This document shows, piece by piece, positions 1 through 64,000 of a stretch of DNA of 64,000 nt. Origin of the DNA: Chrysomallon squamiferum (lineage: Eukaryota > Mollusca > Gastropoda > Neomphalida > Peltospiridae). Within the stretch, counting starts at the first letter, position 1. The number at the start of each line of letters is the position of its first letter. Below the pieces are notes generated by a model. That model made no database searches. It saw nothing but the letters and a program-made list of their open reading frames with translations, and was not told the DNA's origin. The position numbers and the translations under genes were made by a program. Where the stretch lies: assembly GCA_012295275.1 (NCBI GenBank), contig CM022671.1, positions 8,915,386-8,979,385 on the forward strand. Reading direction: 5' to 3'.

Positions 1-821
1 AATTCAGTTATTTTCATGTGAACCTTTAATATAAATTATCTGATAGCATTCAGTGACAGAATTAAACATAAAGTATACAAATTACAATTTAGAGCATAAA
101 AAAAAAAAAAAATAAAAATACGAGTATATATATATATATAAATAAATGGATATAACAAATGATTCAGTAAAATTATTTTGGCAGATATTGTAATAAATGA
201 TCACGGGACTTTTCAATTATTATAGTTGAAGATCTCACCAAACCTCCTTTCCAGCTGAATAATATTTTCTTTTTTTCTTTTAGTTTCTTTTATCATTATT
301 CTTTTTTTAACCCTTACAAAAATCAGCATCCACGCATGTTCATTTTAACATAATTATGTCAAAATAATCCAATGATTTAGAAAATTGTAGCCAAGTGATC
401 TATTATTTGTGTTCACTTACTGAATATATATGGAAATGAAATTCTGCCACAGAATATGATGAACGATTCTGATGAAGTGTTTGGTGGTAAGTTAATTAAG
501 CATTACCATAACTGATCTGACAGAACCTAGTGATCCACACTATTAAATGATGCTGATTTGGATTCAGCAGTTTCTATGATGAATTCACTAAACTGTATTT
601 CCCCTTTCCAAGTGGACGGTTAACAGAATAAATGGTCTCATGTGTTATGTACCAAGGCTATTTACTTGTCATGGGTGTAATATTAAATTTATTTCATGCC
701 AAGAAATATTCAGTATTGCTGTTTAGTGATAGTATTCACAAAGAAAGTAGTATTTTGTATCCATTAATATTTTTAAGATGATGTCGGACATTTTAAACCA
801 TCTTACATACACTGGAGACTG

Positions 822-907
<86 letters not shown>

Positions 908-929
908 CATCATCATCATCATCATCATT
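822..929. repeat. (ATT)n then (ATC)n microsatellite
   Basis: About 28 ATT units run into about 8 ATC units. A pure trinucleotide tract like this is expected to be length-variable. It lies in the upstream intron of the alpha2delta gene. Confidence 0.95.
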
Positions 930-1867
930 TAAATTCATATTTATTTTTGTGTAGGTGGATAATATTTGTGTATTATAGTTTCTGACATCATGAAATAAAA
1001 TAAAATAATAGTAATAAAAATTTAATAAAAATAAAGTTTAAAGGAAAACACATTAAGCTATATATTAGTAATATTAAATAATGTAATCACATAATGTAAA
1101 AACTGTGATTTTTGAAACTCTCTATCTTCCTTGTTTTTCACTCATTTGTTTTTTTAATCCTCAAACCACATATCAAAACCGATTCTTTTTTAAAATTTAA
1201 TTAGATCATAATTATTTTTTTAAACCCCAAAAATATATTGTAATCATTAGAAAACTAAAAACACTTGAAAGCAATAATGATAATGAAAAACTAATGTTAC
1301 ATATGTCAAATTTCAAAATATTAATTAGGAAAAATTATGTAACATAAAATCCATTTTAATGCAACATATCAATTCTTATCAACATAATAATAAAAACTGA
1401 CAGTGAGTTTTTTCTTAAGTTCCTATTCATTGATCTGATTCCAAAACCATTCATCTTAAGATTGATTCAGAAATTTGTAAATTTAATGTTTATTTAGGAA
1501 TTTGATAAATTAATTACATATTTCTTGACGTAAAATTTATTTTAACACACACAATACACATATAAATGATGAATTTTAATTTATAATGAATTAAGATTAT
1601 AATAAAATCTCTAAAGTCAACATGAAGTAAAATTTTAAATATTACAAAATATAATTACATATAAATAAATAGAAATACATAACAACAAAAACAACAATAA
1701 TACAATAACAATAAATCATAAAATAAATAATTATCTCTAAATAACCTTTAGTGTTTTTCTTAAGAATTGTAATATAATTCCTATCTGTAATTTTCAAATT
1801 AACTGATTCTTAATAAAACAAACAGTTCCATCATATTATTTAATTACACCTGGGAGAGTGACTTAGT

Positions 1868-4755
1868 GATCTAGGTGTGTGTTAGTTGATGGATAACTGA
1901 TGTAGGTGTGTGTTGAAGGATAACTGGTGTAGGTGTGTGTTAGTTGATGGATAACTGATCTAGGTGTGTGTTAGTTGATGGATAACTGATGTAGGTGTGT
2001 GTTGAAGGATAACTGGTGTAGGTGTGTGTTAGTTGATGGATAACTGATCTAGGTGTGTGTTAGTTGATGAATAACTGATGTAGGTGTGTGTTACTTGATG
2101 AATAACTGATGTAAGTGTGTGTTAGTTGATGGATAACTGATGTAAGTGTGTGTTAGTTGATGGATAACTGATGTAAGTGTGTCTTAGTTGATGGATAACT
2201 GATGTAGGTGTGTGTTAAGGATAACTGATCTAGGTGTGTGTTCGTTGATGAATAACTGATGTAAGTGTGTCTTAGTTGATGGATAACTGATTTAGGTGTG
2301 AGTTAGTTGATGGATAACTGGTGTAGGTGTGTGTTAGTTGATCAATAACTGATGTAGGTATGTGTTAGTTGATGGATAACTCATGTAGGTGTGTATTAGA
2401 TGATGAATAACTGATGTAAGTGTGTGTTAGTTGATGAATAACTGAGGTAGGTGTGTGTTAGTTGATGAATAACTGATGTAGGTGTGCAATGGTTGATGGA
2501 TAACTGATGTAGGTGTGTGTTAGTTGATGGATAACTGATGTAGGTGTGTGTTACTTGATGAATAACTGATGTATGTGTGTTAGTTGATGAATAACTGGTG
2601 TAGGTGTGTGTTAGTTGATGGATAACTCATGTAGGTGTGTATTAGATGATGAATAACTGATGTAAGTGTGTGTTAGTTGATGAATAACTGATGTAGGTGT
2701 GCAATGGTTGATGAATAACTGATGTAAGTGTGTGTTAGTTGATGGATAACTGATGTAAGTGTGTCTTAGTTGATGGATAACTGATGTAGGTGTGTGTTAA
2801 GGATAACTGATCTAGGTGTGTGTTCGTTGATGAATAACTGATGTAAGTGTGTCTTAGTTGATGGATAACTGATTTAGGTGCGAGTTGATGGATAACTGGT
2901 GTAGGTATGTGTTAGTTGATGGATAACTCATGTAGGTGTGTATTAGATGATGAATAACTGATGTAAGTGTGTGTTAGTTGATGAATAACTGATGTAGGTG
3001 TGTGTTAGTTGATGAATAACTGATGTAGGTGTGTGTTAGTTGATGGATAACGGATGTAAGTGTGTGTTAGTTGATGAATAACTTATGTAAGTTTGTGTTA
3101 GTTGATGAATAACTTATGTAAGTGTGTGTTAGTTGATGAATAACTGATGTAGGTGTGTGTTAGTTGATGAATAACTGATGTAGGTGTGTGTTAGTTGATG
3201 AATAACTGATGTAGGTTTGTATTAGTTGATGAATAACTGATGTAGGTGTGTGTTAGTTGATGAATAACTGATGTAGGTGTGTGTTAGTTGATGAATAACT
3301 GATGTAGGTTTGTGTTAGTTGATGGATAACTGATGTAAGTGTGTGTTAGTTGATGGATAACTAATGTGTGTTAGTTGATGAATAAATGATGTAGGTGTGC
3401 AATGGTTGATGGATAACTGATGTAGGTGTGTGTTAGTTGATGGATAACTGATGTAGGTGTGTGTTACTTGATGAATAACTGATGTATGTGTGTTAGTTGA
3501 TGAATAACTGGTGTAGGTGTGTGTTAGTTGATGGATAACTCATGTAGGTGTGTATTAGATGATGAATAACTGATGTAAGTGTGTGTTAGTTGATGAATAA
3601 CTGATGTAGGTGTGCAATGGTTGATGGATAACTGATGTAGGTGTGTGTTAGTTGATGAATAACTGATGTAGGTGTGTGTTAGTTGATGGATAACTGGTGT
3701 AGGTGTGTGTTAGTTGATGGATAACTCATGTAGGTGTGTATTAGATGATGAATAACTGATGTATGTGTTAGTTCATGGATAACTGATGTAGGTGTGTGTT
3801 AGTTGATGAATAACTGATGTAGGTGTGTGTTAGTTGATGGATAACTGGTGTAGGTGTGTGTTAGTTGATGGATAACTCATGTAGGTGTGTATTAGATGAT
3901 GAATAACTGATGTATGTGTTAGTTCATGGATAACTGATGTAGGTGTGTGTTAGTTGATGAATAACTGATTTAGGTGTGAGTTAGTTGATGGATAACTCAT
4001 ATATGTGTGTGTTATTTGATCAATAACAGATGTAAGTGTGTGTTTGTTAATGAATAACTGATGTAAGTGTGTGTTAGTTGATGAATAAATGATGTAGGTG
4101 TGCAATGGTTGATGGATAACTGATGTAGGTGTGTGTTATGAATAACTGATGTAGGTGTGTGTTGATGAATAACTGATGTAGGTGTGTTAGTTGATGGATA
4201 ACTGATGTAAGTGTGTTAGTTGATGGATAACTGATGTAAGTGTGTTAGTTGATGGATAACTGATGTAGGTGTGTGTTATGAATAACTGATGTAGGTGTGT
4301 GTTGATGAATAACTGATGTAAGTGTGTTAGTTGATGAATAACTGATGTAGGTGTGCAGTGGTTGATGGATAACTCATGTAGGTGTGTGTTAGTTGAAGGA
4401 TATCTGGTGTAGGTGTGGAATGGTTGATGGATAACTGATGTAAGTGTGTGTTAGTTGATGAATAACTGATGTAAGTGTGTGTTAGTTGATGGATAACTGA
4501 TGTAGGTGTGCAGTGGATGATGGATAACTGATGTAGGTGTGTGTTGAAGGATAACTGATGTAGGTGTGTGTTAGTTGATGAATAACTGATGTAGGTGTGT
4601 GTTAGTTGATGAATAACTCGTGTAGGTGTGTGTTAGTTGATGAATAACTGATGTAGGTGTGCAATGGTTGATGGATAACTGATCTAGGTGTGTGTTAGTT
4701 GATGAATAACTGATGTAGGTGTGTGTTAGTTGATGGATAACTGATGTAGTTGATG
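1868..4755. repeat. 31-bp minisatellite, about 90 copies
   Basis: The unit is about 31 bp with core GTGTGTTAGTTGATG followed by GATAACTGATGTAG. Variant units (for example GTGCAATGG, GTCTTAGTT, CATGTAG and GGTGTAG forms) recur in a fixed order. A run of about 225 bp starting with the GCAATGG variant occurs at about 2486-2712 and again at about 3396-3622. A block with the GTCTTAG and TTCGTTG variants occurs at about 2171-2295 and 2753-2880. These show higher-order, block-wise amplification. There are no unique spacers and no long open frame. Confidence 0.95.
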
Positions 4756-4901
4756 GAGCTGTGTTGAGAAGACTTCACACTCAGTACTCTGATTAAAACA
4801 ATGATAAAACAGGCCAGCCTGGTACATAAAACTCACTTGTTAAATAATTGATTCCATGTGTGTGTGTGTGTGTGTGTGTGTCTCTGTCTGTCTCTCTCTC
4901 A

Positions 4902-4916
4902 GATAGCTGGTGACTG

Positions 4917-4947
<31 letters not shown>

Positions 4948-5051
4948 TGTATACAAATATACATATGTGTGTATGTAAGTATGTATGTCTATATAAATAT
5001 ATATATATCAGTCACCAGCTTCTTAGCATTGTGGGTCTCTCTCTCTGAGAG

Positions 5052-5087
<36 letters not shown>

Positions 5088-5096
5088 TGTATACAA
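4902..5096. repeat. Foldback TA/TC/CA repeat cluster with inverted exon fragment
   Basis: Positions 5007-5032 are a perfect 26-base reverse complement of coding exon bases 6858-6883. Positions 4905-4918 carry 14 of the same bases in the forward sense. The two form an inverted pair around TA and CA tracts. The TA/CA block with ATGTATACAAATAT at about 4920-4958 is repeated directly at about 5052-5100. Confidence 0.8.
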
Positions 5097-6670
5097 ATAT
5101 TTCTTTTAAAGTTTCATTCTTTCAAGTTTGTTAATATTTAATTACTACATTTTCATGAATCCAGTATGATGCATGGATATCATCTATTTCTACCACTGTT
5201 TAAATTTTTGTCATAAAATCAGGATGGTGAAATACTTATATTTTGTAATACATTCCTTTTTTTCATATGTATTTTCACTCCATTCTTTACCACACAATTT
5301 TTATTTTTTTTATTTTTAAATATGACAAATTCAATTTTTCATGTAGCACATTCAAGGATTTTCTTTTTTACCTTTTAAATATTTTATTAAAAAGTAAAAA
5401 TAAAAAAAATAAAAAGGAAAGGAAATGACAAAAAGAACAGAAGAATTTTGTCTTTTTCAGTTTTAATTTTCAGTTTATCATTATAAATTCTCCAATTCAA
5501 TCATGATGCATTAAATCTATGGCTACCAGTATACTGAAAAATTGATCACAAACAAATGAATAATAAATAAAATAATAATCATAAAAAAAATATGTACTAA
5601 ATAAATAAATAAACAAAATAAAAAAATTAAAAAAATTAAAAAAAGATGAAAAAAGAAAAGAAGATAGATGTAATTAAATAAATAAATAAAATAAAATAAA
5701 AATAACCTTTGATATCCTTTGATTTTGAAAAACTCTGATGAACATGATAAAGAGTCATGAGAAAATGAGCTCTGTTAAAACTGCACACTAATGAATGGAG
5801 GTCAACAAAACAAGAGATGATTAGTCAGTGGAGATGGTTAATTAAATATCAGTATCTTCCTACAGCTGGGGTATAATGACTTAGCATTCATTGTGACAGG
5901 TTTACTAACACTCGTATGTTACTAGCCTTTGACTAAATTCTAGATGTAATTTTCACTTCACTTCAAATTCAAACCAAGTTTTTGTTCTCATTTTAGAAGT
6001 ACATACATACTTTTGTAACATTTTAGAAATGTCATTTGTAACAACATTTGTAACAAATTTTTTTTATTTTAATAATAAAATTGACAATAAAACACAATAT
6101 TCTTAAATTGATAATAAAACACAACATTCTTGATTTAAACTTTGATTAAGTATTTAATAAAGTTCTGTTTAAATCTAAATAAACATTAAACCTAACCTGC
6201 TTGTTGGTATTATATATTCAAATCATAATATTAGTTTTATTATCAAACTAAATATTCAATATATTATATAAGTAAATAGGATTTAAAAAATTTTTTAAAA
6301 AAAAAAAAATTAATAATATGTTTTAATACTTTAAACAGAAAAACAGAAAAATAGTTTTATTATTATTCAAAAGGCTGAAACAAAGACCATTAATTCATTT
6401 TCACTGAATGACAATGTTTTGCATCATGTTTTAATAAAATGATAATTCAGCAAGGGAGAGTCATAGCCACAAGTAATTTTAAAATTTTGTCCTTCTCTTT
6501 TCATACTGAGAACTAAAATTATAACAGCATTTTCATTTCAACTTATTATTCTTTTTTCCCAGAGGATGTTTTATTTATTTATTTATTTATTTATTTATTT
6601 TACTATTTCTTTGTTGTTTTTCATTTTATTATTCAGGATGGTTTAATCAAGAGGAGAGGTGAAAGTCAAG

Positions 6671-6788
6671 GATTACATATCTTACTTTAATTCGTTTTCT
6701 TTGTTTTTTTCTTCATGTTTCAGCTAGAAGATTTGGGTTACTACAATGCTAAGAAGCTGGTGACTGATGCAGATATATATGAACTGGA
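6671..6788 (+). pseudogene. Partial duplicate of alpha2delta visible exon 1 (3' splice site plus exon start)
   Basis: This stretch matches 6789-6903: intron end, TTTCAG acceptor, then the exon start at 6724 reading [12 protein letters not shown]. The copy stops after about 65 exon bases and runs straight into the second copy of the intron end, with no donor site. It therefore looks like a tandem duplication that left a truncated exon relic. If its acceptor were used, transcription would read into intron. Confidence 0.85.
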
Positions 6789-6838
6789 TTACATATCTTA
6801 GTTTAATTATTTTTCATTGTTTTTTCTTCACATTTCAG

Positions 6839-7037
6839 CTAGAAGATTTGGGTTACTACAATGCTAAGAAGCTGGTGACTGATGCAGATATTTACGAGCT
6901 GGACGAGGAAACTCAGGAAGCTGTCAGACGCACAATTCACTATCTCCCACTTGGCCTTGACAAAGTTGAATTCAATGGCAACCCAGTCAACCTCACTGTC
7001 AGCACAATTCATGTCCCAACCAACATTTACGATAAAT
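6839..7037 (+). CDS. CACNA2D3-like: alpha2delta visible exon 1 (VWA_N region)
   Basis: Acceptor TTTCAG precedes CTA GAA GAT; donor is GATAAAT|GTAAGT. It encodes 66 residues from [11 protein letters not shown] to HVPTNIYDK, ending in phase 1. The 3' end and donor are the seed of a tandem array in the following intron, and the 5' half is duplicated upstream. Confidence 0.92.
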
Positions 7038-7662
7038 GTAAGTCTTTTTCTGATATATTTATTATGTAAAAACATTTATGATAAATGTAAGTCTTTTACA
7101 GTCTTATCTGTTACATTTATTATGTAAAAACATTTATGATAAATGTAAGTCTTTTACAGTCTTATATGATAAATTTATTATGTTAAAACATGATAAATGT
7201 AAGTCTTTTATAGTTATATCTGTTACATTTATTATGTAAAAACATTTACGATAAATGTAAGTCTTTTACAGTCTTATCTTTTACAGTCTTATATGATAAA
7301 TTTATTATGTTAAAACATTTATGATAAATGTAAGTCTTTTATAGTCTTATCTGTTACATTTATTATGTAAAAACATTTATGATAAATGTAAGTCTTTTCT
7401 GATATATTTATTATGTAAAAACATTTATGATAAATGTAAGTCTTTTACAGTCTTATCTGTTACATTTATTATGTAAAAACCTTTACGATAAATGTAAGTC
7501 TTTTACAGTCTTATCTGTTACATTTATTATGTAAAAACCTTTACCATAAATGCGAATCTTTTATAGTTTTATCTTGTACATTTATTAAGTATAAACAATT
7601 ACAATAAATGTAAGTCTTTTGTAATCTCTTATATTGTGCATTATCTTCCTTTTTATTATGAC

Positions 7663-7695
<33 letters not shown>

Positions 7696-7744
7696 ACCAC
7701 TAAATTTTAAAGAAAATTAAGGAATTAAGATTTTTCAGGTTTTT

Positions 7745-7806
<62 letters not shown>

Positions 7807-9104
7807 ATATTTGTTTTATTTAATGTAATTCTTGCAAAAAGCATGGCAGTGATCTTATGAAAATTAATTTTGTTTGCTTTGGCAGCTTCAAAAATTCTGA
7901 ATGGAGTGAAGTGGAGTAATAACCTTACAGAACAGTTTCGCATCAATGCAGAAATAGACCCAACTTTAACTTGGCAGTATTTTGGTAGTGCAGATGGCTT
8001 CTTTAGAATATATCCTGGTAGGTATTTTTGTGGATTCTTTATTAGTTATGTACTTCATGGTTTCTTTAGAATATATCCTGATATGAATTGATGGCTTCTT
8101 TAAAATATATCCTGGTGCTGTGTTATGTCTTCTTTAGAATATATTCTGATACACATTTTATAGCTTCTTTAGAATACATCATACTATGCAGTTTAAAGTG
8201 TCTTTAGAATTTATCTTTGTATATAATTTATGACTTCTTTAGAAGACATTCTTATACCTTCCATATAGAACATATGAATGTTTTAACTTCTTAAGAATAT
8301 AATTATCTTGGTACATATTTTATGTTTTCTTTAGAATATGTCCCAATTTCTGTGTTTTTTCAAAATGTATTTGCATATATACATATTTTACTATATCTTT
8401 AGGATATATTCATACACATATTTTTATAATAAATTTAGGATATATCTTTGTAAATTTTTTTCTTTAGTGTGTTTGATGAATCTATTACAGAAATACTCAC
8501 ACTTGCTACATCTGTTATAAATTAGAATTAAATACTGGCTTCATTTAAATTTCATTTCACTGAGATAATTAATTATAGTTCAACGACTTTCTTTTTTTTC
8601 TCTCATTGCTTTTTTTTTTTTTTTCCTTTTTTTTAAAACAGGAATTAAATGGCCACGGGATCCAAACAAGGTTGACATGTTTGATTGCAGGATAAGAAAT
8701 TGGTATGGCATTAAGTAACACTGGTTTTAATGGCACTAATCTGAATCTCGGCATTAATTGCAGTTCAAGGTTGCTTGTGATAAATCTGAGTTGGCATGCG
8801 TTCATTAACCACTGATTTCACTGCTTGAGTTAAAAGGAAAAGAAAATTTATTCTAAGTAACTTGTTTGATGCAGATCATTTCAATGCAAGATTGCTTTCG
8901 TTGTTTATAAATTGGAATTTTTTTTCTTTTGTTTTCTCTTTTAATTAAAAACTAGTGCTTTTTAATGTTCTTATTTTTAAAATCTTTCAGAAGTAATGTC
9001 TATTTACTGATTTTATTTTTTTCTGGGATATGACTATTATTATTATTACTATAATTAATATTTTTATTATTATCATCATTATCATCATCATCATTATTAT
9101 TATA

Positions 9105-9149
<45 letters not shown>

Positions 9150-12100
9150 TCAGAATTGTTTTGTAGGATTATTAGAACAAAACTATTCCTAAAAGTATTA
9201 AATTCTTAATATAAAATAAAAACTAAAATTTTTCTTTATTAACAATTGAACATAGATATGTATAATCTGCTTCCAGGTACATCCAAGCAGCCACTTCTCC
9301 TAAGAATGTTGTGGTTCTGTTAGACACTAGTGGAAGTATGAAAGGCTTAAGACTGAAAATAGCACAGAGCACAGTTGACAAAATCTTGGACACTCTGAGC
9401 AATGATGATTACTTCAATATTTTAAAGGTTAGTGCAAAAATGTATACCACAATTCCTGTAACACTTTATACATACATTGTTATAAAGACAAAACTTTTCA
9501 GGGAATGAGCAATTTTAGTGGTGACACTTTTGTCTGGGGAGTAAGAGGTCAGAAGATCAAACCTCTTTTGTGTCCTCACTGGATCTATTATATGTAATAA
9601 AGGAATGAACATAATAATCTTGAACCTGGCATCATCCAGTATTAGAATAACTGAGACACCCCAAGATGACACACCTTTATGATATATTCTGTATTAAGTG
9701 TAATTTTCTGCCTAGTTTTTTGTTGAAAATAATATTAAAAAAATATAATTAACTAAGTAAGTTTATTAAAATTTAACACACTGCTGGTCTGCACTATGTA
9801 TTACATATATTGACTGTAGATTATTTATAACATTTAAGCATTTGGAACAAGTAGTTTTTATTTCATTCAGTTATTCCATTCAGAATGAGATCATTCCAAT
9901 AAACACAGTTACACATCTAGGAGATGTTATACCTAAGATGAGTGTTTGTGTATTTCAGAATGAGATCATAAAAAAAAAAAAGGTTAAAACATCTAAGGAA
10001 CATTACACCTAAGGGTTTACTTAGTATGTGAAGTACCACTGTGTTGATTTTAAACTCTTATGCCACATCAAACTGTTACTAGTTTTTATCAGAATGAAAA
10101 ATTCCAGTGTAACCCTTTTACTGTTGACACTTCTCTCTTTGAAAACAGTGATGCTCTTTTGAGATGTGTCCTCACAGGAAATGTTACTTTTAGCCTCAAC
10201 AGCTCTTCTCAGAGGGAAGTTTCTTCTTGTCCATTCATTTACAGACTTGGAAATCTTTTCTGTCATTTTTCTTAAGTGTTGCATGATGGGAAGAGTGTTT
10301 TGTAGAAAGGTTTTATTAGCGGACGTGTTTCCATCCACTCAGTGTGCGATTGTTTCCTAGTCCACAAAGATCTTCTCTCACGCTTGTCTGTCACTCAGAA
10401 TCATGTCCTCATTTTAGCTTTTACTCTCTTTTTTCTTTAGTTCTTTTCATTTACCCTTTTTATTTTGATTTATATATTTTTTTTTATTTCTTTCATTAAT
10501 ATTTTTTTTTTCTTTATATTTTTTCTTTCATTTTGATTTTATTTTTCTTTATGTTTTTTCTCGTTCATTTTATTTTTCTATCACTTTTATTTATCTTTTT
10601 TCTTTTTTTTTTACTTTTCATTTTTTAGTTTTTAATTTCGTTCTTTTATTCATTTTCTTTTTTTTTTTTTTTTTTCATTTTTATTTTAATCATTTGTATT
10701 TTCTTTATTTCTTCCCTTTTTATTTTTTACTGTATATTTTTTTTATTTTAATTTGGATCGTTTTATTTTTTATTTAAATTTTTTTTTCTTTATTGTTTTT
10801 AATGTTTTCTTTGTTTCATTTACTTTTTCTTATTTCATTTAATTAAAAAAAATGAAACCTTTTTCTATCTTTTGTTTTTTCTTTTTCTTTTCTTTTTTCT
10901 TTCTTTCCTTTTTCTTTATATTTTTTCATTCTTATTTAATTTAACTCTTTTTCTTCTTCAAAAAACATTATTTTTTTTCTTTATATCGTCACTCCTTTCT
11001 TTCAGTCTAATAAATGCTTATTATTAATATTATTATTTGTTTGTTTTTATTTATATATATTTTTCTTTATTTCATTTAATTAAAAATTTTAAAAACCCTC
11101 CAAAAATGGACAGCAACAACAACAAAAAACATCCCTATCTTCTTTTTTGTTTTTTATATTTGTGGTTCAAGATGTGAACTGTTGGTAACATGAAATATGA
11201 TTTTATCTTCTTCATAACATTTAAGGTTATCAATGAATTTTCTTCATAAAATAATTTTTCATGTCATCAAATCATATTAATTTGATGAATATGCTCATTT
11301 CAGTCTCCTTCGTTCACATCATTTCTTCTTTAATATTTTATATTTCCAAAAATGTTCATCTTTTCTCATTAATTTCTTTGCCCTCAAAATACAAATTTCT
11401 TTCAACTTCAAATGGAATGAAAAAAATCATCTGATACTACTAATCTTAAAGTTTTTGTTTTTAAATCTGTTTTATTGTTAAATCTTTGACAGTGACAAGG
11501 TCACACACTTTCATCACCTGTGTGTCAGTAGTTGTGAACTGTTTTCTGTTTCAGTTTTCTGCAAACGTCTCCTATGTTGATCCTTGCTTCAGCAGAACAC
11601 TGATGCACGCGAGTGTGGAAAACAGGAAGAGGATACAGAAGGAAATCAAGCAGATTGGCGCTGAACAAATGGCAGATTTCAAAAAAGCTCTGGTTGAAGC
11701 TTTCGAACTCTTTAGGAGTGTATGTAACTCATTTTTTTAAAACGGTTTTCAATTAATTTTAATTTTTGTTTTAATTACATGTTTTTTTAAACTGTTTTTG
11801 ATTCATTTTTGTTTTTATGGTGTGCAACTCATTTGTAAATCTGTTTTTTTTATGTAACTCATTTTTTAAATATTTTTAATTAGTGGATTTTTTGGTGGTG
11901 TTTTGCATGTAACTTTTTACAGTCTTTTTAATAAATGACAGTTTTTATTTTATGTAAATAACTTTTTAAAATGTTTTAATCAATTTTGTTTTTACTCTGT
12001 GTAACTCACTTTTAACTAAAAATTTTAAATTTATTTAAAACATTTTTATATACAGTTCATAATTTAAAATGTTTTAAATCAAATTTTTAATTTTTTGGTT

Positions 12101-15100
12101 GCTTGTAACTAACTTTTGTTTTTAATTAAATGTAACTAACTTTTACAAGTGTATGGATATATGTTTTTATATAGTGCATGTAAAATGTTTTGAAATTTTT
12201 AGTAATACTGAGTATTCATTTGGAGCAAGTAATTTCAAGTAATGCAATTAATTTTAAGCAGTGTCTATAACTAAAAATTTATCTTTAAAATTTGTTTTGG
12301 TGTGCATTTAATTAATTTTGTGAATAATAACAAATACTTCAAACTGCATGTAAGAACATTTTAGAAATACATCAAACTAAAGTAAAAATAACTAAGTAAT
12401 AAAATAATGTGTATTTTTAAAAAGTAATGAGTATTGAAGACCTGTCTATTTTTTTAAACCTATCGATAATTTCTGAACAAAATGTAACATCTTATGATAA
12501 ATAATGTTAGAATTGCATGATGCAGGTAATATATTTAAATGACCACATAATGTGTTCTTAGAACGACATTTTAAGATAATTCCTATTTATTATTTTCTCA
12601 TTATGGCAGAAATCTGTTTTTCCTGCTTATTCAGCTTCTTGGTTGAAAAACAACAGTTCTTATTTCATTTCTGTAATGTTATGTTTGTCCTGCCTTTATC
12701 ACACAGTTGTTTTTGGCTTCTCATAAACCATGTATGTACAACATGCCCACTCAGTAGTCTAAATTTAGCTTTTAATTAAAGCCCATGACATCACTTGTGA
12801 TTTATTGTGTCTGATCCCTGTGTTTCTTGGTTGTATCAGTTTATTGTTAGGAGTGGCAGGGAACATAAATGATACAACACATCCTTCATACATTCATGTT
12901 TTCTCCAACCTTTAAAACAAATGCAAAATGTCAGTAATGCACATGTGAACTTGAAATAGTTGTAAATGAACTGCCATGACTTTAATGTCAACCCAAAGTG
13001 GTTTTAAATTTACAAGAGTTGTTTACAAGGGGAACAATTCAGGGTATATATTAATTCACAAGAGTAGTTTTACCTTGTTGAGTGCAATAAGAGTAATCAG
13101 ATACTTTAAGAAATGAGATAGCCTGTATTATTCATTTTCTTTGTATCTAAAATTAAAAACAAACTGGGTTAAAAAAATTTCTTTCACTTTTGCATCTAAA
13201 TTAAAAAAAAAACATTTACTCTCTTTTTCACTTTTGTATAAACATTTCTTTAATTCGTAGCTAAATAATAAGGTATTTTTAACTCCCACTTGTGTTTATA
13301 AATTTAAAAAAAGTTAAAATTATTTTTCCCTCTTACATACATATATAGATACAACTTAATTTTTTTTCCAGACACTAGTTTAAATAATGATTAAAAAGTT
13401 AACTTTCACTTGAGTGTCTAAATAAGAAAAATTTTTTTTTTTTTGGTTGTTGATCAATGCAAATTACATCAAAGAGGTTGCTAACTTCGTTCTCAGCTCT
13501 TGATGCAATATATCAACAATTACTGATGAAGAAGATCAACTTGTATGAACTTGTATTGATTTTGCTGTCTCCAAAAGTGATGCATGCAGTACTTGGAGTG
13601 ATACGTTAAAGAAATTTATCTGAGTTTATTTTTTTCTTTCTTTCTTCTGCATAGCACATATTAAAGTGAAGATTTTTTTAAACACAGGATTTCTGTTTTA
13701 GAATTTTATAATATTTCTTTCTTATTTTTTTGGAGTATTGTGTCTAGATATTCATGTGGTGTGTATATATTATATAGGTACAGTTACAAATACACATATA
13801 TACACATGGAGAATGCCAGCTTATATCCATATATATATATATAAATATACAAACATAAATATTATGCATATATATATGCATACTATTTATGTTTGTATGT
13901 TTGTACATAATTGTGTGTGTGTTCTTGTGTTGTGTGTGTCTGTGTGCACAGGTAAATGTTATGTTATGTTCAGATTGTTTAAAAGGAAAGTTTTACACAT
14001 ACTTTGTTGTGTTTGACCTGTTTTAGGTGGAGCATCAGCTGAAACGCACTCTGTGTAACAAGGTTATTATGCTGATAACAGATGGTGCTCCTGAAAATTA
14101 CGAGGAAACATTTGACCACTACAACTGGCCTAATAAAACTGTAAGTAAAACATAAAAATAAATGAAATAACTTGGAACAAAATGATATTAAAGATGATGA
14201 AATGGAAATACATTTCAGTATAATATATATTGCCAGTTATCTAACATATAGTTTCAAATTAATGTGTGGATGTAAATTATGATCAGTTATCAAGAAATCA
14301 TTATTTCTTAGGGACGTTCATTCAGTGTAGAGTTAATGAGTTGTCAAAAATAAAAACAAAAAGAGAAATATTTTAAGCTTCTCTAGTATTTATTTATTTA
14401 TTTGTTTATTTATAATCAGTACTAATTCATAAAAGCCAGCATATTTTTTTTTTTTTTGTAGGATAGAAAAAAAAATTAATGCAAAAAATTGAATAGTAAA
14501 AAGAAAATGATGTTTTTTATTATATTTAAACCATCATGTTAATAAACAAGCTAAAAAGTAATTAAAACATGTGTATCTAAAAATCAGTGACTAATGTAAA
14601 CCTGAATTATTTTAACTGATTTTAGATTCAATTGTTTACATTGATTTTAGATTCGAGTGTTTACATACCTCATAGGTAAGGAGGTTTCAGAAAATAGACA
14701 GGTGCAGTGGATGGCATGTGCAAACAAAGGTAAGTCATTGTCTTTTTGTTTGATTCTTTTTGCAAACAAAGGTAGATCATTGTCTTTTTGTTTGATTCTT
14801 TCCTTATTCAAATCATATTGTTACTTCTGTTTTGCATTTTTTCATTTTATATTTTTATTATTTTTATTTTATATTTTTTGTATTTTTTTTTTTTTTAAAA
14901 GATTTTATTTTATATTTATTTATTTTTTTTAAAAATTAATTTTTTTATTTTTTTTATGTTTTTTATTTGATTTTTTTTGTGTTTTTTATTTATATTTTTT
15001 TTTTGAAATATTTTATTTTACATTTTATTTTTTTTTTTTTTTTATTTTATGTTTTTTATATTTTTTTATTTTTTTATTTTTTTTTTTTTTTTTTTTTGTT

Positions 15101-18100
15101 TTTTTTTTTTATATTTTATATTTTTATTTTATTAATTTTCATTTTTATTTTATGTGTTTTTGCTTTTTATATTTCATTTTGTTTTGATTTCTGATATTTT
15201 TATTCTTATTTTATTTTTTATTATATTTTATATATATATTGGTATTTTTGTATTTTATGTTTTTATTTTTGGTAATTTATTTTACATTTATTTTTTTATT
15301 TTTTTTTATTTTATTAATTTTCATTTTTTATTTTATGTGTTTTTATTTTTTATATTTCATATTGTTTTGATTTCTGATATTATGTTTTATATTTTTATGC
15401 TTTTTTTTTATATTTGATATATTTGATATAGATATATATTTTTATATTTTATGTTTTTATTTTTTGTAATTTATTTTATAGTTTATATTTTTGTATTTTA
15501 TATCATATTTTATATTTTAAAATATTTTTTCTTCTAATATTGTTCTGTCTTATTTATATTAATATTTTTATCTCTAGCCTAAAAAAACCCCAATAAAATG
15601 AAAAGCTTTAAAATGATTTTATATTTTCTCAATATACAAATAAATGAATGCTTATTTAAATACTATTTTAAATAAATTAAAATGCTTGTTAAAACCAGAT
15701 ACTTTATAAATCCAACTTAAGCAATTTTTAAATAATAATTTGTATTGATTTCTTTTTTCTTTTAATAATTTTCATCATAAGCTTTGTTTTCAATGTGCTG
15801 AAAACTCTATAATCTCTATTTATTGTGCTAAAGTAAGTAATTTTGAACAGTACTTTATATACTGACATATTTTTCATCATTTTCTTCCAACTTTCTGTAT
15901 TATATGGGGTGTCTGAAATCCAATGTATGTTTTTGTGCTGAAATTTAAAATATTTATTTTTATTATACAGGTGATCATACTCATATTTCAACCAGAGCTG
16001 ATGTGCAGGAAAATGTCCAGGTATACATGTTAAATAATAAAAATTATAATAATGTTAAATAACATGGTTTGTTTAGAAATTTGAACATTTCAAGTTTAAT
16101 CAATATTAAAACATTTTCAAAACAATTATTAGAAAAAGATAAAATAAAATTTTTAGAAAAAATAAAAAACAAAAATAAAAAAATAAAAAAAATAAAATAA
16201 GTAAATGATAATAAATTAAAAAACATTATAATAATGTAAAATAAAATAAAATTAATTAAATTGAGAAAAAAATAAAAAATTTTTAAAAAAAACAAAATAA
16301 AATAAAACAATGAAAAAAAAAAATTTAAATAAAATATTAAATTAAAAAATAAAATAAAGTACTAATAAAAAATCTAAATTTTAAAATAACAACAACAAAA
16401 TAAATCAATTAAAATGTATGAAAATCAATAAAAAACTGTACTAATAAAAAAATAATAAATTTTAAAAATGTTAACAACTTTAACAAATGAAAACTAATTT
16501 TATTATTTTTAAATGAAACCTTAAAAAAAAAAAAAATTCTATCAAAATAGTTTCTTTTCTTAAAGACAGTTTAAAGATATTTTTTAAAATACCAACTCAA
16601 AATAAGATCTCTGAACTATTTTTTTATTATTCCATTGCAAAATATGAAATTACATTTTTGCAAGAAAAGTTATCTATTATTTTCTGAAGACTTATTATTT
16701 ATTTTTGAAATTAAAAAAAAATGGCCTTTAAAATACAAAAAGAAACAAATCCTAAATGTCAACAGTTTGATGTCAGCTAAAAACATTAATGTTTATTTTA
16801 AAATATAACTGTGTCAGAAGAATTAATTAGTAGAAATATATCATATGATACTACTTCATTTTCTAAATGACAGAATGTTTTAAAAAAAAGTTTTTTATAC
16901 TGGGTTTTTTAAACCATTTTGTAAAGTGCAAGAATATTTTAAAAATCCATTTTTAATTGAAATACCTTCTAAAATAATATGTTTTTGACATGCTCTGTAT
17001 CAGGAGCTGAACTAGTTGTGTTTATAGGTGGTATCTGAATCACAATGTGTTAATGTTCTTGAATTTAAAAAAAAAAAAAAAATTAATTTGTTTATTTTAT
17101 TTATTTATTATTTATTTTATGCAATTATTTTTATGTTTTGCTGAATACTAATTTATATTGATATGAATTACAGTTTGAATAATAGAATTGTTTTTAATCT
17201 GTTATAATATATTGCTTAGAAAAGGATTATATTTTTTATTATTGAAATATGTATTGTTTGAAAAAATTTATTTATCAAAAACAATAAAGTATAAGGAATA
17301 GAAACATTTTTTTTTTTTTAAAAATACATAATTCAGAAATTGTTTTGTTTTCATTAACTGATCCAAAATTAATTTAAAATTATAATAAAAAGAATATAAT
17401 TTTCTAAATTATGATTAGTAAAATAACACACACACACACAAACACACACACACTCACACACACAAATATAAGACCACCAAAATATGTGAAATTTCAAAAT
17501 ACTCTCTGAATATCTTTTAAATGAAGTTAACTTAAGTACTTTTTGCTATAACCCATAATTTCCAAAATTCACGAAAAAACAAAATAATTAAAAATTTAAA
17601 ATTTAAAACAAATAAACATTGTTTTCTTCAAAAGCAATACATCAAGGTGCTGAGTCGACCGATGGTTCAGGAGAAGTACAGAAACACGATACTAACCTCC
17701 GTGTATCTCGACTACCCCACCGAGCAGGACAAGATGCTGGAAGTCCCAGACGCCACTTTTAACCCTTTCACTGATCTGCTGGGAACTGGCGGAAATAAGG
17801 TGAGTTTGTTACAAGAGTTAACTTTATTTAGATGTTATATGTTCCAGATTGTATTTTTTTTTTTAAATAAGGAATTAACTGTTTTCATATTTTTTAATTT
17901 TTAAAAAAAATTTTGACCTTTTTAAAAAATTGGAATGATTTAAATGATATAAAAAGTTAAAAATTGTTAATCTAAAAAGAGAAACAAAGATATTCCATTT
18001 TTTAAATTTTTAAGTAAATGAAAATAATTTCTCATACTTAGTTTAAAAGTGTTAAAATTATTTATAAATAGTGTATTTCATAGTATCCTTTTCAGAACTT

Positions 18101-19203
18101 GGATATATTATAATAGTTTTTTGTGTATGTAGTCTGTTTGGATTTTTTTTTTTTTTTTTTTTTTTATTTAATAGATTTTTATAAATCTAAAAGGTAAAGA
18201 AGGGCATTTCAGTGTACATAATTTTGAAATAAAAAGAATTTAGAAACAATATATACAATTAACTAGAACATGGATTTGAAACAGAAAATGTTAGCAAGTC
18301 TAAATACAGTATAATTTACCATTAAATAACACAACATGACATGGATATAAAATATAAATGACAAACATAGTATTTCAAATTAATAACTTAACAGTATTTT
18401 AATAAATGAATAAAATACACATATCATGACATTTTAATAACATAATTTTAATAAATTAACAACCTAACTATTTTAACAAGTAACTAATACACAAGAGAAG
18501 TATCAGGTGACCGATGTATGTAATTATTGTAACAAATGATGTAATTTTGCAGGGGCTGGGTTTAATGATGTCAGTTGCGATGCCAGTGTTCGACAGAAGA
18601 GAGTATGCACCTCCTTCCCCTGAATCTAAGGTATAATTTTTAATAAAAGTTTTATTCAAAACAATGTAAATATTTGATTATTCAACAGAATACAAAATGG
18701 AAAAAAAAAAAAAACATTTGTTCTAATTTTATGATCTTAATATGAGATTATAAAAAATAAAAATATATATAATTGTTTTATCTTTTTTGAATGTTTTTTA
18801 TTTTTTCCAATTTGAATTCTGTTGAATAATTAAATATTTACATTGTTTTGAACAAAACTTTTATATTGTTAATTATTTAATATTTTAATAACACTCCTTT
18901 ATAGCTTAATTAAAAAATAATATTTTTCTAATTGCACTATATTATTATCAGCATCATCAGCAGGATTATTATTATTGTTATTGTTGTTATCATTACCATT
19001 ATTATTAGTAGTAAAAATAATTATAATAATAATTTTATCTTCATCATCTTTATTAGCAATACCATATTTATATCATCATTCTTGTTACCATCATCATTAT
19101 TACTATTGTATATTATTATTAATATTATTACTATTGTTATTATTATTGACATTATTAGTATTGTTTATTATTATATTTATCATCATCATCGTCATCATCA
19201 TCC

Positions 19204-19252
<49 letters not shown>

Positions 19253-19309
19253 TATTATTTTTGACATTATTAGTATTGTTTATTATTTATATTTATTATC
19301 ATCATCATC

Positions 19310-19344
<35 letters not shown>

Positions 19345-19349
19345 CATCA

Positions 19350-19410
<61 letters not shown>

Positions 19411-19430
19411 CATTATTATTATTATTATCA

Positions 19431-19485
<55 letters not shown>

Positions 19486-22400
19486 GATTATTATTAATAT
19501 GATTGTGTTGTTGTAGAAAGACAAAGAACCGGAGAGTCCAGTTGAAAACTTGCTAGGTGTTGCAGGGACTGATATCAGCATTTACGACTTGATGAAACGC
19601 ATTCCTATGTACAAGGTGAATCAATGACTTAAATGTATTAGCAGTTGTGTTAAAAAGTTATCTAATTCTTTAGAACTTCCAAGTTGTTATTTTACTGTTT
19701 TTGTGTACTATGATAGCAAAGTATGACAGTAAAATAATAGTATTACAAAACATTTAAAAATTTTTTTTTTAAAATTGAAGTTCATGATATCGTTGTGTAT
19801 ATGGCAGACTGATAGTTTTTCTCACAGAACTAGAAGAAACATTAAAGAAAATCTATCTGCTCTGTACATTATGTTGTCTCAACTACAGAAAACCAGCAGT
19901 GCTCAGATATTTTTAAACTGTACTCTTTTGTTGTTATAGTTTGGATAGCAAAACAAAACCAAACCAAAAAAACCTCCTTAAAATCTAATGAACAAATAAA
20001 ACCAATTAAAAATATTTCAGACTATAGTAGATTACACTTCTTTATAATCATAAAAAATAAACTTAATGAAAAAGTGCATTTTTACATGTATTCTAACAGA
20101 GTTCATAGTATAATCTATTATTAATCAAATAAAACTCATACTATTTTTTTTATATTCATTAGACTTCATTGGAAAAAAAATCTTACATAAAAACTAGTTA
20201 ATTATAATATAACAGTTCTTACATAAACTGATTGATAATCCATTTTCCAGAATCTGACACTGAGATATTGCAGTTGTAGACATTTTCAAACTTTAATGGT
20301 ATATTTTGTTTGTTTTATATATATTTTAGTATTAATTATCACATTCAAATGCAAATGTGTAATTTACAAATTATTAACTGAATATCTTGCTGGTTCATTA
20401 GTTCAGTTTCTTTGTGATGAAATGAATTTAATATGAGATTAAACTGTTTTTCAGCTAGGTGTCAATGGATATGCTTTTGCCATCACAGACAATGGATATA
20501 TTATCTTTCATCCTGATTTTAGACCTTTGGTAAGTGTCAAAACATAAACACTGTAAAATTATCATTTTTGTTTATAATTATTCTTTCCTTTTCTTTCCAT
20601 TCCTTGATCTCTTAACCACTAAGATGCCAAACTAAAGTTAAATTATTAAAGTTAAGCTGTTTAATTGTTTTTGCTGTTTTGTTTTATCTAGGATATTGTT
20701 TTTTTTTATTGTGTTTTTGTTTTGTTTTTTTCTAGCTGGTAAAAGAGTCTCCTGCAATGTTTGGTAAGCCTAGTAGATTACACGCCAAACCAAACTACAA
20801 CAGCGTTGACCTCACAGAAGTTGAGTTAGCTGTAGATCCACTGAGAGTTCAAGAGGTGAGTCCCATACCCATTACAGTTACCATCATCATCGTCATCATC
20901 ATCATCATTGTCATTTTCATGTTCATTATAATTACCATCATCAATACCATATCATAACTGTCATTATAATCAATTATCATTAATATTATCATTATTGTAA
21001 TCTTTCTAGTTGAGAAGTTTAATGCTGGATCCTCAGTCAGGTGGGCTACAGATGAACATAACCTATCACTATGACAACTTGGTAAGTATTAACAGTGTAA
21101 AACTCAAACAATCATAACCAAACTGCAAATGAAAATAGAGTCAGCAAGTTAGTGAAATAAGTAGTACCACACACCAGGCAGCAAATAAAACATGAATTAG
21201 AAAGTTAATGAAAATTAATGTTCCTTTAAGGGATTATAATCAAACAGCAAATGAAAACAGAGTTAACAAGTTAGTATTAATTAGCAATACTGATACTGTA
21301 GATCTGGCTGGAGAAAATCTGAACATAATAAATCACTGCATTCCTGGTGGAACATCATTAGATATTTTAAAATTTAAATAAGTTTTAATAAACATTTATT
21401 TTATACATATTTGTATTCTTAAATACTGCTAAATATAAATATTATTTATTTATTTATTTATTTACTTTTCAGAAGCGTGTTAGACTGCGGGGAAATCAGT
21501 ATTATTACAACACTATTTTAAACAGATTCAGGTATCTTCATTCCTCTGTTTCAAAACTGTTTTTACTGTTATCATCATTCTACAAGTAAATAGTATTAAT
21601 AACAGTAAATGTATATGTAACTCTGTGTATTAATAGTCTGTGTGCATGTTATACATTTCATTGAGAAATAGAGTAATTTAAATACATGTGTGTATTTGTA
21701 AGTCATTATTAGTAAATTGTATACGAATTAGATAATTTCCTATAGTTTATAATTAATGTCTTTCTTAAAAAAATAATGATAAAATGATGATAGTAATAAT
21801 AATAATGATAATAATAATAGTCATATAGTAATAATAAAAATAATATGATAAAGAACAAAAAAATATTTTAAAAAGTGAAAAGAAAAATTTGGTCTTACTT
21901 GAAATGAAAACATAATGTATCCTGAGACTGTATTGATTCCATGTATTTCACAGCTTGGCTTTTGTGATTCCAAATGGATATGGAAAGAACAAACTTCATC
22001 TTAAGGACACAGTACTGACATCAGGTATTTAAGATAAATCATCTCTATGCTCGAAAGTTGCTTAATGTTTTATGTAAGTTTAGTTACAACTAGAATGATC
22101 AGTTCTGAATTAACCTCTACTTTTAGTTGTTATAGTATATTGAGTTATAACAGAAAACTGTCTTTAATTCATGAATAGTCTGACTTTATGAACAAAAAAA
22201 AAAAAAAAATAAGAATGACAGTTACCTGTTTTATAATTTTCAAGACAGTATTATAGAAAAAAAAAAAATTTAATTTAATATCATTCATGTTATTTCAATT
22301 CTCGTAACATGAAATAAAGAATACATGGTGGTTTTTTTAAATTCTTTTTGGCAGATCAGTTGTTTTTGGACAGTTATTTAAAAATATAAACTGTTATAAT

Positions 22401-25400
22401 TAAAATATGATTTAAAAAAATTCAGTATCCTCCTTTTGACTTTAGTCAGAATTGTACATCTTCATGCAGCTCTTTTATTAAAATGATATGAAATTAATTT
22501 AATTTAAATGGCTAAATAACCCCAGGTGAAATGTATTGATTAAAAATGAGTGTGTTTCAGAAGACTGTTGATTTTTAAAATTTGGTTTTAGATGAACATT
22601 ACCTAAATGATGCCTGGATGTTTATTGCACCTTGGTAAGTTGATACAACAATTTTGTATTGTCTTGAATGAATGAATGAATAAGAGATGAAAACCTGATA
22701 CACTTTGATTGAAAGGAATATTAGATACTGATGAATGATATATTTATTACACTCAGCAATTAGTGAAAAAGTAATTTTTTACAAGCACAATATATCACAA
22801 ACAGAAAAATATATACCAGTCTTTAGAGAATTAGCTGGCTGCATAAAGTAATGGATCCCATATTGTCTTTTTTTAATAAAGTGTGTGTATGTGCATGTGT
22901 GCATGCCAGCATTGTGTGTGTGTGTTCATGCACTTGTGCAAGCTTAAACCTATGTTTGTGTGGGTTAAGATATTCATTTTGTTATACACTTATTATCCAA
23001 GCTGACAGGTATGTTAGTTAGGTTTATTATATATATTAGTGATGTTTCTGAAGCTTTCATATGCAGATGTATAAGAACTTTATATTTAGACTGTATCTTC
23101 TTGCAGGGTGTTTTGTAAAAACCAGGAAACTGGATCAATGTATCAGCTAACCAAAGAACAACTTAGACATTTAATTTCAACAGGGGAGTTCAGACATTCC
23201 ACAGAATGTAAGTTGTCAGTCTCTCATACATCTTCCATGCTATATAGCTATTAACATGAGCTTGACAGAAATTCAAAATCTTAATCATTTGTCCATTAGT
23301 CTTTTTATCAACATACCTATCTCATCACTATATGAATATATTAATCTGTCTCATAAATATATTCATCTTAACAATCTGTTCATCCAATCCCTTCCATCCC
23401 AGGTCCATTCATCACATGATTGCATTCATTTATTCTTCCATTCATCTATGATTCCATTTGTTCACTGATCCAATAACCTCTTGCAAGTACTTTTTTCAGC
23501 ATCTCAATAAACAACTGATAACCATTGATGTAATCCATGTGTCATCATAGCTTGGATATTGTTAATTACTTCAGAATTGTAAAATCAAAATGTACACACT
23601 TGTATGTAAAACATGTAACAAAATGAATGATTTTGTCTGCAGGTGACCCTGATCTGCTGAAACACCTGATTCTCGATGCTAAGATCACAGACAACTACAC
23701 AAAACTGTGGAAAGGTCTGGTCACAAGCCCACAGAGAGAAGACAGACAGTTCCGTGGGTTTTCAGTATTGTGAGTTTTTAAAACATTTTACACACAAATA
23801 TATATATATAAAAAATATTCATGATATAAAACTTTCTTAATTGTTATTGTAAAATTTTCTTCTTTTTTTTTTGTTGATTTTAAATCAAACCTACTTTTGT
23901 GGCCAGTTTTTTCCCTCATAATGCATATTATAAATCTGTATTAGAACCACCTGTGTCTAACAACTGCTTTTATCTTGTTCTTCAGTGGCCATCTAAGACA
24001 GGCTTCACATTGTTTTCTGAATTACAACATCTGTGTAACATTGTCTGACATTAGTAATTGTTATGTCATTCTTATTTTATTTCCAGAAATGAATATACAA
24101 AAAAATGCTTTACGAGATTTTGGAATGATACAATGAAAGAGAAATGTGTTTTCAATATCCATCAACAGTAAGTAAAGCTGTATCAATAAAGAAAGAAAAA
24201 CATACAATATCAGTCTGTTTTAGTTATCTGCTGTTCCATACCACCATTAAAGTATTTAATTTTAATTTACAGTATTTTATATAGACCAGAATTCAGTCAA
24301 ATATTTCAGTACTCAAGAAAATAGAACAGTATTTTTCATTTTTGGTATTGTACAATTTTTAATTCTTGCAAATATCAAGTAAACTTTACTTTACAACATT
24401 TTATAAATAAAATATTTCAAAACTCAAGAAAATTTATTTCTGGTAATAAATATTATCTGAGTAAACATATGCTGGTAAACAGACACTGTATAAACAAAAT
24501 AATGCCAAGAAGACAAAACAGATATACATTGAATGAATTTCACACTGTTGGATATCTCAATTATGTTTCAGGTATGGAATACAGCTTATTTTTGTAGGAA
24601 CCAGCAGTGGCCTTACCAGGTTTTTGCCTTTAGTTTCCATAGAGTTAATAATTGATCAGTAAGTACATCTTTGTCAAATTTAAGTCTTTAATTATGGCAC
24701 TGAAAATAATTAACTGTATATATTTTTACTTATAAAAGCATACATATGAAGTTAAACACATAATGGTTTTGTTTCAGGGGTAGACTTTGCTTATAATGAA
24801 GATTGGTAAAAACGTATGACTTGATCTTGAAAAACACTTGTTTCTTTTCTGTACAGTCACTGATAAAAGAAATGAAACAAATAATTAAAGTTGTTATAAT
24901 TATCAAGATATTTGTTGATGTATCTATTTTCCTATAAAACTTGATGTTATGAGTACAAATAAAAGAAAAAGAGTGGCAGCCTCGATTTTTCTCTTTCTTT
25001 TTCTATAAGATTTGTTGCAATATTCAATCATATATCTGCCATAACATGTTATTGATTTTAAATATTAAAAATCTATTTTTTGTTGAATATGTGCTGTAAA
25101 CACTTTTTAAAGTGAAAATAATACATCATATGAAGAAATTGTTGACTCTTTTTGTCAGGAGTTTTGTTGATACTAACAGAAGAACGATCATGGATCTGTA
25201 TTACCAGAGAGCTGTGAATGGGTGGGAGGATGGTTACAATTACACCTTCCACTTGAGAAAACCTGTTGGTAAGTACTGTTCTGCTTATTATTTAAAAGAA
25301 ACATAGCAGAATGGAAAAAAAAAAGCTTAATGTAAATAATAAGTATCTGAAATGTTGAATGAATGGAAGGACAAATTTCACAGTGGATGGATGGATAAAT

Positions 25401-28400
25401 GGACTGCTACATCAGAATGTAACTTAAGAATTTGTATCTTTAATTACTTACTGTTTAAGAAAATGTAGTAGGGAATTTATATTTTATATTTATTCTTGAC
25501 CTTGAATTAATAATGTATATACTTTATTATTTATTAATAATATATTTAATTAATCATGTAATACTATGTCCACTTCATGGTGTAATAATAATCTATATAC
25601 TTGAACATAATCTATATATTTGATTATGCAATAATAATATGTATACTTGATTGTGTTATAATATATCTACTTGACAGTGTAATAATATGAATACCTGACT
25701 ATGAATTAATAATAATATGTATACTTGACAGTGTTATAATAGCCAGTAAACTTGACTGTGTAATAATCTCTGTGTATTTGTGTTTAACAGAAGACCTGTC
25801 ACTGGCCACTGTGGTAATGTCTACACCAGAAGTCATAGCCAAACATGACAAAAGAAAACAGTCAGTGGCTGCTGTGGTTGGCTTTGTGATGACCTTTGAC
25901 AAATTTCACGAGGTGTTTGAAAACATCACCTACAACTGTCCTAGAGACATGAAAGAGGGCTGTGAATACACATGTAACAATACTGATGTGAGTATATTAG
26001 ATTTACACTGAAATAAAACATGTTAATACACATGTAACAATACTGATGTGAGTATATTAGATTTACACTGAAATAAAACATGTTAATACACATGTAACAA
26101 TACTGATGTGAGTATATTAGATTTACACTGTGAAATAAAACATGTTAATACACATGTAACAATACTGATGTGAGTATATTAGATTTACACTGTGAAATAA
26201 AACATGTTAATACACATTTAACAATACTGATGTGAGTATATTAGATTTACACTGAAATAAAACATGTTAATACACATTTAACAATACTGATGTGAGTATA
26301 TTAGATTTACACTGAAATAAAACATGTTAATACACATTTAACAATACTGATGTGAGTATATTAGATTTACACTGTGAAATAAAACATGTTAATACACATG
26401 TAACAATACTGATGTGAGTATATTAGATTTACACTGAAATAAAACATGTTAATACACATGTAACAATACTGATGTGAGTATATTAGATTTACACTGAAAT
26501 AAAACATGTTAATACACATTTAACAATACTGATGTGAGTATATTAGATTTACACTGTGAAATAAAACATGTTAATACACATGTAACAATACTGATGTGAG
26601 CATATTAGATTTACACTGTGAAATAAAACGTTAATACACATGTAACAATACTGATGTGAGCATATTAGATTTACACTGTGAAATAAAACATGTTAATACA
26701 CATGTAACAATACTGATGTGAGTATATTAGATTTACACTGTGAAATAAAACATGTTAATACACATGTAACAATACTGATGTGAGTATATTAGATTTACAC
26801 TGAAATAAAACATGTTAATGCACATGTAACAATACTGATGTGAGTATATTATATTTACACTGTGAAATAAAACATGTTAATACACATGTAACAATACTGA
26901 TGTGAGTATATTAGATTTACACTGTGAAATAAAACATATGGCAGTACAATATCATGTGCCAGTTATTGATATGGCAATACAATATCATATGCCAGTTATT
27001 GATATGGCAATACAATATCATATGCCAGTTATTAACATAAATGAAAAGAAATATAGTTATATGAAATTATGTTTTATGTATGTGTCTGGTATAAGATCTA
27101 TTTTTTAATACAAAATCAGCTTTATATATGAAATGTTATTAACTTGTAAACAATCATATGTATTTCATGGTATATGATATATCATTTATATTGAGTTAAA
27201 AAAAACACAAAAAAAGTTCAGTATGTAAATGTTATTTATTTGTAATAATTGTGCATAATTTATTCATATGTTTTACATAAATATAATTTAAATATTTAAA
27301 ATGTTGTTTATTTGTGCATATTTACTTATATATCATTTTATATTCTTATGCTTTACATTACACACAATCTACTTTCAGTATGTGAAATGTTATTTACTTG
27401 ACAATAATGGCTTTGTCATGACATCCAATAGTGCTGATGATTTAGGTGTAAGTATAAACAGTTTTTATTATGTCATTAAATAGTCTTTCTTCCTTCATTA
27501 AATTTATCTTTTCCCTGTTGTTTTACTTAGTTTTGTGAATCCAAAGGAAAAAAAGCCCCAACTAATTCTGAGACATTCAAAAAAACCCAAATTCTTCCTT
27601 GATAATTATTTTTTAAAGTTTATTTTCTGTAACTTTAAATGGATGTATCTATCAACAAATATTGTATATGAACAAGAAGTCATTATTTAAAATAATTTTA
27701 ACATTGATATCTTTTAAATGAAGATAATTCAAACCTGTTTATAAAATGATTGTTTTTACTGCTGTCTTTTCAGTTTTCATATGGGTCAACATAAACTGTG
27801 TGTATGTGTGTGTCTATATAATATATATATATTGTACACATTCTTTTTTCAGGCTGGTAGTTTTTTTGGCATGGTGGATGGAGCTCTCATGAGAGAATTA
27901 ATTGAACAACAGATTTTTGATGAGTACGTATGAAAATATATATATTAAAACTAATTAAACAATAAGTTTATCAGCAGACACATGCATGCGTTCATGCCCG
28001 TACACACAAACACAGACACATGTAAATAATTTTATACATAAAATTATGTACACATACACTCATACAGAGATACACCTACAAATATACATAATGTACAATC
28101 ACAAACTTTTTACTTCAGTTGTATGGTTGTGAGTTTGTAAAAATATATATTAAATAAAAATGTGTTTGTGACAGTTATTGAAAGAACACACACACACACA
28201 CTTATCATTTCCATTAACACATATTTTAATGTGTTCGTGTATTTTAATATTTTAATGTAATATTTGCATTTTAGAATTGAAGTTACTGACTACCAGGGTA
28301 CTTGTAAAATGTATGCTAATATAAACACATCATAGTCTATATGTATAATTAATATAAACATAATATAGTATATATGTGTTTCATAATATAAACATATGTT

Positions 28401-31400
28401 AGTTTATATATATATGTACTTTAACCACAAAAACACTAGTTTGTGTGTGTATGTAAATATCAACATGTACATGTATGTGTATATTAATATATACTAATGT
28501 GCATGTGCATTTTAACATAAACATATATATTTGTAAACCTGTAAAATTTAACATAAACAAATGCTAATGTGCAATGTGTATGTGTATTTAATGTAAATAT
28601 ATTCTAATATGTAAATGTATATTGTTATGATAATGTGTGTGTGTGTGTGTGTGTGTTTTAAAATAACTATATATTAACGTGTAAATATATTTTAATAATC
28701 CTATAGTTTTATTTCTATAAGTAATTATTAAGAATACAATAACACTGGTGCTAATGTACTCATGTATTTTTGCTATGAACTAAATGCAAATTTATATTTT
28801 ATTACAACATAAGTGTACTTTGATGTAAAACTGTTAATACTTGATATGCATTTTGAAATAATCATGTGGTAATATAATGTCAAATTTGAATAATTTTTTA
28901 TTTATTTGTTTGTGTTTGAATATAAACTATTATTATATTGTGCAGTATTTAAATACAGATATATATACACACACACACACACACATAGACACACATGCAC
29001 ACTCTCATACACACACATATATGTACATCCTCCTATATTTTAACTGAAGTTTTTAACTATATGTATAAAATGATTATTAATAATAAAATACATACATATA
29101 TACTGATATTTTAATTTTTTTTAAAACCCATGTACTTAAGTGTATCTAAACATTAATATAGTTTGTTATAAATTTTCTGCAGTGTTTTATATCTGACATA
29201 TTTGACTATCTGTGTATAAATATGATAAGACTGCTTGTATTCAAAACAAAAATCAATATATATATATATATATATATGTAAAAGAGTATTTTAATAGGAA
29301 TAATTAACAGTGTCATATATTAATATTATGTTATAAATACTACTTTGTTTGACTAGGCTATATATATCATAAGACAGCTTGTATTCAGATGTGTGTTTTT
29401 TAACTACAAACAGTTAACATTTTATTACTAATGAACTGTTTTTCAGGATTGAAGTCACTGACTATCAAGGTACATGTAAAGTGTTTGCAAGTGATTCAGA
29501 CAATTCAGCTACATTCCTGATAAATGTGAGAGTAGTTTCTTTTCTTTTCTTTTTCATTTTTGGAAATTAATCTTTATTTTTTATTTGTTATGAGCATTGT
29601 TTAAGTTAAAAAGGTCATCTTTGATAGAAGCTTGTTATTGAAAATGTTTTAAATTAGATGGAAAATGTTCTTAACATTATTTTAATTATTTTGCTATCTG
29701 CATTTATTTACCAATATTTCAACACTGAGAATGTTAATTATAATATATATTTAAACAACATTTATAAAAAGTATGTTTTAATGAAACTACTGTCATTTTT
29801 ATAATTTTTAATTTTTAGAAATACATTTTTTTTTTTTTCAGTCATTATTTTAGCAACATATCTAAAAATATAATTTAACAAAACTCATTAATTTTTTTTT
29901 TCGTCTTGTTTTGTGTGTATATTTTAATTAATTTTGTTGTCATTATTTTAACAACACATTTCAAATATAAACCTTAATAAAACTTTCTTTTTGTAGCCAT
30001 TTTATTAATAACATATGCAAAATATATATTTTAATATTAATTAATTTGTTGGGTTTTTTTTAGCCATTAAAACAGCTGTTTAACTGGATAACATGGTCCA
30101 TTGCTGAAACTGTCCTGTAAGTTTTTATTTATTTATTATTTTTATTTAACATCTCACTGTACGAACATATCCATTGGTGTTTTTTTTAATAATTTGCTAT
30201 CATCTAAAACTTACTGATAGATTCATGATTCCACTGGAACCCAAGTTAATTTTCATTATTTCTTAAATATGGTTTTTCAGTATTTTCACATTAAATGTCA
30301 CCAATGGTCTTATTTTGATAAACTTTAATAAGCAGACAAACACTAGTTAAATATAAAACAACATTTTGAGGTTTTTTCATCAATACTACTCAAGCTAAAT
30401 TATAAAGTGCTACTTACAATGAAAAAGGAATTAACTATATTTTCTTTTTCTTCATTATTATCATCATCATTGTTTTTATTGTTATCTTCATCATCATCAT
30501 CATTGTTATTATTGTAATTATTATAATATTAATTATTGTTTATATTTCAGATTTTTATCAGAATGGAATTTTTACAGTTGGATAAGTAACAGATTTAAGA
30601 CTAAAGGTGTGTTTGTTGATCAGTCATTAAATAACAATAAATAAATAAATAATATTAACAAAAAAAAAAAAAAAAAAAAAAAAATGATAATATACATATT
30701 GTTTTTAATCATAGTCATTAAATTTTTAATTACATACATTGTGTGCACAAGTGTGACTGATCATAAAAAAATATTTATATACATTTAAATTTTGTTTTTT
30801 TGGTTCATTATTTCAGCTGAAGAAACATATTACGATGGTTTTGTTGACACAGAAATAGGGTTGCCTGAGATTGTGAAATATTACACCAATTTCATGGCTG
30901 GAGCTGGCTGGACTGAAGATAAAATAGTTAATTACGAAGCTTGTGATAAAAAAGTAAAACTGTACAATCTTAACCTGGCGACACTGAGAAAGAAAAATAC
31001 TATAGTCGACACCATCACTGGATGTGGAAACTGTGAAGCATATACACCAGGGTAAGTGAAACATTTACTAGCCTTCTTCTCTTGGCTTTGTTGTGTTTTT
31101 AACGGAGAAGGCCCACAAGGGAAATAATTCTATATTTCGGAAGAATGTGTTATTTAAATATTTGTTATTGTTACTATCATTGTTATAAGAGTTATCATCA
31201 TAATCATAAGCATATTTTAATTTTAATTATTATAATTATTAATATCATCATCATCATCATCATTAAGACAGTATGGTAGATAAATTATTAAAGAAGAATT
31301 TCTTTTAAATGTAATCTATACTTTTTACTGAATAATAAAATAATGAATAATGATGATGATGAATAAAAATGTAAATTAGAAAATGTGACTGTTTTTATTA

Positions 31401-34400
31401 GCACGTGGTTTACGTTTGTTTTAATATAAAATCAATAAATGAATAAGTGTAGTACAAAATTTAAAAATTTAAAAGCATTTTTGTGTCTAGTATCTTATAT
31501 ATGTTTTTAAAATATATTTTTAAATGCAGACATACTACATGCAACATCTGCTATTAAGAAAACAACCAAGGCAAATGAAAATTTCAAAAAGCCATTAAAA
31601 AATAGCATGTTTCAATTATACTTTGTAAATATTATAATTTAAAATTAAGTTTGTAAATAATAATGTAAAGTTATATAATTGTAGTTTAAAATTGTACCAG
31701 AGCATGGCCATCTTATTTTGAATGAAAGCATGTTTTGTAGGATAAGTGAATTTACGTGTCAAAATGTCTTTAACAGCCTTGTGTAAGCATGTGTAGCTTC
31801 TTTGTAAATTGCTTCTTTTCTTTGTTTTGTTTATTTACTTTTTTATTTTTGTTTGTGTAATTTATATTTTGTTTCAAAGGCATTCAATATATTGTTAAAT
31901 TTGGTATTCAGTTTCTTTTTTAAAAATGTTAAAAATTAAAGAGACAGAAATGTAGAAAATATACTAAAACTCGAACTTACCAGACTGTCTTGATCATTCA
32001 GTAAATGAGCTTGTTAACTTTTTCTTTTTAAATCCTTTTGTGAAATAAAAATGCAAAAAAAATAAAAATAAAAAGAAGATGAAAAGTAATAATTATAAAT
32101 AAAGAAATAAATAAAATAATAAAAAGACAAAAGAAATTAAAAATAAATAAATACAAAACAACATTTTAAAAAATATTTCTTTGCATGGAATTAAATATAA
32201 TTATTTAGTTATTTATTATTTTTTAGCTTTTTATTTCTAAAAATGTTGAAGTACAGACTTCATATTTGCATGTTTCTGACTTTAAAACATGCATGAATAT
32301 AACATTTCGATTATATTTCTTTAATTTAATTATGTTAATTTTAATTTTTAGTCTTTTTCCATATCTCAGACATTTTAATTTAAATCTGTGTTTGTGTTTT
32401 TCTTAAAAATAAAAATCAGTATAAAACTGCCTTCAAAAACTATAAAATAAAAATAAAAAACGTTATAACAAATTATATCTTTGCTCACAACCAACCAATT
32501 TTAATGTAATTTCCACCATTTTGCTAACATTCAAAATAACAACAAAAACCCTTTTCATTCTTTATATATTATTAAAATATCTCATTTATGAATGTTTTTT
32601 TGGTTTTTTTTGCAACCTTTGCTACAATTATTTCTAAAAATTTAATGCCAAGAAAAATTCTCCTGTCTTGCTTCATATAACATTAAATTTTAACCTGTCT
32701 ACTTTTGTAAAATTTGGCCTAACGTTGCTGCAATCTCTCTTTCATATTACATTTCATTCTAGCTTCTCTTATTTTTCATAATTTTGCCCCTCTCTTTATT
32801 CAATTTCTTCTTTTCCTGTAATATACACACTACATTGTAGCATGTCCCATTTTTCATAATTCTGTCTTTCTTATTTGTATCCACAGAACTAAATCTTTAG
32901 CCACTCTCATTCTTACATAATTCTTGCCCCTCTCTTTTTTATATTCAAGTTCATGTTAGTCTGTCTCATACTTCTAAATTTTTTCCTTCCTATTTCACAT
33001 TAAAATTCATGTTTTTTGTTTTTTTTCTAATTTTATACTTCCTATTTCACATTATAATTCACATTAGTTTTCATTTTTCTCTAAATTTTGTCATATTTCA
33101 CATTAAAATTCATGATAGCTTCATTTTTTTTCTTCTAAATAGTGTCCTTCTAATTTCACATTAAGGTTCATTTTAGTCTCTAAATTATGCACATCTTATT
33201 CCATGTTAAAGAACATTTCTAATTGTACATGATTTAGTTTTAATAATTTAAATTAATATTAATATTTGACTCAGGCTGTGTTGCTCATTTTACAGCTGTG
33301 ATTCCAGCCAATGCAGACCAATATGTGTCAGTTTTATAGATAAGTAGACAACGTGACTGCATGTCTAACTCCTCACACTTCACAGTGCTTATAAAACTTA
33401 GCGAAACACCAAGTTTTAGACTTCGTTAAATTGGATAATAATAATACGTCACAATAATAAAGATGTATAAATTAGAGTATAATAACAAAATACTTTGTTT
33501 TGTTATTTTAATTAAAAGTCATTAAAAAATAACGAAGAAATAATATTACAGCAAATAAATAAATAAAATAAAAAAATAATAATAAAAAATAAAAATAAAT
33601 CATAATTAAATAAAATAAATAAAATAGAAAATTAATTAAATAAAAAATAGTAATAGTGTAAGAATTTTTTTAAAGATAAGTAAATAAACAAATATAAAAT
33701 TCAATTAAATTTATTAATAATCTGTCAATCTATCAATACATACATACACACATATCAATTAAATTTAAAAAAAAAAAAAGAAGACTACAAGTTTTATAAG
33801 CACAATACTGTAAACAGTTTTCAAATAATTTGCACTCTACTTCATTTTATTTTTACATGAAAAAAAATCAAATGATAAAAATACTATTTTTATTTATTTA
33901 TTTATTTAAAACACATATAAATACGTTTTGTTCCGTACATTTTTTTAAATTGTTTTTATTGATTTTGTGGTTAAGATTCTTGATAATTAGATTAAAATAT
34001 TTCTAAATTTTAAATTATTTCTGTTAATTTTATGGATGTAAGATTTTGTGGATTCTAAATATTCTATATATTTTTTCTTTTGAACACCATTTTCTTTGAA
34101 CATTACAAGTCCTCTATTATCTAGGCATGTGATACATTTTTTATTCTGTACAGTTTATTGTATTTAATATTCATGTATTCTGTTTACTGTACTTCATTCT
34201 GGCATGAATAAGATTGTGCTTGTTTGTTTCATCCTATTTTAATTAGAGAAGGTTCCATAGAAATATAGTATTTTGATTATAAACATTTTTTGATTTTATA
34301 ATAAAAATTACTCCTGGGATGCTTTTCTTTAAAATTTATAATAAAAATTTACTCATATCTGTTTTGTTTATATATTTCTTTATCATTAATAATTCAGATT

Positions 34401-35854
34401 TACCAGATGTGTAAATATTGCAATTATTAGTAAAGTAATAAATAAATGTTTAAAATAAGACATATCTATGTGTGAGTCTATGTTTGTGTTTCTGTGTGCA
34501 TATTTGCATATTAGCATGTTTTTTTTGTAAATTAAAGAATATTCTACATAGTGTAGAAGAGTATGTATGTGTGTATTGTTGTATCAGTATGTGAATTGGT
34601 GTTTAAATGCATGTGGGATGGATGGGAGGTGAACTGTGACTAAACTAAAACGACGTTGCTCTATGTTGTTCTCTCTCTACACATACCTGTCACAGGACTT
34701 ACCTGGTGCGCTGGATCGTCGACACAAATCTTATTCTTGTGGTGGCAGCAACCAACTGCAGCTGTGGTGCCAATGAAAAGATCAGCATAATTCCTGAAGT
34801 TATAGCTTATATCCTTTTGTTTAATATCTATGTGTATGTATGTAGGTATAGTTTAATATTTGTTTTTCTATTTTGTATTTGAATAGAAGTGGGGTTTAGT
34901 ATATATTTGTAATCCACTTTTTTGGGTACATTTATTTGTTTACATTTCTGGGATAAAAACAATTCTTCTGTAGTGTAATTAATATGGGATGGCAGAGTTT
35001 CATTTGCTGAGGTGAATGGTTGATATTTTTAAGGACAGAATATTCCACAGTGATGTTACCATGACATTTCAGCTGCATAAAGATTGTTACATACTGAAGT
35101 TTCAATGCATTAACCCAAAATTAATTTTGTACTTTTTTAAAAACGAAATATTCATTAATATTACAAATTCAGAAAATATGAAAAAAAAAAAAAAAAAATA
35201 AAGGTATATATGTATATTTACATATAACATTATAGTAATGTTTGCACCATTACTTTTGTGAAATTAGAATGAATTAAATTGGTATGATGATTATATCAGT
35301 TATAGCTTTGGTATGCATGTACCAGGGCCACTAGTTCAGTTAACTGACTAACACACTGTTTTAATGGAGTATTAGAAAGAAACTTTTTGTTAAAACCCTT
35401 AACATTAACACATAATGAAACAGAAAGATGTCAACGTGATTCCAAACTCTCCCACTTACCAAAAAACATATCATGTTTTGATTCATCTATAGAGGTATGT
35501 ACATCTTTTAAAATATCTTTCTTAATTTTAGCTGATAGAAATTATCATTATTATTATTAGTGATAAAAATTCAAAAACATTTTCTTCATTTTTTTTTACT
35601 GATAAATATATTTTATGTTATGGTTAATGTTTTATTTATTAATATTCTTAATTATCATTTTATAAAGTAATATATATATATACCTCAAAGACACACACAT
35701 AAAAAATGTTAATATTAAATTTAAATTGTGTATATATATATTTTTTTTTTTCTTGCAGAAAGAAGATGTTTGTGGTTCATCCAGTCTTGTCCATTCCACA
35801 TTTCACATATTGCCAACCATTGTTTTATCATTACTGACCTTCAGTCTCAGTTAA
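6839..35854 (+). CDS. CACNA2D3-like: Voltage-gated calcium channel alpha-2/delta subunit, 32 exons, 5' partial
   Basis: The alpha2delta subunit is an extracellular, lipid-anchored accessory protein that promotes surface delivery of CaV1/CaV2 channels and acts at synapses. The 32 exons listed separately join in frame without a stop to 1,096 residues. In visible-residue order: VWA_N (1-131, [23 protein letters not shown]), VWA (about 139-315, MIDAS start DTSGSM at 147-152, [13 protein letters not shown]), a Cache-like region (about 317-560, [31 protein letters not shown]), the C-terminal alpha2/delta region with many cysteines (CGNC, CSCG), and a hydrophobic tail after CGSSS that suggests GPI attachment. 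[15 protein letters not shown] and [11 protein letters not shown] resemble the alpha2delta-3/4 group. The broken RRR motif argues against a gabapentin-type site. The MIDAS threonine position appears to be alanine (MADFKKA), so the MIDAS is probably imperfect. Signal peptide and start codon are outside the window. The subfamily call is tentative; the family call is firm. Confidence 0.95.
7023..7620 (+). repeat. About 60-bp minisatellite carrying copies of the exon 1 donor
   Basis: The array begins inside the exon. Each unit keeps the last exon bases and the donor (GATAAATGTAAGTCTTTT) followed by an AT-rich spacer with TTATTATGTAAAAACATTTA. About ten copies are seen, at roughly 7031, 7079, 7138, 7191, 7249, 7325, 7379, 7428, 7487 and 7594, plus one degenerate copy near 7550. 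Extension of the exon to the second donor would hit an in-frame TAA at about 7068. Confidence 0.9.
7660..7802. repeat. Poly(A) and (TC)n tracts
   Basis: An A tract at about 7664-7693 and a (TC)n tract at 7749-7802 lie shortly before the acceptor of the next exon. They sit in the intron and show no coding sense. Confidence 0.9.
7886..8017 (+). CDS. CACNA2D3-like: alpha2delta visible exon 2 (VWA_N region)
   Basis: Acceptor TTGGCAG, donor CCTG|GTAGGT. Encodes [10 protein letters not shown] through [16 protein letters not shown], a highly conserved alpha2delta stretch. The reading frame continues exactly from the previous exon. Confidence 0.93.
7995..8460 (+). repeat. Degenerate repeat of the exon 2 end and donor
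   Basis: The last exon bases (GGCTTCTTTAGAATATATCC) recur with increasing decay at about 8060, 8092, 8128, 8161, 8200, 8231, 8287, 8325, 8396 and 8434, spaced about 30-70 bp. Some keep CCTGGT-like donor bases. It is an older array of the same kind as the one after exon 1. Confidence 0.75.
8642..8702 (+). CDS. CACNA2D3-like: alpha2delta visible exon 3
   Basis: Acceptor AAAACAG, donor AATTG|GTATGG. Encodes [19 protein letters not shown]. The arginine pattern R-I-R-N-W matches alpha2delta-3 (R-N-R-K-W) better than the RRR of gabapentin-binding alpha2delta-1/2. Confidence 0.92.
9277..9427 (+). CDS. CACNA2D3-like: alpha2delta visible exon 4 (VWA start, MIDAS)
   Basis: Acceptor CTTCCAG, donor TTAAAG|GTTAGT. 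Encodes [20 protein letters not shown] and [18 protein letters not shown] is the first metal-ion (MIDAS) loop of the VWA domain. Confidence 0.95.
10430..11100. repeat. T-rich low-complexity intron stretch
   Basis: A stretch of about 670 bases made almost wholly of T runs broken by single A, C or G. No coding sense, no splice pair and no repeat unit could be defined. It lies in the intron between visible exons 4 and 5. Confidence 0.85.
11555..11719 (+). CDS. CACNA2D3-like: alpha2delta visible exon 5 (VWA)
   Basis: Acceptor GTTTCAG, donor AGGAGT|GTATGT, phase 0 at both ends, 55 codons. Encodes [20 protein letters not shown] to EAFELFRS. The position of the MIDAS threonine in alpha2delta-1 is taken by alanine here (MADFKKA), by my alignment. 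Confidence 0.92.
11716..12160 (+). repeat. Degenerate TGTAACT-TTTTTAAA repeat after the exon 5 donor
   Basis: The bases just after the donor (TGTAACTCATTTTTT) recur loosely at about 11821, 11853, 11908, 11998, 12104 and 12130, between T-rich spacers with AAACTGTTTTT. Low complexity makes the boundaries uncertain. Confidence 0.5.
14027..14140 (+). CDS. CACNA2D3-like: alpha2delta visible exon 6 (VWA)
   Basis: Acceptor TTTTAG, donor AAAACT|GTAAGT, phase 0 at both ends, 38 codons. Encodes [20 protein letters not shown] then [23 protein letters not shown] carries the second MIDAS aspartate. Confidence 0.95.
14619..14668 (+). repeat. Tandem copy of the exon 7 acceptor and exon start
   Basis: The 25-base stretch TGATTTTAGATTC plus about 12 bases (ending GTTTACAT) occurs twice in a row. 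The second copy holds the true acceptor at 14650. The first, at about 14628, is a duplicated 3' splice site whose use would add 23 bases and shift the frame. Confidence 0.8.
14651..14729 (+). CDS. CACNA2D3-like: alpha2delta visible exon 7 (VWA)
   Basis: Acceptor ATTTTAG, donor AACAAAG|GTAAGT. Encodes [20 protein letters not shown] and [14 protein letters not shown] is a family hallmark. Confidence 0.95.
14719..14803 (+). repeat. 42-bp tandem duplication across the exon 7 donor
   Basis: TGCAAACAAAGGTA followed by (A)G(A)TCATTGTCTTTTTG and TTTGATTCTTT is present twice. The second copy carries GGTAGAT instead of GGTAAGT, so the duplicated donor is weaker than the first. Confidence 0.9.
14810..15560. 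repeat. T-rich low-complexity stretch
   Basis: About 750 bases of TTTTATTTTATATTTT-like sequence. Long open frames here are products of the low complexity. An A-rich stretch of opposite sense lies at about 16120-16500, so both flank the 50-base exon 8. Confidence 0.85.
15971..16020 (+). CDS. CACNA2D3-like: alpha2delta visible exon 8 (50-base exon)
   Basis: Acceptor TTATACAG, donor GTCCAG|GTATAC. Encodes [17 protein letters not shown] (first G shared), the end of the VWA region; ADVQENV is identical in vertebrate alpha2delta-3. Short and flanked by low-complexity sequence, but frame and similarity both support it. Confidence 0.9.
16120..16500. repeat. A-rich low-complexity stretch
   Basis: AAAATAAAAT-like sequence, approximately complementary in composition to the T-rich stretch at 14810-15560. 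No coding sense seen. Confidence 0.8.
17635..17799 (+). CDS. CACNA2D3-like: alpha2delta visible exon 9
   Basis: Acceptor TCAAAAG (a poor pyrimidine tract), donor AATAAG|GTGAGT, phase 0, 55 codons. Encodes [20 protein letters not shown] and [13 protein letters not shown] onward. VLSRP and SVYLD match the family, which fixes this start despite the weak acceptor. Confidence 0.9.
18553..18630 (+). CDS. CACNA2D3-like: alpha2delta visible exon 10 (Cache region)
   Basis: Acceptor TTTGCAG, donor TCTAAG|GTATAA, phase 0, 26 codons: [18 protein letters not shown] then [15 protein letters not shown] is the conserved Cache-domain strand. Confidence 0.93.
18935..19500. repeat. (TTA)n / (TCA)n microsatellite cluster
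   Basis: Several TTA tracts with interspersed TCA, TTG and TGA triplets, ending 16 bases before the next exon. Three mutually overlapping long frames here (poly-Leu, poly-Ile, poly-Tyr) are the translated repeat and not genes. Confidence 0.95.
19517..19615 (+). CDS. CACNA2D3-like: alpha2delta visible exon 11 (Cache region)
   Basis: Acceptor TTGTAG, donor ACAAG|GTGAAT, phase 0, 33 codons. Encodes [20 protein letters not shown] then [13 protein letters not shown]; LGVxGTD is a family landmark. Confidence 0.94.
20455..20529 (+). CDS. CACNA2D3-like: alpha2delta visible exon 12 (Cache region)
   Basis: Acceptor TTTTCAG, donor CCTTTG|GTAAGT, phase 0, 25 codons: [20 protein letters not shown] then DFRPL. 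Very close to the NGYAFAI-NGYI-HP segment of alpha2delta-3. Confidence 0.96.
20736..20855 (+). CDS. CACNA2D3-like: alpha2delta visible exon 13
   Basis: Acceptor TTCTAG, donor CAAGAG|GTGAGT, phase 0, 40 codons. Contains [14 protein letters not shown], matching KPNYSSVDLSEVE of alpha2delta-3. Confidence 0.95.
21010..21081 (+). CDS. CACNA2D3-like: alpha2delta visible exon 14
   Basis: Acceptor TTTCTAG, donor AACTTG|GTAAGT, phase 0, 24 codons: [20 protein letters not shown] then YDNL. Frame and position fit the family. Confidence 0.9.
21095..21275 (+). repeat. Degenerate intronic repeat (AAACTGCAAATGAAAA type)
   Basis: A unit of roughly 60 bases with CAAATGAAAA, GAGTTAACAAGTTAGT occurs about three times with decay (near 21117, 21179 and 21240). 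Intron between visible exons 14 and 15. Confidence 0.6.
21473..21531 (+). CDS. CACNA2D3-like: alpha2delta visible exon 15
   Basis: Acceptor TTTTCAG, donor TTCAG|GTATCT. Encodes [19 protein letters not shown] plus a split serine. NQYYYN parallels NDYYYT of alpha2delta-3. Confidence 0.9.
21954..22024 (+). CDS. CACNA2D3-like: alpha2delta visible exon 16
   Basis: Acceptor TTTCACAG, donor ATCAG|GTATTT. Encodes [20 protein letters not shown] then LTS; SLA(F/V)V is a family strand. Confidence 0.9.
22592..22634 (+). CDS. CACNA2D3-like: alpha2delta visible exon 17 (43 bases)
   Basis: Acceptor GGTTTTAG, donor CCTTG|GTAAGT. Encodes [15 protein letters not shown] with split codons at both ends; the FIAP match supports it. 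Confidence 0.88.
23107..23207 (+). CDS. CACNA2D3-like: alpha2delta visible exon 18
   Basis: Acceptor CTTGCAG, donor AGAAT|GTAAGT. Encodes [20 protein letters not shown] then [13 protein letters not shown], joining in frame on both sides. Confidence 0.9.
23643..23769 (+). CDS. CACNA2D3-like: alpha2delta visible exon 19
   Basis: Acceptor TCTGCAG, donor GTATT|GTGAGT. Encodes [20 protein letters not shown] then [13 protein letters not shown] onward. C-(D/N)-x-(D/E)-L and LDA are family features. Confidence 0.92.
24087..24167 (+). CDS. CACNA2D3-like: alpha2delta visible exon 20
   Basis: Acceptor ATTTCCAG, donor CAACA|GTAAGT. Encodes [20 protein letters not shown] then VFNIHQ. Less conserved, but splice sites and frame are clean. 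Confidence 0.87.
24572..24658 (+). CDS. CACNA2D3-like: alpha2delta visible exon 21
   Basis: Acceptor GTTTCAG, donor GATCA|GTAAGT. Encodes [20 protein letters not shown] then VSIELIID; FxGTxxGL(T/S)R is a family hallmark. Confidence 0.93.
25159..25268 (+). CDS. CACNA2D3-like: alpha2delta visible exon 22
   Basis: Acceptor TTGTCAG, donor TGTTG|GTAAGT. Encodes [20 protein letters not shown] then [16 protein letters not shown]; (L/F)YYxRA corresponds to the second Cache-like region. Confidence 0.93.
25570..25790 (+). repeat. Degenerate 33-bp-like repeat before exon 23
   Basis: TAATAATATGTATACTTGA(C/T)TGTGT-like units recur about six times right up to the acceptor of exon 23. Copies are diverged and borders uncertain. 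Confidence 0.6.
25791..25987 (+). CDS. CACNA2D3-like: alpha2delta visible exon 23
   Basis: Acceptor TTAACAG, donor ACTGAT|GTGAGT, ends in phase 0. Encodes [20 protein letters not shown], then [14 protein letters not shown] and [17 protein letters not shown]. Its last 20 bases and donor seed the array that follows. Confidence 0.95.
25968..26936 (+). repeat. 60/62-bp minisatellite carrying about 16 copies of the exon 23 donor
   Basis: Every unit repeats ACACATGTAACAATACTGAT|GTGAGTATATTAG, the true exon end plus donor, followed by ATTTACACTG(TG)AAATAAAACATGTTAAT. Unit length alternates between 60 and 62 by a TG insertion. Copies are nearly identical, so the expansion is recent. Reading through the first unit meets TGA at 26008-26010. 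Confidence 0.97.
26938..27034 (+). repeat. 33-bp repeat, three copies
   Basis: ATGGCARTACAATATCAT(A/G)T then GCCAGTTATTGAT, three adjacent copies directly after the 60/62-bp array. Confidence 0.9.
27379..27447 (+). CDS. CACNA2D3-like: alpha2delta visible exon 24
   Basis: Acceptor CTTTCAG, donor TTAGGT|GTAAGT, phase 0, 23 codons: [20 protein letters not shown] then DLG. C-x-(L/I)-x-D-N-N-G-F is a family hallmark. Confidence 0.94.
27853..27923 (+). CDS. CACNA2D3-like: alpha2delta visible exon 25
   Basis: Acceptor TTTTCAG, donor GATGA|GTACGT. Encodes [20 protein letters not shown] then IFD; G-x-FFG-x-(I/V)-(E/D)-G-A-(V/L)-M matches the family. Confidence 0.94.
28275..28315 (+). pseudogene. Relic copy of alpha2delta exon 26 start
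   Basis: After an ATTTTAG acceptor, AATTGAAGTTACTGACTACC and the next 20 bases match the start of the true exon at 29447 (reading [11 protein letters not shown] in both). The copy has no equivalent 3' half or phase-compatible donor: GTATGC after AAAAT would shift the frame, and read-through meets a stop at 28333-28335. It looks like a decayed partial exon duplication. Confidence 0.8.
29447..29525 (+). CDS. CACNA2D3-like: alpha2delta visible exon 26
   Basis: Acceptor TTTTCAG, donor ATAAAT|GTGAGA. Encodes [20 protein letters not shown] then ATFLIN; the DYQ-x-x-C element is typical of the delta region. Confidence 0.92.
30064..30116 (+). CDS. CACNA2D3-like: alpha2delta visible exon 27
   Basis: Acceptor TTTTTAG, donor TCCT|GTAAGT. 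Encodes [17 protein letters not shown], in frame with both neighbours. Confidence 0.9.
30551..30606 (+). CDS. CACNA2D3-like: alpha2delta visible exon 28
   Basis: Acceptor ATTTCAG, donor AAAG|GTGTGT. Encodes [19 protein letters not shown], resembling LFLVEFNLCSWW of alpha2delta-3. Confidence 0.9.
30817..31051 (+). CDS. CACNA2D3-like: alpha2delta visible exon 29
   Basis: Acceptor TTTCAG, donor CCAGG|GTAAGT, 77 full codons. Encodes [20 protein letters not shown] through CGNCEAYTP. The C-x-x-C pair is conserved in the delta region. Confidence 0.94.
32700..33215 (+). repeat. Degenerate 60-70-bp repeat (TTTCACATTAAAATTCATGTTAG type)
   Basis: Units with CTAAATTTTGTCCTTCCTAT and TTTCACATTAAAATTCATG recur about seven times with decay. 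Copy 2 lacks about one unit around 53380, so the array differs in length between the two copies. Confidence 0.75.
34696..34808 (+). CDS. CACNA2D3-like: alpha2delta visible exon 30
   Basis: Acceptor GTCACAG, ends in phase 1 at PEVIA plus T, directly before ATATCCTT. Encodes [20 protein letters not shown] then [17 protein letters not shown]. No GT donor fits the protein; the U12-type site does. Confidence 0.93.
34809..35411 (+). promoter_or_regulatory. U12-type AT-AC intron (minor spliceosome)
   Basis: The intron starts ATATCCTTTTG, an exact U12-type AT-AC 5' splice site, and ends with branch-site-like CCTTAAC at 35397-35403 and AACAC at the 3' end, about 9 bases after the branch A. Splicing T(34808) to AT(35412) gives VIAYNETERC, matching the (K/R)YNESLKCER element of vertebrate alpha2delta. 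Every other intron in the gene is GT-AG. Both splice signals are conserved in copy 2 (55149-55674). Confidence 0.93.
35412..35494 (+). CDS. CACNA2D3-like: alpha2delta visible exon 31
   Basis: Follows the AT-AC intron; donor ATAGAG|GTATGT. Encodes [20 protein letters not shown] then CFDSSIE after the split tyrosine. The A run at 35461-35466 has six bases here but five in copy 2. Confidence 0.93.
35759..35854 (+). CDS. CACNA2D3-like: alpha2delta last exon with GPI-type tail
   Basis: Acceptor TTCTTGCAG after a T tract; phase 0; stop TAA at 35852-35854. Encodes [20 protein letters not shown] then [12 protein letters not shown] cysteine-glycine-small residue site followed by a hydrophobic C-terminus fits the GPI-anchor signal proposed for alpha2delta proteins. 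Confidence 0.92.
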   Translation, partial: KEDVCGSSSLVHSTFHILPTIVLSLLTFSLS

Positions 35855-38800
35855 AGAAAAGAAATGTAAAAAAACAAAAAAGACAAGAGGCCTTTAACAG
35901 ATTTTGTTTTACAGTTTATACTGTGTATACTGTGTGAAAAATGTTCTGTCTGTCAAAAGATAATCGTTAAATATTTTATCTGCAGATCCCATAATCTTAA
36001 TGGCCTCATGCCATTCATAATTCTTACTGAGCAGTGTTTTTATTTCTAACAAAAATCTGTATATCTCGAATTGCATATCAACCACAATGTGGTGCTCTCT
36101 TTTTCTAAAATATCTGAATTCACTTCAATAACACTTGATTCTGGATACTAAAAGAAAGGAACACAAATTTAAAATATCACAGATCTAACTAAAAGCAGAA
36201 TAATCTACCAGTCTTTGACATCAGTGTCATACTATGGTACCACAGAAGGCTGAAAAAAAATAAATAATAGTAATAATAATAAAAAAAAGAAAAAAGACTT
36301 GATTCACAATTCAAAGAGAAAACCAAATACAAAATATCACAGAAGATCTTAAAAATAAAAAATAAAATAATTTCACACACCTAAAAAGTCCCATGATTTT
36401 TGACATCTACATCATGCTTGTACTATGAATATATATAAACAATTTCATCTGGACTCTAATGTGAAGAGTTACCATGTCAAAAGTAATGTTTTAAAACAGA
36501 CCAAGCATCTTGAAACAAGCTAAATCTCGGTCCATTTCATTTTAAGTCCAATGATTTGCAGATACATTGATCTTAGAATAATCAAAATATGAATTAATGA
36601 ACTTCCACTCATTATGAATGTTGTTTCTGTTTTTTATTACCCACTCTGTAAAGTTTTAGGCTTTTCATTATATTGTATATAAAGGTTCTGAGCTTTTCAT
36701 TGCATTATGTGTAAGGTTCTAGATCTTTCTTAACATCATGTATAAAATTCATGATTTTTATCAAATCAGGTGTAACATTCCAAACATTTGTACTGCATAT
36801 GTAAGTTTCCAGACTTGGTTAAATTATGAGTAAAGTTCTGATCTTTTCATTACATCATGCATACAGTTCTAGATTTTTTATATTAGAAATAATATAAAAA
36901 TCCAGGATTTGTATATTGCATTATATTTGGGGCTCAAGCCTTTTCATTCTGTCACATATACAGCTCCATGCTTTCAATTGTATCATGTATGAAGTTCTAG
37001 TTTTTTCATCATAATGTTCCTGGCTTTGTTTAACATAATGTACAAAGTTCAAGGCTTTGTGTTAAGTCATGTATATGGCTCAAGGCTACATCACATATAA
37101 AATTCCAGACTTGTGTTATATAATGCATACATATCTAATGTAAAAGTATTACATGGTATGCTTTGGTCACTGTGACAAAGTAATTCTTTCTCTCTATGAT
37201 ATTAATATTATTAATTAAACTGTCTGCTTTAACATTTTGAAAGTTGTGGTACATCATTTATTTGTAGACATCATTGTCTTTGCTAGTGACATGAAAGACA
37301 TGTAAATATGCATATGCATTTCAATATGACATATAATATAATAATACAATTCACCACAAACAATAGTTTATTCAATACTATATACAAACAGTAGATTTTT
37401 TCTGAAATAAATGTGGTAAAGTCTAAGTATTGTGTTCACCATCTTAAACACAAAGAGAGGTTATTTAAGATTACATAAACAATTGTATTAAAGTGTAAGA
37501 ATACCATTCTCCACCTTAGACACAAAACATGGATTATTATTTAACTTTAAGGTAATGTATTCAGTTGTAGATATATTATAACGTATGTTATTACATAAAT
37601 TTAAAAGACTTGACAAACAGAAATTAATCCTGTACAGAATGATTCACAGAACTGTCATTAGTCTACATTAAAGTGTTCTGTGAGATGCCTTCATGCCATG
37701 CACATTTTCAGTGAACTGAAGAAAAAAAATGAGAAGGAAAGAGAAAGTATACTGAATTTTGTATGCTGCCTGTATTTCCAGTACATAATGAAAAGTGTCA
37801 CAGACAATTTAATGCACATTAAACTGTTTGTGACTGATACGTTTTTAGTGCCTTTCTGAAGTGTACCTTTGTTTTTATCATATGCTGCAAAATAAAATTT
37901 AAAAAAAAAGAAAAAAAGTTACAATTTCTATTGAAAGAAAAAAGAAGTTTAAATTTTTCTTTTTTTTGTTTTGCTGTGTTTTTTCTCTTTATGCATGTGA
38001 TTGTGTTTTCATGCCTGTGGTAAAAATCAAAATACTGTGTTGTTGATGACTGGGTTGTGATACTAACAACATAAAAACATTGCCTTACTTTGAATGTCTT
38101 CAGCAGTTTGTTGTAAAATATTGAAATTGTTAACATATTTAACCCCTGAAGTTTGATTTTGTAATATCCATTAGATAAATGTTTTCTCTGGTGTTCTTAT
38201 TTTATCTTAAAGTTACTGATTTTAACCCAGAATTGTTTGTTTTCTGATAACATTTGATAACCTTTTCCTTGGCTGAAAACTTTAAATCCAGAAAGTAAAT
38301 CAAATTATTATAGTGAACTCCTGTAATAGGCAGATAAATTTTTGTTAGCATTAAATATAAATATCCATTTAGTATTTTATTAAGTGGAAGACTGGCTAAT
38401 TGGATTTTTATCATTAGATATAAATATTTAGTATGCAATTTGTAATTCAAGGATTATATTTTAATGGGGATGTATTATTAAATACTTTATTAAAAGGGAT
38501 ACTTATTTGACTGTTATAACATTATATTTTATTAATAATTCTGATATAGAAGTAACTCAAACAATACTCATTTAGATGGTTTTCAAACTGTGTTAAATGT
38601 ATAAAAAATACATTTATTTACATCATAATGCATTAATGAACGTCACAGCATTTGAAAATTCATTGATCAATATAATACCCATTATACACATAAATCAATA
38701 TAAATAAAATGTGTATATTTCTTTTCTTTTTTTTAAATAGTTCATCCCACCTGTAATAATATGTAAAGTGTGATGTTTTATGATTTTGTTTATTTTATTG

Positions 38801-41800
38801 CTAATTGTTACATATGTGTAATATATTATGATACTGACTGTTGGTAATACATGTTGCTGTTTATATTAATTATATTTCTTGTTATTCAGGGTCATGTAAA
38901 TATTTGCAATTATTAAATATATAATTTATTGTTAATATTTTTCACTCTTCCATACTTTTCCCCCACTAATACCAGTACTTTATTAGTTAGAAAAAATTAA
39001 TTAGATCTGCTGCAAATGTATAATCTGTATTGGTTTTCACTGTATCTTTTAACCAGTAACTCTATTTACAAAGGGTACAAAAATTATTTTTAACTTTTCT
39101 ATCTTTTTTTAAAAAAGAGTGTAATGATGGCCACGTTAAGTTAGGATCCATTTATTAGCCACATTTTCCCCATTTACCCTAGTTCTGGCTTAATACTCCT
39201 ACACATTATGATTTTCTCCTTGAGACATATTTTATTTCTCTATTCAGTGAGCTGACTTTATTGGTTACCATCATGTTAATGTGTGCATTAGCTGTTGAAC
39301 ATAAAATTTAATCTCAGGGTATTAAACATGACTGATTATTTTGTCTTCTATTTATTATGGTGCCTCATTATTTCTCTTCTACACAGATATATTTGCCTGT
39401 TTATCAAGTTGTATTACTGCACAATGGATAACACTTAGGAACTTTTCTTTTTGTAAAAATGTTCAGAAGCTAGGAAATATGTTGGTGCCATTATTCATAG
39501 AGGGACTTCCAAATGAGTATACTATAGTCTTTTATGATTTAATAAAAAAAGAAAAAAAAGAAAAGATAATAGAGAGTTTCTTAAATTCAACCTCATTAAA
39601 ATAAATAAATAAATAAATATATAAATATATAAAATATATATATAAATTTAATTTTGAAAATAACAAAAGAAAAAAGTAGGATTATAAGAAATAAAAGGCA
39701 CAGCTGGTTTTCTTTAGATACTTTCTGAACTACTGTACATTAGTTAACTATTGTTGGACACTGTTAAATATCCATCATAGATTCTTTGTTATGCACTTCA
39801 GTTTTATTAGTATACTCTGCTCACGAATATTACGTTAAGTCACTATAAATAAATTCACCTTTCTTTTCTTAATAGACCATTTCTCTTTAAAAATATGCAA
39901 ACGTTGAATTACTTTTCATCCACATTTGATAAACAACAAGAGTTGTTTTATGTATATAACGTCTTACAAGCAACAGTAAATCACTTGTTGATACAGCAAT
40001 CAAAATTTAAACTACATTATTTTACAATAATTTAACTGGTGTTTTTTGGAATAGATAAATACTTTCTGTAACAGCTTTTGCTACTGCAGTAAATTAGGCC
40101 AAAGTTAACAGAATTTTAGAAATAATCAACAGTATTATATAAAAGAACAGGATTATATTCAGCCTATTATTGTAAATGAATCAGTCAGTGAAACATTTTG
40201 CATTGACCGTATATGAAGCTTTGTTCACTGAATTTCAAATAACTATGGATTCAATATTGATTAGCAGAATTATAAATTTAAATACATTTCTTTTGGGTGG
40301 GGTGGTGTGGTGATATAAATAAAGAGCAGATTTAAATTTTTAAAGATGGTAGGTAAAAATTATGAAGTAAGACAGAGATCAGAATTTTAAAGATGGGAAT
40401 TATCTGAATCCTTAACTGAAAAATTGATTTTATTCAAAAATTCCATGATATTGCTAACAGTTCAACATTAACAATATATAATTTGTTCTTACTTGGCTTA
40501 GCTGACTTGTGCAGTTTGTGAATTAATTGTCGTATTAACATAATTTTTGACAAGTTCAAATGATTATTAAGAGCGAGAGGCTATTTTGATTAGATAGTAA
40601 GGGTTCTCATGAATAATAAATAAAATCAGATATATATTTTCTCAAATTTTATCATTCTGGGCTTTGTTGAATGGGTAGAAGACATTTTATTTTAACAATG
40701 ATATCAGCATATTGTATATTGCTTGGAAAATCTGTATTTGTCAAAATGATAAGACATTATGTATTTAATGATTCAGTGTAAAAATTTAAAACCAAAGGTA
40801 AAACATAAAAATATGATATTTAATTTTTAAAACCATACTTTTTCTCCCTGATGAAAAATTATTATTTATACGATTTATTTATATATTTTATTATTATTTT
40901 TTATTTATTTATAAATTCTGAATCTTGTCATTAGAGATAAATATTTGTGGTTTTTTTCATTTCATGATCTTCAAAAATCAGTTAACAAAAAAAATTTTCC
41001 TACTGAAGTTTTGTTTTGTTACAGAAAATTTTGTTTTTACAAAGCTCAAGATAAAAAGAGTTCATTTTAAAATATCATTGTTCACTGCCATTGTGTAGTT
41101 TGATTAATTTGGCTCAAGGCTTTCCTGGCCTTTTGTATCTATGGTTATAAATGTTATTTATGCAAAAATATGAATAAAATATTTCTTATTTTTCACATTT
41201 TGTCTTGTTTATTATTTAATTCAGTGCAAATGAATATATATTTATCTTATATATATATATAACAACAACAGAATATATATATATATTCTCATGATAATAA
41301 ATCTTCCAACACTATTCACTGGGCTACTTTTAAAGTTTTCATTCTTGCAGCCGAGATAGCAGATACCAAGATCTTTAACTGAAATGAAGGAATAAATAAT
41401 CAATATAAGCAAATATCAGGTTGTTTTAAAAAAATAATAATAAATAAATAAATAAATATTTCTTAAGTTTAAGTGTGAAATCTGGTTCACATTCTAATTA
41501 GCAGCAAGAGATATTTTTAATACTCCTTCTCATGGATGGAACACACATATACAATAGCATTTGATAAATTGGTTTCAACTGGAGTAAGTTTAGAGGGTGT
41601 CCTGAGGAGAGATGTTGTTGTTACTGCTTCTACTGCTCTTCTCAACCAAACATTTTAATTTGAGGCAGCAACAAAAAGAAATAATACTCTCCAATTTGAG
41701 ATATCAGCCTATGAATTAAAAACAAAGCATTCAGTTAAAACATTTTATAAAGAAAACAAAACAGTCTGTGACACCGGAAACATGAGTTATTTTATTTACA

Positions 41801-42702
41801 ACATGAAAAAAAAATGTACAGTCAGTCAATGAAAACATTACTTCTTTAAAGTTTAATTGTCCTGCAAATACATATAAATGTGTATTAAAAAGAAATACTG
41901 TAAAATATAGTTTTTTACACTAGCCTTTAGGTGAAAACAACAACAACAACAACAACAAAATTTGCTGTAATTTACACAAAACTAAGTAACTTGGTCCTGG
42001 TTATGTTAATGTAAATTGTTTATATTTTAACTGGAATTGACATTTTTTCCCCAATAATTGTTATTTTCAACGTTTCACAAAAGTCATTTTTAAAAAGAAG
42101 ATAAAGCCAATAAATCCAAAAGAAATATAAAAACTAATAATAGAACACTGAAATATCCTGTTTTCAAAGCTCAATAGTGTTCTTCATTTATTTTAAAGAA
42201 AATATTTTTGCTCATAAATAAAATATCATTTAATTACTTTCATCACATTTTTCATTATTATTTTCTACAACTTTATAAAATATACCATACATTCTGGGTT
42301 GGGGATTCTTAAAATTATAACAAACACTATTATGATAAATCTCCTATATATAAATTAAATTTATTATGTTTTAGTAAAATAATTATTACCTGAAGAATGT
42401 AAAAAAAAAAATTGAAGAAAATATGGACTTGAATATGTAAATTAACAAAATAATATTCAAAAGTGAAAACTAGCAAATCTTTGAGGTATGATTTTATAAT
42501 CCACATCTTTGGACTATTTGAAATGCATTTAAAGCAATTTCAGTTTCAGTTATATTTACATAACTTTTGCAAGAAATATGGTCATATTTCACTGCTGTAC
42601 AAAAAAGAAATAATAATAAATAAATAAAGAAAGAAAGAAACTACTGTTAATGATCATATTAATTATCTTCATTTTGAAAATTTGGTGCTTTTGTAAATGG
42701 AC

Positions 42703-42733
<31 letters not shown>

Positions 42734-43339
42734 TAATAATAATAATAATAAAACACTCACAAACCAGCTACATAATTTAACTTTAGTCTAATTCTGTTAG
42801 AACTGTCACAGTTTAGAATATTTACAAAACATTAGTCAAAACAATCACTCTATGATTTAAATATCTAACAAATTATCAGGCTCCATTATAAATAATTCTG
42901 TTTAATTAAGCTAAATTATATAAAATATGTAAATAGTTTAATATAAATATACTTTGATATTAGAAATTTTAAATTGCATAATTTAATTCATACTAAAAAG
43001 ATCAGTGACTGACTAAATAATATCTAAATTCAACTGGAATAAGTCAACTCAAATGTATATTTCTTAATTGGGACAAAATAATGTATTTAGAAACAGTTAA
43101 TATAATCACTTATTTCAGTGGTGGATATGTTACACTACCTTGATTTTACACAGTGAATTTAATTTGTGAAGAAAATTATAAAAATGCTTTAACCTACAGT
43201 AAACATGATTTTCTTAAATTAGTAATTTAAAAAATCTGACTGAATGTATTAATAGTATAAAATGTTATATTCTAATAATAAAATACATTTACAAAGAATC
43301 TGAAGAAAAAAACATTATAAAACTTTATGGAAGAAAATA
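35855..43339. other. Region between convergent genes, including both 3' UTRs
   Basis: No exon, tRNA or known gene was recognised. Contents are AT-rich DNA, AAAT and TA tracts and a degenerate repeat at 36640-37140. Small frames such as 39341-39604 do not keep their ends between the two copies of this segment and are not called. Many AATAAA motifs exist on both strands, so the polyadenylation sites cannot be placed. Confidence 0.7.
36640..37140 (+). repeat. Degenerate 40-45-bp repeat downstream of alpha2delta
   Basis: Units of the type AAGTTCTAGGCTTTTCATTA plus CATCATGTATA recur about a dozen times with decay. The same array is present in copy 2 at about 56903-57402 with almost no change. Confidence 0.75.
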
Positions 43340-43682
43340 TTATGACAGTTTCACCTTAACACTGTCTTGAAAACTCTGACAGCAGGCGAGCTTGTATGAT
43401 GCTTGTATAATTAAAATGACTGGTATAATAATCCATAAACTGTTCATAAATACAAAATAAAACCAGAAATACTGTGGATGGTACATTTCTCCATGTGTGA
43501 AGTCTTCTTGGATTTCTGTCATGAAGTACAAAGTGTCTCCATACAGCTCACAAAGGGAAACAATTAGCTGTAAAATATACCGGTATGGGCTGTTGCGGAA
43601 ATACGCTATCACTGTAAATATGCACAGGGGTCCATCTACAAAGGCTGTGATTCTTTCCATACACAGTACAAAGGTGTCTGAG
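43340..43682 (-). CDS. EBP: EBP exon 3 (last)
   Basis: Acceptor ATTCCAG before CTCAGACACC. Encodes SDTFVLCMERITAFVDGPLC onward to SVKVKLS and TAA at 43340-43342. Copy 2 of this exon (63614-63956) ends SVKVKMS. Confidence 0.95.
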
Positions 43683-45277
43683 CTGGAATAAGAAAAAGTA
43701 AGAACAAATTTGAAAAATTAGGTTATTACGTTCTGTATCTAAGTTCCTTTTAGCAATGTAATGTGAAAGAGGAAATCCACTATTGCCACATCAGTGACTC
43801 TGTTATATGTATCTTCTTAGAGATTAGTAAAAAACATAACTGATTATTAGCTGGGAAGAAACATAATGGGTGCACTGAAGAGAGACAGATACAGTTCTGT
43901 CCAAAATTCCTACCACTGAGTAATAGAAGGTTCAAACTCAAAGGAAGAAAGATGAAAAAATGTATGTATATATATATATATATATATATTGGTAATTTAA
44001 TAATAGGTTTTATCATTTATCACCACATCATAATTCTTTCACTTTTATTTATTACTCTCTACTATTTTATGACTTAATGATCCAACCTTTTTCGGTAAAA
44101 TTATAAATAACAGAATGTTTTGGGTTTTTTTGTTGTTTATTTCACAATGTTTTGCAAATACTTGTCAATGATACTGAATTTGTATACATAAATGGCACAC
44201 CATGTCAAGATTTCAGTATTTTAATCCCTAAACTTTTGTAGTGTTTTATTAGTAGATATAATCTACAACACTCCAATAACCATTTTAAGAGGTCACTCAC
44301 TACCTTAATTTGACTACAATATCTACAACTGTCACCAAAATATGAATAAACAGATAAATACATTTTGTATAAATCTCCTGATTTCTGGATCATCCCCTCC
44401 TAATCATAACCAATATTTACTGTTATTAAAATTAAGTGCTACAAAAAAGATAAAACAGCTGTAACAATAATAACGAAAACAACAACAACTAAAAAACTAA
44501 AATATTTTTACTGTTTTTCCTTATTCTGACTTTTATTTAAATTTATTTATGTGAAATAACATCAGAATTAAACTGGGAAAATATCCTCACGTGCTTGCTA
44601 TTTATTTTATTTGTCATACTTTATTATTAACAAAGATTGTTGGAAAAGATAAAAAACTAAACATGTAAGTTTATTAATTTTTACGTGGCACCTAAGCAGA
44701 GTGTGATTTTGTCTCCCTACTCTGTGTTGTTTAAAATTAAAAATCTCTATATTTCGGCATAAAATAAATATGAATGACACTTGACAGTAAAGATTTAAAA
44801 TAATTTATTCTAATATATTTTATTATTTAAATTTTATTAATGCATTTCTAGAAATTTCTCTAGACTTGTTCAGTAACATAAAAAAATGGCGTTAAATAAA
44901 TAATCTAAATACAAACCTTAAATACCGACTGTCACCTTTGCTGTATTCTTTCCCTAGAAATAAAAAAATTATATTTCAATCAGAATTTTTAAAACATTTT
45001 ATTTTAAAAAAAAAAGGTATCTATATTTGCATGCTTAAAAACCCAGAAAAACCCCACCCCTCCAAAAACCTCACACAACTCCACCCCTCCCATAAAAAAA
45101 AAACAACCCCTGAAAAAAGAAAAACAGAAAGAAAAAGAAGAAACAGATGGTGATGACAGTAGCAGATCTGTGGGACATTAATAGATTATATCATACATAT
45201 ATAAATAGCTCTCATAATTATACTTGAACAGAAATTCATAAAAAAAAGTATGTCCAGATTCATGAGATAACAAGAAT

Positions 45278-45352
<75 letters not shown>

Positions 45353-45752
45353 ATAAAGAAAATTCTAAATTCTAATAGTAATAAGTAAATAACTTACATA
45401 TCTGACCAAGAAAGGACATTCTTCCTGCCAAAGTCTGATGATAAATACCAAAATATCCTTCCAGAATGGAGTGAATAATGCCGGACATTACGAACCAGCA
45501 GAGGACCAAACGCTGTGTGAAAGAGAATCTGACATTTGTCACAGAACTAGCGTAGATCCATAGCAGAACCAAACATACTCCGATCACACCGAAAAATAAA
45601 AGAAAAAGCTCCACAGTCGGAATTTCGTTCGGAACATAGTGAGGAAGTTTAAGATCCCTAGGATAATATGGATGCATCGGTTCTGAATTCATACTTTCGA
45701 AAAGTAAACTACCAGTGTTATTAACACTTCGAAACACAGGCGAATAAACCAT
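43340..45752 (-). CDS. EBP: EBP-like 3-beta-hydroxysteroid delta8-delta7 isomerase, three exons
   Basis: EBP is an ER multi-pass membrane enzyme that shifts the sterol double bond from C8 to C7 late in sterol synthesis. Exons 45398-45752, 44917-44953 and 43340-43682 join in frame to 244 residues. Landmarks: HPYYPRDLKLPHYVPNEIPT, CWFVMSGIIHSILEGYFG, WKEYSKGDSRY, CMERITA, YGDTLYFMTE and HPQYFWFYFVFMNSLW. The residues matching catalytic H76, E80, E122 and N193 of human EBP are present. Four or five hydrophobic segments are visible. Human EBP is 230 residues. The second ATG at 45692 (MNSEPMHPYYP) would give 224 residues and fits the family N-terminus better; it also has A at -3 where the first ATG has T. 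The gene converges on alpha2delta. Confidence 0.95.
43709..44300. repeat. Dispersed repeat A, copy in EBP intron 2
   Basis: Starting with TTGAAAAATTAGGTTAT, this block matches 47036-47575 in the same orientation (for example TGCCACATCAGTGACTCTGT and AAATGGCACACCATGTCAAG). Similarity starts just inside the intron, about 25 bases from the EBP exon. Confidence 0.9.
44430..44520. repeat. Dispersed repeat B, copy in EBP intron 2
   Basis: AAGTGCTACAA, AAACAGCTGTAACAATAATA and AAAACAACAACAAC recur at about 46319-46410 in the same orientation. Confidence 0.8.
44917..44953 (-). CDS. EBP: EBP exon 2 (37-base exon)
   Basis: Acceptor TTTCTAG, donor TTAAG|GTTTGT (a weak U2 site). Encodes WKEYSKGDSRYL with split codons at both ends, identical to the KEYxKGDSRY core of vertebrate EBP, so this tiny exon is secure. 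Confidence 0.94.
45281..45349. repeat. (GA)n microsatellite
   Basis: About 34 GA units, 48 bases past the EBP exon 1 donor inside intron 1. The transcript carries it as (CU)n. Confidence 0.97.
45398..45752 (-). CDS. EBP: EBP exon 1
   Basis: ATG at 45750-45752, donor CAGATAT|GTAAGT. 118 codons plus one base. The first 20 residues (MVYSPVFRSVNNTGSLLFES) have no match in human EBP and may be 5' UTR if the inner ATG at 45690-45692 is used. Confidence 0.92.
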
Positions 45753-45809
45753 TTAAACAGTTATGTGACTTATCTACAACCTACCACCCTCATCTGCCGA
45801 TTGAAAAAA

Positions 45810-45841
45810 CCAATCAAAGTTCTCGCCAGCGAAAGGGGCGG
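45810..45841 (-). promoter_or_regulatory. CCAAT box and GC box upstream of EBP
   Basis: CCAAT at 45810-45814 and GGGGCGG at 45835-45841 lie 58 and 83 bases above the first ATG in a locally less AT-rich stretch (45776-45900). The boxes read on the plus strand, but both work in either orientation. NF-Y plus Sp1-type sites are common at sterol genes; no clear sterol response element was seen. Confidence 0.5.
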
Positions 45842-46318
45842 ATAATTCATTTATAAATACAGTGACAAAGCCGTCACTTCTCGTGGTATCGTTCCGGCTT
45901 TTATTTATTAGTTTATTATAATTATTTTGTAAACATATAAAATGCTTATAATATTTGTTACCAAGTTTTGACAACAAAATTGGGGAAAGATTCCGATCAT
46001 TCCGGATCCCACCCTCCAGCATGCAATTTTTGAATTACAGTAGAGAACTTTGTTTCATTATAAAACTTTGTTTCATTCCAAAACTTTATCGAGTCATGAC
46101 TGTCAAAAAAAAAAAAAAAAAAAAATAATAATAATAATAATAATAAATAAATAAATAAATATATAAAAATTAAAGTTACTATTAAATAAAATTAACTATA
46201 AAGACTACCAAATTTTAAATCAACGTAAATTTAATTTTTATGCTTATGAATAGTTGTTCTGATCTAATAATTGAAAAAGTAATACTGGTATTGCTAAATA
46301 ATAAATAAATAAATAAAT

Positions 46319-46410
46319 AAAGTGCTACAACAACACTTACAACATAAAACAGCTGTAACAATAATAATGAAAACAACAACAACCAAAAAAAACAACAATG
46401 TTTTTACTGT
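46319..46410. repeat. Dispersed repeat B, copy upstream of EBP
   Basis: Matches 44430-44520, including AAACAGCTGTAACAATAATA. Its order relative to repeat A is reversed compared with EBP intron 2. Confidence 0.8.
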
Positions 46411-47035
46411 TTATAAAATTATTTGGATTGCATTTTTTTATTTAATTCTTTCACAACACTGGACTAACAGATACATTAATGAGTGATGTCAGAATATGAG
46501 GTGATGAAAAGCCATGAAAATTTTAAAACAAAACCTAATGGCCATACTCTGAATTGTTTGCATTTATGTGTATATTTACACACATAGGTACAGAATGTAA
46601 GTATAATAATAATAACAGTAATAATAATAACAAAGAAAAATAATGATGCTCTCGACCAGATATAAAACATATTAATCTAACAGCAGCTGATCAAGGTTTT
46701 AACGCTGTCTTCTGGATTTAAATGAGTAATATTTCAGTTTTAAACACTAACATATGAGTCACAACTATCTGAAATTAAAAACTTCTTTTTAATTTTATTT
46801 ATTACAATAAACAGAAAATCAGAGATCAAAAATAAAATAAACGATTTCTAGGAAAAAAAAATTAGTTCCTTTAATTAAAGAATAAAGCCAAAATTTTAAA
46901 GATAATATTAGCTGAATTAAATAAAAATAGTAAATTTATTAAAGATAACTCAAAAATCTCATGTGTATATATAGATATATATTTACCTGAAGTAAATTTT
47001 AAAGGTAATCTGTATCTTGTTAAATTGAAAAATAA

Positions 47036-47575
47036 AACTGAAAGTATTGAAAAATTAGGTTATCATGTTCTGTAACTTAGTTCCTTTTAGCAATGTAATA
47101 TGAAAGAGGAAACCAACTTTTGCCACATCAGTGACTCTGTTATATGTATCTTCTTAGAGATTAGAAGAAACAAACATAACAGATTATTAGCTGGGAAGAA
47201 ACATAATGGGTGCACTGAAAATTCCAACCACTGAGTAATAGAAGGATCAAACTCGAAGAAAGAAAGATGAAAAAAATAAAATGTGTGTGTATATATATAT
47301 ATTGGTAATTTAATAATAGGGTTTTATCATTTATCACCACATTTTACTTCTCTCTCTTTCATTTATTACTCTACCTTTTCAGTAAAATGTTAAATAACAG
47401 AAATGTTTTGGGGTTTTTGTTGTTTATTTCACAATTTTTGCAAATGCTTGTTAATGATATTGAATTTGTATACATAAATGGCACACCATGTCAAGATTTC
47501 AGTATTTTAATCCTTGAACTTTTGTAGTGTTTTATTAGTAGATATAATCTAAAACACTCCAGTAGCCATTTTAAA
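47036..47575. repeat. Dispersed repeat A, copy upstream of EBP
   Basis: Same orientation as 43709-44300, with many small indels. Highly alike at TTAGTTCCTTTTAGCAATGT and at AAATGGCACACCATGTCAAG. No EBP exon is attached to it. Confidence 0.9.
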
Positions 47576-47800
47576 AATCTGAATTGTTCATCTAATGGAT
47601 TAAGTGCAGAAAACTTAATTATTTAATAACCGTCTGTTGCTATATTTATTATGTAAGATAAAACATACCAGTAAGTACAAAAATGATAAAACTGGAAGTA
47701 TGTTATTAAGAAACTTGAATAGTTCAACTAATGGATTAAGTGCAGAACATTTAATTATTTAATAACTGTGCTGCTATATGTATTATGTTGGATAAAAGAT
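47576..47800. repeat. Local direct duplication
   Basis: The block with CTAATGGATTAAGTGCAGAA and TTAATTATTTAATAAC occurs at 47576-47665 and again at 47712-47800, diverged by several substitutions. Confidence 0.85.
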
Positions 47801-49494
47801 GACTTAATATCTAATAATGTATGAATGTAATTAATGTTTTATATACGATTTATATTTTAATATAATTAAATTTAATATTTTGTAAGATTAAAATGTTCCA
47901 TAATATTATATTGAAGCCACCACTGTGGAGACAGATTTTATCTTGCAAGCCATGTCAGCTAAAAAAAACAAAAACAAAAGAAACATATTTGACTATTTTT
48001 TATTCACTGACTCATCAATGGGTCATAATCTAATACTAATATATAATGAAAAATTTAATTCTAAATATCAACATTATCTAATGTCACAATTCCAATGTTG
48101 TGCTGAAAAGTAATTTCTCAGAAACAGAAGAGAACATCAGTTTAGTACTAGGTTGTATCAGAGTCAGGAGTTGAGGTCTGGATGGGAAAGTCAACAAAGG
48201 ATCAATGTTTTGAATCTTTGTATTCCATTGTTTGCTTTTTAGTTCATTCGCATTTGCCAGGGAACACCACATTTAAAAAAAATTTAATACAAAGGTAAGA
48301 TCAACATCAACACACAGACTTTTCCCAAGTAGAATGTGCAATAGGTTTTTGGGGTGGGTTTCAAAATTTGCATTAATGAAATATTTTTTTATCTAACTGA
48401 AAAAGATTATATGTATTTACTTCAAGTAAATTTTAAAGCTAACCTGTACCGTGTATATTTACATTCCAGCTGTTACTTTTTAATATAATGTTTGTTTGCA
48501 AATAACATTATTCCTACATTTTATGCTATTATTTAATACATTTAGGCCGTTTCTAAAAATCATGTTTACAGTATGTTTGTGTATCTGTGTGGCTCTTTGA
48601 TGTAATGTAGTGTAATGAAATGTACTATGGTATATTAGTACTGCACAACATGGTATAACTTAGCCTAGCATGATGCAGTTGAGTATATAATAGTATAATA
48701 CTCTTTATATAACAAATCCAAAATCACATCTGTTATTCAGTGATGTATGCAGATTGATGGATCTCAGTTATAATGTGTTATATTCATTTCTGTCAATGTG
48801 CAGCCATTACAAATCATTCAGAATCCTTTTCACAGAGAGTAACATATAGACCTGTGGTGTTTCAGTCTAATAAGTAGACAGCTGCTGAACAGTTTGGCCT
48901 GTCAGGAATCTTTGTTCAGTTGATCAGTTCTCTTTTCTGCTCAGATTATCAAAGGAAGGCGGTTGATAATACTTTCATAAAATATGTTTGGTTTTCATTT
49001 TTTCTCCAGTAGAATTTGCTCTCAGGTGTGGTGGTTTCTGTCAGAAAGAAAAAGAAAGAGAAAAACAAATAGAAAACATCATATATCATAAATGCTGGTC
49101 AAGTGATTAGCAAATAAAAACAGAAAAATCGTTAATGATTCTAAAAATTTAACAGTAAATAAAAAATTAATAAACAGTAAACAATTTCAGCAGAGCTAAC
49201 GTGGCAAATTATGAAATTATTTTAATTTTAACAAATTAAATTTTCCTTTAGTGTGAATAAACTGGCTTTTAATAAAATTGTTTTTTAAATATTATTTGTT
49301 AATGTTCTTATCTGAGGTTAATAAAAAGAAAAAAATCTTGTATAAAGAATTTAATATTAAATTTAAGAAAAAAACAAGAATTACAACAAATGCAATTTAT
49401 GTTTTTGAGATTATGATTAACATGTCATTAATTGATATTTTAAAAAAAATCTCTAGTAACACTTTAGTCATTAAAGAACAATAAAACTGCAGTG

Positions 49495-49608
49495 TCATAC
49501 CATGTGATCAGGTCGATGGTCCTTCTTTCTATTCTTTTGTTTACTTCTTTTCTTTTTCCTTTTTCTTTTGAAAGGTTGTTGTTGTTTCTTAGTTTCTTCA
49601 TCACTATT
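49495..49608 (-). CDS. Lysine-rich protein, last exon
   Basis: Acceptor ACTTTCAG, phase 0, 37 codons plus TGA at 49495-49497. Encodes NSDEETKKQQQPFKRKRKKK then RSKQKNRKKDHRPDHMV. Joined to exon 50463-51610 by phase and by continuing basic composition. Confidence 0.75.
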   Translation of the reverse strand, partial: NSDEETKKQQQPFKRKRKKKRSKQKNRKKDHRPDHMV

Positions 49609-52135
49609 CTGAAAGTGAAACAAATAAGTATATATTTCACCTGTTCAAAGCATTCTCATTTTTCAAATAAGATTATGTAAAAATGAATGATTATTTAGTG
49701 TACAATTCTGAATTATTGGTTAGTTAATCATTTATGTATAAAAATGTTATTAGCTTTCAAATCTTTTTGTATTACTTCAGTATTAATAAAACTTAGTGCA
49801 AAGAAAACTATACTGGATATAAAGCTCTCCACTTTGACAAATGAAAGACTCTTTATGAAAAAAAGAAGAAGAAAAAATGCTCAATAATCAAACCATATTA
49901 TCTGTAAATTAATATTACAAAGCTCAATTCCACACTGATTACTATATTCTTTTCAGGTTTTCTTTTGAAGTTTTATTTTGCTAAGATATTAAATCTTAAA
50001 GGTAAATTAAAAAATAAAAATAAACATTAATGATTAAATTATTTAGTAACTTCACAGCACTAATGCAACTAATTAGTTATTAATTTCTCATAAATTTCAA
50101 AAAATAAAATAACAGACAATCAAATGCCAACTCAGTTAAAAGTTCTTGACTGAAAAAACTTAACAATGCTTTATTACCTGATGAAACAATTAGATGTCAA
50201 AATAAAAGATGACCTACACTCTAGAGCTTATACTGTCAGTCTGCAGAAGATTTCCTTTAGATACAGACATGATAAAAGGAAAATATCAGCTATGTGGGTT
50301 TTATTTTATCAAATATAATTATTAGCAACACCCTCTAAAAAAAAAAACGAAAAAAAAACAACCACATAAATATTATATATATGTAGCTGCTGAAAAATAA
50401 AACAGTCCTCAAGAATATGTGTATTTGGTTTTATTTTATTTCTACTACTATATCTGCATTACCTCATCTGCTGAAGTAAGTTTCAGATGTGCGTTGTCAG
50501 CATGTTCTTTTTTCACTTTAACTGCTAAATCCTTGTTCAGATCTTCTTGTGCTTTTCTCTTTTTCTTCAACAATGTAAAAGTCTTCTCATCCCCATTCTC
50601 ATTATTAACATTTTCACTTTTAACAGATTTATAAACTATTTCGTCTTCAGAACTTTTATCAGTACTGTGTTTGTTACTCATTAATTTCATCTTAATGTTT
50701 TCATTCTTTTCTTTCACTTTGTGTTTCCTTAATCCATTATCTGTTCTATCTTCTGTATTTTCAGAATAAGATTCTACAATTTTCTTTTTTCTAATTTTTC
50801 CACAATAATTTCCATCTACAGAATCAGGAACCAAAGGTGGATTAGATTCATTATCTCCAATACTGGATTTCTTCTTTTTTCTTTTCTTTTCCTTTATTTC
50901 CATAGCTGATTCAGAATGTTTGTCATTAAAAGTGTTTTCAGATTTAATAATAGTAGCTTCCTCTGAAGAATCAGGAACCAAAGGTGGATTAGATTCATTA
51001 TCTTCAATATTGGATTTCTTCTTTTTTCTTTTCTTTTTCTTTTCCTTTATTTCCATAGCCGATTCAGAATGTTTGTCATTAAAAGTGTTTTCAGATTTAA
51101 TAATAGTAGCTTCCTCTGAAGAATCAGGAACCAAAGGTGGATTAGATTCATTATCTTCAATATTGGATTTCTTCTTTTTTCTTTTCTTTTTCTTTTCCTT
51201 TATTTCCATAGCCGATTCAGAATGTTTGTCATTAAAAGTGTTTTCAGATTTAATAATAGTAGCTTCCTCTGAAGAATCAGGAACCAAAGGTGGATTAGAT
51301 TTATTATCTCCAATACTGGATTTCTTCTTTTTTCTTTTCTTTTCCTTTATTTCCATAGTTGATTCAGATTGTTTCTCATTAAAAGTGTTTTCGGATTTAA
51401 TAATAGTAGCTTTGTCTGAAGAATTAGACATATTCTTTTTATTAGGAACAATTGTATTTTCAAGCTTTTTAAAATCTATAATTTGTTCAGAAAAATTTGA
51501 AAATTTTCTTTTCTTTTTATTAGAAACAGCCATATTTTGTGCTTCTTTTGCACTTTCAATGTCCATTTCAGACTGGCAAGCCTGGTTTATTTTCAGTACT
51601 GGAGTCACAGCTGAAAAATAATTGAAGTAGTAAAAAAAAGGTTTACTGAAAACATATTTAAAAAAGATAACACACACAAAAATTATATTTTATTTCTTAG
51701 TTGCCATTTTAACTAAAACTTATTTTTAAATTTTAATTATCCATACTGTTTATGGAAAACTATTGTAGTTTTAATTTTCTAAAATTTTCCAAACTACAAC
51801 GTGCTTTAATAATAATTATTAAAAAAAACAGGACAAGATGCCATGAACCATACACACACATCAGATCTTTTTATACATTATATTTAAAAGCTGTTTATAC
51901 AACAGAAATTTCATCAGTACCTTTTGTTCTTATACAAAAGTTTTTCTGAACTTTCTACTAATTTCTTCTTGTGATTTTAGTTTTTGTTATTTGCCAACAA
52001 GTTTCTTATCTCTCCACAGAATTATAAGAACCCTTATTTTGAGTTATTTTGCTGGTGTCTGATTTCTTCAAAGATGAAACTTTACTGTCTTCTTCAAAAT
52101 ATTTGTCTTCTTCAGCAAATGAATATTTTCTTCTT
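49495..52135 (-). CDS. Lysine-rich repeat protein, 3' exons only
   Basis: I do not recognise the family. Three exons are supported: about 52086-52135, 50463-51610 and 49495-49608 (stop TGA). The protein is very rich in K, E, S and N, with runs such as [18 protein letters not shown] and a basic C-terminus KRKRKKKRSKQKNRKKDHRP. It contains four tandem repeats of about 50 residues. Several runs look like nuclear or nucleolar localisation signals, which suggests a nucleolar or RNA-binding role; that is inference only. C-termini of G-patch proteins such as GPATCH4 or PINX1 have a similar texture, but no G-patch is visible. The 5' exons should lie beyond the gap at 52273. Confidence 0.8.
50463..51610 (-). 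CDS. Lysine-rich protein, large repeat exon
   Basis: Acceptor TTTTTCAG, donor GATGAG|GTAATG, 382 codons after a split codon. From VTPVLKINQACQSEMDIESA to LKLTSADE. The open frame runs on to a TAG at 50451-50453, but the GTAATG donor and the phase-matched basic exon downstream favour splicing. The plus-strand frame at 50920-51621 is its antisense shadow. Confidence 0.85.
50821..51420 (-). repeat. Coding tandem repeat, four units of 147-153 bp
   Basis: Units start at about 50821, 50968, 51121 and 51274 and encode SSEEATIIKSENTFNDKHSE, then SAMEIKEKK(KKR)KKKKS and NPPLVPD. Unit lengths are multiples of three. The two middle units are almost identical at DNA level, so at least one expansion is recent. 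The outer units differ more (KSSIGDN versus KSNIEDN). Confidence 0.95.
52086..52135 (-). CDS. Lysine-rich protein, upstream exon (donor uncertain)
   Basis: Acceptor ATTTTCAG, encoding RRKYSFAEEDKYFEED. The donor A|GTAAAG at 52086 leaves the phase required by the next exon (split codon ACT). A second phase-compatible donor, G|GTTCTT further on at about 52030, cannot be excluded. Confidence 0.5.
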
Positions 52136-52272
52136 CTGAAAATTATAAGTTTGGATTTTATTTTATTTCAAACACATTAACTATATATTTTAATTTGGAC
52201 CATTATAAGGTGTATATGGTTCTACACACATGTAAATAATGATTTGCAGTAACTGTGTAGAAAATGAATAAA

Positions 52273-52472
52273 NNNNNNNNNNNNNNNNNNNNNNNNNNNN
52301 NNNNNNNNNNNNNNNNNNNNNNNNNNNNNNNNNNNNNNNNNNNNNNNNNNNNNNNNNNNNNNNNNNNNNNNNNNNNNNNNNNNNNNNNNNNNNNNNNNNN
52401 NNNNNNNNNNNNNNNNNNNNNNNNNNNNNNNNNNNNNNNNNNNNNNNNNNNNNNNNNNNNNNNNNNNNNNNN
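52273..52472. other. Assembly gap, 200 N
   Basis: Exactly 200 undefined bases, a typical scaffolding placeholder. Sequence to the right restarts at a position equivalent to 32090, inside an alpha2delta intron, so the gap joins two contigs that are not neighbours in the simple reading of the locus. Confidence 0.99.
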
Positions 52473-55035
52473 TAATTATAAATAAAGAAATAAATAAAAT
52501 AATAAAAAAGACAAAAGAAATTAAAATAAATAAATACAAAACAACATTTTAAAAAAAATTTTTTGCATGGAATTAAATATAATTATTTAGTTATTTATTA
52601 TTTTTAGCTTTTATTTCTAAAAATGTTGAAGTACAGATTTCATATTTGTAATGTTTCTGACTTTAAAACATGCATGAATATAACATTTCGATTATATTTC
52701 TTTAATTTAATTATGTTAATTTTAATTTTTAGTCTTTTTCCATATCTCAGACATTTTAATTTAAATCTGTGTTTGTGTTTTTCTTAAAAATAAAAATCAG
52801 TATAAAACTGCCTTCAAAAACTATAAAATAAAAATAAAAAACATTATAACAAATTATATCTTTGCTCACAACCAACCAATTTTAATGTAATTTCCACCAT
52901 TTTGTTAACATTCAAAATAACAACAAAAATCCTTTTCATTCTTTTATTTATTATTAAAATATCTCATTTATGAATGTTTTTGTTTTTTTTGCAACCTTCG
53001 CTACAATTATTTCTAAAAATTTAATGCCAAGAAAAATTCTCCTGTCTTGCTTCATATAACATTAAATTTTAACCTGTCTACTTTTGTAAAATTTGGCCTA
53101 ACCTTGTTGCAATCTCTCTTTCATATTACATTTCATTCTAGCTTCTCTTATTTTTCATAATTTTGCCCCCTCTTTTATTCAATTTCTTCTTTTTTCCTGT
53201 AATATACACACTACATTGTAGCATGTCCCATTTTTTTCATAATTCTGTCTTTCTTATTTGTATCCACAGAACTAAATCTTTAGCCACTCTCATTCTTACA
53301 TAATTCTTGCCCCTCTCTTTTTTATATTCAAGTTCATGTTAGTCTCTCTCATACTTCTAAATTTTTTCCTTCCTATTTCACATTATAATTCACGTTAGTT
53401 TTCATTTTTCTGTAAATTTTGTCCTATTTCACATTAAAATTCATGATAGCTTCATTTTTTTTCTTCTAAATAGTGTCCTTCTAATTTCACATTAAGGTTC
53501 ATTTTAGTCTCTAAATTATGCACATCTTATTCCATGTTAAAGAACATTTCTAATTGTACATGATTTAGTTTTAATAATTTAAATTAATATTATTATTTGA
53601 CTCAGGCTGTGTTGCTCATTTTACAGCTGTGATTCCAGCCAATGCAGACCAATATGTGTCAGTTTTATAGATAAGTAGACAACGTGACTGCATGTCTAAC
53701 TCCTCACACTTCACAGTGCTTATAAAACTTAGCGAAACACCAAGTTTTAGACTTCGTTAAATTGGATAATAATAATACGTCACAATAATAAAGATGTATA
53801 AATTAGAGTATAATAACAAAATACTTTGTTTTGTTATTTTAATTAAAAGTCATTAAAAAATAACGAAGAAATAATATTACATCAAATAAATAAATAAAAT
53901 AAAAAAATAATAATAAAAAATAAAAATAAATCATAATTAAATAAAATAAATAAAATAGAAAATTAATTAATTAAAAAATAGTAATAGTGTAAGAATTTTT
54001 TTAAAGATAAGTAAATAAACATATATAAAATTCAATTAAATTTATTAATAATCTGTCAATCTATCAATACATACATACACACATATCAATTAAATTTAAA
54101 AAAAAAAGAAGAAGACTACAAGTTTTATAAGCACAATACTGTAAACGGTTTTCAAATAATTTGCACTCTACTTCATTTTATTTTTACATAAATAAAAATC
54201 AAATGATAAAAATACAATTCTATTTTTATTTATTTATTTATTTAAAACACATATAAATACATTTTGTTCTGTACATTTTTTTTAATTGTTTTTATTGATT
54301 TTGTGGTTAAGATTCTTGATAATTCGTTTAAAATATTTCTAAATTTTAAATTATTTCTGTTAATTTTATGGATGTAAGATTTTGTGGATTCTAAATATTC
54401 TATATATATTTTTTCTTTTGAACACCATATTCTTTGAACATTACAAGTCCTCTGTTATCTAGGCATGTGATACATTTTTTATTCTGTACAGTTTATTGTA
54501 TTTAATATTCATGTATTCTGTTTACTGTACTTCATTCTGGCATGAATAAGATTGTGCTTGTTTGTTTCATCCTATTTTAATTAGAGAAGGTTCCATAGAA
54601 ATATAGAATTTTGATTATAAACATTTTTTGATTTTATAATAAAAATTACTCCTGGGATGCTTTTCTTTAAAATTTATAGAAAAAAATTACTCACATCTGT
54701 TTTATTTATATATTTGTTATCATTAATAACTCAGATTTACCAGATGTGTAAATATTGCAATTATTAGTAAAATAATAAATAAATGTTTAAAATAAGACAT
54801 ATCTATGTGTGAGTCTATGTTTGTGTTTCTGTGTGCATATTTACATACTAGCATGTTTTTTTTTTTGTAAATTAATGAATATTCTACTTAGTACAGAAGT
54901 GTAAGTATGTATGTATTGTTGTATCAGTATGTGAACTGATGTTTAAATGCATGTGGGATGGATGGGAGGTGAACTGTGACTAAACTAAAACGACGTTGCT
55001 CTATGTTGTTCTCTCTCTACACATACCTGTCACAG

Positions 55036-55148
55036 GACTTACCTGGTGCGCTGGATCGTCGACACAAATCTTATTCTTGTGGTGGCAGCAACCAACTGCA
55101 GCTGTGGTGCCAATGAAAAGATCAGCATAATTCCTGAAGTTATAGCTT
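55036..55148 (+). pseudogene. Copy 2 of alpha2delta exon 30
   Basis: Same sequence as 34696-34808, followed by the same U12-type ATATCCTT site. It has no upstream exons because the copy starts in the preceding intron. Pseudogene is used only for lack of a better class; probably an allele of the true exon. Confidence 0.85.
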
Positions 55149-55674
55149 ATATCCTTTTGTTTAATATCTATGTGTATGTATGTAGGTATAGTTTAATATT
55201 TGTTTTTCTATTTTGTATTTGAATAGAAGTGGGGTTTAGTATATATTTGTAATCCACTTTTTTGGGTACATTTATTTGTTTACATTTCTGGGATAAAACC
55301 AGTGCTTCTGTAGTGTAATTAATATGGGATGGCAGAGTTTCATTTGCTGAGGTGAATGGTTGATATTTTTAAGAAGGACAGAATATTCCACAGTGATGTT
55401 ACCATGACATTTCAGCTGCATAAAGATTGTTACATACTGAAGTTTCAATGCGTTAAACCAAATTTGTTTTTGTACTTTTTTAAAAACAAAATATTCATTA
55501 ATATTATAAATTCAGAAAATATGCACAAAAAAAATTAAAGGTTTATATATGTATATTTACATATAACATTATACCAATGTTAGCACCATTACTTTTATGA
55601 AATTAGAATGAATTAAATTGGTATGATGATTATATCAGTTATGGCTTTGCTGTTAAAACCCTTAACATTAACAC

Positions 55675-55756
55675 ATAATGAAACAGAAAGATGTCAACGT
55701 GATTCCAAACTCTCCCACTTACCAAAAACATATCATGTTTTGATTCATCTATAGAG
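55675..55756 (+). pseudogene. Copy 2 of alpha2delta exon 31 with a one-base deletion
   Basis: Matches 35412-35494 but the A run after CTTACC has five bases instead of six. This shifts the frame and gives a TAG stop at 55751-55753, or 82 rather than 83 bases. It may be a homopolymer sequencing error or a real loss-of-function allele. Confidence 0.85.
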
Positions 55757-56022
55757 GTATGTACATCTTTTAAAATATCTTTCTTAATTTTAGCTGATAG
55801 AAATTATCATTATTATAATTAGTGATAAAAATTCAAAAACATTTTCTTCATTTTTTTTTACTGATAAATATATTTTATGTTATGGTTAATGTTTTATTTA
55901 TTAATATTCTTAATTATCATTTTATAAAGTAATATATATATATACCTCACAGACACACACATAAAAAATGTTAATATTAAATTTAAATTGTGTATATATA
56001 TATATATTTTTTTTTCTTGCAG

Positions 56023-56118
56023 AAAGAAGATGTTTGTGGTTCATCCAGTCTTGTCCATTCCACATTTCACATATTGCCAACCATTGTTTTATCATTACTG
56101 ACCTTCAGTCTCAGTTAA
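56023..56118 (+). pseudogene. Copy 2 of the alpha2delta last exon
   Basis: Same as 35759-35854, with intact GPI-type tail and stop TAA at 56116-56118. Only the tail of the gene exists here. Confidence 0.85.
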
Positions 56119-59100
56119 AGAAAAGAAATGTAAAAAAACAAAAAGACAAGAGGCCTTTAACAGATTTTGTTTTACAGTTTATACTGTGTATACTGTGTGA
56201 AAAATGTTCTGTCTGTCAAAAGATAATCGTTAAATATTTTATCTGCAGATCCCATAATCTTAATGGCCTCATGCCATTCATAATTCTTACTGAGCAGTGT
56301 TTTTATTTCTAACAAAAATCTGTATATCTCGAATTGCATATCAACCACAATGTGGTGCTCTCTTTTTCTAAAATATCTGAATTCACTTCAATAACACTTG
56401 ATTCTGGATACTAAAAGAAAGAAACACAAATTTAAAATATCACAGATCTAACTAAAAGCAGAATAATCTACCAGTCTTTGACATCAGTGTCATACTATGG
56501 TACCACAGAAGGCTGAAAAAAAAAAAATAATAGTAATAATAATAAAAAAAATAAAAAAGACTTGATTCACAATTCAAAGAGAAAACCAAATACAAAATAT
56601 CACAGAAGATCTTAAAAATAAAAAATAAAATAATTTCACACACCTAAAAAGTCCCATGATTTTTGACATCTACATCATGCTTGTACTATGAATATATATA
56701 AACAATTTCATCTGGACTCTAATGTGAAGAGTTACCATGTCAAAAGTAATGTTTTAAAACAGACCAAGCATCTTGAAACAAGCTAAATCTCGGTCCATTT
56801 CATTTTAAGTCCAATGATTTGCAGATACATTGATCTTAGAATAATCAAAATATGAATTAATGAACTTCCACTCATTATGAATGTTGTTTCTGTTTTTTAT
56901 TACCCACTCTGTAAAGTTTTAGGCTTTTCATTATATTGTATATAAAGGTTCTGAGCTTTTCATTGCATTATGTGTAAGGTTCTAGATCTTTCTTAACATC
57001 ATGTATAAAATTCATGATTTTTATCAAATCAGGTGTAACATTCCAAACATTTGTACTGCATATGTAAGTTTCCAGACTTGGTTAAATTATGAGTAAAGTT
57101 CTGATCTTTTCATTACATCATGCATACAGTTCTAGATTTTTTATATTAGAAATAATATAAAAATCCAGATTTTGTATATTGCATTATATTTGGGGCTCAA
57201 GCCTTTTCATTCTGTCACATATACAGCTCCATGCTTTCAATTGTATCATGTATGAAGTTCTAGTTTTTTCATCATAATGTTCCTGGCTTTGTTTAACATA
57301 ATGTACAAAGTTCAAGGCTTTGTGTTAAGTCATGTATATGGCTCAAGGCTACATCACATATAAAATTCCAGACTTGTGTTATATAATGCATACATATCTA
57401 ATGTAAAAGTATTACATGGTATGCTTTGGTCACTGTGACAAAGTAATTCTTTCTCTCTATGATATTAATATTATTAATTAAACTGTCTGCTTTAACATTT
57501 TGAAAGTTGTGGTACATCATTTATTTGTAGACATCATTGTCTTTGCTAGTGACATGAAAGACATGTAAATATGCATATGCATTTCAATATGACATATAAT
57601 ATAATAATACAATTCACCACAAACAATAGTTTATTCAATACTATATACAAACAGTAGATTTTTTCTGAAATAAATGTGGTAAAGTCTAAGTATTGTGTTC
57701 ACCATCTTAAACACAAAGAGAGGTTATTTAAGATTACATAAACAATTGTATTAAAGTGTAAGAATACCATTCTCCACCTTAGACACAAAACATGGATTAT
57801 TATTTAACTTTAAGGTAATGTATTCAGTTGTAGATATATTATAACGTATGTTATTACATAAATTTAAAAGACTTGACAAACAGAAATTAATCCTGTACAG
57901 AATGATTCACAGAACTGTCATTAGTCTACATTAAAGTGTTCTGTGAGATGCCTTCATGCCATGCACATTTTCAGTGAACTGAAGAAAAAAAATGAGAAGG
58001 AAAGAGAAAGTATACTGAATTTTGTATGCTGCCTGTATTTCCAGTACATAATGAAAAGTGTCACAGACAATTTAATGCACATTAAACTGTTTGTGACTGA
58101 TACGTTTTTAGTGCCTTTCTGAAGTGTACCTTTGTTTTTATCATATGCTGCAAAATAAAATTTAAAAAAAAAGAAAAAAAGTTACAATTTCTATTGAAAG
58201 AAAAAAGAAGTTTAAATTTTTCTTTTCTTTGTTTTGCTGTGTTTTTTCTCTTTATGCATGTGATTGTGTTTTCATGCCTGTGGTAAAAATCAAAATACTG
58301 TGTTGTTGATGACTGGGTTGTGATACTAACAACATAAAAACATTGCCTTACTTTGAATGTCTTCAGCAGTTTGTTGTAAAATATTGAAATTGTTAACATA
58401 TTTAACCCCTGAAGTTTGATTTTGTAATATCCATTAGATAAATGTTTTCTCTGGTGTTCTTATTTTATCTTAAAGTTACTGATTTTAACCCAGAATTGTT
58501 TGTTTTCTGATAACATTTGATAACCTTTTCCTTGGCTGAAAACTTTAAATCCAGAAAGTAAATCAAATTATTATAGTGAACTCCTGTAATAGGCAGATAC
58601 ATTTTTGTTAGCATTAAATATAAATATCCATTTAGTATTTTATTAAGTGGAAGACTGGCTAATTGGATTTTTATCATTAGATATAAATATTTAGTATGCA
58701 ATTTGTAATTCAAGGATTATATTTTAATGGGGATGTTTTATTAAATACTTTATTAAAAGGGATACTTATTTGACTGTTATAACACTATATTTTATTAATA
58801 ATTCTGATATAGAAGTAACTCAAACAATACTCATTTAGATGGTTTTCAAACTGTGTTAAATGTATAAAAAATACATTTATTTACATCATAATGCATTAAT
58901 GAACGTCACAGCATTTGAAAATTCATTGATCAATATAATACCCATTATACACATAAATCAATATAAATAAAATGTGTATATTTCTTTTCTTTTTTTTAAA
59001 TAGTTCATCCCACCTGTAATAATATGTAAAGTGTGATGTTTTATGATTTTGTTTATTTTATTGCTAATTGTTACATATGTGTAATATATTATGATACTGA

Positions 59101-62100
59101 CTGTTGGTAATACATGTTGCTGTTTATATTAATTATATTTCTTGTTATTCAGGGTCATGTAAATATTTGCAATTATTAAATATATAATTTATTGTTAATA
59201 TTTTTCACTCTTCCATACTTTTCCCCCACTAATACCAGTACTTTATTAGTTAGAAAAAATTAATTAGATCTGCTGCAAATGTATAATCTGTATTGGTTTT
59301 CACTGTATCTTTTAACCAGTAACTCTATTTACAAAGGGTACAAAAATTATTTTTAACTTTTCTATCTTTTTTTAAAAAAGAGTGTAATGATGGCCATGTT
59401 AAGTTAGGATCCATTTATTAGCCACATTTTCCCCATTTACCCTAGTTCTGGCTTAATACTCCTACACATTATGATTTTCTCCTTGAGACATATTTTATTT
59501 CTCTATTCAGTGAGCTGACTTTATTGGTTACCATCATGTTAATGTGTGCATTTAGCTGTTGAACATAAAATTTAATCTCAGGGTATTAAACATGACTGAT
59601 TATTTTGTCTTCTATTTATTATGGTGCCTCATTATTTCTCTTCTACACAGATATATTTGCCTGTTTATCAAGTTGTATTACTGCACAATGGATAACACTT
59701 AGGAACTTTTTTTTTTGTAAAAATGTTCAGAAGCTAGGAAATATGTTGGTGCCATTATTCATAGAGGGACTTCCAAATGAGTATACTATAGTCTTTTATG
59801 ATTTAAAAAAAAAGAAAAAAAAGAAAAGATAATAGAGAGTTTCTTAAATTCAACCTCATTAAAATAAATAAATAAATAAATATATAAATATATAAAATAT
59901 ATATATAAATTTAATTTTGAAAATAACAAATGAAAAAAGTAGGATTATAAGAAATAAAAGGCACAGCTGGTTTTCTTTAGATACTTTCTGAACTACTGTA
60001 CATTAGTTCACTATTGTTGGACACTGTTAAATATCCATCATAGATTCTTTGCACTTCAGTTTTATTAGTATACTCTGCTCACGAATATTACGTTAAATCA
60101 CTATAAATAAATTCACCTTTCTTTTATTAATAGACCATTTCTCTTTAAAAATATGCAAATGTTGAATTACTTTTCATCCACATTTGATAAACAACAAGAG
60201 TTGTTTTATGTATATAATGTCTTACAAGCAACAGTAAATCACTTGTTGATACAGCAATCAAAATTTAAACTACATTATTTTACAATAATTTAACTGGTGT
60301 TTTTTGGAATAGATAAATACTTTCTGTAACAGCTTTTGCTACTGCAGTAAATTAGGCCAAAGTTAACAGAATTTTAGAAATAATCAACAGTATTATATAA
60401 AAGAACAGGATTATATTCAGCCTATTATTGTAAATGAATCAGTCAGTGAAACATTTTGCCTTGACCGTATATGAAGCTTTGTTCACTGAATTTCAAATAA
60501 CTATGGATTCAATATTGATTAGCAGAATTATAAATTTAAATACATTTCTTTTGGGTGGGGTGGGGTGGGGTGGTGATATAAATAAAGAGCAGATTTAAAT
60601 TTTAAAGATGGTAGGTAAAAATTATGAAGTAAGACAGAGATCAGAATTTTAAAGATGGGAATTATCTGAATCCTTAACTGAAAAATTGATTTTATTCAAA
60701 TTTCCATGATATTGCTAACAGTTCAACATTAACAATATATAATTTGTTCTTACTTGGCTTAGCTGACTTGTGCAGTTTGTGAATTAATTGTCGTATTAAC
60801 ATAATTTTTGACGAGTTCAAATGATTATTAAGAGCGAGAGGCTATTTTGATTAGATAGTAAGGGTTCTCATGAATAATAAATAAAATCAGATATATATTT
60901 TCTCAAATTTTATCATTCTGGGCTTTGTTGAATGGGTAGAAGACATTTTATTTTAACAATGATATCAGCATATTGTATATTGCTTGGAAAATCTGTATTT
61001 GTCAAAATGATAAGACATTATGTATTTAATGATTCAGTGTAAAAATTTAAAACCAAAGGTAAAACATAAAAATATGATATTTAATTTTTAAAACCATACT
61101 TTTTCTCCCTGATGAAAAATGATTATTTATACGATTTATTTATATATTTTGTTTTTATTTTTTATTTATTTCTAAATTCTGAATCCTGTCATTAGAGATA
61201 AATATTTGTGGATTTTTTCATTTCATGATCTTCGAAAATCAGTTAAACAAAAAAAAAAATTAATTTTCCTACTGAAGTTTTGTTTTGTTACAGAAAATTT
61301 AGTTTTTACAAAGCTCAAGATAAAAAGAGTTCATTTTAAAATATCATTGTTCACTGCCATTGTGTAGTTTGATTAATTTGGCTCAAGGCTTTCCTGGCCT
61401 TTTGTATCTATGGTTATAAATGTTATTTATGCAAAAATATGAATAAAATATTTCTTATTTTTCACATTTTGTTTTGTTTATTATTTAATTCAGTGCAAAT
61501 GAATATATATTTATCTTATATATATATATAACAACAACAGAATATATATATATATATTCTCATGATAATAAATCTTCCAACACTATTCACTGGGCTACTT
61601 TTAAAGTTTTCATTCTTGCAGCCGAGATAGCAGATACCAAGATCTTTAACTGAAATGAAGGAATAAATAATCAATATAAACAAATATCAGGTTGTTTTAA
61701 AAAAATAATAATAAATAAATAAATAAATATTTCTTAAGTTTAAGTGTGAAATCTGGTTCACATTCTAATTAGCAGCAAGAGATATTTTTTATACTCCTTC
61801 TCATGGATGAACACACATATACAATAGCATTTGATAAATTGGTTTCAACTGGAGTAAGTTTAGAGGGTGCCCTGAGGAGAATTGTTGCTGTTACTGCTTC
61901 TACTGCTCTTCTCAACAACATTTTTTAATTTGAGGCAGCAACAAAAAGAAATAATATTCTCCAATTTGAGATATCAGCCTATTAATTAAAAACAAAGCAT
62001 TCAGTTAAAACATTTTATAAAGAAAACAAAACAGTCTGTGACACCGGAAACATGAGTTATTTTATTTATAACATGAAAAAAAATGTACAGTCAGTCAATG

Positions 62101-63613
62101 AAAACATTACTTCTTTAAAGTTTAATTGTCCTGCAAATACATATAAATGTGTATTAAAAAGAAATACTGTAAAATATAGTTTTTTACACCAGCCTTTAGG
62201 TGAAAACAACAACAACAACAACAACAAAATTTGCTGTAATTTACACAAAACTAAGTAACTTGGTCCTGGTTATGTTAATGTAAATTGTTTATATTTTAAC
62301 TGGAATTGACATTTTTTTCCCAATAATTGTTATTTTCAACGTTTCACAAAAGTCATTTTTAAAAAGAAGATAAAGCCAAATAAATCCAAAGGAAATATAA
62401 AAACTAATAATAGAACACTGAAATGTCCTGTTTTCAAAGCTCAATAGTGTTCTTCATTTATTTTAAAGAAAATATTTTTGCTCATAAATAAAATATCATT
62501 TAATTACTTTCATCACATTTTTCATTATTATTTTGTACAACTTTATAAAATATACCATACATTCTGGGTTGGGGATTCTTAAAATTATAACAAACACTAT
62601 TATGAATAACCTCCTATATATAAATTAAATTTATTATGTTTTAGTAAAATAATTATTACCTGAAGTATGTAAAAAAAAAAATTGAAGAAAATATGGACTT
62701 GAATATGTAAATTAAAAAAATAATATTCAAAAGTGAAAACTAGCAAATCTTTGAGGTATGATTTTATAATCCACATCTTTGGACTATTTGAAATGCATTT
62801 AAAGCAATTTCAGTTTCAGTTATATTTACATAACTTTTGGAAGAAATATGGTCATATTTCACTGCTGTACAAAAAATAAATAATAATAAATAAAGAAATA
62901 AAGAAAGAAACTACTGTTAATGATCATATTAATTATCTTCATTTTGAAAATTTGGTGCTTTTGTAAATGGACAATAATAATAATAATAATAAAAAAATAA
63001 ATAAATAAAAATAATAATAATAATAAAACACTCACAAACCAGCTACATAATTTAGCTTTAGTCTAATTCTGTTAGAACTGTCACAGTTTAGAATATTTAC
63101 AAAACATTAGTCAAAACAATCACTCTATGATTTAAATATCTAACAAATTATCAGGCTCCATTATAAATAATTCTGTTTAATTAAGCTAAATTATATAAAA
63201 TATGTAAATAGTTTAATATAAATATACTTTGATATTAGAAATTTTAAATTGCATAATTTAATTCATATACTAAAAAGATCAGTGACTGACTAAATAATAT
63301 CTAAATTCAACTGGAATAAGTCAACTCAAATGTATATTTCTTAATTTGGACAAAATAATGTATTTAGAAACAGTTAATAAAATCACTGATTTCAGTGGTG
63401 GATATGTTTCAAGTGATTTTACACAGCGAATTTAATTTGTGAAGAAAATTATGAAAATGCTTTAACCTACAGTAAACATGATTTTCGGAAATTAGTAATT
63501 TAAAAAATCTGACTGAATGTATTTAGTAGTATAAAATGTTATATTCTAATAATAAAATACATTTACAAAGAATCTGAAGAAAAATACATTATAAAACTTT
63601 ATGGAAGAAAATA

Positions 63614-63956
63614 TTATGACATTTTCACCTTAACACTGTCTTGAAAACTCTGACAGCAGGCAAGCTTGTATGATGCTTGTATAATTAAAATGACTGGTAT
63701 AATAATCCATAAACTGTTCATAAATACAAAATAAAACCAGAAATACTGTGGATGGTACATTTCTCCATGTGTGAAGTCTTCTTGGATTTCTGTCATGAAG
63801 TACAAAGTGTCTCCATACAGCTCACAAAGGGAAACAATTAGCTGTAAAATATACCGGTATGGGCTGTTGCGGAAATACGCTATCACTGTAAATATGCACA
63901 GGGGTCCATCTACAAAGGCTGTGATTCTTTCCATACACAGTACAAAGGTGTCTGAG
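63614..63956 (-). CDS. EBP: Copy 2 of EBP exon 3
   Basis: Matches 43340-43682 with an intact frame; the next-to-last residue is M instead of L (VKMS versus VKLS). EBP exons 2 and 1 of this copy would lie beyond the window end. Most likely the same gene on the other haplotype. Confidence 0.85.
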
Positions 63957-64000
63957 CTGGAATAAGAAAAAGTAAGAACAAATTTGAAAAATTAGGTTAT

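Follow-up and report, generated by a model that had tools for sequence, protein, structure and literature searches.

Mirage-type tandem arrays at splice junctions of an alpha2delta-3-like gene in the gastropod Chrysomallon squamiferum

Six tandem arrays in an alpha2delta-3-like gene of Chrysomallon squamiferum are built of units that each contain a true exon edge together with the true splice site, as found by TRF, self-BLAST and reading of the sequence, and all six lie where a preliminary description of this DNA had placed them. We consider it likely, with a probability of roughly 0.68, that these are mirage-type arrays, which arose by ordinary tandem duplication on a local scale in a genome rich in minisatellites, were tolerated at splice junctions and later expanded and decayed. 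The window, by which we mean the whole 64-kb stretch of DNA analysed (C7:8915386-8979385), belongs to an assembly of 404.6 Mb in 22 contigs and has a GC content of 25.8%. Its host gene was delineated by splice-site reading, protein matches and domains:

6839..31051, + strand: alpha2delta-3-like gene, 29 exons, A to CC

The exons, which were built by reading splice sites, join into 999 codons free of stops, with every intron GT/AG, and encode the domains VWA_N, VWA and VGCC_alpha2. A tblastn search with the Haliotis or Patella orthologue gave a match in 24 of the 29 exons and none in exons N, Q, R, T and BB. Among the 120 protein relatives listed of 2154, the alpha2delta-3 proteins of Haliotis cracherodii (54%) and Patella vulgata (51%) rank highest, and amphioxus reaches 37%. 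The gene is likely to have further 5' exons upstream of exon A, in L005/L004, and one more exon at its 3' end, near 34667-34816. Upstream of exon A, 95 copies of a 31-bp unit form a very large minisatellite (1867-4749), which is probably within the gene. A fragment of exon A (..GCTGGTGACTGA..) is present twice in the upstream intron, in opposite orientations, at 4905-4930 (+) and 4997-5032 (-), the two copies flanking TA/CA repeats. Elsewhere in the window, an EBP/EXPERA sterol isomerase-like gene (43343-45752, - strand) has no TRF array over the four internal junctions that we read, and a lysine-rich protein gene contains a 153-bp (51-codon) x4 repeat within an apparent coding exon (50820-51424, - strand).

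The six arrays, and two further junctions of the same gene at which copies of an acceptor and exon start were found, are:

6670..6903, + strand: array a, 115 bp x2, comprising the polypyrimidine tract, the acceptor and 65 nt of exon A
7022..7620, + strand: array b, 11 donor copies, comprising 16 nt of exon A and GTAAGT
7993..8460, + strand: array c, the native site and 11 decayed copies of about 35 bp, comprising 25 nt of exon B and the donor (copy count by our own segmentation, end at 8460 set by reading)
14617..14666, + strand: array d, 25 bp x2, comprising the acceptor and 16 nt of exon G
14719..14801, + strand: array e, 42 bp x2, comprising 11 nt of exon G and the donor
25961..26937, + strand: array f, 60-62 bp x16, comprising 27 nt of exon W and GTGAGT
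27105..27408, + strand: array g, at the acceptor of exon X, self-copy score 44
28224..28320, + strand: one decayed copy of the acceptor and exon start of exon Z, 58/75 identical (E 8e-12), also a tblastn match

Four of the six are donor arrays (b, c, e and f) and two are acceptor arrays (a and d), so that exon G (14651-14729) has an array at either end; unit lengths given by TRF range from 25 to 115 bp. TRF alone draws four of the six over the junction, beginning array b at 7041 and array c at 8057, and self-BLAST extends these two into the exon, back to 7022 and 7993. Copies in array b are spaced 48-73 bp apart, mostly 58, with the native donor after 7037, the end of exon A (6839-7037); the native donors of arrays c and f lie after 8017 and 25987. 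Array g has three decayed copies at 27105-27345, upstream of exon X (27379-27447), whereas exon Z (29447-29525) has a single decayed acceptor copy, which lies 1.17 kb before it and is followed by a 33-bp array at 28317-28414. The acceptors of exons X and Z come in addition to the six junctions named before. A weaker case suggested at the exon E donor (11716-12160) fell away, with 17/24 identical positions, repeats that by reading seem confined to the intron side, and no place among the passing junctions of the self-copy test described below. The TRF match of 95-96% in the youngest arrays and 68-74% in the oldest agrees with the earlier impression of a repeated process with products of differing ages.

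The position of the native site within each array, and the fate of the spare ones, suggest how such duplications could have been tolerated. In array a, the downstream copy provides the native acceptor and the upstream copy, whose spare acceptor lies before 6724, runs into a stop. Read-through in arrays b and f hits a stop ahead of the first spare donor. The copies of array d are offset by 25 nt, so that the upstream acceptor would break the frame. Overall, use of a spare site would lead to a stop (a, b, c and f) or a frame shift (d), and array e alone stays in frame: its native donor follows 14729 and its second donor 14771 (donor scores 12.5 and 6.0), and use of the latter would add 42 nt, or 14 codons. 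This extended form is a possible natural isoform. The 14 codons fall near the VWA domain.

We therefore envisage that short tandem duplications, with units of 25-115 bp, would arise throughout AT-rich introns, and that some units would cross a splice junction. There, a duplication would be tolerated as long as one complete copy of the junction stays beside the exon, the 5'-most for a donor and the 3'-most for an acceptor; because this copy always remains, the exon would be unchanged and the spare copies would be mere intron. The array could later grow, shrink and homogenise in the manner of a minisatellite, and at last decay. The duplicating step may have been slippage or template switching, and stops and frame breaks suggest that the spliceosome would choose the native site. 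The anatomy of the arrays, the intact site beside the exon, the stop or frame break in five of six arrays, the loss of spare donors in the oldest array, the link between junction matches and local array density, the lack of unit matches elsewhere in 325.5 kb apart from an exon A fragment, the recurrence in other genes and the amphioxus precedent support tolerated duplication, and the roughly two-fold excess of junctions found under nulls of one unit per event speaks against it.

It is conceivable that spare sites are more than tolerated and that selection keeps the arrays as redundant donors or as a regulator of splicing or expression. GTAAGT is kept in 10 of the 11 copies of array b, all 16 copies of array f have a GTGAG donor (GTGAGT in 14, GTGAGC in two), and the in-frame extension by array e would also fit such a role. 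However, the donor, exon and intron parts of array b are about equally conserved (mean column identity 0.955, 0.895 and 0.913), with no clear extra conservation of the donor, whose retention can be put down to the youth of the array; array f is 96% alike overall, and acceptor arrays exist too, with spare sites that would break the frame. In array c, the oldest, the copies retain 73% of the exon part but 49% of the donor hexamer, a pattern that we read as neutral decay beside a constrained exon, and GT is left in 4 of 11 copies; judging by this sequence, spare donors are not maintained there. The proposal made earlier, that selection retains redundant donors, is not supported, and we regard this explanation as improbable.

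A more serious competitor to tolerated duplication is a mechanism that favours splice junctions, be it through the step in base composition from exon to intron, through transcription-linked nicking or through short inverted repeats. The verdict on such a bias depends on the null chosen: measured against coverage there is none, and with one unit per event it is about two-fold. When whole arrays were rotated against the exon map, 6 of 19 touched a junction, with 5.9 expected (P 0.59). When each array was represented by one unit, rotated or freely placed, the same 6 of 19 compared with 1.8 expected (P 0.003-0.006), and for complex units 6 of 9 with 1.0 (P 5e-5), although the complex-unit filter favours units that contain exon and both counts rest on the hand-extended ends of arrays b and c. 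When the boundaries drawn by TRF were used instead, these figures became 4/19 against 1.8 (P 0.08) and, for complex units, 4/8 against 0.9 (P 0.006).

We also applied a junction self-copy test that is independent of TRF, in which a score of at least 34 counts as a pass. Six of the 58 junctions of the gene passed (A acceptor, A donor, B donor, G donor, W donor and X acceptor), array d falling below the cut-off with a score of 32, and 26 of 276 intron controls passed as well (9.4%). Chance similarity is excluded as the source of junction matches at the cut-off used, since none of 290 dinucleotide-shuffled trials in this gene and none of 1540 in the outside sample passed. A dense scan of the introns yielded first-unit expectations of 2.8, 2.2 and 1.8 at three cut-offs (P 0.06, 0.02 and 0.01), whereas coverage led us to expect 7.4 against the 6 seen, no excess (P 0.74). 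Taken together, the one-unit nulls in this gene indicate a 2.2-3.3 fold excess with P of 0.003-0.06, and the small P values are optimistic because the gene was picked for looking odd. The freshest arrays (95-96%) are not accounted for by a longer detectability of exon copies.

DNA outside the window was sampled too: the 20 kb upstream of it, a 200-kb block with an alpha2delta paralogue, five 10-kb stretches taken arbitrarily from contigs C1-C5, and two dynein stretches of 8 kb each. A simple exon finder was trained on the 29 exons. At a low cut-off it made 36 predictions and recovered 28 of the exons exactly; at a cut-off of 30, the one applied later, it made 20 predictions in the training sequence, 19 of them exact, and in addition one on the minus strand and two in the reversed sequence. 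It drew a largely colinear alpha2delta paralogue gene, and the outside exons are predictions, some of them false. In the 200-kb block and C1-C5, 6 of 308 junctions passed against a first-unit expectation of 2.6 (P 0.05), alongside 35 of 1367 intron controls (2.6%). The tally of 6/308 was reached from 8/310 by leaving out one false exon (144401) and one hand-added exon (in L027), and the donor at 150352 (score 33, under the cut-off), the arrays in L027 and L031, and the one at L021:5916-6200 stand outside all tests. At stricter cut-offs the outside excess shrinks (3 against 2.0) and, at the strictest, vanishes (1 against 1.6), and under the coverage-based null the outside sample has no junction excess. 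Gene and outside sample pooled gave, with rising cut-offs, 12 against 5.4 (P 0.0098), 9 against 4.2 (P 0.028) and 7 against 3.45 (P 0.06) under the one-unit null, in a comparison that is post hoc.

Junction matches follow the local density of intron arrays. At a score of at least 34 and an entropy of at least 3.6, the alpha2delta-3 locus combines a first-unit rate of 0.048 with 6/58 junctions, a block with a Met/Ron-like gene 0.036 with 5/38, and the alpha2delta paralogue block 0.010 with 1/44, while the other three blocks of the 200 kb have rates of 0.003-0.015 and 1/154 junctions, that one being the false exon; in C1-C5, none of 72 predicted junctions passed. Complex arrays are concentrated at the alpha2delta-3 locus: the 20 kb that precede the window contain 9, compared with 12 in the entire 200-kb block and 3 in the 50 kb from C1-C5. 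In the dynein stretches, with 48 predicted junctions, one complex array lies over a junction. With its single junction of 44, the alpha2delta paralogue was dismissed as a second "hot gene". The candidates at 51876, 84650 and 144462 of the 200-kb block were likewise discarded, since reading showed that minisatellites of a 42-bp family and satellite-like sequence had been taken for exons. This 42-bp family occurs at separate places (C7:13841418-13842113 and C7:13874650-13875570, in L011 and L014), and its open frame misleads exon finders.

A mechanism that favours junctions would thus draw on the roughly two-fold excess under one-unit nulls, reaching 3.3-fold in this gene, and on the exon A donor junction, where two perfectly complementary 7-bp arms enclose a 3-nt loop (ACATTTA CGA TAAATGT). 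Against it stand the lack of any excess over intron coverage and the fading of the excess, outside the gene at stricter cut-offs and within it when TRF's own ends are taken (P 0.08 for all 19). Moreover, the six array junctions and the other 52 are alike in DNA folding energy and inverted-repeat length (P 0.41 and 0.11), on which grounds we rejected junction hairpins as the seed. As to the earlier suggestion that duplication favours these sites, the excess per event may speak for it, and measured by coverage, in this gene and the outside sample, arrays overlap borders no more than expected. We rate a junction-favouring mechanism as unlikely, though a modest preference may exist and the idea is clearly ahead of the remaining alternatives. 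Similarly doubtful is the far-reaching idea that tandem duplication in this genome truly strikes splice junctions as mutational hot spots, at about two-fold or more over the intron interior per event, and that from amphioxus to molluscs such events steadily supply introns with exon fragments and spare splice sites; if it were true, such hot spots would feed intron growth and new isoforms.

Junction arrays occur in at least four genes of this genome, the alpha2delta-3-like gene included, the others being a Met/Ron-like receptor gene, a dynein gene and a probable dynein exon:

L031:5808-6104: 53-bp x5.6 array (94%) that includes the donor and about 8 nt of an exon with the end ..TPLTDR, within the AAA_6 region of a dynein
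L027:668-795: 64-bp x2 array (98%), a whole exon of about 52 nt and its donor duplicated
L022:607-742: acceptor x2, in a gene for a receptor, among whose exons are PSI and tyrosine-kinase exons
L021:5916-6200: about nine repeats of an acceptor-like unit that run up to an exon, in the Met/Ron-like block

The L027 exon, for which no Pfam match was found, we take to be dynein, and the receptor gene in L022 is presumably Met/Ron; four more junctions of that block pass besides L022:607-742. At L021 the similarity on the exon side was judged by eye, the alignment spanning the intron side only. Another array in the dynein stretch L031 (4247-4397, 44 bp x3.4, 95%) begins 20 nt past the donor of a dynein exon and excludes the exon edge. 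Arrays of this kind mislead gene finders: our trained exon finder called the spare copy of exon A and the read-through of the dynein donor array as exons.

This recurrence also bears on the possibility that the copies arose from misassembly of long reads. Such an artefact might be suspected, as a gap of 200 N (52273-52472) lies within the window beside a near-identical duplicate of 11.6 kb, but the gap is 25 kb away from the nearest array, junction arrays recur on contigs C2, C3 and C7, and the copies differ among themselves (TRF match 68-96%), with old decayed and short two-copy arrays included. We consider an assembly artefact very improbable. The near-identical stretches are 32090-43726 and 52473-64000 (95-98.6%); the second begins directly after the gap and probably represents another haplotype that the assembly retained. 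It contains an alpha2delta 3' exon and the final exon of the EBP-like gene, and it does not reach the six arrays.

A mobile element inserted at junctions, introner-like or other, is about as improbable. Introners occur as dispersed copies, and they are reported to bring splice-site-bearing sequence into many genes (PMC9860276). The units described here instead consist of the local exon edge, and in 325.5 kb (<0.1% of the genome of 404.6 Mb) the six units are not matched elsewhere, except for the exon A fragment mentioned above, which lies in the intron upstream of that exon, for which reason we rejected a dispersed element.

While the preliminary description knew of no named class of element of this kind, the arrays fit the mirages reported from amphioxus (PMC3087553, PMC3902484). 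Mirages have been reported there in Adh3, in the globins BflGb6 and BflGb9, and, in PMC3902484, in TnC and PGBD5; they consist of minisatellite-like units of 10-160 bp that span an exon-intron boundary on the donor or acceptor side, with splice signals in many, not all, copies, and regular splicing is reported. Copy-number polymorphism and somatic instability also belong to the definition of a mirage. In the snail gene, tandem units likewise span the boundary, with 11-65 nt of exon each, both boundaries are affected (four donor and two acceptor arrays, plus the acceptor copies of exons X and Z), units of 25-115 bp lie within the reported range, and splice signals persist in many but not all copies. 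Unlike the amphioxus cases, this one is from a mollusc, in a window of 25.8% GC, and involves six to eight junctions in one gene; the duplication of a whole short exon at L027 is a further difference. The mirages that we found in print are all from amphioxus, and no molluscan case was found in largely general searches of the open-access literature.

Other comparisons place the arrays beside related forms of duplication. In human segmentally duplicated genes, tandem repeats of about 30 bp occur at exon-intron boundaries and are able to alter splicing (PMC2812944); half of these are in coding exons and novel introns are possible, whereas in the snail the exons are intact and the copies intronic. 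The model of Rogers, in which introns are gained through tandem genomic duplication of a proto-splice site (PMC2891723, PMC4974935), shares the raw event, a local duplication that includes a splice or proto-splice site. Unlike in that model, the snail exons stay intact and in frame and existing introns lengthen, with no new intron seen in the exon map alone. The arrays present spare donors and acceptors at dated stages, fresh, middle-aged and decayed, which lets splice-site competition, intron lengthening and the Rogers model be examined directly. Mirage-type repeats are thus a known, rarely described kind of structure, apparently extended here to a new phylum, and their presence in several mollusc genes suggests a more general process in minisatellite-rich genomes.
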